In this document: positions 1 through 62,390 of the stretch, one piece after another
How the letters are laid out: the number at the start of each line of letters is the position of its first letter
Numbering within the stretch: position 1 is the stretch's first letter
Origin: Micromonospora sp. ALFpr18c
GTDB taxonomy: Bacteria > Actinomycetota > Actinomycetes > Mycobacteriales > Micromonosporaceae
Length of the DNA stretch: 62,390 bases
Reading direction: 5' to 3'
NCBI RefSeq assembly: GCF_008868155.1
Contig: NZ_WBKR01000011.1
Coordinates: 1 to 62,390 of the forward strand
Translations under genes and position numbers: made by a program
Notes under the pieces: generated by a model
What the model was told of the DNA's origin: nothing
The model's input: the letters and a program-made list of their open reading frames with translations, nothing else
The model's database searches: none

Positions 1-570
1 ACCGCCGACCCGACCACCGCCGACCCGACACACGCCGACGCCGCCCACCTCTACGCGGAGCTGCTGACCCGGCTCGGCAACCCGGCAGCGGCCATCCGCT
101 GGGCCGGCTCCGCTCACCACAGCCGCGCCCACCTGCACGGACCCTCCGCCCGGTCCACCCTCGCCGCCGTCCACACGCTCGCCACCGCCCACCGGCAGGC
201 CGGGCACCACCAGCGCGCCTACCACGCGTACCGGCACCTCGCCGACCAACTCACCGCCACCGCCGGACCCGACGCGCACCCCACCCTCGCCATCCAGGCC
301 ACCCTCGCCCTCGTCCTGCGCGACCTCGGCCACTGCGGCGCCGCTCGACGCCTACTTGCCGACACCATCACCGCGCACCGCCGCAACCACCCCCACCATC
401 CCGCCACCGCCCGCATGCTTCACCACCTGCACGAAATGTGGCAGCACTGCGCAGACCGCGGACACGAACACACCGACATCGAGCCCCCCACAGCGGAAGA
501 ACAACGGCAGCACAGCCAGGCGAGATCTGAGGTCCTATGGCACTCCGCCGGTCATCTCTCCGACCGCTGA
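1..570 (+). CDS. C-terminal part of a helical-repeat (TPR-like) protein, 5' truncated by the window edge
   Basis: Frame 1 is open from the first base to a TGA at 568-570 and gives about 189 residues. The sequence is rich in Ala, His, Leu and Arg and arranged in amphipathic helical stretches such as LYAELLTRLGNPAAAIRWAG and LALVLRDLGHCGAARRLLAD. This periodicity resembles tetratricopeptide repeats that often form the C-terminus of actinobacterial XRE-type or SARP-type regulators. No catalytic motif is visible. It lies upstream of, and codirectional with, the SARP-like gene, so a regulatory role is plausible. The N-terminus, and therefore the real family, lies outside the window. Confidence 0.6.
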   Translation, partial: TADPTTADPTHADAAHLYAELLTRLGNPAAAIRWAGSAHHSRAHLHGPSARSTLAAVHTLATAHRQAGHHQRAYHAYRHLADQLTATAGPDAHPTLAIQATLALVLRDLGHCGAARRLLADTITAHRRNHPHHPATARMLHHLHEMWQHCADRGHEHTDIEPPTAEEQRQHSQARSEVLWHSAGHLSDR

Positions 571-578
571 GCGGTCGG
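560..578. promoter_or_regulatory. Near-perfect inverted repeat at the stop codon
   Basis: CCGACCG-CTGAG-CGGTCGG, a 7-bp stem with a 5-nt loop, overlaps the stop of the upstream gene and precedes the SARP gene. It could be an operator or a weak terminator. There is no T-run, so an operator is slightly favoured. Confidence 0.35.
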
Positions 579-683
579 CACGAGTTCGGCGGGTTCACGA
601 CAGGGCGACAGGATCTGTACCGTGTCGATGATGAGCAACGAGCCCTCGCCCACGACGCCGAGGGCGGTCACTGGCACCCAGCC

Positions 684-1412
684 ATGAACGACGCCCGACC
701 CGAAGATCCTCCCGTGATCAGCCCTGCGATTGGCGCCAACGCGCGCCCAACTGGCGCCTGTGCGAACGGCGACCCCCTCGGCGAGCGAGCCAGTGTCGGA
801 GCGAACCGGGTCCGCGTCCGGGTGCTCGGCCCGCCGGCCATCCTCGGTGTTCCCGAGGAGCAGCACGTACGCCCACAGGCTTTGGAGTTCCTCGCCTACC
901 TAATTGCGCGGGGAGGGTCGGCCTATCAGCACGAGATCCTCGGCGACCTCCTGCCCGAGCCGCCGCACCGCCTCGCGGCGCAGCGGCTGCACACCTACAC
1001 CTACAACCTGCGCCAGATCTTCCGCTCCACCGGCGGGAACGACACCTACCTGCGGCTGCGGCGACACCACTACACCCTGAACACCGACGCGTTCGACGTC
1101 GACCTATGGGCCATTCGCGAGGCGATGATCGCCTCGCAACGCGGCACCGACCCCGCAGCCCGCATCACCGCCTTGCGCCGCGCGGTCGCCGCCTACCGCG
1201 GGCCACTCGCCGCCGACACCGGATACCTCTGGCTCGCCCGGCACCAGCAAGCGGTAGCCCACGAGTTCGTGACCGCGGCCGTGACCCTCGCCGAAGCCCT
1301 CGCTGACAGGCCCGCCGAAGCCATCGCCGTCCTCGACATCGCCGCCCGCCACCACCCGGACAACGAACTCCTCGCCGCCGCCGTTGCCAGAATCCGCGAT
1401 CGGTCAAGCTGA
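684..1412 (+). CDS. Small SARP-type regulator (winged helix plus BTAD domain)
   Basis: About 242 residues. From roughly residue 42 there is an OmpR-like winged-helix segment (RVRVRVLGPPAILG, then RPQALEFLAYLIARGG and a RLHTYTYNLRQIF helix). A bacterial transcriptional activator domain with FDVDLWAIREAM and ALRRAVAAYRGPLA follows. The combination and length fit a minimal Streptomyces antibiotic regulatory protein without the ATPase half. The ATG at 684 was chosen because the longer ORF from 537 would overlap the previous gene and has a low-complexity N-terminus; no good ribosome binding site supports either start. It lies just upstream of the DISARM operon on the same strand, so it could control it, but that is inference. 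Confidence 0.65.
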   Translation: MNDARPEDPPVISPAIGANARPTGACANGDPLGERASVGANRVRVRVLGPPAILGVPEEQHVRPQALEFLAYLIARGGSAYQHEILGDLLPEPPHRLAAQRLHTYTYNLRQIFRSTGGNDTYLRLRRHHYTLNTDAFDVDLWAIREAMIASQRGTDPAARITALRRAVAAYRGPLAADTGYLWLARHQQAVAHEFVTAAVTLAEALADRPAEAIAVLDIAARHHPDNELLAAAVARIRDRSS

Positions 1413-1763
1413 CCACCGTCGCCCCGGACAGCGCCGCTGCCGCAACCGACCAGAGGTTCCCTACACTCCCAAACCGGCTCCTGTCAGATTCTGCGAACGC
1501 CTCAATTTCGTGATCTTGAAAGATTCACCCGAATGGACGATGAGCAGAATGGGTCAGATCGTTCCAAAGTCGATATCGACGGAGCCCTGACTAACCGCCA
1601 GAGGCGAGTGAGATTGGCGTGCCATCGTGGTCGCGGTGGCCGTGAACGTGGCGAGGCGCTGCCGGGGGGAGAGAGAAGGTCTCGTGCTTTTGGAAGAATA
1701 TAAAGTGAGCGCGCGAACTGTCGTGATGAGTCGGATGTCAGAGCGCGTGATGGTGTCGAGGTC
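1413..1763. other. Intergenic region upstream of the DISARM operon
   Basis: No convincing gene. It holds a perfect 12-bp palindrome GTCGATATCGAC (1569-1580) and an AT-rich TATAAAGT box (1699-1706) about 58 bp before the drmD GTG. The latter could be a -10 element, but no clear -35 hexamer is visible. This is the only long untranslated stretch before the DISARM genes and the natural place for their promoter. Confidence 0.4.
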
Positions 1764-4700
1764 GTGACTGGGGTGGTTACTGCTGTGCTTGCTGCCGAGG
1801 ATGTGAAGGCTGCTCGACGCGGTCTGCCGCCGCTGCCGGAACCCGGTCAGGTGGTCGAGGTTCGCGGCTCGACGTGGGCTGTGTCCAACGTTCAGGTGCA
1901 GGGTCTTCCGCGTAGCCCGGCCGACGAGTCGGTAGCGCAACTGAGCCACGTCGTCGACCTGCTTTCCCTCGATGAAGGCAGCCTGGGCGCGCAGCTCAGC
2001 GTGGTATGGGAACTCGAAGTCGGCCACTCTGTTGCCCCAGCGCAGGGCCTCCCGGACGTGATTCAAGTCGACGGTTTTGACGATCCGGAGACGCTGGCTG
2101 GCTTCATCGATGCGATGCGGTGGGGAGCCGTCACGAGCGCCGACCCCAACCGCTATCAGGCTCCGTTCTGGTCTGGGGTGAACGTAGAGGCGTATCAGCT
2201 CGAACCGCTCCGCCGGGCTCTTGGGGCACCGCGCGCGAACCTGTTGCTGGCCGACGACGTCGGCCTGGGTAAGACGATCGAGGCAGGGCTGGTAATCCAG
2301 GAGTTGTTCCTGCGTCACCGTGCCCGCACCGCGATCATCGTGTGTCCGCCGAGTCTGTCGCTGAAGTGGCAGGACGAGATGCGGGAAAAGTTTGGCCTGG
2401 AGTTCACTATCGTCAACTCCGAGCTGATGGCTGAGGTCCGTCGTACCCACGGTCTACAGGCCAACCCGTTCCGGATCTTCCGGCGGGTGATCGTGAGCAT
2501 GGCCTGGTTGCCGCAGGTCCGGGCCCAGCGCCTCCTGCGCGACATCTACGCGCAGGCCACGAACGCCAAGACCGGCAGCCGGTACGCCTTCGACATCCTC
2601 GTCGTTGACGAAGCGCACCATGTGGCGCCAGCGAGTCCCTCGATGGTGAACGGCGGGCGCGGGTACGCGGTGGACACCCAGCGCACGATCGCCGCGCGGC
2701 AGCTCGCGGAGAAGTGCGAGCATCGTCTGTTCCTGAGTGCGACACCGCACAACGGGCACCCCGAGTCGTTCACGGCGCTGATGGAGATGATCGACCGCCG
2801 ACGCTTCGCCCGTGGCGCGAACCTCGACCCCACCGCGCTCAAGGACGTGACGGTCCGACGGCTGAAGGCGGACCTGACCGGTAAGGGGTTCAAGAAGCGC
2901 CAGGTCGGGACGATCGAGTTCGACCCGTCGGAGTCCGAGCAGCGGATGTTCTCGCTGCTGGACGAGATCGTCACCAAGAGCGCACGTTTGAACGGCACCA
3001 AGCCCGGCGGCGACATCGTGACGATGCTGCTGAAGAAACGGTTCTTGTCCAGCCCGTTCGCCTTCGGCATGACCCTAAGCCACTACCTGTCATCGAGGGC
3101 TGGCCGCGGACTGTCTGACGACGAGTACGACGACATCTTCGGCGAGGGCCAGTCCGACGAGGAAGAGGGCTTGTGGGAGCAGGACGAGGCGGAGAGACTA
3201 CGCGAGTCGAAGGTTTCCGACCCGCTCGTCGGAGCTGATCCTGGCCAGCTAGAGACCCTGATGAACTGGGGTCTGGGCTATGAGAGCCGCGCTGACTCCC
3301 GTGTCGATCGGCTTACCGGCTTCCTCGACGCGAACTGCCGTCCCGACGGCAAGCGCTGGACCAACGAACGCGTCGTCGTCTTCACCGAGTACGCGCACAC
3401 CGTCGACTGGCTCACCCGCGTGCTGCGCCAGCGCGGCTACAGCGACGACCGGCTCGCGGTGATCCAGGGCTCAACCCCGCCGGATCAGCGTGAGTACATC
3501 CGTTCCCAGTTCACCGCTGATCCGTCAAAGGAGCCGGTGCGCGTGCTGCTCGCCACCGATGCCGCCGGTGAGGGAATCGACCTGCAGACCTACTGCCACC
3601 GACTGGTCAACTTCGACATCCCGTTCAACCCGTCCCGGCTCGAACAGCGCATCGGCCGCATCGACCGGTACGGCCAGACCGAAAAACCGAAGGTGTTCCA
3701 CTTCCTGCCCGTGCGGGGTTCCTCCACATACGGCGCTGACTTGAAGTTCATGCAGATCATCGCCCGTAAGATCGCACAGGTCGAGTACGACCTCGGCTCA
3801 GCCAACCAGGTCGTCGGTGACGAGATCCAGGGCCACTTCGGGCGCCCCACACGTACGACGAAGAAGTCCAGGGGCATCGACCCCAACGAGGTCATCAACG
3901 CAGCCTTGGCCGGCGGCATGGAACTCAATGCCCGCCTCACCCAGCTGGAGCAGGGCTACGCGTACCAGCGCACCGAGATGCACCTCGAGCCGGCCAACTT
4001 ACGCCGCGTGGTCGGCGCTGCGCTACGGCTCAACCACCAGGAAGCCCTGGTCCCGAACCATGAGTTCGCCCAGGACACCGACGCCGAGGTATTCACCGTG
4101 CCGACCCTCACAGCAGGCTGGCGAGACAGCCTCCGCGGCCTCGACACCCGCCTCGATCCCGGTGTACTGCGGCCCATCACCTTCGACCCGGAGGCTGCCG
4201 AAGGGAGAGCCGACCTGGTATACGTCCACCTTGGCCATCCGATTGTGCAGAAGGCTCAAAGGCTGCTGCGCCGGTCGTTGTGGAGCGTTGATTCGACTCT
4301 TCGGCGTGTGACGGCAGTGGTTGTAGACGGCCTTGATGAATCGTTCGTCGCCGCCGTGACCCGCATGGTTCTAGTCGGCCGCGGCGGCGTCCGGCTGCAC
4401 GAAGAGGTCTTCCTGGCCGGCGTCCGGCTGCGCGGACGCCGCGCAATGGCCGAGGATCGGGCAGAGGAGGCACTCGATAAGGCGCTGGACCGGGAGAACC
4501 TCACTCTGGCTGATCAACGGGTCCGCGACCAGCTGTGCAACCTGTGGAACGTGGCTGACGCCCCGCTGCGCCTGCGACTCGAAGAATCGATGCGCACCCG
4601 CGCCGGCCGTCGACACGACCTGGTCACCGAGCAACTCGCCCGGAGGCAGGCCGCAGACGTGCAGCGGGCGACGGAGATTTTCGCCGCTTTCCGTGCCAAT

Positions 4701-4955
4701 CTCCGCGACTCGCTCACCCGCCTTCGTGCCGAGGAAGACGCAACCGCTGGGCAACTGTTCACCGACCCGGACCAGCAGCGGCAGTGGCGGCGCGACATCG
4801 AGGCCATGTCCCGCCGCTTGGACGAACTCGATGACGAGCAGGCGCGTGAAGTCGCCGCCATCAACGACCGGTATGCCGAGGTCAAGCCGCACACGACCGC
4901 AGCCGCCGTCGTGTTCGCCCTGACCCGGGACGACGCAGATGGGTGGCAAGAGTGA
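1764..4955 (+). CDS. drmD: DISARM class 1 SNF2-like helicase DrmD
   Basis: 1063 residues, the first gene of a class 1 DISARM operon, which restricts incoming phage DNA. Superfamily 2 motifs are in order: Walker A LLADDVGLGKT (about residues 161-171), DEAH box VVDEAHH (about 280-286), motif III SATPHNG (325-331), and in the second RecA domain ATDAAGEGIDLQ and QRIGRIDRYGQ (about 595-650). The N-terminal 150 residues precede the helicase core and the C-terminal 350 are charged and helical, as in SNF2/HepA-like members. The start is GTG at 1764, because the ATG at 1750 runs into a stop. The stop overlaps the next gene in a TGATG arrangement, indicating translational coupling. Assignment rests on the motifs plus the perfect operon context. 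Confidence 0.9.
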   Translation: MTGVVTAVLAAEDVKAARRGLPPLPEPGQVVEVRGSTWAVSNVQVQGLPRSPADESVAQLSHVVDLLSLDEGSLGAQLSVVWELEVGHSVAPAQGLPDVIQVDGFDDPETLAGFIDAMRWGAVTSADPNRYQAPFWSGVNVEAYQLEPLRRALGAPRANLLLADDVGLGKTIEAGLVIQELFLRHRARTAIIVCPPSLSLKWQDEMREKFGLEFTIVNSELMAEVRRTHGLQANPFRIFRRVIVSMAWLPQVRAQRLLRDIYAQATNAKTGSRYAFDILVVDEAHHVAPASPSMVNGGRGYAVDTQRTIAARQLAEKCEHRLFLSATPHNGHPESFTALMEMIDRRRFARGANLDPTALKDVTVRRLKADLTGKGFKKRQVGTIEFDPSESEQRMFSLLDEIVTKSARLNGTKPGGDIVTMLLKKRFLSSPFAFGMTLSHYLSSRAGRGLSDDEYDDIFGEGQSDEEEGLWEQDEAERLRESKVSDPLVGADPGQLETLMNWGLGYESRADSRVDRLTGFLDANCRPDGKRWTNERVVVFTEYAHTVDWLTRVLRQRGYSDDRLAVIQGSTPPDQREYIRSQFTADPSKEPVRVLLATDAAGEGIDLQTYCHRLVNFDIPFNPSRLEQRIGRIDRYGQTEKPKVFHFLPVRGSSTYGADLKFMQIIARKIAQVEYDLGSANQVVGDEIQGHFGRPTRTTKKSRGIDPNEVINAALAGGMELNARLTQLEQGYAYQRTEMHLEPANLRRVVGAALRLNHQEALVPNHEFAQDTDAEVFTVPTLTAGWRDSLRGLDTRLDPGVLRPITFDPEAAEGRADLVYVHLGHPIVQKAQRLLRRSLWSVDSTLRRVTAVVVDGLDESFVAAVTRMVLVGRGGVRLHEEVFLAGVRLRGRRAMAEDRAEEALDKALDRENLTLADQRVRDQLCNLWNVADAPLRLRLEESMRTRAGRRHDLVTEQLARRQAADVQRATEIFAAFRANLRDSLTRLRAEEDATAGQLFTDPDQQRQWRRDIEAMSRRLDELDDEQAREVAAINDRYAEVKPHTTAAAVVFALTRDDADGWQE

Positions 4956-7900
4956 TGGTGCGCCGCTACAACACCCGACGCTCCACCCCCAGCGTTGCAG
5001 ACCAGCACCGCGCCTGGCTGGAGCTGGTCGACACTGACGGCCCGTTTCTCGCCGTTGCGCCGCTCAAGCGCGTGTGGCCCCAGGGCATGCCCACGCTGTC
5101 CGACGCCCGGAAGGCCGCGTTGGTCGACGCCCGCAAGGATTTCGAGGCCGCGTGGGAGCGTCTCGACCGTGCACCGGACTCTGAGCAGGCCCTGGACACC
5201 TACCGCCTCGTGCGCGACAAGTGGGTCGAGACGATCCTTCGCGACGCCGCGGGCTGGGCAGAATCGCTGTCGTGGGGCGAAGTGCCAGGCGTGGAGGCGC
5301 ACTCACCCAATCGGGCCGTCACTGTCCGCGCGCAGGCGTCGCTCAACGGCCCCGAAGGGGTCGGCGCGCTAGTTCACGTCGTCGATCCCGTCGAATCGCT
5401 GCGCGAGACCCTCGGCGACCTCTGGGCGGCCAATCCGATCGACCGCGTCGAGGTGATGCTGCGCGAGAACCGTATTCCCATCGGCATCGTCACGGACGGC
5501 CGCTGGTGGGGGCTCGTCTGCGCCCGGCAGGGAGCGATGCTCGCCTCTGGCCTCGTGGATGCGCTGACCTGGATCGAAGAACCGCGAACACGGGATGCGT
5601 TCCTCACCCTGATCGGCCGGCCGTACCTGATTGCTGGGGAGCCGAAGGACCGCCTTCCCGTGCTGTTCGAGGAGTCGGTTGCCGCAGCCGAGGAGATCAC
5701 CGAGGCCCTGGGCGCCCAGGTACGGCGAGCGGTTGAACTGATCATCCAGTCCTTGTCCGAGTCGGCCGCCGACGCTCGACGACGCAGCCTTCCAGACCCG
5801 CTGTCGGCGCGCCCGCGCGACAGCTACGAGGCCGCCGTCACGGTGATGATGCGCGTCGTCTTCCTCCTGTTTGCCGAGGAGCGCGGTCTGCTGCCCTCTG
5901 GCGAACTGTTCGACCAGGGCTACGGCATCGCTCGCGAGCTTGATCAGCTCATCGCGCGCAGGACCGAGGAGAGCGAGGAGGCCCTCGACTCCACCTCGTT
6001 GACCTGGCACCGGCTTCTTGCGACCAGCAACGCCCTCTACCACGGCGCATCCTTTGAGAACATCCGTATGCCCGCCTACGGCGGCTCCCTGTTCGACCCG
6101 TCCCGGTTCCCGTTCCTCACCGCCGTGGCCGACCAGGGCTCCCTGGCCGTCACGGTTTCGGACCGTGTCATGCTTCACGTCCTGCAGTCCGTGCAGATCG
6201 CCGACATCAAAGGCGAAGCGCGGCGAATCTCGTTTCGCGACATAGATGTCGAGCAGATCGGCTACATGTACGAGGGACTGCTCGGCTACACCGTCGCCGT
6301 TGCCCACGAGGTCACCGTCGGCATCAAGGGCAGTCTGGGCGAAGAGCCCGAGATCCCGCTCGCCACGCTCGATGGGCTGGCTGCAAAGAATCCCGACCGT
6401 AAGAAGTTCGCCGATGCCCTCCGCGCCTGGGTGGAGCAGGATCAGCCCTCTGCCAAGCCACCGTCACGAGCTGCCATCGCCAAAGCCGTTGACGCCGACA
6501 TCGACCCGAGCATCGTCAGCGCGCTTACCCAAGCCGTTGGCGACGACGTCGCCCTACGCGACCGCGTCAAGCCATGGCTCGGGCTGATCCGCCTCGACCT
6601 GCGCAAGCGGCCGATCGTCGTCCTCGACGGCGGCCTGCTCGTCAGAGAAACTCCATCCCGGAAGAACGCTGGCGCCCACTACACCCCGAAGTCCCTCGCC
6701 GAACAGGTCGTGCTCCACGCTCTCCAACCGCTCTGCTACGCGCCCGGCCCGCACCAGACAGCCGATTCGGCGACGTGGAAGCTCAAGTCGTCCAACGAGA
6801 TCCTCGGCCTCAAAATCGCCGACATCGCCTGCGGCTCCGGGGCGTTCCTCGTCGCCGCCGCCCGCTACCTAGCCGAGCGCGTCGTCGAAGCCTGGACTAT
6901 CGAGGACCGCGCGAACGCAGGCCGCAAAGACCTCTACACCCTCGCGATCCGCCAGGTCATCGCGAAATGCCTTTACGGCGCCGACATCAACGACATGGCC
7001 ATCGAGATGTGCAAACTCTCGCTATGGCTCGTATCTCTCGACCGTAACCTGCCGTTCTCGTTCGTCGATGACAAGGTCTTCCTCGGCAACTCCCTGCTCG
7101 GTCTCACTGGGATCGAGCAACTTCGAAACCTGCACATCGATCCGCGCAAGGGAACCAAGTGGGTCACCAAGAGGCTGTCCTCCGGCACCGACCTTACGTA
7201 CGTCGTTGACGTTGACGTCGACTCGATCATCGCCAAGGCTGTCGCCCTCCGCGAGAACCTTGCGTCACCAGTCGACGACGCTGACCCCGCTCGCTCCAGC
7301 GCCGCGAAGCGCCGTCTGCACACGCAGTTGCGCGAGGTGACGGCAGACTTGCGGAAGATCGCAAACGGTGTCATCGCCGCGGGCCTGCCTTTCGGCGGCA
7401 AGCCCGGCAAGACTCTGAACGCCGCGTATGACGACTTGCGCATGGCTGCCAGGAAGGCATATCCGGGCACGGCTGGCGGTGGCTCCGACAGTGCGCGGCT
7501 CGAAGCAATCATCGACCGAGGCCTCACACCCGCCGTCGAGACTGACTACAAGCGTTGGCAACCACTTCACTGGATCATCGAGGCCGCCGACGTCATGGTC
7601 GGCCACGGCGGCTTCGATGCCATCATCGGCAACCCACCGTTCCTTGGCGGACAAAAGCTCACCGGCGCCATGGGCACGCCGGTCCGCGACTGGTTCGTCA
7701 ACATCCTCTCCGAGGGCCGCCGAGGCAGCGCCGACCTCGTCGCCTACTTCCTCCTACGTGTCACCTCGCTCTTGCAGGCGAAGGGCACCCTCGGTCTGAT
7801 CGCCACGAACACGGTCGCCCAGGGCGACTCCCGCGAAGTCGGCCTCGACGCCATGGTGGCCGCCGGCTTCACCATCACCCGCGCCATACAGTCCCGGTCC

Positions 7901-9037
7901 TGGCCGGCGGCAAGCGCCAACCTCGAATACGCCGCCGTCTGGGGCACACTCGGTTCAGTCGCCGATGCGGTCCCGCGCGTGGCCGACGACGTGCCAGTCG
8001 GCCGCATCAGCACCCTGCTCGAACCGCAAGGCCGTACCGCGGGCAATCCGATCCGCTTGATCGAGAACACCGGCATCGCCTTCCAGGGCTGCATCGTGCT
8101 CGGGATGGGCTTCGTGCTCGACTTGGCTGAAGCGCAAGAGTGGATTGCCACCGATCCACGCAACGCCGAGGTGCTCTTCCCATACCTCAACGGCGAAGAC
8201 CTCAACTCCCGCCCAGACGCCTCAGCGTCACGCTGGGTAATCGACTTCAACGACCGCACCGAAGCCGAAAGCGCGATGTACCGGCTGCCATATGCGAGGT
8301 TGCTGGAGCAGGTCAAGCCCGAGCGGTCAGGCAAACCGAAAGCCGTGCGAGAAGCTCCATGGTGGCTTTTCCTGCGTACGCGGCCAGCCATGCGCAGGGC
8401 GATCGCCGAGTTGCCTGAGGTGTTGGTCATCGCTCTTGTCAGCAAGACCGTCATGCCCGTTCGCGTCGCGAACGTGCAGGTCTTCAGCCACAAGCTAGGT
8501 GTCTTTGCTACGGACTCGTATGCGGATCAAGCAGTGCTGTCGTCGACGGTTCACCAGCTTTGGGTCGTCAAGTACACGTCAACGATGCGGGCGGACATCA
8601 ACTACTCTCCGTCGGACGTGTTTGAGACCTTTCCTCGCCCGCCCTTTGCTGATCGTCTTCAAGCTGCAGGGCGTTCTCTCGACGAGGAGCGCCGGGAGGT
8701 CATGCTTCGACGCGGGCTCGGTCTCACCAAGCTCTACAACCTGGTAAACGACGCTGAACTAAGCGACGATTCCGACCGGGATGTTGCTCGGATACGAGCA
8801 CTGCATGTGCATCTTGACCATGAAGTCTTGGATGCGTATGGCTGGTCTGACATCACGCCTGGCCACGGATTTCATACATTTAGGAAGATGCAGCGATGGA
8901 CCGTGAACCCGGCGGCGCGGATCGAGATCCTAGACCGACTTCTCGACGAGAATCGTCGCCGCGCCGAACGACAGGCACAGGTTTTTGGGGGCGCCACCTT
9001 GGAGACCGGTGAACCCGACGACGAAACGCTCTTCTGA
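4955..9037 (+). CDS. drmMI: DISARM class 1 adenine-specific DNA methyltransferase DrmMI, expressed allele
   Basis: 1360 residues from the coupled ATG at 4955; a GTG at 4943 is an alternative start. DrmMI is expected to methylate host DNA as the self mark of DISARM. Visible features: FLLFAEERGLLPSGELF in the N-terminal half, GAHYTPKSLAEQVV (about 572), SAM motif I ADIACGSGAF (about 622-631) and the N6-adenine motif NPPF (about 892-895). This is a PglX/Eco57I-like gamma-class layout with the target recognition domain at the C-terminus. Residues 948-1103 are encoded by a 467-bp segment repeated in inverted orientation at 9831-10297. Residues 1104-1360 are therefore exchangeable for the 256-residue alternative in the silent cassette. 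It ends at 9037, only 22 bp from the end of the oppositely oriented cassette. Confidence 0.92.
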   Translation: MVRRYNTRRSTPSVADQHRAWLELVDTDGPFLAVAPLKRVWPQGMPTLSDARKAALVDARKDFEAAWERLDRAPDSEQALDTYRLVRDKWVETILRDAAGWAESLSWGEVPGVEAHSPNRAVTVRAQASLNGPEGVGALVHVVDPVESLRETLGDLWAANPIDRVEVMLRENRIPIGIVTDGRWWGLVCARQGAMLASGLVDALTWIEEPRTRDAFLTLIGRPYLIAGEPKDRLPVLFEESVAAAEEITEALGAQVRRAVELIIQSLSESAADARRRSLPDPLSARPRDSYEAAVTVMMRVVFLLFAEERGLLPSGELFDQGYGIARELDQLIARRTEESEEALDSTSLTWHRLLATSNALYHGASFENIRMPAYGGSLFDPSRFPFLTAVADQGSLAVTVSDRVMLHVLQSVQIADIKGEARRISFRDIDVEQIGYMYEGLLGYTVAVAHEVTVGIKGSLGEEPEIPLATLDGLAAKNPDRKKFADALRAWVEQDQPSAKPPSRAAIAKAVDADIDPSIVSALTQAVGDDVALRDRVKPWLGLIRLDLRKRPIVVLDGGLLVRETPSRKNAGAHYTPKSLAEQVVLHALQPLCYAPGPHQTADSATWKLKSSNEILGLKIADIACGSGAFLVAAARYLAERVVEAWTIEDRANAGRKDLYTLAIRQVIAKCLYGADINDMAIEMCKLSLWLVSLDRNLPFSFVDDKVFLGNSLLGLTGIEQLRNLHIDPRKGTKWVTKRLSSGTDLTYVVDVDVDSIIAKAVALRENLASPVDDADPARSSAAKRRLHTQLREVTADLRKIANGVIAAGLPFGGKPGKTLNAAYDDLRMAARKAYPGTAGGGSDSARLEAIIDRGLTPAVETDYKRWQPLHWIIEAADVMVGHGGFDAIIGNPPFLGGQKLTGAMGTPVRDWFVNILSEGRRGSADLVAYFLLRVTSLLQAKGTLGLIATNTVAQGDSREVGLDAMVAAGFTITRAIQSRSWPAASANLEYAAVWGTLGSVADAVPRVADDVPVGRISTLLEPQGRTAGNPIRLIENTGIAFQGCIVLGMGFVLDLAEAQEWIATDPRNAEVLFPYLNGEDLNSRPDASASRWVIDFNDRTEAESAMYRLPYARLLEQVKPERSGKPKAVREAPWWLFLRTRPAMRRAIAELPEVLVIALVSKTVMPVRVANVQVFSHKLGVFATDSYADQAVLSSTVHQLWVVKYTSTMRADINYSPSDVFETFPRPPFADRLQAAGRSLDEERREVMLRRGLGLTKLYNLVNDAELSDDSDRDVARIRALHVHLDHEVLDAYGWSDITPGHGFHTFRKMQRWTVNPAARIEILDRLLDENRRRAERQAQVFGGATLETGEPDDETLF
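7797..8263 (+). repeat. Left arm of 467-bp perfect inverted repeat (inside drmMI)
   Basis: Base-by-base comparison with the reverse complement of 9831-10297 shows no mismatch over 467 bp, including synonymous positions. Weaker similarity continues to about 7783 (GCACCCTCGG in both copies). The arm ends after a GAA codon in the same reading frame in both copies, so exchange keeps the protein in frame. Confidence 0.95.
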
Positions 9038-9059
9038 CCGCTCCAGGCGGGGTCTCAGC

Positions 9060-10298
9060 TCAGTCGAAGAGGGTGTATTCGTCGAGCGGCACGGCACCGC
9101 TTCCTGCGGAGCTTCGACCACTGGGCTGAGCCCCCGCACGGCGATGATTCTCCAGCAACAGGCGGTCGAGGATCTCGACGCGGGCGGCTGGGCTGATCGT
9201 CCAGCGAATGACTTGCCGGTACGCATCGAAGCCGTGGTCCAGGCGAACGTCGTCCCACCCATACGCGGCCACGGTTGCTTCGTCGACCTCGACGTGAAGA
9301 TCACGCAACCGGTCCACGTCCTTGTCTCGCTGGATCCCGGGGTCGTGGGCGAGGTTGTACAGCTTCGTCAGGCCGAGGCCGCGCCGGAGCATGATTTCGC
9401 GCCGCTCGTCGTTTAGTAAACGCCCGGCAGCGTCAAGCCGGTCAGTTGCGGCGGGTAGGGGGAAGGTCTCGAACACGTCCGACGGCGTATAGCGAACCCG
9501 CGTCTCCAGGGTCGAGCCGTAGGTGATCGCCCATATCTGGTGCAGGTTTGATGACAAGAGTGCCTGGAGGCTATATCCATCGGAGGCGAACACGACCACT
9601 TGCTCACTCGGCACCTGTCCTGCCGGCACGCGCAGTGGCATGACGGTCTTGCTGACACGCGCGATGACCAACACCTCAGGCAACCCCGCGATCGCCCTCC
9701 GCAGCGCCGGCCGCTTCTCCGCGAACTGCCACCAGTAGTCGCGGTAGACCTTTCGATTGTTCAGCGTGCGCTCTGGCTTGACGTGGTCTTTCGCCCACGC
9801 GTATGGCGCGGGGTATCCGGCCGCTGCTGGTTCGGTGCGGTCGTTGAAGTCGATTACCCAGCGTGACGCTGAGGCGTCTGGGCGGGAGTTGAGGTCTTCG
9901 CCGTTGAGGTATGGGAAGAGCACCTCGGCGTTGCGTGGATCGGTGGCAATCCACTCTTGCGCTTCAGCCAAGTCGAGCACGAAGCCCATCCCGAGCACGA
10001 TGCAGCCCTGGAAGGCGATGCCGGTGTTCTCGATCAAGCGGATCGGATTGCCCGCGGTACGGCCTTGCGGTTCGAGCAGGGTGCTGATGCGGCCGACTGG
10101 CACGTCGTCGGCCACGCGCGGGACCGCATCGGCGACTGAACCGAGTGTGCCCCAGACGGCGGCGTATTCGAGGTTGGCGCTTGCCGCCGGCCAGGACCGG
10201 GACTGTATGGCGCGGGTGATGGTGAAGCCGGCGGCCACCATGGCGTCGAGGCCGACTTCGCGGGAGTCGCCCTGGGCGACCGTGTTCGTGGCGATCAC
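9060..10298 (-). pseudogene. Silent alternative target-recognition cassette of DrmMI
   Basis: Reading on the minus strand there are 412 open codons with no proper start. The first 156 codons match DrmMI residues 948-1103 exactly. After that the sequence diverges but keeps conserved islands: LPEVLVIARVSKTVMPLR, SDVFETFPLP, ERREIMLRRGLGLTKLYNL and ARVEILDRLL, and it ends ..DEYTLFD against ..DDETLF in the expressed copy. It therefore encodes a different member of the same recognition domain. The putative GTG at 10298 lies inside the homologous region, so this is best read as a stored donor segment, not an independent gene. A few codons of further homology (GRTLGV) upstream suggest it came from a longer methyltransferase copy. 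Confidence 0.88.
9831..10297 (-). repeat. Right arm of 467-bp perfect inverted repeat
   Basis: Reverse complement of 7797-8263 without a mismatch. The outer boundary is at 10297/10298, where CTGATC in the left copy becomes GTGATC in the right; the inner boundary is at 9831. The recombinase start codon follows 46 bp outside. Confidence 0.95.
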
Positions 10299-10343
10299 GC
10301 CGAGGGTGCGTCCGCCTCTTAAGCGCGAGGTTGCACTCCTCTA

Positions 10344-11669
10344 ATGGATGTGTCTCTGATGACGTGTATGAATCTGAACCAGGCGCGCCGCTGCGTCCTT
10401 TACGCTCGCCTCAGTGTCACCAAGGAAGAGTCCGTTTCGATCACTCGGCAACTCCAGTCCTGCCGCAGGTATGCGGAGGCGCGCGGATGGGAGATCGTCG
10501 GTGAGTTCATCGACGACGGCGTCTCCGCGACCGCTAACCGGCCCGAAGACCGCAAGGGTTGGTGCTCGCTTCTCCGGGCCGCCGAGTTTGACGCCGTGAT
10601 CATCTGGAAGGTGGACCGGCTCGCACGGCGCGTCCTCGACTTCCTCCACGCCGACGAGACCCTGCAGATGCGGGGCGCGGGCCTTGTAGCGGTCGAGGAC
10701 CCGATAGACATGACCAGCCCGCAGGGCCGCGCGTTCGCGGTCATGCTGGCCGTGTTCGGCGAAATGGAGGCTGAGGCAATCAGGGCACGCGTCCGTGCAG
10801 CCCGGGTGCAACTGCTTAAGGACGGCCGCTGGCCAGGCGGCGGCATCCCGTACGGCTATCGATCGATCGCGAATCCGGCCGGCCCAGGCCGCGTACTGGT
10901 CAAGGACCCCGAGCGTGCCCGCTGGCTCACAGAGGCGGTCGCGATGGCGCTGGAGGGCACCACCGTCAACGCGATCGCCACGTGGCTGAGCGACAACGGC
11001 GCGCCGCTTCCTAGTCGGCAGAGCGAAAAGAAGGCCGCCGTCACCTGGAACCGTCAGACTGTCGATGGTCTGCTTCGCAACCCGGTCCTAGCTGGGATGA
11101 CACCCCATAACCCGGGCAGGGCGAAGAGCGCCAAGCGCGTGGACCCGTTCGCGGTGGTCCGTGACGAGCACGGCCGGCCGGTCATCAACGAGTCGTTGGC
11201 CGTGATCAACGGTGAGGTCTTCGCGGTGCTGCAGCACATGCTCGACTCGCGCACCAGCCCGCAGGCCCGCAAGCGAAGCGACCGGCAGGCGACGAGCCCG
11301 TTCCTGTCGCGTGTCGCGCGCTGCGACGACTGCGACGCGTACATGTGCCGCGGGACGAACCAGAAGCGCCCCATTCTCTATTGCCCGACGTGCAGGCAGA
11401 CCATTGGCCGGGCAGCCCTCGACCCCTATCTCGTCGGACGCCTCGTGGCGGAGCGCGGCAGCGAGCTGCTCGGCGACGCGACCGTCGAGCAGAGTTGGGC
11501 CGTTGCCGGCGCTGACGAGGTAGCCCGGCGAGCTGTGCTTCTCACCCAATTGGACAGCCTGCGAATCCGTCGCGGCGTCGTGGGGCGCTCCTTCGACGAC
11601 GAGCGCGTCCTGGTCCAATGGAGACTCTCAGACTCCGGCCAGCAGGGCGATCTTCTCGCGGCGGCGTAG
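10344..11669 (+). CDS. Large-type serine recombinase, probable invertase of the DISARM cassette
   Basis: 441 residues. The resolvase/invertase catalytic domain starts with LYARLS, giving a nucleophile near Ser24, followed by the arginine helix VDRLARRV and the E-helix FGEMEAEAIRARVRAARVQ. A Recombinase domain (GGGIPYGYR, then TVNAIATWLSDNGAPLPS) and a zinc ribbon (CDDCDAYMCRG..YCPTC) follow. This is the large serine recombinase architecture, at the short end of its size range. Starts at 10344, 10359 and 10368 are all possible; no strong ribosome site discriminates. It sits between the right inverted-repeat arm and drmA on the same strand as the DISARM genes, which suggests a dedicated cassette switch. 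It could instead be an old integrase of the island, but no matching att sites were recognised. Confidence 0.88.
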   Translation: MDVSLMTCMNLNQARRCVLYARLSVTKEESVSITRQLQSCRRYAEARGWEIVGEFIDDGVSATANRPEDRKGWCSLLRAAEFDAVIIWKVDRLARRVLDFLHADETLQMRGAGLVAVEDPIDMTSPQGRAFAVMLAVFGEMEAEAIRARVRAARVQLLKDGRWPGGGIPYGYRSIANPAGPGRVLVKDPERARWLTEAVAMALEGTTVNAIATWLSDNGAPLPSRQSEKKAAVTWNRQTVDGLLRNPVLAGMTPHNPGRAKSAKRVDPFAVVRDEHGRPVINESLAVINGEVFAVLQHMLDSRTSPQARKRSDRQATSPFLSRVARCDDCDAYMCRGTNQKRPILYCPTCRQTIGRAALDPYLVGRLVAERGSELLGDATVEQSWAVAGADEVARRAVLLTQLDSLRIRRGVVGRSFDDERVLVQWRLSDSGQQGDLLAAA

Positions 11670-11670
11670 A

Positions 11671-11686
11671 TCCGCGCTCGCGCGGA
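11671..11686. terminator. Hairpin after the recombinase gene
   Basis: TCCGCG-CTCG-CGCGGA directly follows the recombinase stop (TAG 11667-11669). The stem is GC-rich with no T-run. It may separate recombinase transcription from drmABC. Confidence 0.4.
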
Positions 11687-11698
11687 GGGGCTCGCACC

Positions 11699-11747
11699 GG
11701 CCAGTCACGAGACCGCCCAGCGACGTGCCGGGGTCCCGTGACTGGCC
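11699..11747. promoter_or_regulatory. Spaced 11-bp inverted repeat between recombinase and drmA
   Basis: GGCCAGTCACG (11699-11709) and its exact complement CGTGACTGGCC (11737-11747) are separated by 27 nt. They lie 70 bp upstream of the drmA ATG used here. This could be an operator, a recombinase-related site or an mRNA hairpin. Confidence 0.4.
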
Positions 11748-11816
11748 ACCGGGGTGGCTTATCGCTCACGGCGGGTGACGCTCGCAATGTTGGTTATGTG
11801 CGGCAGACTGTGGCGC

Positions 11817-14800
11817 ATGGCGGACGGCACTGAGGCGACGGCACCTCCAAACGGCGGGTATGTGCTCAACCACGAGGCTGATGGCACGTCGTTCACGGTT
11901 CGGGAGAACCTCGTTGACATTTTGGAGCGGGAGTTGCTCGGGCCGATCAACGGACCCGAGGAGCTGCTGCCGTTCAGCCCACGCCAGCAGTATCTTCTCG
12001 GCCTAATCGCGCCAGTCAAGCTCACGAGCGCATCCCCGTCGGGGCTCGATCAACGTGACGCGAACGACCTACCCGAGATTCCGCTCGACGAGAGGCATAC
12101 AGAGGGGCGTGGTGTGCCGGCGGTGCCCGCCGACGATGGCGATGCGGACACCGAGGATGACGATGCGGAGGACCGTGCGCCGAAGCAGGGGCTGATGATC
12201 CCGGCGTCGATGGGGCTGCGGTTCCAGGTGCCAACTGACCTGGTGTCGTTCACGGTGACAGCGTCGTGGGGAACATACGAGACGGTCGAAACCGAGAAGG
12301 TCAACAAGGCCGGGCGCCCTGTGCGTCAGTACCAGCGCACCCCGGTCGAGGAGTCGCGGACAGTCGCGCTGCGAGATTTAAAGCCGGGGCATACGGCGAC
12401 GATCGTGCTGCGCGGCGCGATCTGTCTGCGTATCGACCGATATGACGATCCCGAGTACCAGCGCGTGCTCGTCGAGATCGCGCTGTGCAATGACCGCGAG
12501 ACCCCGTTGCCGATCCCGTCGAACATGTGGATGTTCCAGACCCAGCTACGAGTCGACGCCAGCGGGGCCGAGGTGTTCCTGCCCGTGCGTGATGTCCTAG
12601 AGCAGGAATGGCCGGAGTACGACGACGAGGTGCGTCGCCTCGACCTTCAGTACAAGGACCGGCTGGAGTTCGCGATCGGGCGCACCTGTTCGGCCGACTG
12701 GGTCGTGCGCCCTGGGTCGCGGCGGGCGACGGAGGTGTCGACAGCGTGGTTGCCGGTGGCGGAGACCCCGCAGACGAAGGCAGGCGAAGTTGAGGGCGCA
12801 ACTTTGTCGATGAAGGCGCTGTCCGTGGCCGGTCCCGACGAGGTCCAGGCAGGTCTGGTACCGCTCGTGTCTGGGTACGGCACCTGGCTCGACCGGCAAG
12901 AAGCGGCGGCGAAGACGCTGCCGACGCATCTGCAGGAGACCGCCGAGCTGGTGCTATGGGAGGCGCGGCAGGCGCATCAGCGTCTGGTCGAGGGGCTGGA
13001 GTTCGTAGCGTCCGACCCGGCTGCGCTGCAGTGCTTCCGGTTCATGAATCGGGTCATGCGCGATCAGCGGCTCGCCTCGCAGGTGGTCGAGGCGCGCAAG
13101 TCCGACTCGACTCTATCGATCGCGCTGGCGCGCCAAAATCTCGAACTCGCAGAGGCAGACGGCAAGCCGGTGGCGTCGTGGCGGCCATTTCAGCTCGCGT
13201 TCATCCTCATGCAGCTACGTGCGCTGATCGACCCGTCCGCGACTCTGCGCAGCGGCGAGCACCAGGCCAAAGTTGAGTTGCTGTTTTTCCCGACCGGTGG
13301 TGGTAAGACCGAGGCGTACCTGGGTCTGGCCGCGTACACCTTCGCGATCCGACGGCGGCAGGGGGTGGTCGCCTCCGCGGACGGGTCGCTCAACGGCGAT
13401 GACGGTGTCTCAGTCCTGATGCGGTACACGCTGCGGCTGCTCACCGCGCAGCAATTTCAGCGCGCGACCGCGCTGGTATGCGCGGCGGAACTGGTGCGCC
13501 GCGAGGACGAGGTGACGTGGGGGACCGAGCCGTTCCGCATCGGGCTGTGGGTCGGCACGGATGTGAGCCCGAAGCGGTTCGAGGAGGCCGACGAGCAGCT
13601 CAAGAAGGTTAACGACGGTGCCTCTCACCGGCTGACCGTGCTGCAGATCCAGCGCTGCCCATGGTGCGGCACCGAGATCACCCCGGCGAACGTCAAAGGC
13701 GATCCCACGTCGCGGCGGGTGTTCGTGCACTGCGGCGACGAGCTCGCCCGGTGCCCGTTCTCAAGAGGCGGTGGCGTGCCCGAGGGTCTGCCGATCCTGA
13801 CGGTTGACGAGGAGATCTACCGGCTGACCCCAGCGTTCGTGATCGCTACCGTCGACAAGTTCGCCCGACTGGCTCGCGAGGGTGAGGCGGCGTCGCTGTT
13901 CGGGTTTGTCGCCAAGCGTTGCGGCCGGCACGGTTACGTGCACCCCGACTACACCGGCTGCACGGTCAGCTTCCACCAGACCGCCGGAGTGCATCGCGCG
14001 GCGACCGTGGTGCCCGTCGGGCGGCTGCGGCCACCGGACCTGATCATCCAGGACGAGCTGCACCTAATCACGGGAGCGCTCGGCACAGCGATCGGGCTCT
14101 TCGAGGTCGCTGTCGAGACGTTGTGCTCGTGGCAGACCCCGGACGGCCAGCCGGTAAGGCCGCTGATCGTTGCATCCACGGCGACCGTCCGCAATGCCGG
14201 CGAGCAGGTGCGGGCACTCTACGGGCGCAAGGTCGAGATCTTCCCACCGCAGGTGCTCGACGTGGCGCACACCTTTTTCTCCCGCGAGGTGTCGGTCTCG
14301 ACCAAAAATCCCGGCCGCCGCTACGTCGGGGTCAGTGCCCAGGGCGTGCGCCTATCCAGCGCGGAGATCCGCGTCGCCGAGGTGCTGCTGCTGGCAGGAC
14401 AGCTACTCTTCGACCGCACGGGCATCGAGGCTGACCCCTACATGACGCTAATTGGTTACTTCAACGCCACCCGGGAGTTAGCGGGTATGCGCCGATATGT
14501 AGATGACGACGTGAGCGCGAGGGTAGGCAACCCACGACAGGACTCGGGCTTTCCGCGCCGATACGGCACCGCGTTCGGCAGCCTCAACGTAGCCGAACTT
14601 ACCGCGCGCATCTCCGGGGCGGACATCGGTAAGACTCTCGACCGGCTCGGCCTAGAGTTCGACCCGGGCCACGACACGACCGGCGCGTTCCGGGCCCGTA
14701 TCGCCGCGGCAAAGGAGAACAAGAAGCCGCCATCGCGCGACGGCGAGGCGCCGTTCGACGTGGTCCTGGCCACCTCAATGCTGCAAGTCGGGGTGGACAT

Positions 14801-15527
14801 TCAACGCCTCGGCCTGATGCTCGTCGTCGGCCAGCCGAAAAACACCGCCGAGTACATCCAGGCATCCTCCCGTGTCGGCCGCGACGCCGAACGCCCCGGA
14901 CTGGTGGTGGCGTTGGGAAACTGGGCCAGGCCCCGCGACCTGGCGCATTTCGAACAGTTCCGCCACTACCACGAGACCTTCTACAAGCAGGTCGAGGCGT
15001 TGTCGGTCACCCCCTTCTCGCCCACCGCTCTGGAGCGTGGCCTCGACGGCCTGCTCGTCAGCGCGGTCCGCGTCGCCCAAGCCGTCGTCGCCGACGGGCT
15101 CTCGCCCGAACAGCAGGCGGGCCGCGTCGGCTTCCAACATGACGCCGTGGCCGCGTTGATCAACCGGCTCAAAGCCCGCATCCTGGCTGCCTCGCAGGAC
15201 GAAGACCTGACAAGACGGGCCAGCGATCTGCTCACCAACCGCGTTGACCGGTGGGCCAGCCGAGCTAGATACGCCACTGAACTGCATAAGACCCTCGTCT
15301 ACGAGCGCACCGGCGAAGGCGACAAGTGCCTACCGCTGATCATCAGCCCTGAGAACCACCGCGCCAACGTTGGCAGCAAGGCCGAAGCGCCGTTCGTGAT
15401 CGCGAACTCGATGCGCGAGGTGCAACCCGAGATCAACATTCTCGTCTCGCCGATACCGGAGCGGCTGTTCGCCCGAACCCCTCCAGGCGTCGACAACTGG
15501 ACACTGCCCGCCGGGGAGAACGACTGA
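11817..15527 (+). CDS. drmA: DISARM helicase DrmA
   Basis: 1236 residues from the ATG at 11817; an in-frame GTG at 11754 is a longer alternative, but its first residues look non-conserved. Walker A is LLFFPTGGGKTEAYLG (about residues 486-501). The DEXH box reads QDELHLITGALGTA (about 744) and motif III ASTATVRNA. Motifs V/VI are LQVGVDIQRLGLML and YIQASSRVGRDAERPG (about 1010-1025), followed by FEQFRHYHETFYKQVEALSVTPF. These segments are hallmarks of DrmA, one of the three core DISARM proteins (DrmA, DrmB, DrmC). DrmA forms a complex with DrmB that blocks invading DNA. The stop overlaps the drmB ATG as TGATG. Confidence 0.93.
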   Translation: MADGTEATAPPNGGYVLNHEADGTSFTVRENLVDILERELLGPINGPEELLPFSPRQQYLLGLIAPVKLTSASPSGLDQRDANDLPEIPLDERHTEGRGVPAVPADDGDADTEDDDAEDRAPKQGLMIPASMGLRFQVPTDLVSFTVTASWGTYETVETEKVNKAGRPVRQYQRTPVEESRTVALRDLKPGHTATIVLRGAICLRIDRYDDPEYQRVLVEIALCNDRETPLPIPSNMWMFQTQLRVDASGAEVFLPVRDVLEQEWPEYDDEVRRLDLQYKDRLEFAIGRTCSADWVVRPGSRRATEVSTAWLPVAETPQTKAGEVEGATLSMKALSVAGPDEVQAGLVPLVSGYGTWLDRQEAAAKTLPTHLQETAELVLWEARQAHQRLVEGLEFVASDPAALQCFRFMNRVMRDQRLASQVVEARKSDSTLSIALARQNLELAEADGKPVASWRPFQLAFILMQLRALIDPSATLRSGEHQAKVELLFFPTGGGKTEAYLGLAAYTFAIRRRQGVVASADGSLNGDDGVSVLMRYTLRLLTAQQFQRATALVCAAELVRREDEVTWGTEPFRIGLWVGTDVSPKRFEEADEQLKKVNDGASHRLTVLQIQRCPWCGTEITPANVKGDPTSRRVFVHCGDELARCPFSRGGGVPEGLPILTVDEEIYRLTPAFVIATVDKFARLAREGEAASLFGFVAKRCGRHGYVHPDYTGCTVSFHQTAGVHRAATVVPVGRLRPPDLIIQDELHLITGALGTAIGLFEVAVETLCSWQTPDGQPVRPLIVASTATVRNAGEQVRALYGRKVEIFPPQVLDVAHTFFSREVSVSTKNPGRRYVGVSAQGVRLSSAEIRVAEVLLLAGQLLFDRTGIEADPYMTLIGYFNATRELAGMRRYVDDDVSARVGNPRQDSGFPRRYGTAFGSLNVAELTARISGADIGKTLDRLGLEFDPGHDTTGAFRARIAAAKENKKPPSRDGEAPFDVVLATSMLQVGVDIQRLGLMLVVGQPKNTAEYIQASSRVGRDAERPGLVVALGNWARPRDLAHFEQFRHYHETFYKQVEALSVTPFSPTALERGLDGLLVSAVRVAQAVVADGLSPEQQAGRVGFQHDAVAALINRLKARILAASQDEDLTRRASDLLTNRVDRWASRARYATELHKTLVYERTGEGDKCLPLIISPENHRANVGSKAEAPFVIANSMREVQPEINILVSPIPERLFARTPPGVDNWTLPAGEND

Positions 15528-17557
15528 TGACCGACACCGTCGCAGAGGTGCTTCCCGATTACAACGACGCTCTCGACCCACTCGGCGACGTGGAGGCGGG
15601 CCAGGCCAAGAACCGCGCCAAGGTCGGCTCCGCTCGCCCCTCGTCGCTGCTCTACACCTATGGCCCGGGGGCGATTATGGACCTGCCCAACTTCTCGGTC
15701 ATGCCCGCAGGCCTCGATGACTGGGAGCCGATCTGGAAGCGCCGCGAGGTCGTACCAACGATTCTCGAACCGCGCCTGCTCAACGTGGTACGCCTGCACC
15801 TCGGCCCGCAGGTCGACGCCCTTCGGCCGTTCCCGTGGCAGCCGAAGAAGGGCGTCCTGTCGAACGAAGGCTCGGACCTCGGCCTGCCGGCAAGGGTGTT
15901 CCCCCAGTGGTTCCGGTGCACCGGATGTGACTACCTGGGTCCGCTCACCCGATTCACCTACACCAACACCCATCCGTTCCGGCCAGACCTGGCGCAGTTC
16001 GCCCACAAACCGTGCCCAGGCCGCGGCGGGAGGGGCAGGCGCGCGGGTAGCCCCGCCGTGGCCGCACAGCACCTACTTACCTGCACGAACGGCCACCTCG
16101 ACGAGTTCCCCTACACACTCTGGGTTCACCGTGGGGCAACCTGTCCGAATGCGGAATCGCCCGAGCTGAAGATGCGCGATGCGAACGTCGGGAGAAGCGT
16201 CGGGTCGACGATCATCTGCCAGGCATGCGGAACGACCCGCGGGATGGCGGAGGCGCAGGGATCGAAGGGCCGGGAAAAACTCCCGCAGACCTGCCGCGGT
16301 CGCCACCCACACCTGGGCGCGTTCTACCCCGGATGTCGGGCCCGCCCGGCGCTGATCATGATGGGCGCGTCCAACCTCTGGTTCACCTCGACGCAGAGCA
16401 TCATCATCATGCCGCGCTCCGACGCCGAGAAGAAGGAAGCCCTCGGCGACCAGTTGCGCGTCGAGGTCGGCATCGACCAGATCAAGCAATTCGGCGAACA
16501 GGTCCCAGTCATCCGCGCCCTCGCGGCCGCACGAAACATCGACGTCACCGGACTCACCGACGCTGATATCGCCACCGCCGTCGCCGAAGTCCTCGCACCA
16601 CCCGAGTCCGACGAAGCCCGCGAAGAACGCCAGGCGAACTGGGACCCGATCGAGCTGCTCATACCTGAGTGGCGCTACCTGCAGAAGCCGGCACTGTTCC
16701 CAGAACAGCAGAACAACACCGGGCTCATGGTCACCGAGATGCAGCGCGGGCCCGACCTGCACCGATATGTCGCTCGCGTGGTAGGTGTCAACCGGATGAA
16801 GCGCGTCAACGCCGTCCTCGGCTTCACCCGCTTGGACGAGATGGATCGCGTTAACGACGTCGCTTCACGCCTGGTCACCCTCACCCGCACCGCGAAGCCG
16901 ACCTGGGTACCCGCCACCGAGGACCGCGGCGAGGGCATCTTCCTTCAACTCGACCTCGACGCCGTCGCCAAGTGGGAGAAGACGGTTGAGGGCAGTGCAC
17001 TGTGGGAGGCACACCGGAAGGCACACCGGCGCAACTTCGCCCGACGCTTCTCCGAGACCGCCAAAATCCTCGATCCCGACACCCGCCTGCCCGGACCGCG
17101 CTACTGGCTGGTCCACACATTCGCCCACGTCCTCATCCGCGAGATGGCGATGTACTCCGGATACGGTGCCGCGAGCCTCACCGAGCGCATCTACGCCTGG
17201 AACGACGCGTCACAGCGTGAGTCCGCTGCCGGGCTGCTCATCTGTACCACCGCCTCCGACAGCGAAGGCACCCTCGGCGGGCTCGTTGCACTGGCCGAAC
17301 CCGCCCGCTTACAGACCATCGTGCGAACCGCGCTGCGCCGGGCCACGCGCTGCTCCTCCGATCCGATCTGCGCCATGCGCACGCCGACGGACCCGGAGGA
17401 CTTTCTGCATGGCGCCGCCTGCCACACCTGCAGCTTCGCCTCAGAAACCTCCTGCGAGAAGGCGAACCGGTTCCTCGACCGGCGGTTCCTGCTCGATCTT
17501 CCCACCGCAGACGGCCCGACCGTGCCGGGATTTTTCGGTAGCTCCCATGGCATCTGA
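15527..17557 (+). CDS. drmB: DISARM protein DrmB (DUF1998)
   Basis: 676 residues. The DUF1998 region near residue 525 has YWLVHTFAHVLIREMAMYSG followed by ASLTERIYAW. Cysteine pairs RCTGCDY (about 130), a middle ICQACG and a terminal CHTCSFASETSCEKAN (about 632) suggest zinc binding. DrmB is the obligate partner of DrmA in DISARM. It is translationally coupled to drmA (TGATG) and its 3' end overlaps drmC by 11 bp, so the core trio is one transcription and translation unit. Confidence 0.93.
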   Translation: MTDTVAEVLPDYNDALDPLGDVEAGQAKNRAKVGSARPSSLLYTYGPGAIMDLPNFSVMPAGLDDWEPIWKRREVVPTILEPRLLNVVRLHLGPQVDALRPFPWQPKKGVLSNEGSDLGLPARVFPQWFRCTGCDYLGPLTRFTYTNTHPFRPDLAQFAHKPCPGRGGRGRRAGSPAVAAQHLLTCTNGHLDEFPYTLWVHRGATCPNAESPELKMRDANVGRSVGSTIICQACGTTRGMAEAQGSKGREKLPQTCRGRHPHLGAFYPGCRARPALIMMGASNLWFTSTQSIIIMPRSDAEKKEALGDQLRVEVGIDQIKQFGEQVPVIRALAAARNIDVTGLTDADIATAVAEVLAPPESDEAREERQANWDPIELLIPEWRYLQKPALFPEQQNNTGLMVTEMQRGPDLHRYVARVVGVNRMKRVNAVLGFTRLDEMDRVNDVASRLVTLTRTAKPTWVPATEDRGEGIFLQLDLDAVAKWEKTVEGSALWEAHRKAHRRNFARRFSETAKILDPDTRLPGPRYWLVHTFAHVLIREMAMYSGYGAASLTERIYAWNDASQRESAAGLLICTTASDSEGTLGGLVALAEPARLQTIVRTALRRATRCSSDPICAMRTPTDPEDFLHGAACHTCSFASETSCEKANRFLDRRFLLDLPTADGPTVPGFFGSSHGI

Positions 17558-18335
17558 CCCCTTCGCCGAACTGGGCAGCTTCCTCACCGCCACCGAAGCA
17601 CAGCGACTCGCCGTCCAGTTCAAGATCGGGCAGCACACGATCGCCGCGCTGACCGAGGTCGCCGCAGCGCGAAGGGAGACCGTCAAGCGGCTCCTCGTGG
17701 CAGCGGCGCTCGGGCACACCGACAGCGAGCGGACCGTGGGCGTGTTGCGCGCCATCGCGGGGGCGAAGTCCGTTCTGCGAGAACTGACTCCCGTCTGGAC
17801 GATGCCCGGCAACGAAGCCACCGTCGGACACCTCACCAGCGAGTTCCACCGTATCGCGCGAGCCGCCCGGCAATCTGTCACTGCAGCGACCTACAACTTC
17901 CAGGACTCATCGCAGATGCGGTCCGTGCTCAAGGAGGCATCCGAACAGCCTGGCGTCGTCGTCACCGTCTACGTCGACGGGAACGTCGCCGACGCCGCTA
18001 GGGTGAAGGCCCAGCTCCCACGCGCCACCGTCTACCGCTCCACCGAACTGCCCAACGGCAACCACGTGCGCAGCCACGCCAAGTTCATCGTGATCGACCA
18101 TGAACTACTCCTGCTGACCAGCGCCAACTTCAGCTACTCCGCCGAGAACGTGAACGTTGAGTTCGGCGTCCTGATCCGCGACTCTGCACTCGCCGAGTCC
18201 ATCGAGGCCACCATGACGAGCAAGCACGGGTCGCTGTACGAGTTGGTTAGCCGCGCACCCGGTGAGACTGTGCCCCATCGGCCCCTGATCCCGGATGCCC
18301 GCCAAAGCGGTTCAGGCCCAGCCCGGCTGCTCTGA
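17547..18335 (+). CDS. drmC: DISARM phospholipase-D-like protein DrmC
   Basis: 262 residues from the ATG at 17547 inside the end of drmB. A longer reading frame upstream is only a shadow of drmB. One HxKx4D motif is present, in VRSHAKFIVIDHELLLLTSA near residue 176, with SANFSYSAEN after it. This is a single PLD domain, so a catalytic site would need a dimer. DrmC is the third core gene, although published DISARM work found it less important for protection than DrmA and DrmB. It closes the operon. Confidence 0.92.
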   Translation: MASDPFAELGSFLTATEAQRLAVQFKIGQHTIAALTEVAAARRETVKRLLVAAALGHTDSERTVGVLRAIAGAKSVLRELTPVWTMPGNEATVGHLTSEFHRIARAARQSVTAATYNFQDSSQMRSVLKEASEQPGVVVTVYVDGNVADAARVKAQLPRATVYRSTELPNGNHVRSHAKFIVIDHELLLLTSANFSYSAENVNVEFGVLIRDSALAESIEATMTSKHGSLYELVSRAPGETVPHRPLIPDARQSGSGPARLL

Positions 18336-18353
18336 TCGAGCGGTCGACGATCA
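18333..18353. terminator. Weak hairpin at the end of drmC
   Basis: TGATCG and CGATCA form a 6-bp stem with a 9-nt loop starting at the drmC stop. It is the only structure at the junction with the convergent gene and is weak. Confidence 0.25.
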
Positions 18354-19447
18354 GGTGCGGTGACCGAAGTCGAAGCCGGCCACCCACTTCTTGAGAGCAT
18401 CACGAATGTGGGCGCGGACGTACGTCTGGAACCGGGTTCCCGGCATCGCGCCGAACTCGAACGGCAAATGGCCAGCCGCCTGGCTCAGGCACTTGTTGGC
18501 TACCGGGGAAAAGGAGTTGGTCACGAACAGGCTCCCCATCGTCCGCGGAAAGTAAGCCCGCACACCGACATACTTCAGCGCCTCGTCCCGCGGAACGCCG
18601 AGCGGGTAGTACTTGCCCTCGATTGTCAAGACGCAACCGGACGCCTTCGGTAGTTGCGTCTTGTCCCGACATGCGCGCGCCGCTTTCGTGTCGACGTGTC
18701 GGCGCTGCCGAACGAGTCCTGTTTAGGAACGAAGTAAAAGTCCTGGTGCCACAGTCCGTAGGATTCGCCGGATTCAAGCAGCAGCTGGAAGTGGTCGAAT
18801 CGGTCAACGGTGCCTGCCGGACGTTGGAATCTGACCAGGTGCGCCTGCGAGAGCAGGGTCAGCGCTCGTTTGGTTTGGCGCAGCGCTCCCGCCACCGGGT
18901 CCGCAGTAGTGGTCACCGCGGGAAGCAGATCTACCCAGCCTGGCCGGTCGGGTTCCTGAAGCTTGCGTGTGTTCTGGATCGAGCTACCGGCGCGGCGCCG
19001 GCTCTGGGCCTCGAAAAGGGCAACGAGGTAGAGATGCAGCGCCCAGCCTCGCGCAGTGATCAGGTCCGCGACCGGCGCCGACCGCTGAGCTGGCGTGGCT
19101 CCGTAGATGCCTTCCGTCGGCCGTCGGCGCAGGATGAGGCTGCGGCGCACCTCGAATCGGCTGCGGGCAGCGCCGCCGTCGCCATAGACCCGATGCAGCG
19201 CGTTCTGGGCTTTGGCGTACGGCGTGGCGAAGCCGCGAAGCGCTTGTCCCCGGCGGCGCTGTCGGTCGTTGTCGCGTTGGGCCATCGCCTCGCCTTCCGA
19301 GTATGCGCCACCGAAATAGTGGTGACCGGTCTGCCCGCACAAGAAGTAGTCGGGGGCGCCTCGACGCGTAGAAGAAATGCACGCGCCAAGAACGGGCAGG
19401 TGAGATCCCATCTGTTCGGGACGCAGGTGCGGGCTGATCGGTCTCAC
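18351..19447 (-). pseudogene. Frameshifted gene of unknown function (two overlapping fragments)
   Basis: The first fragment (19447-18626) encodes a basic protein with a winged-helix-like region (RQTKRALTLLSQAHLVRFQR) and FDHFQLLLESGESYGLWHQD. Near 18700 it slides into an Arg-rich out-of-frame tail. In the next frame the sequence CRDKTQLPKASGCVLTIEGK continues straight into the second fragment (18629-18351, TTG start), which reads like normal protein (YYPLGVPRDEALKYVGVRAY). The simplest view is one gene of about 360 codons broken by a 1-nt shift near 18690-18720. Two separate genes with a TTGA overlap remain possible. Family not recognised; the start of the first part is uncertain (MAQRDND is a later option). 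Confidence 0.5.
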
Positions 19448-19500
19448 GGCGTCCTGACCAGTGCCGCGACGTTCTGCTTTGCTGGCTCTACTACGGCACG

Positions 19501-19725
19501 GTGCCGCAGAGCAGAAACTTGAAGGACGGCCCCGCAGCGAACTCGTACGCGCTGGTTGCCTTGTGGATCGTTGTCGTGTGTCTGGCGGCGCTCCTCGTCG
19601 GAGCGGCGGCGGGATGGCTGTCTTGGCTAGACGATCGACGGGTCGCTCGCGCTGTGCTAGTCGGCGGGTCGGCTGCCGGAGGAGCCGTCGCCCTTGCCGT
19701 TGCCGCTGCGGCCTTGTTCACTTGA
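19501..19725 (+). CDS. Small two-helix membrane protein
   Basis: 74 residues with a GTG start. Two hydrophobic segments, YALVALWIVVVCLAALLVGA and VLVGGSAAGGAVALAVAAAA, are separated by a short charged loop WLDDRRVARA. A small integral membrane protein is likely. No conserved motif identifies a function and no ribosome site is strong. It lies between the frameshifted gene and the DUF2637 cluster and may belong to the same integrative-element remnant. Confidence 0.45.
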   Translation: MPQSRNLKDGPAANSYALVALWIVVVCLAALLVGAAAGWLSWLDDRRVARAVLVGGSAAGGAVALAVAAAALFT

Positions 19726-19790
19726 CCTGCGGTATCGTCGCTGAGACTGCCTTGCCGGGATTCCCTGCACTCCCAGAATTCGTCACTGGC

Positions 19791-20474
19791 CTACGTCTGC
19801 TTGGACGTCAGGAGGCGACGGGCGTGCCGTTCGGACACGCCTGCGGCGTCCGCGATGTCCGCCAGGCTTGCGCCCGGACGTTCCGCCCGCAGTCGAGCGA
19901 CCAGGTCCACTGTTCGCTCGCCTTGCTCGCTGTCACGCGTCCGCGGTAGCGCCGCGGATCTGAACTTCCTGTTGTTGCCCGTGGTGTGCTGGGTTGCGTT
20001 GAGCGGCGATGGGACCTTCGGTGCCAGCACCGAGACTGGAGCGTCTGAGCGAGGTTGCTCCGCGCCACCCCGTGGCTCGCGCTTCACCATGTGTGGCGGG
20101 GGCAGATCAATGGCGGGGCGCGCCCGCGACAACATCTCGACCACGAGGAGCAGCGCTACCGCCGGCCACGCTGCGACGATCCGCGCACCCAGGGTCGGAT
20201 GGGCGGCGGCGATGTTCGCCGCGACGCTGGCGGCCACGCCAGCCACGAAAGCGACCCGGGCTGACCAGCGGACAGGTCGCCCCTCTCGCTTGTCCTCGAC
20301 CATGGCCGTAGAGGCGACGATAAGCATGCCGTCGACGGAGATCGGCAGAACGAGTGCGACCTCGGGTCGCTCGCCAAATCTGAGGGCGACATCGACCATG
20401 TGGCTCCAGGAGGACCATGCGGCGATGGACGCGACGGCCGCGGTGCTGATGTTGCGGGCCAGCCGGGTTGGTGT
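19791..20474 (-). CDS. DUF2637-like membrane protein with C-terminal helix-turn-helix (Spd-like)
   Basis: 227 residues from the ATG at 20474; the longer frame upstream is Arg/Gly-rich shadow. The N-terminal half has four hydrophobic stretches (ISTAAVASIAAWSSWSHMVD, ALVLPISVDGMLIVASTAMV, VAFVAGVAASVAANIAAA, IVAAWPAVALLLVVEMLS), the pattern of DUF2637 proteins. The C-terminus, RAERPGASLADIADAAGVSE then RHARRLL, is a small helix-turn-helix. Such proteins are common beside replication and transfer genes of actinomycete integrative and conjugative elements, where related Spd proteins help intramycelial spread. It overlaps the upstream gene as ATGA. Confidence 0.7.
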   Translation of the reverse strand, partial: TPTRLARNISTAAVASIAAWSSWSHMVDVALRFGERPEVALVLPISVDGMLIVASTAMVEDKREGRPVRWSARVAFVAGVAASVAANIAAAHPTLGARIVAAWPAVALLLVVEMLSRARPAIDLPPPHMVKREPRGGAEQPRSDAPVSVLAPKVPSPLNATQHTTGNNRKFRSAALPRTRDSEQGERTVDLVARLRAERPGASLADIADAAGVSERHARRLLTSKQT

Positions 20475-20872
20475 CATCGGTCTACCTCCGGCCGGATCCG
20501 CCCCCGTATGGTCCGGACCTCGACGGGATCGACGGCGGGACGTCCGCCGATGTCCAAGCGGGTCTGGACCTCGGCCCACCGCTCCCAGCGGTGGACCACC
20601 TCGCCGGGGTCCAGCCCGGTCGCCTCGGCGATGTCCGCCAAGCCGGCTCCGCGTCGCAGCGCCCGGTGGACGATGATCGGCTGCCATCGACTCCACCACG
20701 AGAGCACGGCGGCGGCGAGCGCCAACTCCGTCAAAGCCTCTGTCCGGGACGACCTGGACGGCTGTCCCAGCGCGTGGTCGTGGAGTTCGATCAGCACTTG
20801 GAACGGGTTGATCTTCTCGGCCTCGGAAAACCGGACCACTGGCCCGGCGTCGAGAGTGTGGTCGTCGGTCAT
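20474..20872 (-). CDS. Small helix-turn-helix protein of integrative-element type
   Basis: 132 residues. The middle contains RAGLADIAEATGLDPGEVVH-like helix-turn-helix text (GAGLADIAEATGLDPGEVVHR). It is preceded by a helical segment with FSEAEKINPFQVLIELHDHA. No enzyme motif. It is the second gene of a three-gene operon; both junctions are 4-bp ATGA overlaps, so the three products are probably made in concert. A DNA-binding role is inferred from the helix-turn-helix alone. Confidence 0.55.
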   Translation of the reverse strand: MTDDHTLDAGPVVRFSEAEKINPFQVLIELHDHALGQPSRSSRTEALTELALAAAVLSWWSRWQPIIVHRALRRGAGLADIAEATGLDPGEVVHRWERWAEVQTRLDIGGRPAVDPVEVRTIRGRIRPEVDR

Positions 20873-21117
20873 CGACTCCTCCCGTCGGGGAGGAGTACGT
20901 TCAGGATCGAGATCGTCTGTACGAACGTCTCGTACGCGACGGCCTCGGTGGTGAGCGGATCGGTCAACGTGTCATGAAGATGGGCGAGGATCTCGATCAC
21001 CAGGCGGGAGTGGACCGCCCGCGCCGCTGGTGCCGCCAATCCCTCATATAGGAATTCTCGGACAAGGTCGGTATCGGCCAGCCGCTCGATCGGCGACGGC
21101 CTGAAGTCCCGCGTCAT
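20869..21117 (-). CDS. Short helical protein, first gene of the ATGA-coupled trio
   Basis: 82 residues from the ATG at 21117. All-helical sequence with RLADTDLVREFLYEGLAAPA and LVIEILAHLHDTLTDPLTTE. Family not recognised. Coupling to the next two genes and the DUF2637 member suggest a role in the same mobile element. The longer upstream frame (to 21231) is less likely because it is proline-rich. Confidence 0.5.
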   Translation of the reverse strand: MTRDFRPSPIERLADTDLVREFLYEGLAAPAARAVHSRLVIEILAHLHDTLTDPLTTEAVAYETFVQTISILNVLLPDGRSR

Positions 21118-21368
21118 TGGGCTGACCTGCCCAAACGCAGCGGCAGGGGGTTGCCGGCGATGGTCGCCGGTTGGTTCGCATGGTGGTACCTCCGGCCCAC
21201 TCGAGACAGATATCCAAACGGAGGGGTGCAAGGCTGCGGAAGCGCAGGCACTGGGGATGTCGTGGCCGCGGCGTGGACCCTGCCGGCCACCCGGCAGCTC
21301 CGGCGTCGTGTCCAGTGCGCGACGAACACAGCGAGGGTGCCCGGCCCCGGATCTAGCCTGATCCGGTG

Positions 21369-24143
21369 ATGTCGACGGCAGGTACGGGCGTGCGCGTCAG
21401 GCTGCTCGGGCCGGTGGAGGTGGTCGTCACCGACACCCCGCAGGCGGTGAACGGCCTGCGCCGCAAGGCGGTGCTGGCGACGTTGGCGCTGCACGTGGGC
21501 CGGGTCGTGAGCGTCGACCAGCTCGTCGACGTGGTCTGGGGTGAACATCCACCGGCCACCGCCGCAAACACGCTGCAACGCCACATCTCGCACCTGCGCG
21601 CGTTGCTCGGCGAGCCCGGATCGATCGTGGCGCGCCAGCCCGGTTACGTGCTCGACACCGGGCCGGTATCCACCGACGTCCAGGCCGCCGAGCACCTCCT
21701 CGACCTGGCCCGGCGCACGGCGGATCGGACCGAGCGGGTGGCCCACCTGACGGCGGCGGTGGCACTGTGGCGTGGACCGCCGCTGGCCGACGTGGCCGGG
21801 TCCGCCTGGCTGGAGGAACAGGCGGACCACCTGGCACGCCTGCGGTTGGAGGCTGAACGGGCGCTCGCCGAGGCCCGGTTGTCCGTCGGCGAGCACGCCC
21901 GGCTCGTCCCCGGATTGGAACGGCTCGTCCGGCAGCAACCCTTCGACGAGCATCTGCACGCGCAACTGATGCTCGCCCTGTACCGCGACGGCCGACAGGG
22001 CGAAGCGGTCGCCACCTACCGGCGGCTGCGTGACGCCCTCCGTGACAACCTCGGCATCGACCCGAGCCCACGGCTGCGGGACCTGCAGAGCGCCATCCTG
22101 CGTCAGGACACCGCGATCGACGCGCCCACCCCGGCCACGGCGGCACGGGTGGTGGTGGCACAGTTGCCTCCCGCCGTACCGACGTTCACCGGACGCGACG
22201 CGGAGCTGGCCGCCCTCGACGCGCTCGTGGACCGGGGCGGCGCCGTGGTGGTGTCGGGCACCGCGGGCGTCGGCAAGACCGCGCTCGCCGTGCACTGGGC
22301 GCACCGCGCGGCCGGCCGTTTTCCCGATGGGCAGCTCTACGTCAACCTGCGCGGCTTCGACCCGGCGGCCACCCCGACCGAACCGGCGCGAGCGCTGCAC
22401 GGATTCCTGGAGGCGCTCGGTGTGCCGGCGGCACGGATGCCGAGCGACGAGGACCTGATGGTGAGCCTGTACCGCACGACGGTGGCGGGCAAGCGCCTCC
22501 TGGTGGTGCTGGACAACGCGCGCGACGCGGAACAGGTCCGGCCGCTGCTGCCCGGTTCACCCGACTGCCTCGCCATCGTCACCAGCCGCGACCAGCTCAT
22601 CCCGCTGGTCGTCACCGAGAGCGCCCAACCGGTGATCCTCGATCTGCTGAGCCGCGGCGAGGCCCGCGACATGCTGGTCCGCCGGCTCGGGGCCCGGCAG
22701 GTCGCCGCCGAGCCCGCCGCGGCCGACGACATCGCCGACCGGTGTGCGCGGCTGCCCATCGCCCTGGCCATCGTCGCGGCCAGAGCCGCCACCAACCGGC
22801 ACCTCCCGCTGGCGGCGGTCGCCGGTGAGCTGGGCAACCTGGACGCCTTCCACGGCGGCGACGAAGCCACCGACGTACGGGCGGTCTTCTCCTGGTCGTG
22901 CCGGACGCTCAGCCCACCCGCGCTGCGGCTGTTCCGGTTGCTGAGCCTGCATCCCGGCCCGGACGTCTCCACCCCGGCCGTGGCCAGCCTGGCCGGCGTC
23001 CCGCCGCAGACGATCGGCCCCCTGCTCACCGAGCTGACCCGGGCGAACCTCCTCACCGAGCACGCGTACGGGCGCCACGCGTTCCACGACCTGCTGCGGG
23101 CGTACGCCGGCACCCTCGCCGACGAGGCGGAGTCACCGGCCGACCGCCGCGACGCCATCCACCGGCTGCTCGATCACTGCCTGCACACCGCGCACGCCGC
23201 CGACCTCGCACTGCACCCGCACTTCAGCGAGATCAGCCTCTCGCCATCACGGGCGGGTGTGACGCCGGAGCACCCCAGGAGCCGGTCGGCCGCCACGGCG
23301 TGGTTCACCGCCGAGATCCCCGTCCTGCTCGCCGCGGTACCGCTCGCGGCGCGGTCCGGGTTCGAGGGCCACGCCTGGCGGCTCGCCTGGACGATGGGCG
23401 GCTTCCTGCACCGGCAGGGGCACTGGCAGGACTGGCTCGGCACGCAACGCATCGCTCTCGCCGCCGCGTCCCGCATCGGGGATCGGGCCGGGCAGGGCCA
23501 CGCCCACCGCAGCCTCGGTCTCGCCTGCTCCCGGCTCCGCCGCCACGACGAGGCCGACGACCACCTGCGGCGCGCGCTCGACCTGTTCACCGACGTCGGC
23601 GACGACGCCGGGCGGGCACACACCTGCCTCAACCGCGGTCAGTTGGCCGAGCGTCAGGGGCGGTACCACGAGGCACTCGAGCATTCCCGGCGGGCGCTGG
23701 CCCTGTTTCAGCGGACCGGCAACCGGGCCGGGCAGGGGTACACCCTCAACGCGGTCGGTTGGCAGGAAGCGCTGCTCGGCAACTACCACCGTGCCCTCGA
23801 GTCGTGCGGCGAGGCGCTGACGATGCTCCAGGAGGTGGACGACGTGCAGGGGCAGGCCGACACCTGGGACAGCCTCGGCCACGCCCATCACCAGCTCGGC
23901 GACGACCGGCGGGCGATCGCCTGCTACGAGCACGCGCTCGAACTCTTCACCCAGGTCAACGACCGCTACGCCGAGGCCAGCACGTACGTCAATCTCGGCG
24001 GCAGCCACCGGGCCCTCGCCGACCTCGGCGCCACCCGCGCGGCGTGGCGTCGTGCCCTGAGCATCCTCGACGACCTCGGCGACGCCGACGCCGACTCGAT
24101 CCGCGCCGACCTCGCACAGCTCGACGCCACCAGGCTGCGCTGA
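21369..24143 (+). CDS. AfsR/SARP-family regulator with NB-ARC ATPase and TPR domains
   Basis: 924 residues. Domains in order: OmpR-like winged helix (VRVRLLGPVEVV.. to about residue 95), BTAD (about 100-245), NB-ARC ATPase with Walker A VVVSGTAGVGKTALAVHWAH (about 295-310) and RLLVVLDNARDAEQVRPLLP as Walker B, then a winged helix, then five or six TPR units (for example GRYHEALEHSRRALALFQR). This is the long SARP architecture of AfsR, which activates secondary metabolism or secreted-protein genes when its TPR/ATPase half is engaged. It lies 90 bp upstream of two secreted-protein genes on the same strand, which are likely targets. The ATG at 21369 follows a GTG at 21366. Confidence 0.9.
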   Translation: MSTAGTGVRVRLLGPVEVVVTDTPQAVNGLRRKAVLATLALHVGRVVSVDQLVDVVWGEHPPATAANTLQRHISHLRALLGEPGSIVARQPGYVLDTGPVSTDVQAAEHLLDLARRTADRTERVAHLTAAVALWRGPPLADVAGSAWLEEQADHLARLRLEAERALAEARLSVGEHARLVPGLERLVRQQPFDEHLHAQLMLALYRDGRQGEAVATYRRLRDALRDNLGIDPSPRLRDLQSAILRQDTAIDAPTPATAARVVVAQLPPAVPTFTGRDAELAALDALVDRGGAVVVSGTAGVGKTALAVHWAHRAAGRFPDGQLYVNLRGFDPAATPTEPARALHGFLEALGVPAARMPSDEDLMVSLYRTTVAGKRLLVVLDNARDAEQVRPLLPGSPDCLAIVTSRDQLIPLVVTESAQPVILDLLSRGEARDMLVRRLGARQVAAEPAAADDIADRCARLPIALAIVAARAATNRHLPLAAVAGELGNLDAFHGGDEATDVRAVFSWSCRTLSPPALRLFRLLSLHPGPDVSTPAVASLAGVPPQTIGPLLTELTRANLLTEHAYGRHAFHDLLRAYAGTLADEAESPADRRDAIHRLLDHCLHTAHAADLALHPHFSEISLSPSRAGVTPEHPRSRSAATAWFTAEIPVLLAAVPLAARSGFEGHAWRLAWTMGGFLHRQGHWQDWLGTQRIALAAASRIGDRAGQGHAHRSLGLACSRLRRHDEADDHLRRALDLFTDVGDDAGRAHTCLNRGQLAERQGRYHEALEHSRRALALFQRTGNRAGQGYTLNAVGWQEALLGNYHRALESCGEALTMLQEVDDVQGQADTWDSLGHAHHQLGDDRRAIACYEHALELFTQVNDRYAEASTYVNLGGSHRALADLGATRAAWRRALSILDDLGDADADSIRADLAQLDATRLR

Positions 24144-24162
24144 CGCTCCCCGCTTTCAGCGC
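24137..24162. terminator. Hairpin at the end of the SARP gene
   Basis: GCGCTGA (24137-24143) and TCAGCGC (24156-24162) form a 7-bp stem with a 12-nt loop over the stop codon. A third copy of the half-site (TCAGCGC) lies at about 24178. Weak terminator or operator-like repeat. Confidence 0.3.
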
Positions 24163-24233
24163 GGTTTCCGGGCCGCTTCAGCGCACCCCGGCACTCTTCG
24201 GGCACCAGGTTCCTTCGAGGAATGGAGCGTTCG

Positions 24234-24953
24234 ATGAGTCGCTTGGCACGCCGCCTCGCGGTGATCGGGGTGGTCAGCGGGACGGTGCTGGCCATGTCCT
24301 CCGCCGCCGTGGCCCAGACCGACGAACCGCCGACCAGAGGCACCGACTGTGTCGTCCAGTACGTCGACGACCGTGGTGAGGTCGTCCGCACCGGGACCGA
24401 GCCCGAGGGGCGGATGTACGGCCAGTTCCGTTGCGTCGGCGGGCAGTGGAGGTTTGCCTGGGAGCCGTTCGGGGCGGACGACCTGATCGCGGCCGACGCG
24501 ATCCGGATCGATCCGTCGGGCGCCGTCTCGGTGCGCCGATTCACCGGCCCCGCTCTCGGCAACGACCTCACGCTGGGCGAGATCGCCGCCATCGCCCGGG
24601 CCGTCACCGGCAGCCCGGCGGTGACGATCGACCGCGCGATCGTGGCGGTCGACGACGGCAAGGAGCGGACCCCGGAGCAGGTCGAGGCACTGCTGGCCGG
24701 CAAGGACGACACCGGCGTACGCGTGCTGGACATCATCGAGAAGCCGAATGCCGCCATGTCGACGAAGGACGTCATCGACGAGGCCGGTGGGCTGCCCGAG
24801 ACGACGGTCGTCTACTTCAGTCTCTGGGGCGCGATCAAGTCGGTGTTCGCCTGGATCGTGGACACGATCAGCGACGTCGGTGAATGGATCGACGACCACT
24901 GCGACTGGGGGTCCCCGAACATCGTGGGCGACATCGTCACGTGCCGCTGGTAG
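24234..24953 (+). CDS. Secreted protein of unknown function, repeat-containing (A)
   Basis: 239 residues. The ATG at 24234 has a GGAG ribosome site 6 nt upstream; an ATG at 24222 is too close to its own GAGG. An N-terminal signal peptide (RRLAVIGVVSGTVLAMSSAA, then VAQT) predicts secretion. The middle carries one copy of a motif shared with the next gene: VDDGKERTPEQVEALLAGKD, then GVRVLDII and DVIDEAGGLP. The C-terminus is aromatic-rich with two cysteines (DDHCDWGSPN, VTCRW). It resembles no family I can name. It forms a likely operon with the following secreted protein, downstream of the AfsR-like regulator. Confidence 0.7.
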   Translation: MSRLARRLAVIGVVSGTVLAMSSAAVAQTDEPPTRGTDCVVQYVDDRGEVVRTGTEPEGRMYGQFRCVGGQWRFAWEPFGADDLIAADAIRIDPSGAVSVRRFTGPALGNDLTLGEIAAIARAVTGSPAVTIDRAIVAVDDGKERTPEQVEALLAGKDDTGVRVLDIIEKPNAAMSTKDVIDEAGGLPETTVVYFSLWGAIKSVFAWIVDTISDVGEWIDDHCDWGSPNIVGDIVTCRW

Positions 24954-24997
24954 CCCGTCCGACCCCGCCGACACCCGATCATCGAAATGAGGACAGC

Positions 24998-25876
24998 ATG
25001 ACAGCTCTGCGGGACATCACCAGGCGCGTCACCATCGTCACCGCGGCACTGATCGTCGGGCTGACCGCTTCGTACGCGCCGTCCCAGGCCGCCGAGGATC
25101 AGGCCCGGACGACGATCACCGACCAGCCCGGCGCTCCGGGGATCATGCTCCACCAGTTCGAGGACCTGACCGGCCGGCCCGTCGGCGATCTGGACACGGT
25201 GCTGGCGGTCGACACCGGTGGCCGGAACCTCACCGTCGACCAGCTCGACGCGCTCGTCGCCGGCAGAGAGGTCGACGGCGTCACGGTCCTGGGCGCGATG
25301 TCCGGCGGCCGGGACATCCTCGACACGACCATGGCCGACCTCGCCGACGGCGTGTACGACGGCAGGGGTGACACCCCGACGTCCTCCCTGCTCTTCGCCT
25401 CGTCCACGCCGGACGGCCGGGAGTGGTGCCTGACCATGTGCATGGCCTCGGGCAAGTCCTTCTGGGAATGCGTCCTGTCGCGTCGCGGCGACCAGACTCT
25501 CACCCTGGACCTCGGCGGCGGCACCACGCTAGGCGGGATGAAGGCGGCCTTCGAGAAGGCCAACAACGCCGCCGCCGAGGGGCCGTACGCGGTGGAGACG
25601 TTGACCGGTGACGGCGAGCCCTCGGCGGAGGAGATGGAGACGCTCCTCGACGGCGGGGAGGTCGACTCGCTGCGCCGGGTGGCGACAGTGGAGGGACCGG
25701 ACCCCGAATGGGCGCTGGGCGACGTCGCCGAAAAGTCGGGCGTCCCCTATCTGAAGACGAGGATCCACATCTTCACCCTCGGGCTTCCCATCCTCGGGAA
25801 GATCGTCGTGGTCTGCGTCTCGCACAACGACGGAAAGACCTGGAAGTGCGCGGCCAAGCCGTGGGGCGGGTTCTAG
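24998..25876 (+). CDS. Secreted protein of unknown function, repeat-containing (B)
   Basis: 292 residues with a GAGGA ribosome site before the ATG at 24998. Signal peptide VTIVTAALIVGLTASYAPSQ then AAE. Two copies of the repeat seen in the preceding protein: VDTGGRNLTVDQLDALVAGR with GVTVLGAM, and GDGEPSAEEMETLLDGGEVD with RRVATVEG. Between them is a Cys-containing stretch (EWCLTMCMASGKSFWECVLS) and the C-terminus again holds two cysteines (VVVCVSHNDGKTWKCAAKPW). Exported, possibly disulfide-bonded. Function unknown; it may be a peptide precursor or a cell-surface factor. Confidence 0.7.
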   Translation: MTALRDITRRVTIVTAALIVGLTASYAPSQAAEDQARTTITDQPGAPGIMLHQFEDLTGRPVGDLDTVLAVDTGGRNLTVDQLDALVAGREVDGVTVLGAMSGGRDILDTTMADLADGVYDGRGDTPTSSLLFASSTPDGREWCLTMCMASGKSFWECVLSRRGDQTLTLDLGGGTTLGGMKAAFEKANNAAAEGPYAVETLTGDGEPSAEEMETLLDGGEVDSLRRVATVEGPDPEWALGDVAEKSGVPYLKTRIHIFTLGLPILGKIVVVCVSHNDGKTWKCAAKPWGGF

Positions 25877-25890
25877 CCGGTAGGCCGACG

Positions 25891-25933
25891 ATCCCGCTCC
25901 GCGTCGATCTTCCCGGCCGGCGCGGAGCGGGAT
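25891..25933. terminator. Bidirectional terminator hairpin
   Basis: ATCCCGCTCCGCG (25891-25903) pairs perfectly with CGCGGAGCGGGAT (25921-25933), a 13-bp stem with a 17-nt loop. It lies between two convergent coding regions. Confidence 0.7.
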
Positions 25934-25939
25934 GCGCCC

Positions 25940-26459
25940 TCACACATCGGCGAGCTGCGCCGGGTCGAGCCGGGAGAGGCGGGCCGCGTCCTGGCCCGGC
26001 GGCAGCCCGAACAGCCGCCGGTATTCGCGACTGAACTGCGACGCGCTCTCGTAGCCGACCGCGAAGCCGACGGCCGCCACGTCACCGGGCTCGGCCAGCA
26101 GCCGGGCCCGCGCCTGCTGTAGGCGAACCACCTTCTGGAACTGGATCGGCGTCATCGTCGTGACCGCCCGGAAGTGGCGGTGTAGCGAGGTCACGCTCAT
26201 TCCGGCGACGCGCGCCACGTCCTCGACACGGAACAGGTCGGCGTGGTGCTCGCGGATCCAGCGGATCGCACGCTCGATCTGCACGACGTTGCCGTCGGCC
26301 AGCCCGATCTGCCGGACGGTGCCGCGTTGCTCGCCGGTCAGCAACCGCCAGACCAGCTCGCGTTCCAGCCCCGCCCACAGCACACGCTGGTCGTCGGGAC
26401 GGTCGAGCAGGCGCAGCAGCCGCACCACCGCGTCGAGCAGCTCGCCGCTCAGGGCGAAC
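25940..26459 (-). pseudogene. AraC-family regulator, 5' end lost in a deletion
   Basis: The remaining part starts in the linker of AraC_N-type regulators (ALSGELLDAVVRLLRLLDRP) and contains the complete DNA-binding region: HADLFRVEDVARVAGMSVTS, then LHRHFRAVTTMTPIQFQKVV, then VAAVGFAVGYESASQFSREY. About 110 N-terminal residues of the usual 300 are absent. The reading frame runs on to a possible start at 26551, but that stretch is antisense to an aldo/keto reductase remnant. It was probably an ordinary AraC repressor or activator of the neighbouring reductase before the deletion. Confidence 0.75.
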
Positions 26460-26648
26460 CTGGACGCGGTGGACGTGCGGTTGTCCCCGGAGCAGACGGC
26501 ACGACTCGACGAGGTGTCGGCACCGACGCTGAACTTCCCGGCCGACAACAACCGCTACCTCGCGCCGAGGCTCGCCTTCGCGGGCGCGACGGTCGACGGC
26601 CGGCCGAGCCCGGTGTCGTTCGGACTAGACAACGCCACCCGGTACTGA
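26450..26648 (+). pseudogene. C-terminal remnant of an aldo/keto reductase
   Basis: The plus-strand frame ending at TGA 26646-26648 reads NLDAVDVRLSPEQTARLDEV, then SAPTLNFPADNNRYLAPRLA, the well-known C-terminal end of aldo/keto reductases (LTxEQxxxLDExS). No N-terminal part, active-site Tyr or cofactor motif is present. The remnant abuts the truncated AraC gene, with the junction near 26455. Confidence 0.75.
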
Positions 26649-26783
26649 GCGCGCCCCGAGGGTCCACGCGGGCCGGGGGTAGCGCAGGCTGTACCGCAGG
26701 ACGGCAGCAGGCGGGATCGTCCCTGTATCGGACTTCTTGCACCGTTGACGGTGTCCAGCCCGATGCCGATCCGAGGAGCGACA

Positions 26784-27956
26784 ATGCCCCTGAACGTGAG
26801 CGATTCCGCCCGCCGCCGCCGGACCTGGAGGGTGGCGGCCGGCGCGTTGGCCGTCGTCGTCGCCACCGTGACCGCCCCCTCCGCGTCCGCCGCCGACGCG
26901 ACCAGCCGGCATGTCGCCCCGCGGGACGCCGTCCAGCGGCGACTGGACCGTCTGGTCAGCGAGGACGGCTTCCCCGGCGCGCTCGCCTCCGTTCGGGGGA
27001 CCAACGGGCGGGTCCGCGACTACACCGCCGGCCCGGTTCCCCGGAACGGCCAGGTCCGCATCGGCAGCAACACCAAGACCTTCACCGCGGTGGTCGTCCT
27101 GCAATTGGTGGGCGAGGGCCGCATCGACCTGGACGCCACTGTCGAGCACTACCTGCCCGGCGTCGTGCGTGACAACGGCAACGACGGCAGGAAGATCACG
27201 GTACGACAGCTCCTGCAGCAGACGAGCGGCCTGCCCGACTACGACGACGTGCTGTTCACCGAGCCGCAGGATCTCGTCGACAAGACCCACTCGTACTACC
27301 AGCCGCGCCGCCTGGTGGACGCCGCACTCACGACTGCCCCGCACTTCGCGCCCGGGGCGAAGTGGGAGTACAGCAACACCAACTACATCCTCGCCGGGCT
27401 CATCGTCGAGCAGGTCACCGAACGCCCGATCGGAGAGGAGATCACCAGCCGCATCATCACACCGCTCGGACTGCGCGACACCTACTGGCCGGGCGTCGGG
27501 GAACAGCGCCTGCGGGGCACCCATCCGCGCGGCCACGTCCGGGTGGCTCCGGACGCCCCGTGGGTGGACGTCACCGACATGGACCCGTCCCTGGGCTGGT
27601 CCGCCGGCCAACTGGTCTCGACCCCGGACGAACTGCGGACCTTCTTCGAGGCGCTCGTGGGCGGCAGGCTGCTCAAGCCGGCGCAGCAGGCGGCCATGAT
27701 GGCGACCGTGCCCGCGCCCGGCTTCGAACCGACCGGCGAGTACGCGTACGGGCTGGGCATCGCCCGGCACGCGTTGCCCTGCGGCGGCGACGCTTGGGGT
27801 CACGGCGGCGACATCCAGGGCTTCGAGACCCGCAACCTCGCCACCCGGGACGGCCGGAGCGCCGTCGTGGCCGTGACCGGCCTACCGACCAGCGAGCAGA
27901 TGCTGAGCGAGGTGAACAAGAGCGTCGACACGGCGCTGTGCGGCACCGACCAGTAA
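26784..27956 (+). CDS. Secreted serine hydrolase of the class C beta-lactamase/D-Ala-D-Ala carboxypeptidase family
   Basis: 390 residues from the ATG at 26784, which follows a strong GAGGAG ribosome site. The signal peptide is RTWRVAAGALAVVVATVTAP and then SASAADA. Catalytic motifs of the PBP/beta-lactamase class C fold are complete: SxxK as SNTK (in IGSNTKTFTAVVVL), YxN as YSNTN, and HGG in AWGHGGDIQGFETR. Likely an exported DD-peptidase or esterase acting on cell-wall peptides; substrate not determinable. A compact hairpin follows the gene. Confidence 0.88.
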   Translation: MPLNVSDSARRRRTWRVAAGALAVVVATVTAPSASAADATSRHVAPRDAVQRRLDRLVSEDGFPGALASVRGTNGRVRDYTAGPVPRNGQVRIGSNTKTFTAVVVLQLVGEGRIDLDATVEHYLPGVVRDNGNDGRKITVRQLLQQTSGLPDYDDVLFTEPQDLVDKTHSYYQPRRLVDAALTTAPHFAPGAKWEYSNTNYILAGLIVEQVTERPIGEEITSRIITPLGLRDTYWPGVGEQRLRGTHPRGHVRVAPDAPWVDVTDMDPSLGWSAGQLVSTPDELRTFFEALVGGRLLKPAQQAAMMATVPAPGFEPTGEYAYGLGIARHALPCGGDAWGHGGDIQGFETRNLATRDGRSAVVAVTGLPTSEQMLSEVNKSVDTALCGTDQ

Positions 27957-27962
27957 ACCTGG

Positions 27963-27978
27963 CCGAGCGTTGGCTCGG
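27963..27978. terminator. Hairpin after the serine hydrolase gene
   Basis: CCGAGC-GTTG-GCTCGG starts 6 nt after the stop codon. Compact and GC-rich, without a T-run. Confidence 0.5.
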
Positions 27979-28151
27979 GGAGCTGACCAACAAGAGAGCG
28001 CAAGGTGCCCGCTCAAGCAGTGACATCCGGCGACTGGATCGAGGACTGGAGACGACGACCCTCGGCCCCAACCTGAACCAAGGGCCGCGACCAGATCCTC
28101 GAATCCGTCGCCCACTACGTACCGTGCATCAACGACTCACCGCGCCAGCGG

Positions 28152-28331
28152 CTAATGGTTGATGTAGGCAGACGTGAGCACGTTGTCGTAGGAGCCGATG
28201 CGGTGATTGCCGTAACCATCGAAGATCACGTTGTCAGTTTCATTTAGGTTGACTCTCTGGTGCGGCCACACAAATACATATTTCCGAGCCGTAAGACGGG
28301 CGGTCGGGGCAGCCCGTGAGGGGTGGTGCAT
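28152..28331 (-). CDS. Short ORF or gene remnant with extracellular-like C-terminus
   Basis: 59 codons from the ATG at 28331 to a TAG. After an Arg/Ala-rich start, the C-terminal 40 residues look like genuine protein: KYVFVWPHQRVNLNETDNVI, then FDGYGNHRIGSYDNVLTSAY. They are rich in Tyr, Asn and Asp, unlike shadow reading frames in this GC-rich DNA. No ribosome site is evident, so it may be the tail of a lost secreted protein. The local base composition is lower in GC than in the neighbours. The rest of 27979-28374 shows nothing else. Confidence 0.35.
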   Translation of the reverse strand: MHHPSRAAPTARLTARKYVFVWPHQRVNLNETDNVIFDGYGNHRIGSYDNVLTSAYINH

Positions 28332-28374
28332 TCTCCGGCCATTCGAGCCAGCTCACGGATGCCCGGCTAGGCGG

Positions 28375-28914
28375 TTACCGCCCGGGTGGCTGAATTCCCG
28401 CCAGGGCGAGGGTCAGCAGCCGCTCCGCCTTGGCCGCGTCGGCCGGCTGCGCGGCGAGCGAGATCGCGTTGGCGAGGGTCAGCACGTCCGTCATCGTGAC
28501 GTCCGAGCGTACGGAGCCCTGGTCCGTGGCTCGGCGCAGCAGCTTCTCGCCTGCCGCGGTGAGCGTCGCGCCGCAGGTCCCGTCCTCCTCGGGTGGCGCG
28601 TTCAGCAGCGTCACCGCCAGGCCGCGGGTCGTCGTGGCGTACGCGGTGACCTCGTGCAACCAGGTGGTGAACGCGGCGAGCGCGTCCGGTTCGGCCAGTA
28701 GGTCGTCGGCGCGGGCGGCCAGGTTGCGGACGCAGGTGCGGAAGACGGCCTGGAGCAGGGACCAGCGGGACGGGAAGTGTCGGTGCAGGGTCGCCGAACC
28801 CACGCCGGCGGATCGGGCGATCTCCTCCAGCGACGCGTAGGCGCCCTCGCGGGCGATCGCCGCGGAGGCCGCCGTGACGATGAGGTCGTAGTTGCGTTGT
28901 GCGTCCGCTCTCAT
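28375..28914 (-). CDS. TetR-family transcriptional repressor
   Basis: 179 residues. N-terminal TetR helix-turn-helix: RNYDLIVTAASAAIAREGAY, then ASLEEIARSAGVGSATLHRH followed by FPSRWSLLQAVF. The C-terminal helical ligand-binding half is typical. It is divergent from the NmrA-like oxidoreductase; two copies of one palindromic operator lie in the shared 86-bp promoter region. Autorepression and control of the oxidoreductase in response to a small molecule is the expected behaviour for such pairs. Confidence 0.88.
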   Translation of the reverse strand: MRADAQRNYDLIVTAASAAIAREGAYASLEEIARSAGVGSATLHRHFPSRWSLLQAVFRTCVRNLAARADDLLAEPDALAAFTTWLHEVTAYATTTRGLAVTLLNAPPEEDGTCGATLTAAGEKLLRRATDQGSVRSDVTMTDVLTLANAISLAAQPADAAKAERLLTLALAGIQPPGR

Positions 28915-28929
28915 GGCCCGCCGTTGCCA

Positions 28930-28947
28930 AAGTGGGGTGGTCCCCCA
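28930..28947. promoter_or_regulatory. Operator 1 for the TetR regulator (imperfect)
   Basis: AAGTGGGG-TGGTC-CCCCA matches the better downstream copy (AAGTGGGG-N5-CCCCACTT) except for the last half-site bases. It lies close to the tetR start codon. Confidence 0.6.
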
Positions 28948-28963
28948 TATCGTAGCCGACGAG

Positions 28964-28984
28964 AAGTGGGGGGAGGCCCCACTT
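28964..28984. promoter_or_regulatory. Operator 2 for the TetR regulator (perfect palindrome)
   Basis: AAGTGGGG-GGAGG-CCCCACTT is a perfect 8+8 palindrome with a 5-nt spacer, centred 34 bp (about three helical turns) from operator 1. It lies just before the oxidoreductase ribosome site at 28991. Confidence 0.7.
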
Positions 28985-29000
28985 GTTGTCGGAGGCGAAC

Positions 29001-29891
29001 ATGGTTGTCCTTGTCATCGGTGCGACGGGCAAGCAGGGCGGGGCGACGGCCCGCGCGCTGCTCGATCGTGGGGTCGCGATCCGTGCCCTGGTCCGCGATC
29101 CCGACGCCGACAACGCCCAGGCTCTGCTCAAGCGGGGCGCCGAGCTGGTCACGGGTGACCTGGACGATGCGGCGTCGCTGCTCGCCGCGGCCGAGGGGAT
29201 GGACGGCGTCTTCTCCATCCCGTACCCCGACGTGACGAACATGCAGGGCGACGCCGAGTTGACCCGCGGCCGCAACGTGGTCGAGGCCGCACGCCGGGCC
29301 GGTGTGTCGCACGTGGTGCACAGCAGTGTCTCCGGTGCCGGTGACTTCCACCGCAGCCAGCCGGGCTGGGCCGAAGGGCGCTGGGACCGGCACTACTGGG
29401 AGAGCAAGGCATCCATCGACGAGATGGTGCGCACCGGCGGCTTCGCGCACTGGACCGTGCTGTTGCCCTCGACCTTCATGGAGAACCTCGTCGGCTGGTC
29501 CTACCTCTTCGGCGACTGGTCCAGCGGCACCATCATCACCGGCTTCGCCGCCGACACGCGGCTGCCCTGGATCGCCGTCGACGACATCGGCGAAGCCGCG
29601 GCGATCGCGTTCACCGACCCGGAAAGGTTCGGCGGCCTCGACGTCGAACTCGCCGGCGACCTGCTCACCATCACCGAGGTCGCGGCGATCCTCACCGAGG
29701 TCACCGGCCGGGAGATCGCCGCGCCCGTGCTCACCCCGCAGGAGGCGGTCGAGCGCGGCCTGCTCCCGGCCATGGTCAACGCGGTCGAGCGGATCAACGA
29801 GAACGGCAGCCCGGCCCGTCCGGAGAACGCCCGGTCGCTCGGCCTGCCCACCACCGACTTCCGTACCTGGGCACGGCGCACCTTCTCCTGA
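29001..29891 (+). CDS. NmrA-like NAD(P)-binding oxidoreductase
   Basis: 296 residues from the ATG at 29001, preceded by GGAGG at 28991-28995. The N-terminus has the dinucleotide-binding motif VLVIGATGKQGGATARALLD and continues as an atypical short-chain dehydrogenase (VVHSSVSGAGDF, YWESKASIDEMVR). NmrA/HSCARG-type proteins act as NAD(P) sensors or as quinone/isoflavone reductases. Regulation by the divergent TetR protein suggests induction by a toxic or redox-active compound. Confidence 0.85.
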   Translation: MVVLVIGATGKQGGATARALLDRGVAIRALVRDPDADNAQALLKRGAELVTGDLDDAASLLAAAEGMDGVFSIPYPDVTNMQGDAELTRGRNVVEAARRAGVSHVVHSSVSGAGDFHRSQPGWAEGRWDRHYWESKASIDEMVRTGGFAHWTVLLPSTFMENLVGWSYLFGDWSSGTIITGFAADTRLPWIAVDDIGEAAAIAFTDPERFGGLDVELAGDLLTITEVAAILTEVTGREIAAPVLTPQEAVERGLLPAMVNAVERINENGSPARPENARSLGLPTTDFRTWARRTFS

Positions 29892-29897
29892 CCTCAC

Positions 29898-29920
29898 GGC
29901 TCACGACATCGTCGTGAGCC
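29898..29920. terminator. Bidirectional terminator between convergent genes
   Basis: GGCTCACGAC-ATC-GTCGTGAGCC, a 10-bp perfect stem with a 3-nt loop. It overlaps the 3' end of the convergent FAD-oxidoreductase gene. Confidence 0.65.
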
Positions 29921-31088
29921 TCTCCGACCGGGTCGCGATGATGCGGTGGCGGCGTACCGGGTACGGGATCGGGTGCGAGATGCTCCAGGCGGCGCCCTTG
30001 CACACGATCTCCTTGTAGCGGGCCGCCAGCCGGCCCGTGAGCAGGGACGGCCTGGCCCGGTCGTCGGCGGTGACGTACTGGATGATGCCGTCGCGGCGGC
30101 CGAGGCTGATGCACTGGTTGAAGTAGCGCAACGGCGCCTTCGGGATCTTCTTCCGGCCGGTGAGGCGCGCGGCGATCGCGTCGGCGGCCTGCCAGGCCAT
30201 CGGGGTGCCCGAGGCGCAGGACATGCGCAGCGGCTTGCCACCCGGCCCGTCGGCCAGTCCGGCGTCGCCCACCGCGTACACCTCGGGGTGGGAGACGGAG
30301 CGCATCGTGGCGTCGACGATGATCTGGCCGGTCGCCGCGACCGCGAGGGTCGTGGCGGCGGCGATGGGGTGGACGGCGAAGCCGGCCGTCCACACCGTCA
30401 CGTCCGCCGGGAGCACCCGGCCGTCGGCGGTGACCGCACCGGTCGCCTCGACGCGGGCGATGTCGGTGTGCTCGTGGACGGTGATGCCGAGCCGGTCGCA
30501 GACACCGCGCAGGTGCTGCTGTGCCTTGTCGTTGAGCCAGTCGCCCAGGCCACCGTTGGCGGCGATCGAGACGTGGAGGTCCGGCCGGGCCTCCGCGATC
30601 TCGGTGACCGCCTCGATGCCGGTCAGGCCCCCGCCGACGACGAGGACGGTCCCACCGGCCGCGAGCCGGGCGAGGCGGTCGCGCAACCGCAGCGCCGACG
30701 GCCGGCCGGCGACGTGGTACGCGTGCTCGGCGACACCGGGCACGCCGTGGTCCGCGGCGGCGCTGCCCAGGGCGTAGACCAACGTGTCGTACGCGATCTC
30801 GTCGGCGCCGTGCCCGTCGGTCAGCGCGACGGTGCTGCGGTCGGCGTCGACGGCGGTGACCCACGCCTGTCGAACCTCGACGCCGGTGCCCGCGTAGACA
30901 TCGCTCAGCGCCCGATGCTTGAGGTCCTGCCCGGCGGCGAGTTGGTGCATGCGAACCCGCTCGACGAAGTCGGCCTCCGCGTTGACCACGGTGATCTCGG
31001 TGTCGTCGGGGTGCAGCCGCTTGGCGAGGCGTCCGGCCGCGATGGCTCCGGCGTAGCCGGCCCCGAGGACGACGATGCGGTGCTTCAT
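29901..31088 (-). CDS. FAD-dependent pyridine nucleotide-disulfide-type oxidoreductase (NDH-2-like)
   Basis: 395 residues from the ATG at 31088. FAD-binding GxGxxG in RIVVLGAGYAGAIAAGRLAK at the N-terminus. A second nucleotide-binding motif GTVLVVGGGLTGIEAVTEIA lies near residue 150, and the FAD-contacting segment HPEVYAVGDAG near residue 285. This is the layout of type II NADH dehydrogenase-like and ferredoxin reductase-like enzymes. It lies directly downstream of an ECF41 sigma factor on the same strand. ECF41 factors are typically paired with a redox gene of the carboxymuconolactone decarboxylase, oxidoreductase or epimerase (COE) group, so this is the likely target. Confidence 0.85.
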   Translation of the reverse strand: MKHRIVVLGAGYAGAIAAGRLAKRLHPDDTEITVVNAEADFVERVRMHQLAAGQDLKHRALSDVYAGTGVEVRQAWVTAVDADRSTVALTDGHGADEIAYDTLVYALGSAAADHGVPGVAEHAYHVAGRPSALRLRDRLARLAAGGTVLVVGGGLTGIEAVTEIAEARPDLHVSIAANGGLGDWLNDKAQQHLRGVCDRLGITVHEHTDIARVEATGAVTADGRVLPADVTVWTAGFAVHPIAAATTLAVAATGQIIVDATMRSVSHPEVYAVGDAGLADGPGGKPLRMSCASGTPMAWQAADAIAARLTGRKKIPKAPLRYFNQCISLGRRDGIIQYVTADDRARPSLLTGRLAARYKEIVCKGAAWSISHPIPYPVRRHRIIATRSERLTTMS

Positions 31089-31171
31089 GGTGGCACTCCT
31101 GTCTCGGTGGGTGGTCGCTTCCTGAACCGGACAGCGACGCGATCCCTGACAGGGGGCGGCTATGACCTGGG

Positions 31172-32116
31172 TCACCAGACGTGGAGCAGCGGCTCCCCGT
31201 GCTCGGACGCGGCCCACTGGCGGGTGGCGCGTTCGAGCTTGTCGGGGTTGACCTGGGTGTGGATGGCCGCGACGCCGTCGGACGTCACCTCCAGCGACAT
31301 GACGCCGACGACCCGGTCGTCGATCACGACCACCACCGCCGGGCCGCCGTTGACGATCGCGGAGTAGAGGGCGGGGCTGCCGCCCACCAGGTCCCGCTTG
31401 ACGCCGCTGGGCTTGAACAGGCCGCGCAGGAACTTCGCCACCGCCAGCGCACCGGAGATCGGCGTGGTCCGGGCCGGGATCTTGCCGCCGCCGTCGCCGA
31501 CGCTCGTCACGCCGTCGGTCAGCAGCTCGATCAGCCGCTGCGTCTCGCCACTGTTGGCCGCCGCGAGGAACTCCGCGACGATCTTGCGGGTGGCGGCCTC
31601 GTCGACCTCGGCGCGGGCCCGGTCGGTGGCGACGTGCCGCCTGGCCCGCCGGTAGATCTGCTGGCAGTTCGACTCGGTGAGGCCGAGGATCTCGGCGATC
31701 TCGCCGTGCGCGTAACCGAAGGCCTCGCGCAGCACGTACACCACACGCTCGTTGGCGGACAGCCGCTCCATGAGGGTGAGCACCGCCATCGAGACCGACT
31801 CCCGCTGCTCGACCGTGTCGACCGGGCCGAGCATCCGGTCCCCGGCGAGGACCGGCTCCGGCAGCCAGGTGCCCACATAGGTCACCCGCCGGGCCCGTGC
31901 CGAGGTGAGCTGGTTGAGGCACAGGTTGGTGAGCACCCTCGTCAGCCACGCCTCGGGCGTCTCGACGTGTTCCCGGTCGGCGGCCTGGCAGCGCAGGAAC
32001 GTGTCCTGCACCGCGTCCTCCGCGTCGCTCGCCGAGCCCAGCAAGCGGTAGGCGATCGCCTCCAGGCGGCCCCTGGAGCGCTCGAACACCTCGACGTCGT
32101 CCGGAGTCAGCGGCAT
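31172..32116 (-). CDS. ECF41-type RNA polymerase sigma factor with C-terminal SnoaL-like domain
   Basis: 314 residues from MPLTPDD at 32116; the longer frame upstream is unlikely. Sigma region 2 is VFERSRGRLEAIAYRLLGSA followed by DAEDAVQDTFLRCQ. Region 4 contains ERVVYVLREAFGYAHGEIAE and ILGLTESNCQQIYRRARRH. The linker holds the WLPEP signature and the C-terminal extension holds DGGGK, the two sequence hallmarks of ECF41 factors, where the C-terminal SnoaL-like domain acts as a built-in regulator instead of an anti-sigma factor. It is encoded upstream of its probable COE-type partner. Confidence 0.9.
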   Translation of the reverse strand: MPLTPDDVEVFERSRGRLEAIAYRLLGSASDAEDAVQDTFLRCQAADREHVETPEAWLTRVLTNLCLNQLTSARARRVTYVGTWLPEPVLAGDRMLGPVDTVEQRESVSMAVLTLMERLSANERVVYVLREAFGYAHGEIAEILGLTESNCQQIYRRARRHVATDRARAEVDEAATRKIVAEFLAAANSGETQRLIELLTDGVTSVGDGGGKIPARTTPISGALAVAKFLRGLFKPSGVKRDLVGGSPALYSAIVNGGPAVVVVIDDRVVGVMSLEVTSDGVAAIHTQVNPDKLERATRQWAASEHGEPLLHVW

Positions 32117-32253
32117 GGCTCGACAGTATCCACGGATGTCCCGCCGTCTGTCGGCGAGTGGACATGGCGCAACGTGGCCAGCAGGCCTTGACCTCGCCGT
32201 AATGCGTTCTCTGCAGCCTTGGTGCACCCGTTTCCTACCGCACAGGAGTCGCG

Positions 32254-35200
32254 TTGCTCGTCAATTCGTTACTGGCCGTGCTGACGGCCGCCACCATGGC
32301 CACACCGCTGCCCGTCCCACCGGCCGCCGCGGCCGCGCCGGCCGCCGGGTCGCCGTCGCGTACGGTCACGCTCATCACCGGCGACCAGGTCAGCGTGACC
32401 GGCACGGCGGTGACCCGCGTGCAGGCCACCGCAGGGGTACGCGTCAGCACCTTCCGCGGCGAGACGTACGCCTACCCGGACGCCGCGCTGCCGTACGTCG
32501 CGTCCGGTCTGCTCGACGCCGACCTGTTCAACGTGACCCGGCTGATCGCCGACGGCTACGACGACGCGCACGCCGACCGCCTGCCGCTGATAGTCGAGTA
32601 CGCGGCGGGCGCCCGGGCGCTTCCGAAGAGCGCCGCCGAGGTACGTCCGCTGGAGAGCATCGGCGGCGCGGCGATCACGGTGGCGCGCTCCCGGGAGTTC
32701 TGGTCCACGATCGCCGCCCCGGGCACGTCGATGCGGGGTGGTGTCTCGCGGATCTGGCTGGACGGCAAGGTGCGCGCCGCGCTGGCGGACAGCACCGCGC
32801 AGATCGGTGCCCCGAAGGTGTGGGCCGGCGGGGACACCGGCGTGGGCGTGGACGTCGCGGTGCTCGACACCGGCGTCGACCGGGAACACCCGGACCTGGC
32901 CGGCCGGATCGAGGAGGCGACCAGCTTCGTTCCCGGCGAGGAGGTGACCGACCGGCACGGGCACGGCACCCACGTGGCGTCCACGATCGCCGGTACGGGC
33001 GCGGCGTCGGGCGGTGCCGAACGTGGTGTGGCGCCGGGCGCCGACCTGCACATCGGAAAGGTGCTCAACGACCAGGGCGAGGGCCAGGATTCCTGGATCA
33101 TCAGCGGCATGGAGTGGGCGGCCCGTACCGCAGGGGCACGGGTGGTCAACATGAGCCTGGGCGGCCCTCCGACCGACGGAACCGACCCGCTCAGCGCCGC
33201 GGTCGACCGGCTCAGCGCCGAGACCGGAACGCTGTTCGTGATCGCGGCCGGCAACAGCGGGCCGGACCTGGTGACCGTCGGCGCGCCTGGTGCGGCCGCG
33301 TCGGCGCTGACCGTCGGCGCGGTCGACGCGCAGGACCGCCTCGCGGTCTTCTCCAGCCGTGGCCCGCGCCACGGCGACAACGCGCCGAAGCCCGACATCA
33401 CCGGGCCGGGCGTCGACATCCTGGCCGCCAGGTCCCAGTACGCGGCCGCGGGCGAGGGCGCGTACCAGACGATGAGCGGTACCTCGATGGCCACGCCGCA
33501 CGTGGCCGGCGCGGCCGCCCTGCTCGCCGCGACCCACCCGGACTGGACCGGCGCGCGCCTCAAGGACGCGCTGATGAGCACCAGCAAGGCGACGCCGCGG
33601 CATCCGCTGGAATGGGCCGGAAGCGGTCGCGTGGACGTGGACGCCGCCGTGCACGCCACGGTGTTCGCCACCGGCACCACCTTCGCCGGGCTGCGCTGGC
33701 CGTACTCGCCGGGGCAGCAGGCCGAGCAGACGATCACGTACACGAACACGGGCGACCGGGCGGTGACGCTCGACCTGGCGGTCACCGGACCGGCGTTCAC
33801 GCTGCCGCAGCAGCGGGTGACCGTGCCGGCGCGGGGAACCGCCACGGCGACGGTGCTCGCACCGCTCGACCCGATGCCGGACGGCACGTACGCGATCGGG
33901 TCGGTGAGCGCCACCGGCGCGGACGGCGTCTCCCTGCGCACCGTCGTGGGTCTCAACCGGGAAGCCAAGCACGCGAACCTCACGGTGACCGGCAAGGGTC
34001 CGGACGGCAAGCCGCTGAGCGGCGTCCTGATCATGAAGGACGTGCTGAACGACACCGTCCCGAGGGTCTTCGAGGTCGACGCCGGCGGAACGCTGACGGT
34101 GCGCCTCCCCGCGAGCACGTGGGCGATGTGGATGTACGCCGACGTGCCGGGCGCCAATGGACCGCACTCGTTGGGCCGCGCCGTGCTGGCCGCGCCCGAG
34201 GTCGTCCTCGACAGCGACCGTGAGGTGCTCCTGGACGGCCGCACGCTCGTCCAGGCCCGCGCGGTGACCCCGTCGCGGAGCAGCCTCGCGCAGCTGCGGG
34301 TCGACCTGTTCCGCTCGCACCCCGGCAGGTACCCGTTCGGCGACGACTACGTCCTGGGCCCGCAGTACGACAGCATCTGGGCGACGCCGACCGGGCGCAA
34401 GGTCACCCAGGGCGCCTTCACGTTCGGCACCCGCTGGAGTTCCACCGAGCCGATGCTGTCGCTCACCGCGGCCGGTGAACGCTTCGACGATCTGCTCTCG
34501 CAGTCCGGCTCGTCGAGACTCCCCGAGGGCGTCTACCGGCAGGGCGCGGTGCTGATCCCGCCCGGCGGGTCGTTCGCACCGGCCCGCGGCAAGGTGGCCG
34601 TCGTCCGGTACGTCGACGTGCCGACCGCGATCGCGCAGGCGGACGCCGCCCACCGGGCCGGCGCGACGATGCTCCTCATCGTCAACACCGGTCCGGGCCG
34701 ACTGGACGCCTGGTGGGAGGTGGGCGACCCGAGTACGCCGCTGCCGGTCGCCGCCATCGCCCGCGACCCGGGGGAGCGCCTGCTGACCCTGCTCGGACGG
34801 TCGACGGTCACCGTGGAGTCGCATCCGGAGCCGCGCTACGTCTACGACCTCAACCGGTGGCACTCCGGCGCGATCCCCGCCGACCTCACCTGGCGGCCGC
34901 GCGAACGCGACCTGGCCCGCGTGGAGCAGGACTTCCGCAGCCGCAGCGCGGGTGCCGGTTACCTCACCCGCAGCGACGCCCACCCCGACCGGCCCGGCTC
35001 ATCCCTCGTCGGGCCGATCGTGCCCATCCCGGTGCAGGGCCGGCGCACCGACTGGGTGTCCAGTGGGGAGTGGCGTGAGCAGGCCGGCGCACCCGAGATG
35101 ATGATCCTGTCGGACGCGCACTCGTACCCGACCGGCCACACCACGACCACCTCCTGGTTCGCGCCGATCGGTCGGCCCCGGCTCTTCGACGACGGCCCGT

Positions 35201-35805
35201 TCCCGGCCCCGGCGCGGATCGGTGAACTCGTCGGCGTCTTCGGCATCCCCGCCTTCGGTGACGGCGACCCCCACCACCAGGGCATCCTGGCCGGGGGTGC
35301 GACCCAGACCATCGCGCTCCACGACGGCGGCACCGAACTCGGCAGGGCCGACGGGGACATCCTGATCGCCGAGGTCGGTACGGCGGCGAAGTCCCTGCGG
35401 ATGGTCGTGCAGACCTCCCACGACGGCAGCGTGACGCCGTACAGCACCCGCACGGACACCGAGTGGGCCTTCCACTCCCCGGCACCGGACCTGGAGCACG
35501 TGGAGTCCGTTCCGTTCGACCTGGTGCAACTCGACTACCAGGTGGCGACCAGCCGGTCCGGTGTGGCGTCGCGGCATGCCCGGCTCGGGGTCACCGCGAG
35601 CCGGATCGACGGCAGGCCGCTGGGCTCGGCGACCCGCGTCGAGGTGTCCTACGACGACGGTCGCACGTGGCGGAAGCTCGACCGCTCCGGCACGCTCGAC
35701 GCCCCGAGGTCGGCCCGGTTCGTCAGCGTCCGGGCGACCGCCACCGACGCCGCGAAGCACGGCTCCGTCACCCAGACGGTGATCCGCGCGTTCGGCGTCC
35801 GCTGA
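32254..35805 (+). CDS. Large secreted subtilisin-like serine protease (S8 family)
   Basis: 1183 residues from a TTG start with a CAGGAG ribosome site 6-8 nt upstream. Short signal peptide (LVNSLLAVLTAATMATPLPV). Catalytic triad: Asp in VAVLDTGVD (about residue 207), His in HGHGTHVAS (about 237), Ser in MSGTSMATPHVAGAAALLAA (about 414). A protease-associated-type segment follows in the second half, with TAIAQADAAHRAGATMLLIV. The remaining C-terminus is beta-rich and probably non-catalytic. An extracellular protease of the type common in mycelial actinobacteria. A very strong terminator hairpin follows. Confidence 0.92.
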   Translation: MLVNSLLAVLTAATMATPLPVPPAAAAAPAAGSPSRTVTLITGDQVSVTGTAVTRVQATAGVRVSTFRGETYAYPDAALPYVASGLLDADLFNVTRLIADGYDDAHADRLPLIVEYAAGARALPKSAAEVRPLESIGGAAITVARSREFWSTIAAPGTSMRGGVSRIWLDGKVRAALADSTAQIGAPKVWAGGDTGVGVDVAVLDTGVDREHPDLAGRIEEATSFVPGEEVTDRHGHGTHVASTIAGTGAASGGAERGVAPGADLHIGKVLNDQGEGQDSWIISGMEWAARTAGARVVNMSLGGPPTDGTDPLSAAVDRLSAETGTLFVIAAGNSGPDLVTVGAPGAAASALTVGAVDAQDRLAVFSSRGPRHGDNAPKPDITGPGVDILAARSQYAAAGEGAYQTMSGTSMATPHVAGAAALLAATHPDWTGARLKDALMSTSKATPRHPLEWAGSGRVDVDAAVHATVFATGTTFAGLRWPYSPGQQAEQTITYTNTGDRAVTLDLAVTGPAFTLPQQRVTVPARGTATATVLAPLDPMPDGTYAIGSVSATGADGVSLRTVVGLNREAKHANLTVTGKGPDGKPLSGVLIMKDVLNDTVPRVFEVDAGGTLTVRLPASTWAMWMYADVPGANGPHSLGRAVLAAPEVVLDSDREVLLDGRTLVQARAVTPSRSSLAQLRVDLFRSHPGRYPFGDDYVLGPQYDSIWATPTGRKVTQGAFTFGTRWSSTEPMLSLTAAGERFDDLLSQSGSSRLPEGVYRQGAVLIPPGGSFAPARGKVAVVRYVDVPTAIAQADAAHRAGATMLLIVNTGPGRLDAWWEVGDPSTPLPVAAIARDPGERLLTLLGRSTVTVESHPEPRYVYDLNRWHSGAIPADLTWRPRERDLARVEQDFRSRSAGAGYLTRSDAHPDRPGSSLVGPIVPIPVQGRRTDWVSSGEWREQAGAPEMMILSDAHSYPTGHTTTTSWFAPIGRPRLFDDGPFPAPARIGELVGVFGIPAFGDGDPHHQGILAGGATQTIALHDGGTELGRADGDILIAEVGTAAKSLRMVVQTSHDGSVTPYSTRTDTEWAFHSPAPDLEHVESVPFDLVQLDYQVATSRSGVASRHARLGVTASRIDGRPLGSATRVEVSYDDGRTWRKLDRSGTLDAPRSARFVSVRATATDAAKHGSVTQTVIRAFGVR

Positions 35806-35808
35806 GAT

Positions 35809-35842
35809 GGTCCCGGCCCGGCCCTCCGGCCGGGCCGGGACC
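35809..35842. terminator. Strong terminator hairpin after the subtilase gene
   Basis: GGTCCCGGCCCGGCC and GGCCGGGCCGGGACC form a perfect 15-bp stem with a CTCC loop, starting 4 nt after the stop codon. Confidence 0.85.
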
Positions 35843-36233
35843 AACCGCGGCCGTCCGGGCCGCCGACCCGGTCCGCAGTCCGCCCTATTGATGGGCAAGT
35901 CGGCAGCACTGTCGCGAACCGGACAAGACGGTAAAGCCCCTGGTGGAGCACTGTTGGGGCAGGGGAAGAGGCGGACGGATGTCGGGCTACATCCCATTCC
36001 TCCGGCCCGACGCGGACAGCATCGTCCGCGCCGGTGCCTCCCCGCCCACCCCGCCCACCGCTACGGGCGCCCGCAGCGGTGTATCGCCCACCGGGACAAG
36101 GACGTCATTCACCGCCGGCAGTCAGGCGCCGCTTTCGCGCCCGCCGGTCTTTCGCCACCGAGGACTCCGCGTGGAGTCGGTGTCGCTTCCGTACGCCCGA
36201 CCCACGGCGGGACCCGAACAGAGAGGGTCCGAC
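35843..36233. other. Intergenic region without a convincing gene
   Basis: Upstream of the Ig-like/glycosidase-like pair. The open frame from 35943 reaching into the next gene is Arg/Pro-rich and probably non-coding. A GAGAGGG ribosome site directly precedes the ATG at 36234. No clear promoter or structured element was recognised. Confidence 0.4.
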
Positions 36234-36503
36234 ATGGCCAGTCCCATCGCGACCGCAGCTCTCAACGCACCCGCGTACGAACCGGGTGAGCAGATGCTGC
36301 TGACGATCACCTACTCCGACGCCGACACCAAACCGTTGACCATCACCCTCGTGGTCGCCGACGCGCAGGGCAACAGCAGCGCGCCGGTCAAGGTCACCGC
36401 AATCATCGACCCGCTCACCGTGACCGTCAGCGACGACTCCGGGCGTACCTGGAACCGGGTCTCCGACAACGGCGCCGTCGCCGTCTACCGGGCGGTGGCG
36501 TGA
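36234..36503 (+). CDS. Small beta-sandwich (Ig-like) protein
   Basis: 89 residues with no signal peptide. It alternates short hydrophobic strands (MLLTITYSDADTKPLTITLV, VKVTAIIDPLTVTVSDDSGR, TWNRVSDNGAVAVYRAV), the pattern of an Ig-like or fibronectin-like fold. GAGAGGG precedes the ATG. The stop overlaps the start of the next gene as TGATG, so the two are co-translated. The combination of a small adaptor fold with a following glycosidase-like protein resembles phage tail-tip modules, but no other phage gene is nearby. Confidence 0.6.
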   Translation: MASPIATAALNAPAYEPGEQMLLTITYSDADTKPLTITLVVADAQGNSSAPVKVTAIIDPLTVTVSDDSGRTWNRVSDNGAVAVYRAVA

Positions 36504-37537
36504 TGCCCCGCGTCACCGTCCAGGTCCGTGACGTCGCCGGACACACCGCGACCGCCACCGCCGACTACGAGCTGCGTCAGTCGGTGCTCGGCGGCTACTA
36601 CCTCTCCGGGGGTGCCGACCCGAGCGCCGACATGGCCGGCGGGAACTTCCGCTCGCTCACCCAGTACCGCAGCTTCGCAGACGGATACATCTTCCCCGGC
36701 TACAACCGGCCGTGGCTGATCAACCTGGGCAAGGCCGGCGTGCAGATGAACATGGTCCTGGAGTTGAAGCACTACGGCGCTCCGAGCGGGCCGCAGACCT
36801 TCACCGTGGACGGCACCAGCTACACGGTGCCGGCGCCGTCGATGACCATCCAGCAGCGCCCCGGCACCACCTGGCCGAAGGCGTACGGATACAACCAGGT
36901 CGTCGACGGTCAGTGTGACGGGCTGTTCGCCCGTGCCCTGTCGCAGTACCGGACGCTCGGCTTCGGGGTGAACATCCAGATCGCCTCCGAGCTGGACACC
37001 GACCACGAGTTCGGCACCACCGAGGCCGGCAAGGCGTACACCTGGGAAGGGTCCGACTGGCGGGCGGTGCAGGCCATCAACTACATCCTCACCTGGTTCA
37101 AGGCCCGGACGTTGCCCGCCGGGACCACCTTCTCGGTCGGAGTCGGCGGCTTCGACCGGGCCTGTTTCCAGCGCACCCACCCGGAGTCGCTGATGTCGCG
37201 CCTGGACTTCCTCCAGTGGAACGTCTACGCCACCGACGCGAGCCACACGGCGTTGGGCCGCTTCCGGCGTACGAAGGACTGGGCGGTGGCCGACCTCGGC
37301 CCGGTGGCGCTGTCCCGTCGGGTGATCATCGCCGAGTGGGGGGTGCGCTCGGCTGAGATCCCGAACCAGTCGGGCTGGATCGCCACCGTCCCGGCGGCCA
37401 TCGCGCAGCTCAACGCCGAGCGTGGGCCACGGATCACCCAGACCAACTACTTCAACTCCGGGTGGGGCACTCTCTCGCCCAAGGAGGCCGGGCTGGCCGC
37501 GTTGCACAGCGCGTACGGCACCCGACCGTTCATCTGA
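36503..37537 (+). CDS. Putative glycoside-hydrolase-like (TIM-barrel) protein with N-terminal Ig-like strands
   Basis: 344 residues. The first 25 residues (MPRVTVQVRDVAGHTATATA) look like one more beta-rich repeat continuing the preceding protein. Then SVLGGYYLSGGADPSADMAG, YIFPGYNRPWLINLGKAGVQ, FGVNIQIASELDTDHEFGTT, LDFLQWNVYATDASH and RRVIIAEWGVRSAEIPNQSG follow. The order of QIASELD and IIAEWG segments is compatible with acid residues at the ends of barrel strands 4 and 7, as in clan GH-A glycosidases. Substrate unknown. No signal peptide is visible, so export is uncertain. Confidence 0.55.
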   Translation: MPRVTVQVRDVAGHTATATADYELRQSVLGGYYLSGGADPSADMAGGNFRSLTQYRSFADGYIFPGYNRPWLINLGKAGVQMNMVLELKHYGAPSGPQTFTVDGTSYTVPAPSMTIQQRPGTTWPKAYGYNQVVDGQCDGLFARALSQYRTLGFGVNIQIASELDTDHEFGTTEAGKAYTWEGSDWRAVQAINYILTWFKARTLPAGTTFSVGVGGFDRACFQRTHPESLMSRLDFLQWNVYATDASHTALGRFRRTKDWAVADLGPVALSRRVIIAEWGVRSAEIPNQSGWIATVPAAIAQLNAERGPRITQTNYFNSGWGTLSPKEAGLAALHSAYGTRPFI

Positions 37538-37542
37538 GGGAT

Positions 37543-37574
37543 CCCGGCGGCCCCGGGTCACCGGGGCCGCCGGG
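37543..37574. terminator. Terminator hairpin after the glycosidase-like gene
   Basis: CCCGGCGGCCCCGG and CCGGGGCCGCCGGG, a perfect 14-bp stem with a GTCA loop, 6 nt after the stop codon. Confidence 0.8.
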
Positions 37575-37669
37575 CCGCGGGCTCACACCCCGCCGAGCCG
37601 TTCGGTGTACGTGTCGCGCAGCTCGCAGGGTGAGCCGGCACAGCCGATCCGCGACCTATGCTCGGGATC

Positions 37670-38599
37670 ATGGAACTGCGGATCTTCACCGAACCCCAGC
37701 AGGGCGCCAGCTACGACCAGTTGCTCGCGGTGGCCCGGTGCGCCGAGGACGCCGGGTACGGAGCGTTCTTCCGCTCCGACCACTACCTCAGGATGGGCGA
37801 CGCCAGCGGCGAACCCGGCCCCACCGACGCCTGGACCACGCTGGCCGGCCTGGCCCGCGACACCAGCCGGATCCGGCTCGGCACGCTGATGACCGCCGCC
37901 ACCTTCCGGCTGCCCGGCCCTCTCGCGATCACCGTGGCGCAGGTCGACCAGATGAGCGGCGGCCGGGTCGAGCTGGGCATCGGCACCGGCTGGTACGCCG
38001 ACGAGCACACCGCGTACGGCATCCCGTTCCCGGCGCTGGGTGAGCGGTTCGACCGCCTGGAGGAGCAGCTCGCCGTCATCACCGGTCTCTGGTCCACGCC
38101 GGCGGGGGAGCGGTTCACCTACGACGGCCGGTACTACCCGATCGTCGACTCGCCGGCCCTGCCCAAGCCGGTGCAGCAGCCCCGCCCGCCGATCCTGCTC
38201 GGCGGGATGGGTCCGAGGCGCACCCCTCGGCTGGCCGCCCGCTACGCCGACGAGTTCAACCTGCCGTTCGCGTCCGTGCCGGACACGGTCGCGCAGTTCG
38301 ACCGGGTCCGCGCCGCGTGCACCGAGGTCGGGCGCGACCCGGCCGAGATGACCTGGTCCAACGCGCTGGTGCTCTGCTGCGGGCGCGACGACGCCGAGGT
38401 GGCCCGCCGGGCTGCCGCCATCGGGCGCGAACCGGACGAGCTGCGCGCCAACGGCCTCGCCGGTACGCCCGCCGAGGTGCTCGACACCGTCGGCCGGTAC
38501 GCGCAGGCCGGCAGCCAGCGCATCTACCTCCAGGTGCTGGACCTGTCCGACCTGGAGCACCTTGAGCTGGTGGCCAGCGAGGTGATGGCGAAGCTCTGA
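37670..38599 (+). CDS. LLM-class flavin-dependent (probably F420) oxidoreductase
   Basis: 309 residues from the ATG at 37670; MLGI upstream is an alternative start. Luciferase-like monooxygenase features: LAVARCAEDAGYGAFFRSDH, then DAWTTLAGLARDTSRIRLGT, SGGRVELGIGTGWYADEHTA, and PPILLGGMGPRRTPRLAARY. In actinobacteria most proteins of this group use F420 rather than FMN. The substrate cannot be told from sequence. Monocistronic, convergent with the EF-hand-like gene. Confidence 0.88.
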   Translation: MELRIFTEPQQGASYDQLLAVARCAEDAGYGAFFRSDHYLRMGDASGEPGPTDAWTTLAGLARDTSRIRLGTLMTAATFRLPGPLAITVAQVDQMSGGRVELGIGTGWYADEHTAYGIPFPALGERFDRLEEQLAVITGLWSTPAGERFTYDGRYYPIVDSPALPKPVQQPRPPILLGGMGPRRTPRLAARYADEFNLPFASVPDTVAQFDRVRAACTEVGRDPAEMTWSNALVLCCGRDDAEVARRAAAIGREPDELRANGLAGTPAEVLDTVGRYAQAGSQRIYLQVLDLSDLEHLELVASEVMAKL

Positions 38600-38613
38600 G
38601 ACGGACCGGCCGG

Positions 38614-39027
38614 TCAGGCGCCCCGGTGGGCGCCGACCGCGCCCGGGTCGCCCAGCCCGGTGTCGAGCCGGCCGTCGCGGTCACTGTCCACGTAGGTGAT
38701 GTCCGGGACCCCGTCGCCGTCCACGTCGATCTGGACGATGTCGGCGACGCCGTCGCCGTCGAGATCGGTGACCACCTCCACCGAACCGTCCAGATGCCGG
38801 GTCACGATGGACTGTGCCCCGGCGGCGCGCGGCGGCGGCCCGGGCGACGGTGCCGGCGTCGGCGCCGGGGCGGGCGCCGGTGTGGGGCGGGGGCCGGGCG
38901 TGGGCGACGGATGGCTCGCCTCGGCCGGCGGCGCGCTGGCCTGCTCGATCCCGCTGCCGGTCGGGTCCAGCTCCTCCTCGCAGGGGAAGACGTCGCCCCG
39001 TGGGGCCGGATCGCGGTAGCTGCTCAT
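38614..39027 (-). CDS. Proline-rich protein with C-terminal EF-hand-like calcium repeats
   Basis: 137 residues from MSSYRD at 39027. A Pro/Ala-rich linker (residues about 38-68, PTPAPAPAPTPAPSP) leads to three DxDxDG-type loops (DLDGDGVADI, DVDGDGVPDI, DSDRDGRLDT), which resemble dockerin/EF-hand calcium loops. No signal peptide is seen at the chosen start. A GGCGCCC-CGGT-GGGCGCC hairpin (38617-38634) sits in the final codons and may serve as terminator for both convergent genes. Function unknown. Confidence 0.65.
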   Translation of the reverse strand: MSSYRDPAPRGDVFPCEEELDPTGSGIEQASAPPAEASHPSPTPGPRPTPAPAPAPTPAPSPGPPPRAAGAQSIVTRHLDGSVEVVTDLDGDGVADIVQIDVDGDGVPDITYVDSDRDGRLDTGLGDPGAVGAHRGA

Positions 39028-39047
39028 GGGCGTAGGGTTCCCCGACG

Positions 39048-39899
39048 ATGGCGAGAACAACCGTGCCCGATCGTCCGGTGTCCGTGGCGCCCGGTCTGTC
39101 GGAGGATGCGGGGACCGACGCCACGGTCATGAACGGGGGTCCGAGCGTGGAACTGCGCCGGAGTCGGGGCGCCCTGGTGCTCGCCCTGGTCTGCGTACTC
39201 GGTGGGGTGGTTCTGCTGGCCCTGCCCCGCGACGGGGCGCTGCTACGGACGATCATCGCGGTCGGTGCCATCGCCCTCGGTGTCGTCGCGCTGGTCAGCG
39301 CGTTGCGGCCGTTCCGGTTCGGGATCGGCGCGGACGGGCTCACCATCCGCCGGCCCGGCCTGCGCCGGTCGATCCGGTGGGCCGAGGTCGACGCCGTGGT
39401 CCTCGACGAGCCGCCCCGGCGCGACGGCCGTCCGGAGCCGCCCCGGCTGCTGCTGGTGCCCGCGCCGGACGTGCCGCTCGAGCCGGTGACCGCCCGCCAT
39501 CCGATCGACGGCCGGCCCGCCATCGAGTTGCTCGTCCTCGACCAGGTCCGCGAGCAACCCGAGCAGGTGTCGGCCGCGCTCACCCGCTACGCCGGCGACC
39601 GTTTCGTGGATCTGCCCGCGTTGCGCCGCGCCGCCTTCGCCGACCCGGACCTCCCCACCGGCCTGCGCGGCTACCGGATGGACCAGGTCGACCGGTTGAT
39701 CCGGCGCGGCCAGGACGCCCTGGTGTCCGGCGACGCGCAGACCCGGCAGGCGGCGCGCGGCGAGATCGAACGCCTCCGCGCCGCCGGCCTGCCGGTCGCC
39801 CAGCGGGGGTACGGCACGCTGGCGACCGAGGCCGCTCTGGACGCCCTCGTCGCCGCGTTGGCCGACCACCAGTCCACCGATCGGGAGACCGCCACATGA
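39048..39899 (+). CDS. Membrane protein with PH-like and DivIVA-like segments
   Basis: 283 residues; a later start at 39129 is possible and would leave more room for a divergent promoter. Two adjacent transmembrane helices (GALVLALVCVLGGVVLLALP and IIAVGAIALGVVALVSALRP) are followed by a PH-like beta segment (FGIGADGLTIRRPGLRRSIR then WAEVDAVVLDE). Near residue 205 a motif LPTGLRGYRMDQVDRLIRRG resembles the DivIVA/Wag31 N-terminal signature (GYxxxQVDxLI). It may interact with the cell pole or envelope. Its stop overlaps the next ATG as ATGA. Confidence 0.65.
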   Translation: MARTTVPDRPVSVAPGLSEDAGTDATVMNGGPSVELRRSRGALVLALVCVLGGVVLLALPRDGALLRTIIAVGAIALGVVALVSALRPFRFGIGADGLTIRRPGLRRSIRWAEVDAVVLDEPPRRDGRPEPPRLLLVPAPDVPLEPVTARHPIDGRPAIELLVLDQVREQPEQVSAALTRYAGDRFVDLPALRRAAFADPDLPTGLRGYRMDQVDRLIRRGQDALVSGDAQTRQAARGEIERLRAAGLPVAQRGYGTLATEAALDALVAALADHQSTDRETAT

Positions 39900-41173
39900 T
39901 CGCGCAAGACCGAAGCGGCCAGCCGGCCGTGGACGTGCCACGCCGCAACTGGGCCGGCAACGTGCGCTACTCCGCGCGGGCGTTCCACCGGCCCACGTCC
40001 ACCGACGAGCTGCGCCGGCTCGTCGCCGGCAGCGACCGGATCCGGGCGGTCGGCACCGGGCACTCCTTCAACCGCTTCGGCGACACCGACGGCGACCTCG
40101 TCACCCTGGCCGGTCTGCCCCCGCGGATCGAGGTGGACCCGGAGCGCGGGCGGGTCACCGTCGCCGGCGCGCTGCGCTACGGCGACGTTGCCCGACACCT
40201 GCACACCCAGGGGTACGCGCTGGCGAACCTCGCCTCGCTGCCGCACATCTCGGTGGCCGGCGCGGTGGCCACCGCCACCCACGGCTCCGGCCAGACCCAC
40301 GGCAACCTGGCGACCTCCGTCGCCGCGCTGGAGCTGGTCACCGCCGACGGCGAGTTGCTCCGGGTGGACCGCGACACCGACGGGGACACGTTCGCCGGCA
40401 TGGTGGTCGGGCTCGGCGCGCTCGGCCTGGTCACCCGGGTCACCCTGGACGTGGTGCCGACCTTCGAGCTGCGCCAGTACGTCCGCCTCGACCTGGCCCG
40501 CGAGGCGCTGGACGAGGCGCTCGGCTCGGCGTACAGCGTGAGTGTCTTCACCGACTGGCGTACGCCGCGACTGCGGGAGGTGTGGCGCAAGCAGGTGGTG
40601 GACCAGCCGCCGCCGGAGGCGGACTGGTTGGGCACCACGGCCGCGAACGAGCCCCGGCACCCGGTGCTCGGGATGCCGGCGGAGAACTGCACCCCGCAGC
40701 TCGGCGCGCCGGGCCCGTGGCACGAACGACTGCCGCACTTCAAGCTCGGCTTCACCCCGAGCAGCGGCGACGAGCTCCAGTCCGAGTACCACCTGCCCCG
40801 CTCGGCGGCGATCGAGGCGCTGGCCGCGTTGGACGACGTGGCGCACCTGATCGCCGAGGTGTTGCAGGTGTGTGAGCTGCGGACGGTCGCGGCGGACGAG
40901 CTGTGGCTCAGCCCGAACCACCGGCGGGACAGCTTCGTCGTGCACTTCACCTGGATCGACGACGCCACCGCGGTGCTGCCGGTCCTGGCCGCCGTCGAGG
41001 AGCGCCTGGCACCGTTCGCGCCCCGCCCGCACTGGGGCAAGGTCTTCGTCACCGACCCGGCGGAGCTGGCCGCCCGCTACCCGAGGTACGACGACGCCAC
41101 GGCCCTGCTGACCCACCTGGATCCGACCGGAAAGTTCCGCACCGACCTGCTGGACCGCTACTTCCCGCGCTGA
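39896..41173 (+). CDS. FAD-linked alditol-oxidase-like flavoprotein
   Basis: 425 residues, coupled to the previous gene by ATGA. The FAD-binding PCMH domain has VGTGHSFNRFGDTDGDLVTL, where the His is the usual covalent flavin attachment site. It continues with LASLPHISVAGAVATATHGS and GMVVGLGALGLVTRVTLDVV. The C-terminal substrate domain (WLSPNHRRDSFVVHFTWIDD, PHWGKVF) matches D-arabinono-lactone/alditol oxidases such as AldO, which oxidise sugar alcohols with O2. Cytosolic. The 3' end overlaps the convergent protease gene by 16 bp. Confidence 0.85.
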   Translation: MIAQDRSGQPAVDVPRRNWAGNVRYSARAFHRPTSTDELRRLVAGSDRIRAVGTGHSFNRFGDTDGDLVTLAGLPPRIEVDPERGRVTVAGALRYGDVARHLHTQGYALANLASLPHISVAGAVATATHGSGQTHGNLATSVAALELVTADGELLRVDRDTDGDTFAGMVVGLGALGLVTRVTLDVVPTFELRQYVRLDLAREALDEALGSAYSVSVFTDWRTPRLREVWRKQVVDQPPPEADWLGTTAANEPRHPVLGMPAENCTPQLGAPGPWHERLPHFKLGFTPSSGDELQSEYHLPRSAAIEALAALDDVAHLIAEVLQVCELRTVAADELWLSPNHRRDSFVVHFTWIDDATAVLPVLAAVEERLAPFAPRPHWGKVFVTDPAELAARYPRYDDATALLTHLDPTGKFRTDLLDRYFPR

Positions 41174-42303
41174 CCGGCCGGGGTGCGCAGGGTGCCGCGC
41201 TGGACGGCGCGGCTGATGTCGCTGGGGGAGACGATGCCGGCCAGACGGCCGTCGTCGTCCACCACGAGGGCGCGGCCGTCGGCGCACTCGCTGAGCCGGG
41301 GGAGCAGGTCGTTCAGCTCCTCCCCGAGCTGGGCGAGGACCAGTTGGTCGGCCCGGCACGCCACCTCGGCCAGGCTGGTCGACGCCCGCCGGTCGGCCGG
41401 TACGCCCCGCACCCGGTCCAGGGTGACCAGGCCGGTCGGCCGGCCCTCCTCGGTCAGGGGCAGTGCCGAATGCCGGTACGCGAACAGGTAGTGGTCGACG
41501 AAGTCGGCCACCGTCATCTCCGCCGACGCGGTCTGCGGCTGCGGCGTCATCACCTCGCCGACCCGGATGCCCCGCAACGCGCTGCCGGTGCGGGCCTGCC
41601 GCTCCTCCATCCCGGCGGCGCCGATCAGGAACCAGCCGATCAGCGCCAGCCAGAGCCCACCGAACCCGACCCCGGACAGGAACTGCCACAGCCCGAGGCC
41701 GATCAGCAGCACCCCCAGCACCCAACCGGCGCGGGCCGCGACCACGGACGCACGAGTCCGGTCACCGGTGGCCTTCCAGACGGCGGCGCGCAGCAACCGA
41801 CCGCCGTCCAGCGGCGCGGCCGGCAGTACGTTGAAGACGGCCAGCAGCACGTTGATGCCGGCCAGCCACGCCACCGCCCCGAAGAGCAGCCCGCCGGGCC
41901 CGACCAGCGCCAACAGCACCGCGATGGCACCGAAGAACGCCCCGATCAGCAGACTGACCAGCGGGCCGACGCCGGCGATCCGCAGCTCCGCGCCCGGGTC
42001 GCGCGGCTCGCCCCGCAGCTCGGCCACCCCGCCGAACAACCACAGCGTGATGCCGTCGACCTCCAGCCCGTTGCGCTTCGCCACCACCGCGTGCGACACC
42101 TCGTGGGCGAGCAGACCGACGAAGAAGACCACCGCCGCGGCCAGGCCCGCGAGGGCGTACGCCACCGGTGACCGATCGGGGTACGAGCGGGGGAACTGGT
42201 TGGCGGCCAGCCCCCACGCGATCAGCGCGAAGATGACCAGAACGCTCCAGTTGACCCCGATCGGCACACCCGCGATCCGGCCAAGCCGGAAACTCGCCCT
42301 CAT
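41158..42303 (-). CDS. M50 family (site-2-like) membrane zinc metalloprotease with CBS domains
   Basis: 381 residues. Six or so transmembrane helices; HExxH in FFVGLLAHEVSHAVVAKRNG (about residue 66); second zinc ligand in NVLPAAPLDGGRLLRAAVWK. After the membrane part come two CBS domains (VGEVMTPQPQTASAEMTVAD, RALVVDDDGRLAGIVSPSDI). This is the Rip3-like actinobacterial site-2 protease layout, performing intramembrane proteolysis with CBS-based sensing. Substrate unknown. Confidence 0.92.
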   Translation of the reverse strand: MRASFRLGRIAGVPIGVNWSVLVIFALIAWGLAANQFPRSYPDRSPVAYALAGLAAAVVFFVGLLAHEVSHAVVAKRNGLEVDGITLWLFGGVAELRGEPRDPGAELRIAGVGPLVSLLIGAFFGAIAVLLALVGPGGLLFGAVAWLAGINVLLAVFNVLPAAPLDGGRLLRAAVWKATGDRTRASVVAARAGWVLGVLLIGLGLWQFLSGVGFGGLWLALIGWFLIGAAGMEERQARTGSALRGIRVGEVMTPQPQTASAEMTVADFVDHYLFAYRHSALPLTEEGRPTGLVTLDRVRGVPADRRASTSLAEVACRADQLVLAQLGEELNDLLPRLSECADGRALVVDDDGRLAGIVSPSDISRAVQRGTLRTPAGQRGK

Positions 42304-42322
42304 CCCCGGCTCTTACCCCTCG

Positions 42323-43473
42323 TTAGCCTGCCCATGCCAGTCGACGAGGCGGCGTCTTGGTGGATGTGATCGGTTGGCCGTGCCGAGCGAACATCTGCGC
42401 AAGTTCCGTCCGACCGCGCTCCACCACCCTTAGCAGCGGCCCGGGTTTGACGGTGTCCGGCAACGGCGTGTCGGTCGTCAGGTCTCGAACGGAGATAGGG
42501 CGGCACAACCACCGGTGCAGCGCCCGTCGATCGACGGCAGCCTTCTCCCGGTCGCCTAACTTCCAGACATCCGTCTTGTACGGGGTGCTGTCGGTTCCCA
42601 GTGCGGCAAGCAGACCGGAATGGCGTACCAGACAGGGGTAACAGGTCCCGCAGTGGTAGTGCTCGGCACCCGGTCGGTCCCGAGGTGGGTGCCCACAGCT
42701 GATGGTGGCGTGGGTGAGGGTCGCCGGGGCCAGACCAGCGTCCAGGGCCTGCTGGCAAACCTCTCCCTTGGTCAGGTTCAGGTACGGGTTGACGACGGTC
42801 ACCCCGCCACCGAGAGCGTCGATCAACGAGTTGAGCAGGTGCAGTGTCCCGGGATGTACAGATTTCGTGGAGCAGGCGGCTACCCGGGCCGGTGTGAGCG
42901 GGGGATTGACGGCGAGCTGCCCGTTCTCCGGTACGACCACCTGTGGCACCCCGTGGGCGGCAGCGAGGTAGATGGCGGTGGCGAGATAGAGCAGCCCGCG
43001 GGTACGCGCAGATTTTTCCAGCTTCCTGGTGAGACGGACCTGCTGCGACGCCTTGAGCTGCTCGATGTCGCGACAGGCCGAGCTCTCGATCGCGCGGAGA
43101 GTCTGGTCCTGCTGGCTGGCCCACTGGGGTTCGAAATAGGAGACGAGCAGGAGGGGGCCGGCCGCGACCTTGGCGCGCTCTGCTGCCCAGGCGGTGGAAT
43201 CGAGCCCTCCGGAGAACAGGGCCACCTCTCCTACCTCGGGATAGGTGGTCCGGCGGCGCAATCGCGCAGCGACAGCTTGTCGGCCAGGTACACGGCTCGG
43301 GCGATCTGCAGCAGGTCCTGCGCCCAGTCCGGGCGGTCCTGGGGCACCTCGGCCAATGTCTGCAAACGCTGGTCGGCGTGCTCAAGCAGCGGCCATCCGA
43401 TGGTCTCCCGCTTCCGATCGGTGGACACTCCGCCCCGGGCTGCGTAGTGATACGCGAAGCTTGCCCGGCTCAC
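42323..43473 (-). pseudogene. qatC: QatC-like QueC-family ATP-pyrophosphatase, split by a frameshift
   Basis: The 5' part (43473-43231) starts with a GTG that overlaps the qatB stop (GTGA) and reads to AVYLADKLSLRD before an early stop. The 3' part, read one base back from about 43250, continues TTYPEVGEVALFSGGLDSTA (PP-loop SGGLDS) and contains the QueC-type zinc motif HCGTCYPCLVRHSG. Together about 390 codons, the length expected for QatC. The junction GATTGCG is not a recognised slippery site, so a 1-nt deletion (or sequencing error) is likelier than programmed shifting. In the four-gene Qat defence system QatC is a QueC homologue; qatA and qatD are absent here. Confidence 0.75.
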
Positions 43474-44234
43474 GCCGCCAGCTCCAGCCCGCTGTTGCCG
43501 AGCCCTAGGGCTTCAGTCACGGTGGTGGTCAGCAGGTCCTTGGCGACGTCGGCGAGCCGTGGTGGCTCGGGCCCACGGTCGACCGCTTCGGCGCAGGGGT
43601 TGGGCAGGACCCTGACGACCTGATCGGCAACGAAGCCAGCCACCACATCGGTCGGGTCGAGGATGACCAGCGCCGGCACGGCGATCTTGACGTTCTCCGC
43701 GATGAGAATGTGTACGAACTCGCCGACCACCTCACCGAAGAACGCCCGATACAACGCGCAGAACAGCTCGCCGGTGACCGGCTTTGGGCGGCCAGGATCG
43801 ACGAGCGGTCCGTCCTGCGTCACGAGGTGTTCCGCGACGCGTCGCGCGGCCCGGCGGACGGCGGCGTCCACGATGAGTTGCCCATCGCCGGCGACCTGGC
43901 CGACGAACCGCCGGACGACCTCGTCGGCGTCATCCCCCGCGGCCAAGTCCCCCACCAGCGAAAGATCCGCTCGCCCGAGGTCATCGAGCAGCTCAATCAG
44001 CCGTCCGCCGGCCTGCTCGGCTGCCGCACGAATGCCGAACGCCTCCGGATCTGCGTTCAGGGCGTCTCGCAACGCTCGCTGGTACTGGGCCGCGATCGCC
44101 TCGGCGCGCTGTTGGTCATGCCGGAGTAGCTGGTCAGGACGGCTGGTGGCGTCAGGCGTCCAGGTGCGCAGGCGGCTTTTGGCGGCAGTCCAGCTGCCGT
44201 TCTTCGGACCTGATAGACGGGTCGAGGTGCCCAT
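43470..44234 (-). CDS. qatB: QatB-like defence protein
   Basis: 254 residues from the ATG at 44234, with GGGAGG 5 nt upstream; the longer frame to 44423 is unlikely. The N-terminus MGTSTRLSGPKNGSW matches the conserved MGTSTxxxGPxxG start that I associate with QatB proteins. The rest is helical (DADEVVRRFVGQVAGDGQLI, CALYRAFFGEVVGEFVHILI). QatB and QatC act together in the Qat anti-phage system. The invariant Gly-Thr-Ser N-terminus next to a QueC-like enzyme suggests that QatB itself is the modified substrate; this is inference here. Tightly coupled to qatC (GTGA) and divergent from pglW across 173 bp. Confidence 0.75.
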   Translation of the reverse strand: MGTSTRLSGPKNGSWTAAKSRLRTWTPDATSRPDQLLRHDQQRAEAIAAQYQRALRDALNADPEAFGIRAAAEQAGGRLIELLDDLGRADLSLVGDLAAGDDADEVVRRFVGQVAGDGQLIVDAAVRRAARRVAEHLVTQDGPLVDPGRPKPVTGELFCALYRAFFGEVVGEFVHILIAENVKIAVPALVILDPTDVVAGFVADQVVRVLPNPCAEAVDRGPEPPRLADVAKDLLTTTVTEALGLGNSGLELAA

Positions 44235-44407
44235 GGCGACCTCCCGGAGGGGTTGGGAAGGACGTCGAGCGAAGTCTATTGATACAGACGGTGTTTGGCT
44301 AGCTGCACTAAGTGCGCGGAGCGGTGGTCTCCGCTGATCAGGCGTCGAAACGGTAAAGTGCGCAGACTGAGCCGGAACATCGACGGCCGGGGTGGAAGGA
44401 TCGGCGG

Positions 44408-47400
44408 ATGCGGGAGGATTCACCGCGCTGGGAGGAGATCAACTCCAGCTCGTATGTCTGGGAGCAGGACGGGCTGCGCGAGTTGGCCGGCTACCTGCCC
44501 GACACCGACCCGTTCCACGTCTGGACGAACGTCGAGTTCGTCGGCGCCGACGGCTCGATCAACGAGGTCGATGCCCTGGTGCTGACGCCGAGCGGTCTCT
44601 ACGTCCTGGAGTTGAAGCACTGGCAGGGCGAGATTCGCGGTGACGGTACCCAGTGGGTTCGACGGGCGCCGAACTCCCGGCTCATCCCCGAGGACAATCC
44701 GTACATCCTGGCCAACCGGAAGGCGAAGCGGCTGGCCAGCCTCATTCGCTACTACGCCAAGCAACACGGGCGGCAGCGTGAAACGCCCTACGTCGGTGCT
44801 GCGGTGTTCCTCCACGCGCGGGCGATGCGAGCTGACCTCGACGCGATCGGCAGTCAACACATCTACGGGCTGGAGGGTCACGACTCCGGCCTGCCCGGTT
44901 TGAAGAAGCTGTTGTTGGCCGTGCCCCGTAATCCCGATCACCTGGTGGACGAGGCGCGTGGGCGGGAGATCGTCGAGCTGGTGCGCGGCGCGAAGATCCG
45001 GCCGTCGGTGGCGGACCGCAAGGTCGGCCAACTGCTGCTGCATCCGAAGCCGTTCGCGGAGGGCCTCGGCTGGCAGGATTTCCTCGCCGGCCACACGCTG
45101 GACGCCTCGCTCGTGCGTCGGGTGCGGTTCTACCTGACCAGTCGGGCTGCCGAGCACGAGGTGCCGGCGATCCGCAAGGCGGCGGAGCGGGAGTTCCGCC
45201 TCCTGCAGGGCATCCACCATCCGGGAGTGGCCCGGGCGCACGACCTGGTCGAGCATTCGTGGGGGCCGGCGGTCGTCTTCGACCACCAGCAGGAGTGGGT
45301 ACGCCTCGACCAGTGGCTGCTCCGGCGCGGCGACGCGTTGACGTTGGCCCAGCGGCTGCAGCTGGTGCAGGATCTCGCCGAGATCATCGACTACGCGCAC
45401 TCTCGCCGACTGGCTCACCGGGCGCTCTCACCTCGGGCGATCTATGTCGGCGATCCGGACGGGTCGCGCCCGACACTGGTGGTCACCGACTGGCAGACCG
45501 GCGGTCGGTTGGCCGCCACGACTCAACTGACCCGTCTCGGCACCTCGAGCGACCCAGCCAGCCTGGAGCTGTTCTTCGATGACGAGGTCCGTCGTTATCA
45601 GGCGCCGGAGGCCGAGAACGCCACCCGAATGCCGGGCCACCAGCTCGACGTGTTCTCGCTCGGAGCGCTGGCGTACCGGATCTTCGCCGGGGCTGCGCCG
45701 GCCGCTACGCCGGAGGAGTTGGTTAACGCGGTTCGGGACAGCGGCCTGCACCTGGACGCCGCAGTCGATGGCATGCCTGACATTTTGGTCAAGCTGGTCT
45801 ACGACGCGACCCGGGGCGACCCGGGCCACCGGTTATCCAGCGTTTCCCGTTTCCGCAGTGATGTGGAAGAGGTCTGGGAGAAGCTGACCGCACCGGAGCC
45901 AGAGCCGGTGACCGACCCGCTTTCGGCCCACCGGGGTGACGTGCTCGACGGCGGCTTGGAGGTCAGGGACCGCCTCGGTTCCGGCGCCACCGCGGTGGCC
46001 CTCCTGGTCGCCCGGGAGGGGGAGTCGCGCCCGCTCGTGTTGAAGGTGGCCCGCGACGAACAGCACGAGGAACGGCTGACCGCTGAGGCCCGTACCCTCG
46101 GGGGTTTGAAGCATCCCCAGGTGGCGGCGCTGGTCAAGGGGCCGGTGCGGGTCGGTGGCCGGACCGCGCTGCTGATGGAGTGCGCCGGGGCGCGCACCCT
46201 CGCCGAGGAGTTGCGTGGCGGTCGATTGGCGCTGGACCTGCTGGAGCGGTATGGGCGGGACCTCCTCGACATCGTCAACTATCTCGACGGGCAGGGCGTC
46301 TGGCACCGTGACCTGAAGCCCGCCAACCTGGCGGCCCGGCCCCGCCCGAAGGACAAGCAGCCGCACCTGTGCGTCTTCGACTTCTCGCTGTCGTCGAGCC
46401 CGGCCGACCAGATTGGCGCGGGCACCGTCGGCTATCTCGACCCGTTTCTCGGCCCGCCGCGGCGGATGCGCTACGACGCGGCGGCGGAGCGGTTCGCGGC
46501 GGCCGTCGTCCTCTACGAGATGGCGACGGGCACCCTGCCCCGATGGGGCGACAATGCCAACCCGGTGGTGGTCAGCGATGAGGTGACCCTCGATCCGGCG
46601 GCGTTCGACCCGGCCGTGGCCGACCGGCTTGTGGAGTTCTTCCGCCGGTCGCTGGCCAGGGACGCGGCGGTCCGGTTCGACACGGTCGACGAGATGACCG
46701 ATGCCTGGCGGGCCATCTTCCAGCAGATCCCGCAACCGGCCGTGACGCCGGTCGGGCCGCTGCCTGCGGTGGTGGGGTTGACCCGTGAGTCACCGCTGGA
46801 GGTGACGGAGCTGACCGCGCGGGCCCGCTCGGCGCTGGAACGGCTGGGCATGCACACCGTCGGTGACCTGCTGGACGCCGAGCCATCGGAGCTGACCAGG
46901 GCCAAGGGGGTGCCGGACGCCACCCGTAAGGAGATCCTTGCCCAGGCACGCACGCTGCGGGCGGTGCTGCCCGGCGACAGCGAGCCGACTCCCACCGAGG
47001 AGCAGCCGCTGGCACAGGGCGTCGAGGCGCTCTGTGTGACCCTGCTGCCGGCCACCACGTCACGCAACCACCGGACGGTGGCCGTGCTGCTCGGGCAGGC
47101 GCCCGCCGACGATGGCACATTCCTGTGCTGGCCGGCTCAGAGCGAGGCAGCGCGAGCCACCGGCCGGAGTCAGCCGCAGATATCCAAGCTGTTGAGCGCG
47201 CAGGCCAAGACGTGGTTGGGTAACCCCGCACTGGAGGCGGTACGCAACGAACTCGTGGCGTTGCTCGACGCCCGCGGCGCGGTGATGTCCGCCGAGGAAC
47301 TGGCCCAGTCGTTGATCGCGGCCCGCGGTTCCTACACTGCCGCGCCGAAGCGGTTGCCGCAGGCGGTCGGGCTGGTCCGCGCTGCCGTCGAGGCTGAGCT

Positions 47401-48550
47401 GAGCACCGGCGGGGACGCCCGGTTGGCCATCCAGCGGTTCCGTACCTCCAGCACCGTCCTGGTCGGTCGGGAGCCGGACGATCCGGCGTCCGACGTCACC
47501 GCCGCTGACTTCCTCGGGTACGTGGTGGCGCTGGGCGGCCGAGCCGTCGAGTTGGCTGACGCTGACCCGCTGCCGACCCGGCAGCGCGCTGTCGAGGAGC
47601 TACGCCGGCTGCCCTCGCCGGCCGGCATGCCTGCGGTAGCCGACCTGCGCTTGTTGCAACTCGCCGCGATCGGGAGCAACGACCGGGTCGACGTCAATGC
47701 GCAGGGGCAGCTCTACCCGGTGGGCATGTCGGCGGAGCGCGCGCTGCGGCTGTCGGTCGGTGGCCTGATCGGCCAGCGGCTCGGGCCGCAGCAGATCCGT
47801 GACCGGGTGCAGAGCCGCTTTCCCCGGGCGGAGCGGGTGCCGGACCGCCCCGCCCTGACTGACCTGCTCGCGGCGGCCGAGGTGCCGCTGACCTGGCACG
47901 CACAGGACCGGGTGTACGGGCCGGTGAGCATGCCCGCCTCGGTGACCGGCACCCGAATGGCCACCACGCACGCGCCGTTGCTTGGGCCTACCGCCACCGA
48001 TGAGGTGGCCCAGAAAATCGCCTCGGCCATCGAGCGGCGGTCTTTCCTCGCGGTGCTGGCGCCATGGCGGCGGCTCGGCCCAGCCCGGCGGGCACTGCTG
48101 GCCCGGCTGCCGGTGGCCGAGGTGGATGTCACGGCGATCCTGCTGGAGCGCTTGCGTTCGCTGGGCTTTCCGTGGGAGGCGATCGTGGCGGCGGACAACG
48201 GCTCGGCTTTGGATGCCGACTTCCGCAGCCTCGTGGATCTGGTCCGACACCAGGTGGTGCCGGCCGTCAACGAAGCAATCGCCGCAGCCGACCGACCGGT
48301 GTTGATCACCGAGGCGGCGCCGCTGGCCCGGTACGGGCAGCTCGGGCTGCTCCAGGAGTTGGCCGATCCGACCAGGTCTCGACCGGCGGCCCGACTGCTG
48401 CTGGTGCCGGCCCGTCGACCTGACCCGGCGATGCTGGACGGGGTGCAGTTGCCGCTTACGTCACTGGCCAGCCAGTCGTTGTGGCTCGCCGACGACTGGA
48501 TCGAGTCGTCCGCCAGCGAAGGGATTGAGTCGTGGCGAAGCTCGCCCTGA
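44408..48550 (+). CDS. pglW: BREX type 2 serine/threonine kinase PglW (NERD plus kinase domains)
   Basis: 1380 residues, the usual PglW size. GGAAGGA lies 8 nt before the ATG. Order: N-terminal NERD nuclease-related domain (INEVDALVLTPSGLYVLELK, about 55-75). A degenerate kinase follows at about 250-480 (HRALSPRAIYV where HRDxKxxN is expected; VVTDWQTG). The intact kinase at about 515-770 has a glycine-rich loop RLGSGATAVALLVA, Lys in LVLKVARDE, HRDLKPANLA at about 633, and DFS in place of DFG. Then come helix-hairpin-helix text (LERLGMHTVGDLLDAEPSEL) and a long C-terminal region. PglW phosphorylates itself and is essential in the Streptomyces Pgl/BREX-2 system. It overlaps the next gene by 19 bp. 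Confidence 0.88.
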   Translation: MREDSPRWEEINSSSYVWEQDGLRELAGYLPDTDPFHVWTNVEFVGADGSINEVDALVLTPSGLYVLELKHWQGEIRGDGTQWVRRAPNSRLIPEDNPYILANRKAKRLASLIRYYAKQHGRQRETPYVGAAVFLHARAMRADLDAIGSQHIYGLEGHDSGLPGLKKLLLAVPRNPDHLVDEARGREIVELVRGAKIRPSVADRKVGQLLLHPKPFAEGLGWQDFLAGHTLDASLVRRVRFYLTSRAAEHEVPAIRKAAEREFRLLQGIHHPGVARAHDLVEHSWGPAVVFDHQQEWVRLDQWLLRRGDALTLAQRLQLVQDLAEIIDYAHSRRLAHRALSPRAIYVGDPDGSRPTLVVTDWQTGGRLAATTQLTRLGTSSDPASLELFFDDEVRRYQAPEAENATRMPGHQLDVFSLGALAYRIFAGAAPAATPEELVNAVRDSGLHLDAAVDGMPDILVKLVYDATRGDPGHRLSSVSRFRSDVEEVWEKLTAPEPEPVTDPLSAHRGDVLDGGLEVRDRLGSGATAVALLVAREGESRPLVLKVARDEQHEERLTAEARTLGGLKHPQVAALVKGPVRVGGRTALLMECAGARTLAEELRGGRLALDLLERYGRDLLDIVNYLDGQGVWHRDLKPANLAARPRPKDKQPHLCVFDFSLSSSPADQIGAGTVGYLDPFLGPPRRMRYDAAAERFAAAVVLYEMATGTLPRWGDNANPVVVSDEVTLDPAAFDPAVADRLVEFFRRSLARDAAVRFDTVDEMTDAWRAIFQQIPQPAVTPVGPLPAVVGLTRESPLEVTELTARARSALERLGMHTVGDLLDAEPSELTRAKGVPDATRKEILAQARTLRAVLPGDSEPTPTEEQPLAQGVEALCVTLLPATTSRNHRTVAVLLGQAPADDGTFLCWPAQSEAARATGRSQPQISKLLSAQAKTWLGNPALEAVRNELVALLDARGAVMSAEELAQSLIAARGSYTAAPKRLPQAVGLVRAAVEAELSTGGDARLAIQRFRTSSTVLVGREPDDPASDVTAADFLGYVVALGGRAVELADADPLPTRQRAVEELRRLPSPAGMPAVADLRLLQLAAIGSNDRVDVNAQGQLYPVGMSAERALRLSVGGLIGQRLGPQQIRDRVQSRFPRAERVPDRPALTDLLAAAEVPLTWHAQDRVYGPVSMPASVTGTRMATTHAPLLGPTATDEVAQKIASAIERRSFLAVLAPWRRLGPARRALLARLPVAEVDVTAILLERLRSLGFPWEAIVAADNGSALDADFRSLVDLVRHQVVPAVNEAIAAADRPVLITEAAPLARYGQLGLLQELADPTRSRPAARLLLVPARRPDPAMLDGVQLPLTSLASQSLWLADDWIESSASEGIESWRSSP

Positions 48551-51500
48551 GCCCGGCCGAGGCCGCGCTCTATGAGCTTGTCGGCACCCGGGCGTTCGTG
48601 CGGGCACGCCAGTTGCTCGAGCACGGGGAACTGCTGGACATCCAGTGGGATCCGGAAACCGGTCAGGCGCACGGTCGGCTCGACGGCAGCGCAACCGGCC
48701 GGGTGGCGGCGACGGTGCTGTTGGACACCCGACGGCATGGTCGAGGCGTTGGATGGCTCCTGCGGGTGCGGGCAGGCCGGGTGTGCGCACCTTGTCGCCC
48801 TGGTGCTCGCGACACTCATTGCGGTCGAGCCCCGGAAACCCCGCCCGGTGCGGCAAACGGCGAGTTGGGAGCGGGCGGTCTCCGCACTGGTCCGGGACGT
48901 CGCCCCGCCGCCGGCTGTGCCGGAGTCGGAGCCACCCGGTCTCGGCCTGCAGTTCGACGTTGTCTCCCAGGGCTCGGACGGCGGCGCGGGATTCCAGGTC
49001 GACCTACGGCCGGTGCTGCCGGGCCGCACCGGCTGGGTGCGATCTGGAATCAGCTGGTCAACGTTGAGCTACGCCTACTTCGGCCGGTCGGGGCAGACCG
49101 AGCGGCACCGTCGACTGCTCGTCGAGATCGCCCGACTGGGGAGTACGGGCAACGACCCCTACCACTACTACGACGGCCATCGGCGGGCGTTCGCGCTGCA
49201 CGAGTTCGCCAGCCGGCGAATCTGGGACCTGCTGGCCGAGGCGGACGAGGCTGGGCTGCCACTGGTGCAGGCCGGTAAGCGTGCCGGGCCGGTCGTGCTG
49301 GGTCGTCCGGCCCGGCTCTCGGTCCAGGTCGATCGGGCTGATGGAGAGCTGGTGCTGGCACCGACGCTGTCGGCCGGTGGCGCCCCGATCCCCGTGTCAC
49401 GCGTACTCCTCGTCGGCGAGCCGGCGCACGGCCTCGCCGGGTTGGCGGAGCTCAGCGGGCCGGACGCCCGAGCCGGCGTACCGGCGCTCTGGTTGGCGCC
49501 GCTGGCCGGGACGTTGCAGCCGGGAATGCTACGGGCGCTCGGCGGGCCGGCCATCCGGATTCCGGCTGCCGAGGAGCAGCAGTTCTTCGACCGTTTCTAT
49601 CCGGAGTTGCTCCGCCAGGTCGAGGTGTTCGCCGCCGATCCGGCCGTTCAGCTTCCGACGGTAGGGCCGGCCACCCTGACCGCGACAGCGAGCCCCGAGC
49701 CCGACCAGCGTCTCCGGGTGGCCTGGGAGTGGCATCGTGTCGTCGGGGGCCGACGCCATCCCGAGCCGCTGCGGGACGGGATGTCTGCCGTCGCGGATGA
49801 ACGCCGCGCGGAGCTCCTGCGGCAGGTCGTCGACCTGGTCGCCAAGCCGGTGCCCGAGCTCCTGGACTCGACCGGGCCTCGACTGGCAGCCTCGGCGAGC
49901 CTCTCCGGTGACGCCCTGATCCGGTTCGTCAGTGACGTCCTTCCGCGACTGGCCGAGCTGGACGGTGTCGAGCTGGTCACCCCACCGGACGGCGCGCTCG
50001 ACGACTACCAGGAGACGTACGCCGCGCCCACCATCACCTTCGCCGACGGCGGTGAGCCCGGCGAGCATGACTGGTTCGACCTGTCGGTGCGGGTCACCGT
50101 CGGTGGTGAGCAGGTCGACTTCGTCGCGCTCTTCGCGGCGCTCGCTCAGGAGCAGCAGTACCTGATCCTGCCCAGCGGCACTTACTTCGCACTCGAACGA
50201 CCGGAATTCCAGCAGCTGCGGGATTTGATCGCCGAATCCCGGGCACTCGCGGACGCCCCACCCGGGGTGCTGCGGGTCGGCCGATTCCAGGCCGGGCTCT
50301 GGGACGAGCTGGCCGAGCTGGGTGAGGTCACCGGCCAGGCCGCGGCCTGGCAGCGGTCGGTACGCGCGCTCAGCGAGGCGGCACCCACCGCCGAACAGCA
50401 GATCCCGGCGGGGGTACGGGCGCAACTGCGCCCGTACCAGCAGGATGGTTTCCGTTGGTTGGCCACGCTGCACGATCACGGCCTCGGCGGCGTTCTCGCC
50501 GACGACATGGGGCTCGGTAAGACCCTGCAGACGTTGGCGCTGATCTGCCACGCGCGCGCCGAGTCACCGTTTCTGGTGGTCGCGCCTGCCAGCGTCGTCG
50601 CCAACTGGGCGAGCGAGGCGGCCCGCTTCACACCGGAGCTGGACGTGCGGGCGGTCACCCAGACTGTTGCCCGGCGCGGCGCACCCCTGGCTGAGGTGGC
50701 TGCCGGCGCGGACATCGTGGTCACCTCGTACACGCTGTTCCGGCTGGAGTACGACGACTATCGCACCATCGAGTGGGCCGGGCTGATCCTCGACGAGGCG
50801 CAGTTCGTCAAGAATGCGCAGTCCCAGGCGCACCGCTGTGCGAAGCTTCTGCCGGCCCCGTTCAAGCTGGCGATCACGGGCACGCCGATGGAGAACCACC
50901 TCGGGGAGCTCTGGGCGCTCTGCTCGATCACTGCGCCGGTTGCTGCCCCGTGCCGACCGGTTCACCGACTACTACCGCAACCCGATCGAGAAGGAGCGGG
51001 ACCCGGACCGGCTCGCCCAGCTACGCCGCCGGATCCGGCCGCTGATGCTGCGCCGACGCAAGGCGGACGTGGCGGCCGACCTGCCGGCCAAGCAGGAGCA
51101 GGTCATCGAGGTGGAGTTGGACCGCCGGCACCGCCGGGTCTATCAGGCTTACCTGCAGCGGGAGCGGCAGAAGGTCCTCGGTCTCCTCGGTGACCTGGAG
51201 AAGAACCGGTTCGAGATCTTCCGGTCGTTGACGCTGCTGCGGCAGGCGAGCCTCGACGTGGCGTTGGTCGACCCGAAGCACCAGAATGTGCCGGCGACGA
51301 AGCTGGACGTGCTCACCGAACGGATTTCCAGCCTGGTCGCCGAGGGGCACCGGAGTCTGGTGTTCAGCCAGTTCACCCGCTTCCTCGGCGCGGCCCGGCA
51401 GCGACTGGAGGCGGCCGGGATCAGCTGCAGCTATCTGGACGGGACCACCCGGGACCGGGCTGCCGTCATCGACGGATTCAAGAACGGCGGCAACCAGGTC

Positions 51501-51797
51501 TTCCTGATCAGCCTCAAGGCCGGTGGCTTCGGCCTCAACCTCACCGAGGCCGACTACTGCCTGCTGCTCGACCCGTGGTGGAACCCGGCTGCGGAGAACC
51601 AGGCGGTCGACCGGACGCACCGCATCGGCCAGACCCGCAACGTCATGGTGTATCGGATGGTCGCCAAGGACACCATCGAGGAGAAGGTGATGGCGTTGCA
51701 GGCGCGTAAGGCGGAGCTGTTCAGCAGCGTCCTGGACGGCGGCGAGTTCGCTTCCGCGCAGTTCACCGCCGCCGACATCAAGAGCCTGCTGGAGTAG
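48532..51797 (+). pseudogene. SWIM zinc-finger/SNF2 helicase, interrupted by two frameshifts
   Basis: The GTG start overlaps pglW. Frame 1 (48532 to about 48733) encodes the N-terminus. At ACACCCGACGGC one C seems missing (a CCCC run would restore DTPDG). The next frame gives SCGCGQAGCAHL, a SWIM zinc finger, and continues to about 50940 with GGVLADDMGLGKTLQTLALI (Walker A), LILDEAQFVKNAQSQAHR (motif II) and AITGTPMENHLGELWAL. Just after, near GCGCCGGTTGCTG, a second shift leads to LLPRADRFTDYYRNPIEKER and the C-terminal RecA domain (QAVDRTHRIGQTRNVMVYRM). The whole would be about 1088 codons, a normal HepA/SNF2 protein. The net shift is zero. Either true decay or sequence error; all motifs are otherwise intact. 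Confidence 0.75.
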
Positions 51798-52005
51798 GCG
51801 GCGTCGGCTTCTCATGGGTCTCGACGGGACCCGTCAGATCGGGAAGCCCTCCGCTCTTGAGCCAGTCGGCGAACTGTCGCCGATTCTCCAGGTCGACGAC
51901 AGCCTTGAGGGCCGCGTCGACGGTGGCCCGTGTCGTCGCGGTGCCGAGGATCTGGCCGGCCTCGGCCAATAGCTTGTCATCCACATCAAGGACAGTCCGG
52001 CTCAT
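51778..52005 (-). CDS. VapB-like antitoxin without a visible toxin gene
   Basis: 75 residues. MSRTVLDVDDKLLAEAGQIL then GTATTRATVDAALKAVVDLE has the short ribbon-helix-helix start and 'TRATVxxAL' segment of VapB antitoxins. No VapC (PIN) toxin lies next to it: downstream on this strand is the antisense end of the helicase, and upstream is a non-coding region. Overlaps the helicase 3' end by 20 bp. It could act as an anti-addiction remnant or as a regulator of a distant toxin. Confidence 0.7.
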   Translation of the reverse strand: MSRTVLDVDDKLLAEAGQILGTATTRATVDAALKAVVDLENRRQFADWLKSGGLPDLTGPVETHEKPTPPTPAGS

Positions 52006-52142
52006 GGGTACTCCTCTGGTGAGCGATCATCGCCGATGGCATCGATTGGTCGGCATGCCCTTGATAGCAGACGCTGCGGGAACGCCCTAACGTTCGCCCC
52101 GTAAGCCAACGTCTGGATTTGAGCGTCGCAGGCGTCGGCGCG

Positions 52143-52170
52143 CCTCCCGTCCGGAGTGGACGACGGGAGG
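52143..52170. promoter_or_regulatory. 9-bp inverted repeat upstream of the AAA ATPase gene
   Basis: CCTCCCGTC and GACGGGAGG, spacer 10 nt, lie about 40-65 bp before the ATPase ATG at 52209. It could terminate leftover transcription or act as operator. The following TAAAAAT stretch (52195-52201) may be a -10 box for an almost leaderless message. Confidence 0.4.
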
Positions 52171-52208
52171 GCACCTGCGTCGTCACTTACTGTGGTAAAA
52201 ATCTAGGA

Positions 52209-53528
52209 ATGCCGCTGCGCAAGATCGTGTTGGAGAACTACCGCTGTTTCCGGGACCGGCAGGAGATCGAGTTGGCCCCGGTCACGGTGGTCCTCGGTAA
52301 GAACAACTCTGGCAAGAGTGTGCTGACCCGCGCGCCGCTGGTCATCGCCACGGGCTTCAACACCAGCGGCACGGCACCGCTCGACCTCGACAGGCTCGGG
52401 CCGGACACCGTGGACGACTTCCGAGAGCTCTACCATGATCATCTCACTGGACGCCCGATAAAGCTCGGGCTGGTTGTCGAGGGCAGATCGAGGTTTGCTC
52501 TTGAGGCCGAGATCCAGTACGTGGACAGCATCAACAGCGCGGTCGTGTCGAGTCTGGACATCGTGTCGCCGCAGATCACGGCGATGCTCGTCTCATCACG
52601 GTTGGTCGCGTCCGGCCAGCGCGATACACCCGACATCGACGGGATCGCCGTCACTCCGCTGCCCCAGATTCGTCAGGGTGAGCAACTGGAGTACGAAATC
52701 AAACAGGTTGGACGAGAGCGGACTGTCCTGCCGGTCGCCTTCAAGGGACTCGTGCCGGACCTGAGCGCGGTGCCGGGGCTGACGGACCTGGTCGACTTCG
52801 AGCTAAGTCCCGGCCCGATCCGATATCTCAGCCCATATCGGGAACGGGTCGCTCGGCAGCACCGACTGCCGCTGGGGGCACCGAAGCTGTTGGGCGTGCA
52901 GGGCGAAGGAATGCAGGGCATCCTCGCGGATGACGCCCGCCGAGCGGGTGGCGCCCTGGTCGCACGAGTCAACGAACTCCTGGAAGCGATCGTGCCAGAC
53001 TGGCGGATCGCCGAGATCCCGGACGGCACCCTCTGGTCGACGGTACTGGTCCGGCGGGACAGCGAGGTCAGGGTCAACCTGGCCGACGCGGGTACCGGGC
53101 TGGCCCAGGTGCTGCCGATTCTGGTGCAGTGTGCCCTCGACGAGATGCGCGGCGCTACGGACCTCGCGCCCTTGCAGATCATCGAAGAGCCGGAGATGCA
53201 CCTGCATCCGGCGGCGCACGCCGAATTGGCGGACCTCTACCTCAACACCGCCAGGGCGACGAGCACCCAGTTCCTCATCGAGACGCACAGCGAGACGTTG
53301 CTGCTGCGACTACGCCGCCGGATCGCCGAGCACAACGACATCTCGGCCGACATGGTCCGGGTGTATGTCGTCGAGCAGCGGGACGGTGCCTCGGTGGTTC
53401 GTCGGGTGGACATCGACGAACTAGGCAACCTTGACGACACCTGGCCCGACGGCTACTTCTCGCAGGACTACCACGAGGTCCGAGCCCTCGCTGCCGCACA
53501 GATGGAGCGACTCGACGATGCTTCTTGA
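52209..53528 (+). CDS. AAA ATPase of the OLD/DUF3696 type, partner of a TOPRIM-like protein
   Basis: 439 residues from the ATG at 52209. IVLENYRCFRDRQEIELAPV is the standard start of SMC-like defence ATPases. Walker A VVLGKNNSGKSVLTRA (about 27-41), signature-like VNLADAGTGLAQVLPILVQC, Walker B LQIIEEPEMHLHPAAHAELA (about 322-335) and switch His in QFLIETHSETLLLRLRRRI. Such ATPases pair with TOPRIM or nuclease proteins in Gabija, PARIS, AbiL and retron effectors. The gene overlaps the following TOPRIM-like gene by 11 bp, so both products probably form one complex. Confidence 0.8.
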   Translation: MPLRKIVLENYRCFRDRQEIELAPVTVVLGKNNSGKSVLTRAPLVIATGFNTSGTAPLDLDRLGPDTVDDFRELYHDHLTGRPIKLGLVVEGRSRFALEAEIQYVDSINSAVVSSLDIVSPQITAMLVSSRLVASGQRDTPDIDGIAVTPLPQIRQGEQLEYEIKQVGRERTVLPVAFKGLVPDLSAVPGLTDLVDFELSPGPIRYLSPYRERVARQHRLPLGAPKLLGVQGEGMQGILADDARRAGGALVARVNELLEAIVPDWRIAEIPDGTLWSTVLVRRDSEVRVNLADAGTGLAQVLPILVQCALDEMRGATDLAPLQIIEEPEMHLHPAAHAELADLYLNTARATSTQFLIETHSETLLLRLRRRIAEHNDISADMVRVYVVEQRDGASVVRRVDIDELGNLDDTWPDGYFSQDYHEVRALAAAQMERLDDAS

Positions 53529-54399
53529 CATCGACACTGAGGTCTTCGATGGCGATGACCATCTTCCGGTGATCGAGATCCTCAAGCTGGTCGCACGGGG
53601 ACGTCACGATTGGTCGCCGACCGGCCCCGAGGCGGTACGCGCCGCATCCTTCGTGGCGACGCTCTACGCGGCCAAGATCAAAGGGCCGGACCTGAAGCTT
53701 TGGGCCACGAAGGCTGTCGAGGCGGCAGCGGACCGTGGCCTACCGGCCGCCGCCCGGCCTCGCAGCCGACGGGGGTTCGCGGTGACGACGGGAAATGTCG
53801 GGGCGGTCGCCGATGACCTGGGCAAGCCAGCGGTGCTGGTGGTCGAGAACAGAATCGGCGACGGCGGCTTCGTCCAGGCAATGGCGGCTGCCCTCGACGA
53901 CCAGCGGGTAGTCCAGGCGCTTCGGAAGCGGTGGTTGAAGTTTTGCCACAGCGGCGGCACCGGTCAGATGCCGGCTCTGGCAGCCGACGAGTGTCGGGAC
54001 TTCTCGCTGATCATTCGGGTCGCGATGCTGCTCGACAGCGACCGTGACGATGCCGCCAAACCTAGCCCGAACGACGCCAAGGTCCGGCAGGCGCAGCGCG
54101 ACGGCGTGCCGCACGTGCACATGCTCACCTGGCGGATGGTCGAGAACTATGTGCCCTTCCAGGTGTGGGACCGGCACTTCCCGCACCGCACGGACAAGGT
54201 CAAGGAACTCCGGGGGATGGTCCCGCAGCAGCGCGGATACAAGCATCTCAAAGTTCACTTCGTAGGCAAGGATGGGAAGATGCCTTCGCCACTGATGCCG
54301 GAGGGCCTGATGTTGTCCGAGGCCGACTTTCATGAGCTAGGACCAGACGTGGTAGCCGAGCTGCGGCAGGTGCTGGCAATGATCCACGAGATCCTGTAG
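53518..54399 (+). CDS. TOPRIM-like partner protein of the AAA ATPase
   Basis: 293 residues from the ATG at 53518 inside the ATPase gene. The segment KPAVLVVENRIGDGGFVQAM (about 103-122) supplies a conserved Glu followed by a Gly-rich loop. LIIRVAMLLDSDRDD (about 163-177) supplies a DxD motif. Together they resemble the E...DxD core of TOPRIM/RloB-type nucleases. The C-terminus has LTWRMVENYVP and LRGMVPQQRGYKHLKVHF. Not identical to a named family that I can recall. Function inferred: nuclease or effector arm of an abortive-infection pair. Confidence 0.6.
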   Translation: MLLDIDTEVFDGDDHLPVIEILKLVARGRHDWSPTGPEAVRAASFVATLYAAKIKGPDLKLWATKAVEAAADRGLPAAARPRSRRGFAVTTGNVGAVADDLGKPAVLVVENRIGDGGFVQAMAAALDDQRVVQALRKRWLKFCHSGGTGQMPALAADECRDFSLIIRVAMLLDSDRDDAAKPSPNDAKVRQAQRDGVPHVHMLTWRMVENYVPFQVWDRHFPHRTDKVKELRGMVPQQRGYKHLKVHFVGKDGKMPSPLMPEGLMLSEADFHELGPDVVAELRQVLAMIHEIL

Positions 54400-54411
54400 G
54401 ACACTGGCATC

Positions 54412-56109
54412 ATGCTGAGTGAGCGCGGCGAGAGCCGACTCGAACCGGCCGTGCTTCATTTGGACGCGGTTCTGGATGACGTTGGCGCAGGCGTGCTGCG
54501 GGTGCCGGCCTTCCAGCGGCCGTTCGTGTGGCGCCCTGAGCAGATGCTCGACCTGTTCGACAGCGTCGAGCGGGGCTACCCGATTGGGAGCCTGTTGCTA
54601 TGGGAGACCACCAGGCAGGTCGAGTCACTCGACCAAGTCGGCGACGTGACCGTCGACGATCCACCCCCGGGGCAGGTGGTGTCCTATGTGCTGGACGGAC
54701 ACCAGCGGATCTCCACGCTCTTCGGTGTCCTTCGTCGCCTCGGTCGTCCGCCTCGCCCTGACGATCAGCGCGAATGGAAGTGGCGGATCTACCGCGACCT
54801 CTCGCCCAGGAGTGACACCGAGCGCTACCGCCACCACCGTGCAGCTGGCACTCCACCCGCTCCGGCACCGGACAACTTTCTCCCTGTCCGCTCAGTGGCG
54901 AACACCCTCGACTTCCTGAACTTCTCACGCAACCTGGAGTATCGCGTGGGCCGGGACAGGGCGGATCGGCTGGTGCGCGAGGCGGATCGGGTCGTTCAGC
55001 GCATCAAGGGCTACAAGCTCAGCCTGATCACAATCAAAGGCGGTGACCTGGAGCAGGCGGTGGAGGTCTACACCAGGCTCAACCGCAAGGGCGTACGGAT
55101 GGATGCCGACCAGGTGATATCCGCGCTGACTCACCGGCCGGGTCAGCGCACGCTGGCCAACCGCGTCGACGACATCGTGGAATCGGTCGCAACCACCGGT
55201 TTCGGTGAGCTGCCTCGTCTGGCCGTTTTCCGCGTCGTCCTGGCGGTCGCCGATGAGCCGGACGTGATGACACCGCGGTGGGAGGCAATGGCCCAGCGAC
55301 TTCAGAACCGCTTGGTTGATGCCGTTCCCGCAGCGGAGCAGGCGGTACACCGCACGGTCGAATTCTTGATCTCTGCGGGTCTGCCCCTGGCTCGGTTCCT
55401 GCCCTACGCACACCAACTCGTGGTGCTGGCCAAGTTCTTCCACCATTGCCCTGAGCCAAACGATGACCAATGGTTCGAGCTGCGGCGCTGGTTCTGGGTC
55501 ACCTCCTGGGCTGGCTCCTTCGCAGGTGCGAACTCGACGGTTCTCCGGTCGGCTCTCGAGGAGATGCAACTGTTCGCCACCCGGCGGGTCAGGCTGAGCC
55601 TCGACACCGGGGCGGTCCAGCCGATGCCCGACGCCTTCAACCTGAACAGCGCTCGTACGTTGGCCTATGTCGCGTGGGAGACGAACGAGCTGCCCAAGCG
55701 CTCGGATGGAATGGGTCAGGAGTTCGACGTGGTCCGGTTGCTCGCCTCAGGTGCGACCCAGGCATATCGTTCGGTAGTCGCCGGTGATTCCCGGCCCGCC
55801 AACAAGCTGGTCTTTCCTACTGTCGCGGGGCTCGGGGTGGAGAAGTCACTGACCGACCTGCCAGCGGACGGCGGTGGACTGTTCGACCACGATCCCGCGA
55901 GCCCCTACTCATCTGCAGGTGCTCGCCGGATCCTCGAGAGTCATGCCATCCCCTTGTCCGCCTGGTTTCGGCTGAAGGAGGGCAACGGTGCCCTCTTCGT
56001 TGCCGACCGCACTCGCGAGCTAGAGGTCCGGCTGCGTGCTTTTGCCGAGGAGATCGGGTTCGGACTGGGTGATGATCTCGAAGGCGTGGCCGACGACGAC
56101 TCGGAGTAG
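54412..56109 (+). CDS. DUF262 domain protein (GmrSD/RloF-like)
   Basis: 565 residues, 12 bp after the TOPRIM-like gene. The N-terminal DUF262 signature is complete: LRVPAFQRPFVWRPEQMLDL (about 28-47), GYPIGSLLLWE, and YVLDGHQRISTLFGVL with the DGQxR-type motif (DGHQR, about 94-98). YTRLNRKGVRMDADQVISAL is the second conserved block. DUF262 proteins use NTP hydrolysis in modification-dependent restriction and other defence systems. The usual C-terminal HNH (DUF1524) motif is not evident, so this may be the nucleotide-sensing half only. Confidence 0.8.
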   Translation: MLSERGESRLEPAVLHLDAVLDDVGAGVLRVPAFQRPFVWRPEQMLDLFDSVERGYPIGSLLLWETTRQVESLDQVGDVTVDDPPPGQVVSYVLDGHQRISTLFGVLRRLGRPPRPDDQREWKWRIYRDLSPRSDTERYRHHRAAGTPPAPAPDNFLPVRSVANTLDFLNFSRNLEYRVGRDRADRLVREADRVVQRIKGYKLSLITIKGGDLEQAVEVYTRLNRKGVRMDADQVISALTHRPGQRTLANRVDDIVESVATTGFGELPRLAVFRVVLAVADEPDVMTPRWEAMAQRLQNRLVDAVPAAEQAVHRTVEFLISAGLPLARFLPYAHQLVVLAKFFHHCPEPNDDQWFELRRWFWVTSWAGSFAGANSTVLRSALEEMQLFATRRVRLSLDTGAVQPMPDAFNLNSARTLAYVAWETNELPKRSDGMGQEFDVVRLLASGATQAYRSVVAGDSRPANKLVFPTVAGLGVEKSLTDLPADGGGLFDHDPASPYSSAGARRILESHAIPLSAWFRLKEGNGALFVADRTRELEVRLRAFAEEIGFGLGDDLEGVADDDSE

Positions 56110-56143
56110 TGGCTGTGAGGGGGAACGGCCTTAGAATCTGGCG

Positions 56144-59100
56144 GTGATCGAGCTGAAGGCGTTGCAGACGCAGGTCAAGACCCTGGTGGACGATCTGCGC
56201 CGGCAGGTCGCGGAGGCGCCGGGCCTGCGGGCGGAGCTGCGCCAGGAGTACGCGGCGGCGAAGGACGCCCAGCGCGTCGGCGGCAGCTTCGAAACCTGGC
56301 TCGACGACGTGCTCGACCAGGCAGCGGTTGCCTGGGTGCTCGGCTGCGTGTTCGTCCGGTTCTGTGAGGACAACGCGCTGGTCGAGAAGCTCTGGATCGG
56401 CGGGGCTGATCCGGCCGCGCCGGCCGAACGGGCCGTGCAGCACCGGCAGGCGTACCTGATCGCCAACCCCCGGCACAACGACCGGCACTGGCTGCGGGAG
56501 GCCTTCGGCTACCTGGCCGAGCTGAAGGCCACCGGCAAGATCTTCGACAGAAAGCACAACCCGCTGTGGCGCTTCGACATCTCCGGCCCGGCAGGCGAGG
56601 AGCTGAGCGACTTCTTCCGGCGCGGCGCGGGCGCTGTCTCGCTTCGTCGACCGGACCTGAACACCCGGTTCCTGGGCGACCTCTACCAGGACATGTCGAC
56701 GCACGCGAAGAAGACGTACGCGCTGTTGCAGACCCCGGAGTTCGTGGAGGAGTTCATCCTCGACCGCACCTTCGAGCCGGCGGTCAAGGAGTTCGGCCTC
56801 GCCGCGACCAGCGTCATCGACCCGACCTGCGGTTCTGGGCACTTCCTGCTCGGCGCGTTCCACCGGCTGGTGGGTAAGTGGCGGGACCGGGAGCCAGCCA
56901 CCGACGTGAAGGTGCTCGTCGAACGGGCGCTCGGCCAGGTGACCGGCGTCGACATCAACGCCTTCGCGGTGGCCATCGCCCGGTTCCGGCTGCTGATCGC
57001 CGCGATGAAGGTGTGCGGGCTGACCAAGCTGGAACGCACGCCGGCGTTTCCGGTTAGAGTGGCGACTGGCGACTCGCTGCTGCCGTGGGGGGCGTTCAGC
57101 TCCCGAGCGCAGGGCGACCTGCTCGCCGAAATTGAGGGCAAGGCGATCTTCGCGTACGAGAGCGAAGACGCCGACCTGCTCAAGGACTACCTAGCCGAAA
57201 ACCAGTACACAGTTGTGGTGGGTAACCCGCCCTACATCACCGTCGCGGACAGCGCCCGCAATGGCCTCTACCGCGAGATCTACAAGACCGTCTGTTACCG
57301 GCAATACGCGCTGACCGTACCCTTTGCGAAGCGTTTCTTTGATTTGGCCAAGTGGTCAGACGAGCACGGCGAGGGCGCTGGGCACGTTGGCCAAATCACC
57401 GGAAATTCATTCATGAAGCGCGAGTTCGGTAAGCATCTGATCGAAAAGTACTTTGCGCACGAGGTTGAATTGACGGAGGTGATCGACACCTCCGGTGCCT
57501 ACATTCCTGGCCATGGCACTCCCACAGTAATCCTAATTGGTCGGCCCAACAGTCGCCGCCGTTCCGGCACTGTCCGGGCGGTACTCGGTATTCGAGGCGA
57601 ACCGTCTCAACCTGCGTTCGCCGCCAAAGGTCTAGTGTGGACAGCTGTCGTTGAACAGGTGGCTGTTCCAGGTTCCGAGTCGGATTGGGTTACTGTCTCC
57701 GACCTCCCCCGTAGGCAGCTAGCCAATTTCCCGTGGAGTCTTGCCGGCGCAGGTGCCATCGACGTCAAAAGATTCGTTGAGGAGAACTCGTCAGGCAAGC
57801 TTGGTTCGATGGTCGAAGTTATTGGGCTTGTAGCCGAAACCCGGGCCGACGACGCTTATTTGATTGGGCGCTCGATGGCTCGCAGGCTGCGGGGCGATAC
57901 GCAAATTGCGCCATTCATTACTGGCACTGCAATTAGAGACTATGTGGCAGATGAAGGTGACAGTGTCGTATTTCCATACGACCTCAATGGCTCGCCTGTT
58001 GCGGGCCCGGCTGGGTTAAGGCTGCTTTGGAGGTATCGACTCCCGCTAAAGGCGCGTCGCGCACTCTCTGGAACTCAGGAGGAGCGCGGCCTGGCCTGGT
58101 TTGAATATTCGGATTTCCACCCAGCAAGGTGGGTGGCGCCTATGAAAATATCATTTTCGTTCGTTTCTACACATAACCGGTTTATATTGAATCGTGGCGG
58201 AGATATTTTCAATCGCGCCGCGCCGGTTATTTTGCTTCCTGAAGGCGCGGGTGAAGCTGAATACTTGGGGCTCCTTGGGGCTCTTAACAGCTCGACTTCC
58301 TGCTTTTGGCTCAAACAGGTCTGTCATGACAAGGGCATTCGTGGCCAGGGTGGTGGTTTCACGAGCGATGACTGGGAGCACTTTTATGATTTCACGGGGA
58401 CTAAGGTAAATGAATTTCCGCTGCCTTCGGCGTACCCGTTGGGGCGGGCACGGGAACTTGATGGGCTGGCGCAGCGGCTCAGTGGCTTGACCCCGGCGGC
58501 GGTTGCCGCTTCGGGGGTGCCGAGCCGGCAGCGGCTCGCGGAGGCTGAGACGGAGTACCACTCGGTGCGGGCGCGGATGATCGCGTTGCAGGAGGAGTTG
58601 GACTGGGAGGTCTACCGGCTCTACGGGCTGATCGACGAGGATTTGACCTGTCCCGATCCGCCGGAGCTGAAGCTGGGGGAGCGGGCCTTCGAGATCGTGC
58701 TGCACACCAGCGGGGCGCAGACCGAATGGTTCAACCGGCACGGGTCGAAGCCGATCGACCGGCCGCAGCCGCATTGGCCGGCGGAGTACCGGTCCCTCGT
58801 GGAGCGGCGGATCGCCACCATCGAATCCAACCGGCACATTGGGCTGATTGAGCGGCCGGAGTGCAAGCGGCGCTGGTCCACCGACGGGTGGGAGAAGATG
58901 CAGTCGGCCGCGCTGCGGGATTGGCTGCTCGACCGGTTGGAGTCCGCGGAGTTGTGGGCGGGGCAGCCGAAGCCGTTGTCGGTGGCGCAGCTCGCCGACC
59001 GGGTCGGTGGGGATCAGGATTTCCGGGCGGTGCTGGATCTGTGGGTCGGGCACGACAGCTACGACCTGACGCGCACGCTGGGGCAGTTGCTCGCCGACGA

Positions 59101-59638
59101 GCATGTGCCGTACCTGCCGGCGCAGCGTTACAAGCCGGCCGGGCTGCGCAAGCGCGCGCAGTGGGAGCGGACCTGGGCGTTGCAGCGTCGGGAGGACGCG
59201 GGGGAGAAGGTCACCATCGAGGTGCCGCCGAAGTACACGTCGGCGGACTTCGCCCGGCCGTCGTATTGGAAGGCGCGCGGGAAGCTCGACGTGCCGAAGG
59301 AGCGGTTCATCTCGTACCCGCAGGCGGGGCGGGACAACGACGGCAGCGAGCTGCTCGGCTGGGCCGGGTGGGACCACCTGGCGCAGGCGCAGGCGCTCGC
59401 CACCGTCTACCTCGACCGGAAGACTCAGGAGGCGTGGCCGGCGCACCGGCTGCTGCCCCTGCTTGCCGGGCTGGTCGAGATCGAGCCGTGGCTGCACCAG
59501 TGGCACTCGGGTGAGCAGCCCGGGTTCCCCGGATCACCGGCCGAGTTCTTCACCGACTTCATCAACGCCGAGCTGGCCCAGCTCAGCTCCGACCGCTCCG
59601 CGCTGGCGCTGCTGCGGGGTGTGCCAGAGCTGCCCTGA
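56144..59638 (+). CDS. pglX: BREX type 2 adenine-specific DNA methyltransferase PglX
   Basis: 1164 residues from a GTG at 56144. SAM motif I DPTCGSGHFLLGAFHRL (about 226-242) and the N6-adenine motif NPPY in VVGNPPYITVADS (about 361-364). The N-terminus (SFETWLDDVLDQAAVAWVLG, CVFVRFCEDNALVE) and C-terminus (WERTWALQRREDAGEKVTIE, then VPPKYTSADFARPSYWKARG and KLDVPKERF) match BREX-2 PglX, which methylates host DNA and is required for phage growth limitation. The middle (residues about 385-765, DNA 57300-58440) is AT-richer than both flanks, as expected for an exchanged recognition domain. Other BREX-2 genes (pglY, pglZ) are not in the window. Confidence 0.88.
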   Translation: MIELKALQTQVKTLVDDLRRQVAEAPGLRAELRQEYAAAKDAQRVGGSFETWLDDVLDQAAVAWVLGCVFVRFCEDNALVEKLWIGGADPAAPAERAVQHRQAYLIANPRHNDRHWLREAFGYLAELKATGKIFDRKHNPLWRFDISGPAGEELSDFFRRGAGAVSLRRPDLNTRFLGDLYQDMSTHAKKTYALLQTPEFVEEFILDRTFEPAVKEFGLAATSVIDPTCGSGHFLLGAFHRLVGKWRDREPATDVKVLVERALGQVTGVDINAFAVAIARFRLLIAAMKVCGLTKLERTPAFPVRVATGDSLLPWGAFSSRAQGDLLAEIEGKAIFAYESEDADLLKDYLAENQYTVVVGNPPYITVADSARNGLYREIYKTVCYRQYALTVPFAKRFFDLAKWSDEHGEGAGHVGQITGNSFMKREFGKHLIEKYFAHEVELTEVIDTSGAYIPGHGTPTVILIGRPNSRRRSGTVRAVLGIRGEPSQPAFAAKGLVWTAVVEQVAVPGSESDWVTVSDLPRRQLANFPWSLAGAGAIDVKRFVEENSSGKLGSMVEVIGLVAETRADDAYLIGRSMARRLRGDTQIAPFITGTAIRDYVADEGDSVVFPYDLNGSPVAGPAGLRLLWRYRLPLKARRALSGTQEERGLAWFEYSDFHPARWVAPMKISFSFVSTHNRFILNRGGDIFNRAAPVILLPEGAGEAEYLGLLGALNSSTSCFWLKQVCHDKGIRGQGGGFTSDDWEHFYDFTGTKVNEFPLPSAYPLGRARELDGLAQRLSGLTPAAVAASGVPSRQRLAEAETEYHSVRARMIALQEELDWEVYRLYGLIDEDLTCPDPPELKLGERAFEIVLHTSGAQTEWFNRHGSKPIDRPQPHWPAEYRSLVERRIATIESNRHIGLIERPECKRRWSTDGWEKMQSAALRDWLLDRLESAELWAGQPKPLSVAQLADRVGGDQDFRAVLDLWVGHDSYDLTRTLGQLLADEHVPYLPAQRYKPAGLRKRAQWERTWALQRREDAGEKVTIEVPPKYTSADFARPSYWKARGKLDVPKERFISYPQAGRDNDGSELLGWAGWDHLAQAQALATVYLDRKTQEAWPAHRLLPLLAGLVEIEPWLHQWHSGEQPGFPGSPAEFFTDFINAELAQLSSDRSALALLRGVPELP

Positions 59639-59650
59639 GATCCGGAGCGG

Positions 59651-59673
59651 GCAACCTTGACGGCCGGGGTTGC
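59651..59673. terminator. Hairpin after pglX
   Basis: GCAACC (59651-59656) and GGTTGC (59668-59673), 6-bp stem, 11-nt loop, 12 nt after the stop. Weak. Confidence 0.35.
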
Positions 59674-59688
59674 CGAACATATGTTCGG
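59673..59688. promoter_or_regulatory. LexA/SOS-box-like perfect palindrome
   Basis: CCGAACATATGTTCGG is a perfect 16-bp palindrome and contains CGAAC-N4-GTTCG, the core of the actinobacterial LexA box. No intact gene follows directly: a tandem repeat and an IS-derived element do. It may be the surviving promoter of a displaced DNA-damage gene. Chance occurrence of this particular palindrome is low, but binding is not shown. Confidence 0.6.
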
Positions 59689-59690
59689 GG

Positions 59691-59739
59691 GGCGATGGGC
59701 GATGGGCGATGGGCGATGGGCGATGGGCGATGGGCGATG
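59691..59739 (+). repeat. Tandem repeat (GGCGATG)x7
   Basis: Seven exact head-to-tail copies of the 7-mer GGCGATG, 49 bp, starting 2 nt after the LexA-like palindrome and ending at the left end of the IS-derived element. No reading frame uses it. Confidence 0.95.
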
Positions 59740-60232
59740 CAGGGCGTTCGCAAGGTAGAGATATGCCCGTTCTAGGTGATTCCTAGTAGTTGTTGGGATC
59801 GGCGCGGGTTTCGGCTGTTCTTTCATAGGGCTGGCGCGATGGATGCGACGCCGGCCAGGCGGAGCAGGCTGATCGCGGTGTTGCGCAGGGTGGTCAAAAG
59901 GGCATCAGTCTAGACATCTGCATGATCGCCAGAAGGCCGCGCTCTTCTACGTACCCACCAAAACCGGCGTGACTATCACATAACCGAATATCCGGTCATA
60001 GCTCGATCTTGCGAATGCCCTGCGGTTGACCGCGAATTCCCGCAGGTCAGCCGGCACTCAAGCGACTACGCAATAGCGTGTGCCACGAACGAGGAATGGT
60101 GATCGCAATGTAGGAGCGATTTCAGGAATCGATGCTGTGCAGAAGATGAAGGTTTGGCCCTTCGGAGTCGCCTTTCGGGAGGAGGCTTCAAACCACCACA
60201 TGCTGCGTTGGCTGAAACCTTGCGAACGCCCT
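59740..60232. mobile_element. 493-bp IS-derived element with 17-bp perfect terminal inverted repeats
   Basis: CAGGGCGTTCGCAAGGT at 59740-59756 and its exact complement ACCTTGCGAACGCCCTG at 60216-60232. A third, imperfect copy of the right end (two mismatches) is at 60006-60022. The left part carries the minus-strand C-terminus of an ISAs1-like transposase; the rest has no recognisable gene. It looks like an internally deleted IS, or a MITE-like derivative. No clear target-site duplication was found. Confidence 0.65.
59772..59905 (-). pseudogene. C-terminal fragment of an ISAs1-like transposase with in-frame stop
   Basis: Read from about 59905: LLTTLRNTAISLLRLAGVAS then IAPAL, a TGA, then KNSRNPRRSQQLLGIT and TAG at 59774-59772. 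ISAs1-type transposases end with this pattern and have Arg (CGA) where the TGA stands, so one C-to-T change explains the stop. All catalytic parts are missing. Confidence 0.65.
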
Positions 60233-60539
60233 GAACTCAGGGGTGGAAGGAATGCGTCAGGCGCTTCCGCACTTCCTCGAACTGGACGACTACCTCGATG
60301 AGCAGGCCATCTCGGCCACGACCTGACCGCGGCTATGCGGTCTCGATGGCGACCGCCTGCTGGCGGTAGCCGGCTGTACAGCAGCCTGCCGCACCATCGT
60401 CCACGCGGACATCACGATGATCGAGATGGCTGCATTCGTTGCAACAACCGTGTTTCAAAACAAGCTCCATAGTGGTCCGGAGTGTGTCCGATCGTCGGCG
60501 TCTTGGGGTCGCGCAAGCAAGATCGGTGAGCCAAGATCT
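60233..60539. other. Stretch between IS remnants with one tiny ORF
   Basis: A 24-codon ORF (ATG at 60252, stop 60324-60326, MRQALPHFLELDDYLDEQAI..) follows GGAAGGA almost directly. It could be a fragment of a longer gene cut by the IS. The remainder, including the truncated end of the IS5-like element, holds nothing I recognise. Confidence 0.3.
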
Positions 60540-61002
60540 TCAGGCATACCGCCGGGGCCGTGGGCGCATCACGGCCTGAATGTTCGCCCCGAAATCGCGG
60601 TATTTCCCGGAGTGCCAGGCGTCGATCGGGTCGCACTTCACGCTCGAGGTGGTCTCGGCCAGGCGGTCGGTGTCGAACAGTTTCCCGTCGAGGATGACGT
60701 GCGACCAGCCGTCGGCGGCGACCCGCGCCAACGCGTCGTGCAGGGTGGGTGTCTGCGCCGCCAGGACCCGCACGGCCTCGGCGACGCACCGGTACGCAGT
60801 CGCCCTCGACACCCCGAACCCGGCCCCGATGATGGTCTTGTCCTCACCCTTGCGGAACCACACCAACACCAAAAGCGCCTGGTAGAAGCAGGTCAACGCC
60901 CACGCGCCCGCCCGGGTACCCAACGCCCGGCGCTCGGCGCGCAACAGCCGCGCCACGTGCTGCACGAGTTCCCTGGGGACGTCGAGCAGAATAGGTGATC
61001 AC
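60540..61002 (-). pseudogene. IS5-like transposase remnant, frameshifted and 3' truncated
   Basis: A GTG at 61002 with GAGAGGG upstream starts VITY, then the frame is lost by one base near 60990; the correct frame continues LLDVPRELVQHVARLLRAER. Conserved parts: QALLVLVWFRKGEDKTIIGA, GFGVSRATAYRCVAEAVRVL, WSHVILDGKLFDTDRLAETT, SGKYRDFGANIQAVM. The LDG segment holds the first catalytic Asp of the DDE transposase. The sequence then breaks off before the remaining catalytic residues. Non-functional. Confidence 0.75.
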
Positions 61003-61253
61003 GTGGAGCCCTCTCGGAGACTGATCTTGTCGCAAAGACCTGTCTACCGATGGCTCCACGCCCACATCCAGCACTGTCCGCCATGGACGCAATGCCCGTG
61101 TCGTCCCGATCCGCGCTCCCGTCCTTGTTGAGATCACCTCACTGGGTCACCTGGCACTGAACCCGGGGTCGATCTCTCGCGTTCCATAGTAGGGCCTCAA
61201 AATTTTCGGCCGAAGGGCCCCTGTCCGCAATCTCGCCAGAAAGGACTATGCAG

Positions 61254-61793
61254 ATGGCCCGAATCAATGACCCGAATCGAACTCGACATCTAGTCGATTA
61301 TGCCTGGAGTCATGTGCGGAGAAAGGTGAAGGAGGGGGATGACCAATTCCTGATTTATCTGGCTCGCCATGCCGTACGTGTAGCCGGCGCCAACGAGAGG
61401 GAAGAGGCTAGGATTACGGGGCTCAACAGAGAGGATCTGGTATTCGATAGAGAAATCAGCCAAAAGACGAGCAACCTCCTACAGGATGTTCTTTACATAG
61501 AGGCTTTTATATCTGAACAAGCTTCGCGGCGACCTTACTGGATCAGGCCTGATTCAGTCATTGGCTCCCTGCACGCGGAATTCGTTCGTCTTCGTGAGGA
61601 GCGGCAGCCCGGCCCGTCCGGTCCCTCGCAGGCGGCTCCTAGGGGCGCGTACTCACCTGCCCCCTTCGCCGCATTAACGAGTGCACCTACCCAGTCCGGC
61701 ATGTCCCGGGTTTCGGCACCACCTCCGGGTGGCTTCCTGCCGCCGGCCAACCCTTCACAGGGAAATGGAAGCGCACTCAATCGCGGTCGATAG
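61254..61793 (+). CDS. Unknown protein with N-terminal helical domain and proline-rich tail
   Basis: 179 residues from the ATG at 61254, which has AAGGA 8 nt upstream (ATG at 61248 is too close). Residues 1-115 are helical and charged (RHLVDYAWSHVRRKVKEGDD, QFLIYLARHAVRVAGANERE, EARITGLNREDLVFDREISQ). The remaining 65 are Pro/Ser/Gly-rich and probably disordered. The 5' two thirds use AT-rich codons, unlike the rest of the window, which suggests recent acquisition between IS remnants. The 250 bp before it (61003-61253) show no gene. Function not recognised. Confidence 0.55.
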   Translation: MARINDPNRTRHLVDYAWSHVRRKVKEGDDQFLIYLARHAVRVAGANEREEARITGLNREDLVFDREISQKTSNLLQDVLYIEAFISEQASRRPYWIRPDSVIGSLHAEFVRLREERQPGPSGPSQAAPRGAYSPAPFAALTSAPTQSGMSRVSAPPPGGFLPPANPSQGNGSALNRGR

Positions 61794-62113
61794 TCAGTGT
61801 CCCGGTCGGGGTCCGGTGACGGCAACGAATACCTACTGCTGACCTCGATTCGTCAGAGGGGTCTTGTCCTCCGGTAGGGTTTTCGGCTTGACCGTTTTGT
61901 CCCCTAGGGTGTGGCGTGGGGCGTCGTCTGTCACGACGGTGGTGCCGGGTCTCCGATCCCGGGACAGGGCTGTTGCGTTCTCGTTCGGCGAGCCGGTGAG
62001 CTGGGATGATGCCGGGTGATTGGCCTATGTGGAGGCGGTTGAAGCGGGTGAAGCCCTCAGGGTGATCATGGAGTTTCTCTAGGACTGCACGACACCGAGG
62101 ACTCCACCCGCAG
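61794..62113. other. Upstream region of the last transposase gene
   Basis: No coding region supported. Probably contains the outer end of the ISAs1-like element, but no terminal repeat equal to that at 59740 was found. A long minus-strand open frame here is antisense to the transposase. Confidence 0.35.
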
Positions 62114-62390
62114 ATGTCATCATCCCTGATCTCCGTACTGACTGTGACAACCCCGAGCGGTGAGACGCCGTCACCGCCGATCACCGAGGGTGAACGTCGT
62201 GGGCTCCTGGACGCTGTCAGCGTGATCCCGGACCCGCGTAATCCGCACGGAGTGCGGTATCCACTGGCCGCGTTGCTGACCGTCGCGGTCTGCGCGGTCC
62301 TGGCCGGCGCCTCGTCGTTCGCCGCGATCGCCGACTGGCTGTACGACCTGGACGAGGCGGACCAGCAGCGGCTCGGGTTCACCCGGGGCG
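62114..62390 (+). CDS. ISAs1-like transposase, N-terminal part, running off the window
   Basis: 92 codons from the ATG at 62114 to the last base. LLDAVSVIPDPRNPHGVRYP, then LAALLTVAVCAVLAGASSFA and AIADWLYDLDEADQQRLGFT, is the N-terminal signature of ISAs1/H-repeat transposases. Opposite in orientation to the remnant at 59772-59905, so probably a separate copy. Confidence 0.85.
   Translation, partial: MSSSLISVLTVTTPSGETPSPPITEGERRGLLDAVSVIPDPRNPHGVRYPLAALLTVAVCAVLAGASSFAAIADWLYDLDEADQQRLGFTRG

What the first reader, a model, noticed from the sequence alone, without database searches (positions are those of the whole stretch)
7797..10297. DISARM methyltransferase with an invertible, alternative target-recognition domain
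A 467-bp inverted repeat, perfect at every base I compared, lies within drmMI and again 1.57 kb downstream on the other strand. Each copy leads in the same frame into a different C-terminal recognition region (257 and 256 residues) that keeps scattered conserved islands. Inversion would give a full-length DrmMI with a new C-terminus and leave drmA-B-C untouched. Phase-variable type I specificity subunits and pglX alleles are known; I do not recall such a module described for class 1 DISARM. It would let a population hold two methylation marks and restriction specificities at once.
Basis: partly seen in the sequence, partly recalled or inferred. Interest (0 to 1): 0.93.

Follow-up and report, generated by a model that had tools for sequence, protein, structure and literature searches.

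The report
DISARM methyltransferase with flippable recognition end
A bacterial phage-defence operon carries, beside a recombinase gene, a second and inverted copy of the DNA-reading end of its methyltransferase; flipping it is predicted to give the cell a different methylation mark for telling itself from phage, and related bacteria hold the two versions in either order.

Summary
Of 26 other loci with a recombinase at least 66% identical, 25 lie among DISARM genes. Active and silent arms share islands of identity at fixed points (S1, S2, S2.5, S3) whose DNA words are rare or missing in 19 recombinase-less drmMI loci. In 11 of 16 two-armed loci one arm carries Glu-Arg and the other Arg-Asp at the positions that in MmeI read base pair 6; Glu-Arg sits in the active slot in 4 and in the silent slot in 7, and cassette sequences follow this swap in 28 of 28 opposite-phase comparisons. 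So both orders exist among species. I conclude: a recombinase-driven specificity switch, likely inverting at S2 here, possibly shufflon-like in relatives. Inversion within one strain, recombinase activity and the methylated motifs are untested. New variant of a known kind (invertible hsdS, pglX).

The parts
1764..4955 (+). drmD, SNF2-like helicase, marker of class 1 DISARM
   Evidence: NF038317 1219 bits, PADLOC DrmD 1262 bits
4943..9037 (+). drmMI, adenine methyltransferase gene in its present (active) form, 1364 codons; MmeI_TRD at residues 1056-1234
   Evidence: PADLOC DrmMI 1622 bits; Pfam Eco57I, MmeI_Mtase, MmeI_TRD
7797..8263 (+). left arm of the perfect inverted repeat, inside drmMI
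   Evidence: 467 identical bases
9831..10297 (-). right arm of the perfect inverted repeat, inside the silent arm
   Evidence: 467 identical bases
9060..10298 (-). silent arm: alternative C-terminal half of DrmMI, 412 open codons, MmeI_TRD at residues 105-283
7766..7781 (+). site S1 of the active arm (core of a dyad, TCGC..GCGA); the partner in the silent arm is changed
   Evidence: word found in recombinase-bearing loci and not in 19 recombinase-less ones
8132..8149 (+). site S2, active arm; proposed crossover site in this strain (inferred)
   Evidence: exact in both arms, no other copy in the genome at up to 2 mismatches
9945..9962 (-). site S2, silent arm
8426..8457 (+). site S2.5, active arm; differs from its partner at 2 of 32 bases
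9637..9668 (-). site S2.5, silent arm
9548..9560 (-). site S3, silent arm; the active partner near 8525 is changed
8588..8602 (+). residues 1216-1220 of the active arm (Arg, Asp, Asn at the positions of MmeI 806, 808, 810)
9492..9506 (-). matching residues of the silent arm (Glu, Arg, Arg, as in MmeI)
10344..11669 (+). serine recombinase gene, 441 codons (a later start at 10368 is usual in relatives); proposed invertase
   Evidence: Pfam Resolvase E 3.4e-32 and Recombinase E 1.6e-11; Ser24 invariant in 19 aligned relatives
11754..15527 (+). drmA helicase
   Evidence: NF038325 1363 bits
15527..17557 (+). drmB
   Evidence: NF038324 657 bits
17547..18335 (+). drmC, phospholipase D-like (first ATG of the domain-bearing part of a longer frame)
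   Evidence: NF038319 149 bits, cut-off 133; start

Best explanation
This is a class 1 DISARM operon whose drmMI gene has a second, inverted copy of its C-terminal half followed by a serine recombinase gene, and the recombinase likely inverts the DNA between matching sites in the two arms so that DrmMI would exchange its target-recognition domain. Shown: the perfect arms, the intact silent frame, the recombinase and its conserved place, and relatives holding the same cassette classes in the opposite order. Inferred: that this recombinase does the inverting, and that the working site in this strain is S2 (8132-8149 / 9945-9962), the only one of four sites identical in both arms. Inferred from MmeI: the active arm (Arg-Asp) would read G:C and the silent arm (Glu-Arg) C:G at the base pair after the methylated adenine, besides other possible differences. 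A flipped cell would methylate and spare a different sequence, so a clone could hold two self marks. In relatives, sites between TRD segments could allow shuffling of segments, and one relative holds a frameshifted product that looks like an OFF state.
For: Perfect 467-bp arms and 1363-codon flipped product. Silent arm is a MmeI TRD. Adjacent serine recombinase. Among the 28 closest recombinase loci examined of 41 found, 25 lie among DISARM genes, 12 with drmD on the contig. 18 of 18 recombinase-less drmMI loci with a mapped C-terminus show one arm only within the roughly 1.5 kb of flank held. Site words with up to 2 mismatches: S1 15, S2 16, S2.5 14, S3 15 of 32 recombinase records, against 0, 0, 1, 0 of 19 without. 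Silent frame open to its expected end in 15 of 15 loci. Opposite Glu-Arg / Arg-Asp arms in 11 of 16 two-armed loci; Glu-Arg active in 4, silent in 7; crossed similarity larger in 28 of 28 opposite-phase pairs, straight larger in 27 of 27 same-phase pairs. MmeI Glu806-Arg808 reads C:G, Lys-Asp reads G:C (passages of PMC4833311).
Against: No inversion was observed within a strain. Site-specific inversion alone does not explain 467 identical bases, so homologous exchange acts too or instead. The window's silent S1 and active S3 are changed. 5 of 16 two-armed loci lack a Glu-Arg arm. The 3-residue classes lie inside the segment compared, so part of the 28 of 28 is built in. The recombinase-less controls come from one genus. 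The four sites are not the highest peaks of codon constraint in the gene. R-D, not the tested K-D, is the pair found here.
Confidence: 0.8

Rival explanations
1. The arms invert or exchange by homologous recombination alone, and the recombinase is a passenger or serves another end. The outcome, a specificity switch, would be the same.
For: The arms are long and perfect. A title in the library says that spnIII inversion in pneumococcus is independent of all known site-specific recombinases there (PMC6620402, listing only).
Against: The recombinase keeps its place between silent arm and drmA across families, and site words are kept at the DNA level where recombinase-less genes vary.
Confidence: 0.14
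2. The silent arm is a store for slow, one-way gene conversion or a leftover of duplication, and orientation is in effect fixed in each strain.
For: Only one orientation per genome was seen; the window's S1 and S3 pairs are decayed.
Against: Silent frames stay open in 15 of 15 loci; both orders occur, also between the window and Phytohabitans suffuscus.
Confidence: 0.05
3. The repeat is an assembly artefact.
For: The window comes from a draft of 581 contigs, and repeats are a usual source of misassembly.
Against: The two tails differ (59% identity over residues 1210-1340), and the layout recurs in 15 other two-armed loci, one in a 10-Mb record titled chromosome (L066).
Confidence: 0.01

Closest known systems
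BREX pglX with a partial second copy and an integrase (Lactobacillus rhamnosus)
   Same: A methyltransferase that reads DNA in a phage-defence system, a partial second copy of it and a site-specific integrase between them (passages of PMC7513527); that the copy inverts in L. rhamnosus GG is recalled from the founding BREX paper, which is not held.
   Different: BREX, not DISARM; DrmMI scores 32 bits against a BREX-1 PglX cut-off of 500. Here the enzyme is a serine recombinase and the TRD is MmeI-type.
Inverting type I restriction systems (duplicated hsdS with inverted repeats)
   Same: Specificity switched by recombination between inverted repeats; about 6% of type I systems are said to have such loci (abstract and section headings of PMC7394358).
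   Different: There a separate specificity subunit is switched; here the TRD is the C-terminal part of the methyltransferase itself, in DISARM.
MmeI, type IIL enzyme
   Same: TRD fold and the residues at positions 806, 808 and 810 of the silent arm.
   Different: MmeI is a stand-alone enzyme with engineered changes of specificity; here nature appears to hold both residue pairs in one locus.
Domain movement in type I and type IIG enzymes of Helicobacter pylori
   Same: Recognition sequences move and methylomes change (PMC3077401, PMC3983042; listings and abstract starts only).
   Different: No dedicated recombinase beside an inverted silent arm is mentioned in what I saw.

Membership tests
Class 1 DISARM | drmA, drmB, drmC together with drmMI and drmD | tested here: met
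MmeI-type target-recognition domain | Pfam MmeI_TRD above its cut-off and MmeI fold in both arms | tested here: met
Type IIL restriction enzyme (MmeI) | cleavage of DNA by the same protein | not tested
   no nuclease domain was looked for beyond the Pfam scan, which lists none
Serine recombinase | Resolvase plus Recombinase domains and an invariant serine in the N-terminal motif | tested here: met
   Ser24 invariant in 19 of 19 aligned; that Ser24 is catalytic is recalled
Serine recombinase | recombination at the proposed sites | not testable with these tools
   needs a plasmid assay
BREX (PglX) | NCBIfam BREX-1 PglX above cut-off | tested here: not met
   31.9 bits against 500
Inverting type I hsdS | separate specificity subunit gene | tested here: not met
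   TRD is fused to the methyltransferase
Shufflon (several invertible segments, one recombinase) | more than one working site pair giving shuffled segments | tested here: inconclusive
   several identical site pairs per locus in relatives, but a search for mosaic arms printed none

The most novel reading that the evidence does not exclude
The module is a base-by-base specificity shufflon: a dedicated serine recombinase works at sites written into the coding sequence of the TRD, between segments that read different base pairs, so inversions exchange the reading of single positions of the methylated motif (the last cassette toggling base pair 6 between G:C and C:G), and off-register events switch the methyltransferase off.
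Probability: 0.45. Interest if true: 0.92.

Novelty: new variant of a known kind. Interest (0 to 1): 0.83.

Why it matters
DISARM's choice between self and non-self would become a heritable coin toss rather than a fixed property: a clone could hold two methylation marks, so phage protected by growth in one state would be foreign to the other. The recurring Glu-Arg / Arg-Asp pair gives a sharp prediction, one base of the motif, that long reads and methylomes can test directly. Tools that call defence systems by gene content overlook the silent arm, and draft contigs often end at it (11 of 28 loci start within 500 nt upstream of the recombinase).

Tried and rejected
Codon-shuffle test: at S1, S2, S2.5 and S3 the z-scores are 5.9, 5.0, 6.5 and 4.0 in 14 recombinase-bearing genes and -0.4, -1.2, 2.1 and -0.4 in 14 without. 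But other parts of the gene reach 7.2 in the first group and 12.5 in the second, because related genes share codons, so I use it only as support. The group without recombinase is one genus, so part of the contrast may be ancestry.

Mosaic test: no pair of arms differed by more than 0.25 in identity between the inner and the last segment, so natural reassortment at inner sites is not shown.

Shared core: four site copies of the window share CTCTTG; random sets of four coding segments shared some 6-mer in 39 of 20000 draws. The hexamer occurs five times in 7700-10420, each at a site. The segments were chosen after looking, and the changed partner copies (silent S1 and S2.5, active S3) lack it, so I do not name it the crossover.

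MmeI residues 723-774 could not be aligned safely and are not used; only 805-810 are anchored. Hybrid joints (L059, L060, L080: S1 to S2.5; L066: S2 to S2.5) may be site-specific deletions, but deletion by short homology is not excluded. The recombinase model is too weak to use (mean pLDDT 57). Plasmids: 310 records match, every best place under 60% identity.

Dropped before counting: L097 (same as L060) and L095 (same as L061), 100% identical; L096 was replaced by the longer L099. still counted L095-L097 and the three non-DISARM loci L074, L076, L077 among its 32 records. L082-L094 (36% identity or less) were not examined for context. In one search only four candidates per genome were scored, so absence of a second arm there is limited; one search saw one arm only in 18 loci.

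Literature. No title or abstract start listed described inversion in DISARM. The founding BREX and DISARM papers are not held; a mention there, in a preprint or in a subscription paper is possible.

Full report
Observation. The window holds a complete class 1 DISARM operon: drmD 1764-4955, drmMI 4943-9037, drmA 11754-15527, drmB 15527-17557, drmC 17547-18335. Between drmMI and drmA lie a minus-strand frame of 412 codons (9060-10298) and a plus-strand gene of 441 codons (10344-11669). Active and silent tails are in the same frame; the joined product has 1363 codons and no internal stop.

The engine. The 441-codon gene has Resolvase and Recombinase domains. The protein database gave 776 relatives at E 0.001 or better, the 120 listed at 75-93% identity. 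A scan of one genome per species gave 41 loci; I examined the 28 closest, 48-93% identical. In 25 the recombinase lies among DISARM genes, with drmD on the contig in 12. The others are L074 (71% identical, a truncated gene among housekeeping genes) and L076 and L077 (50% and 48%, among other genes). An even draw from the class found it at E 1e-80 or better in 5 of 394 genomes, the own genome included and one of the five only 51% identical. In 150 other genomes of the genus, 17 hold 18 full-length drmMI matches at 41-65% identity; 18 mapped loci without the recombinase show one arm only, and in 100 relatives the best other recombinase match is 38% identical. Silent arm and recombinase thus go together.

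Sites. DNA comparison of the two arms in 15 loci shows islands of identity parted by divergent stretches in most of them, weak in L059 and L080. They recur at S1 (about residue 942), S2 (1064), S2.5 (1160-1170) and S3 (1194-1206). With up to 2 mismatches, S1 is in 15, S2 in 16, S2.5 in 14 and S3 in 15 of 32 recombinase records, many of them contigs that end early, and in 0, 0, 1 and 0 of 19 records without. The most shared 15-mers of drmMI in recombinase loci are S2 words, in 12 of 23 loci with and 0 of 19 without. In the source genome the S2 word occurs twice at up to 2 mismatches, exact in both arms and inverted. The window's silent S1 and active S3 are changed and its S2.5 pair differs at 2 of 32 bases, so S2, inside the perfect repeat, is the likely working site. 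Some relatives begin the silent arm at S2 or S2.5 instead of S1 (L058, L060, L066, L071, L072, L073, L080). In L059 the active gene joins S1 to S2.5 out of frame and stops after about 1014 codons: it looks like an OFF product.

Silent arms are kept. In 15 of 15 loci tested the silent frame is open to its expected end, and nine end in a TLFD-like tail. A copy that never met selection would decay.

What is switched. MmeI Glu806 and Arg808 read base pair 6 as C:G, the Lys-Asp pair reads G:C, and exchanging them changed TCCRAC to TCCRAG (passages of PMC4833311). These positions fall on DrmMI 1216 and 1218 between well-aligned anchors. The window's active arm has Arg-Asp, its silent arm Glu-Arg. 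Of 16 two-armed loci, 11 hold one arm of each class; L063, L065, L073, L080 and L099 hold two Asp-type arms. The prediction is that inversion toggles the base after the methylated adenine; Arg-Asp in place of the tested Lys-Asp is an inference. The arms differ elsewhere in the TRD too (66% and 48% identity in two inner segments), so further positions may change.

Both orders occur. Glu-Arg is in the active slot in L056, L060, L066 and L075 and in the silent slot in the window, L058, L059, L062, L071, L072 and L078. Over residues 1210-1340, active resembles silent more than active in 28 of 28 opposite-phase pairs, and same-slot cassettes resemble each other more in 27 of 27 same-phase pairs. 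The classes were named from three residues inside that segment, so part of this is built in, but the differences run over 130 residues (L071 and L075: crossed 0.85 and 0.78, straight 0.58 and 0.58). Against L066, in a record titled chromosome of Phytohabitans suffuscus, the window's silent arm is 0.75, 0.81 and 0.79 identical to the L066 active arm in three segments, the window's active arm only 0.65, 0.48 and 0.63. That is the swapped order.

Assembly. In 11 of 28 loci the contig starts within 500 nt upstream of the recombinase, and in eight of these the sequence left is the start of the arm, as expected if assemblers stop at the repeat or at a mixture of orientations.

Mechanism. Shown: two arms, an intact silent TRD, a neighbouring recombinase kept in place, site-like words, both orders among species. 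Inferred: cutting at the sites by this recombinase, inversion at S2 in this strain, a new motif, a changed self mark. Not shown: any event within a strain. Homologous exchange remains a rival for the crossover itself, since site-specific inversion alone would not make 467 bases identical; both may act.

Known or new. Invertible hsdS loci and pglX with a partial copy are known. Ten library searches listed no description of such a module in DISARM, with the founding DISARM and BREX papers not held. The DISARM structure paper has no occurrence of the word recombinase (PMC9142583; passages seen). I rate it a new variant of a known kind.

Noticed in passing
window 44408-59638: A second defence cluster of BREX type 2 kind: PglW (1534 bits), a SNF2 helicase-like gene, two genes matching candidate system PDC-M55 and a PglX (1626 bits); no inverted repeat of 45 nt or more in 40000-62390.
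   Followed up: partly
L059 5268-8310: Active drmMI joins S1 to S2.5 out of frame and stops early, while the silent arm is open: looks like an OFF state of the switch.
   Followed up: partly
L072 4158-11119: The recombinase gene is split, its parts about 5.7 kb apart, as if something was inserted in it.
   Followed up: no
L079 1-465: In Micromonospora sp. NBRC 107566 (recombinase 93% identical) the sequence leaves the arm right within S1, as if something was inserted or rearranged at the site.
   Followed up: partly
L076, L077: Recombinases 48-50% identical lie outside DISARM, in L077 next to genes for a type IV pilus-like ATPase that seems interrupted; they may show the mobile-element origin of the DISARM recombinase.
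   Followed up: no
paper PMC7365801 (text read): A Cutibacterium acnes strain with a DISARM-like locus gave a methylation motif with only 24.1% detection that its authors could not explain; a mixture of two DrmMI states is an untested thought.
   Followed up: no
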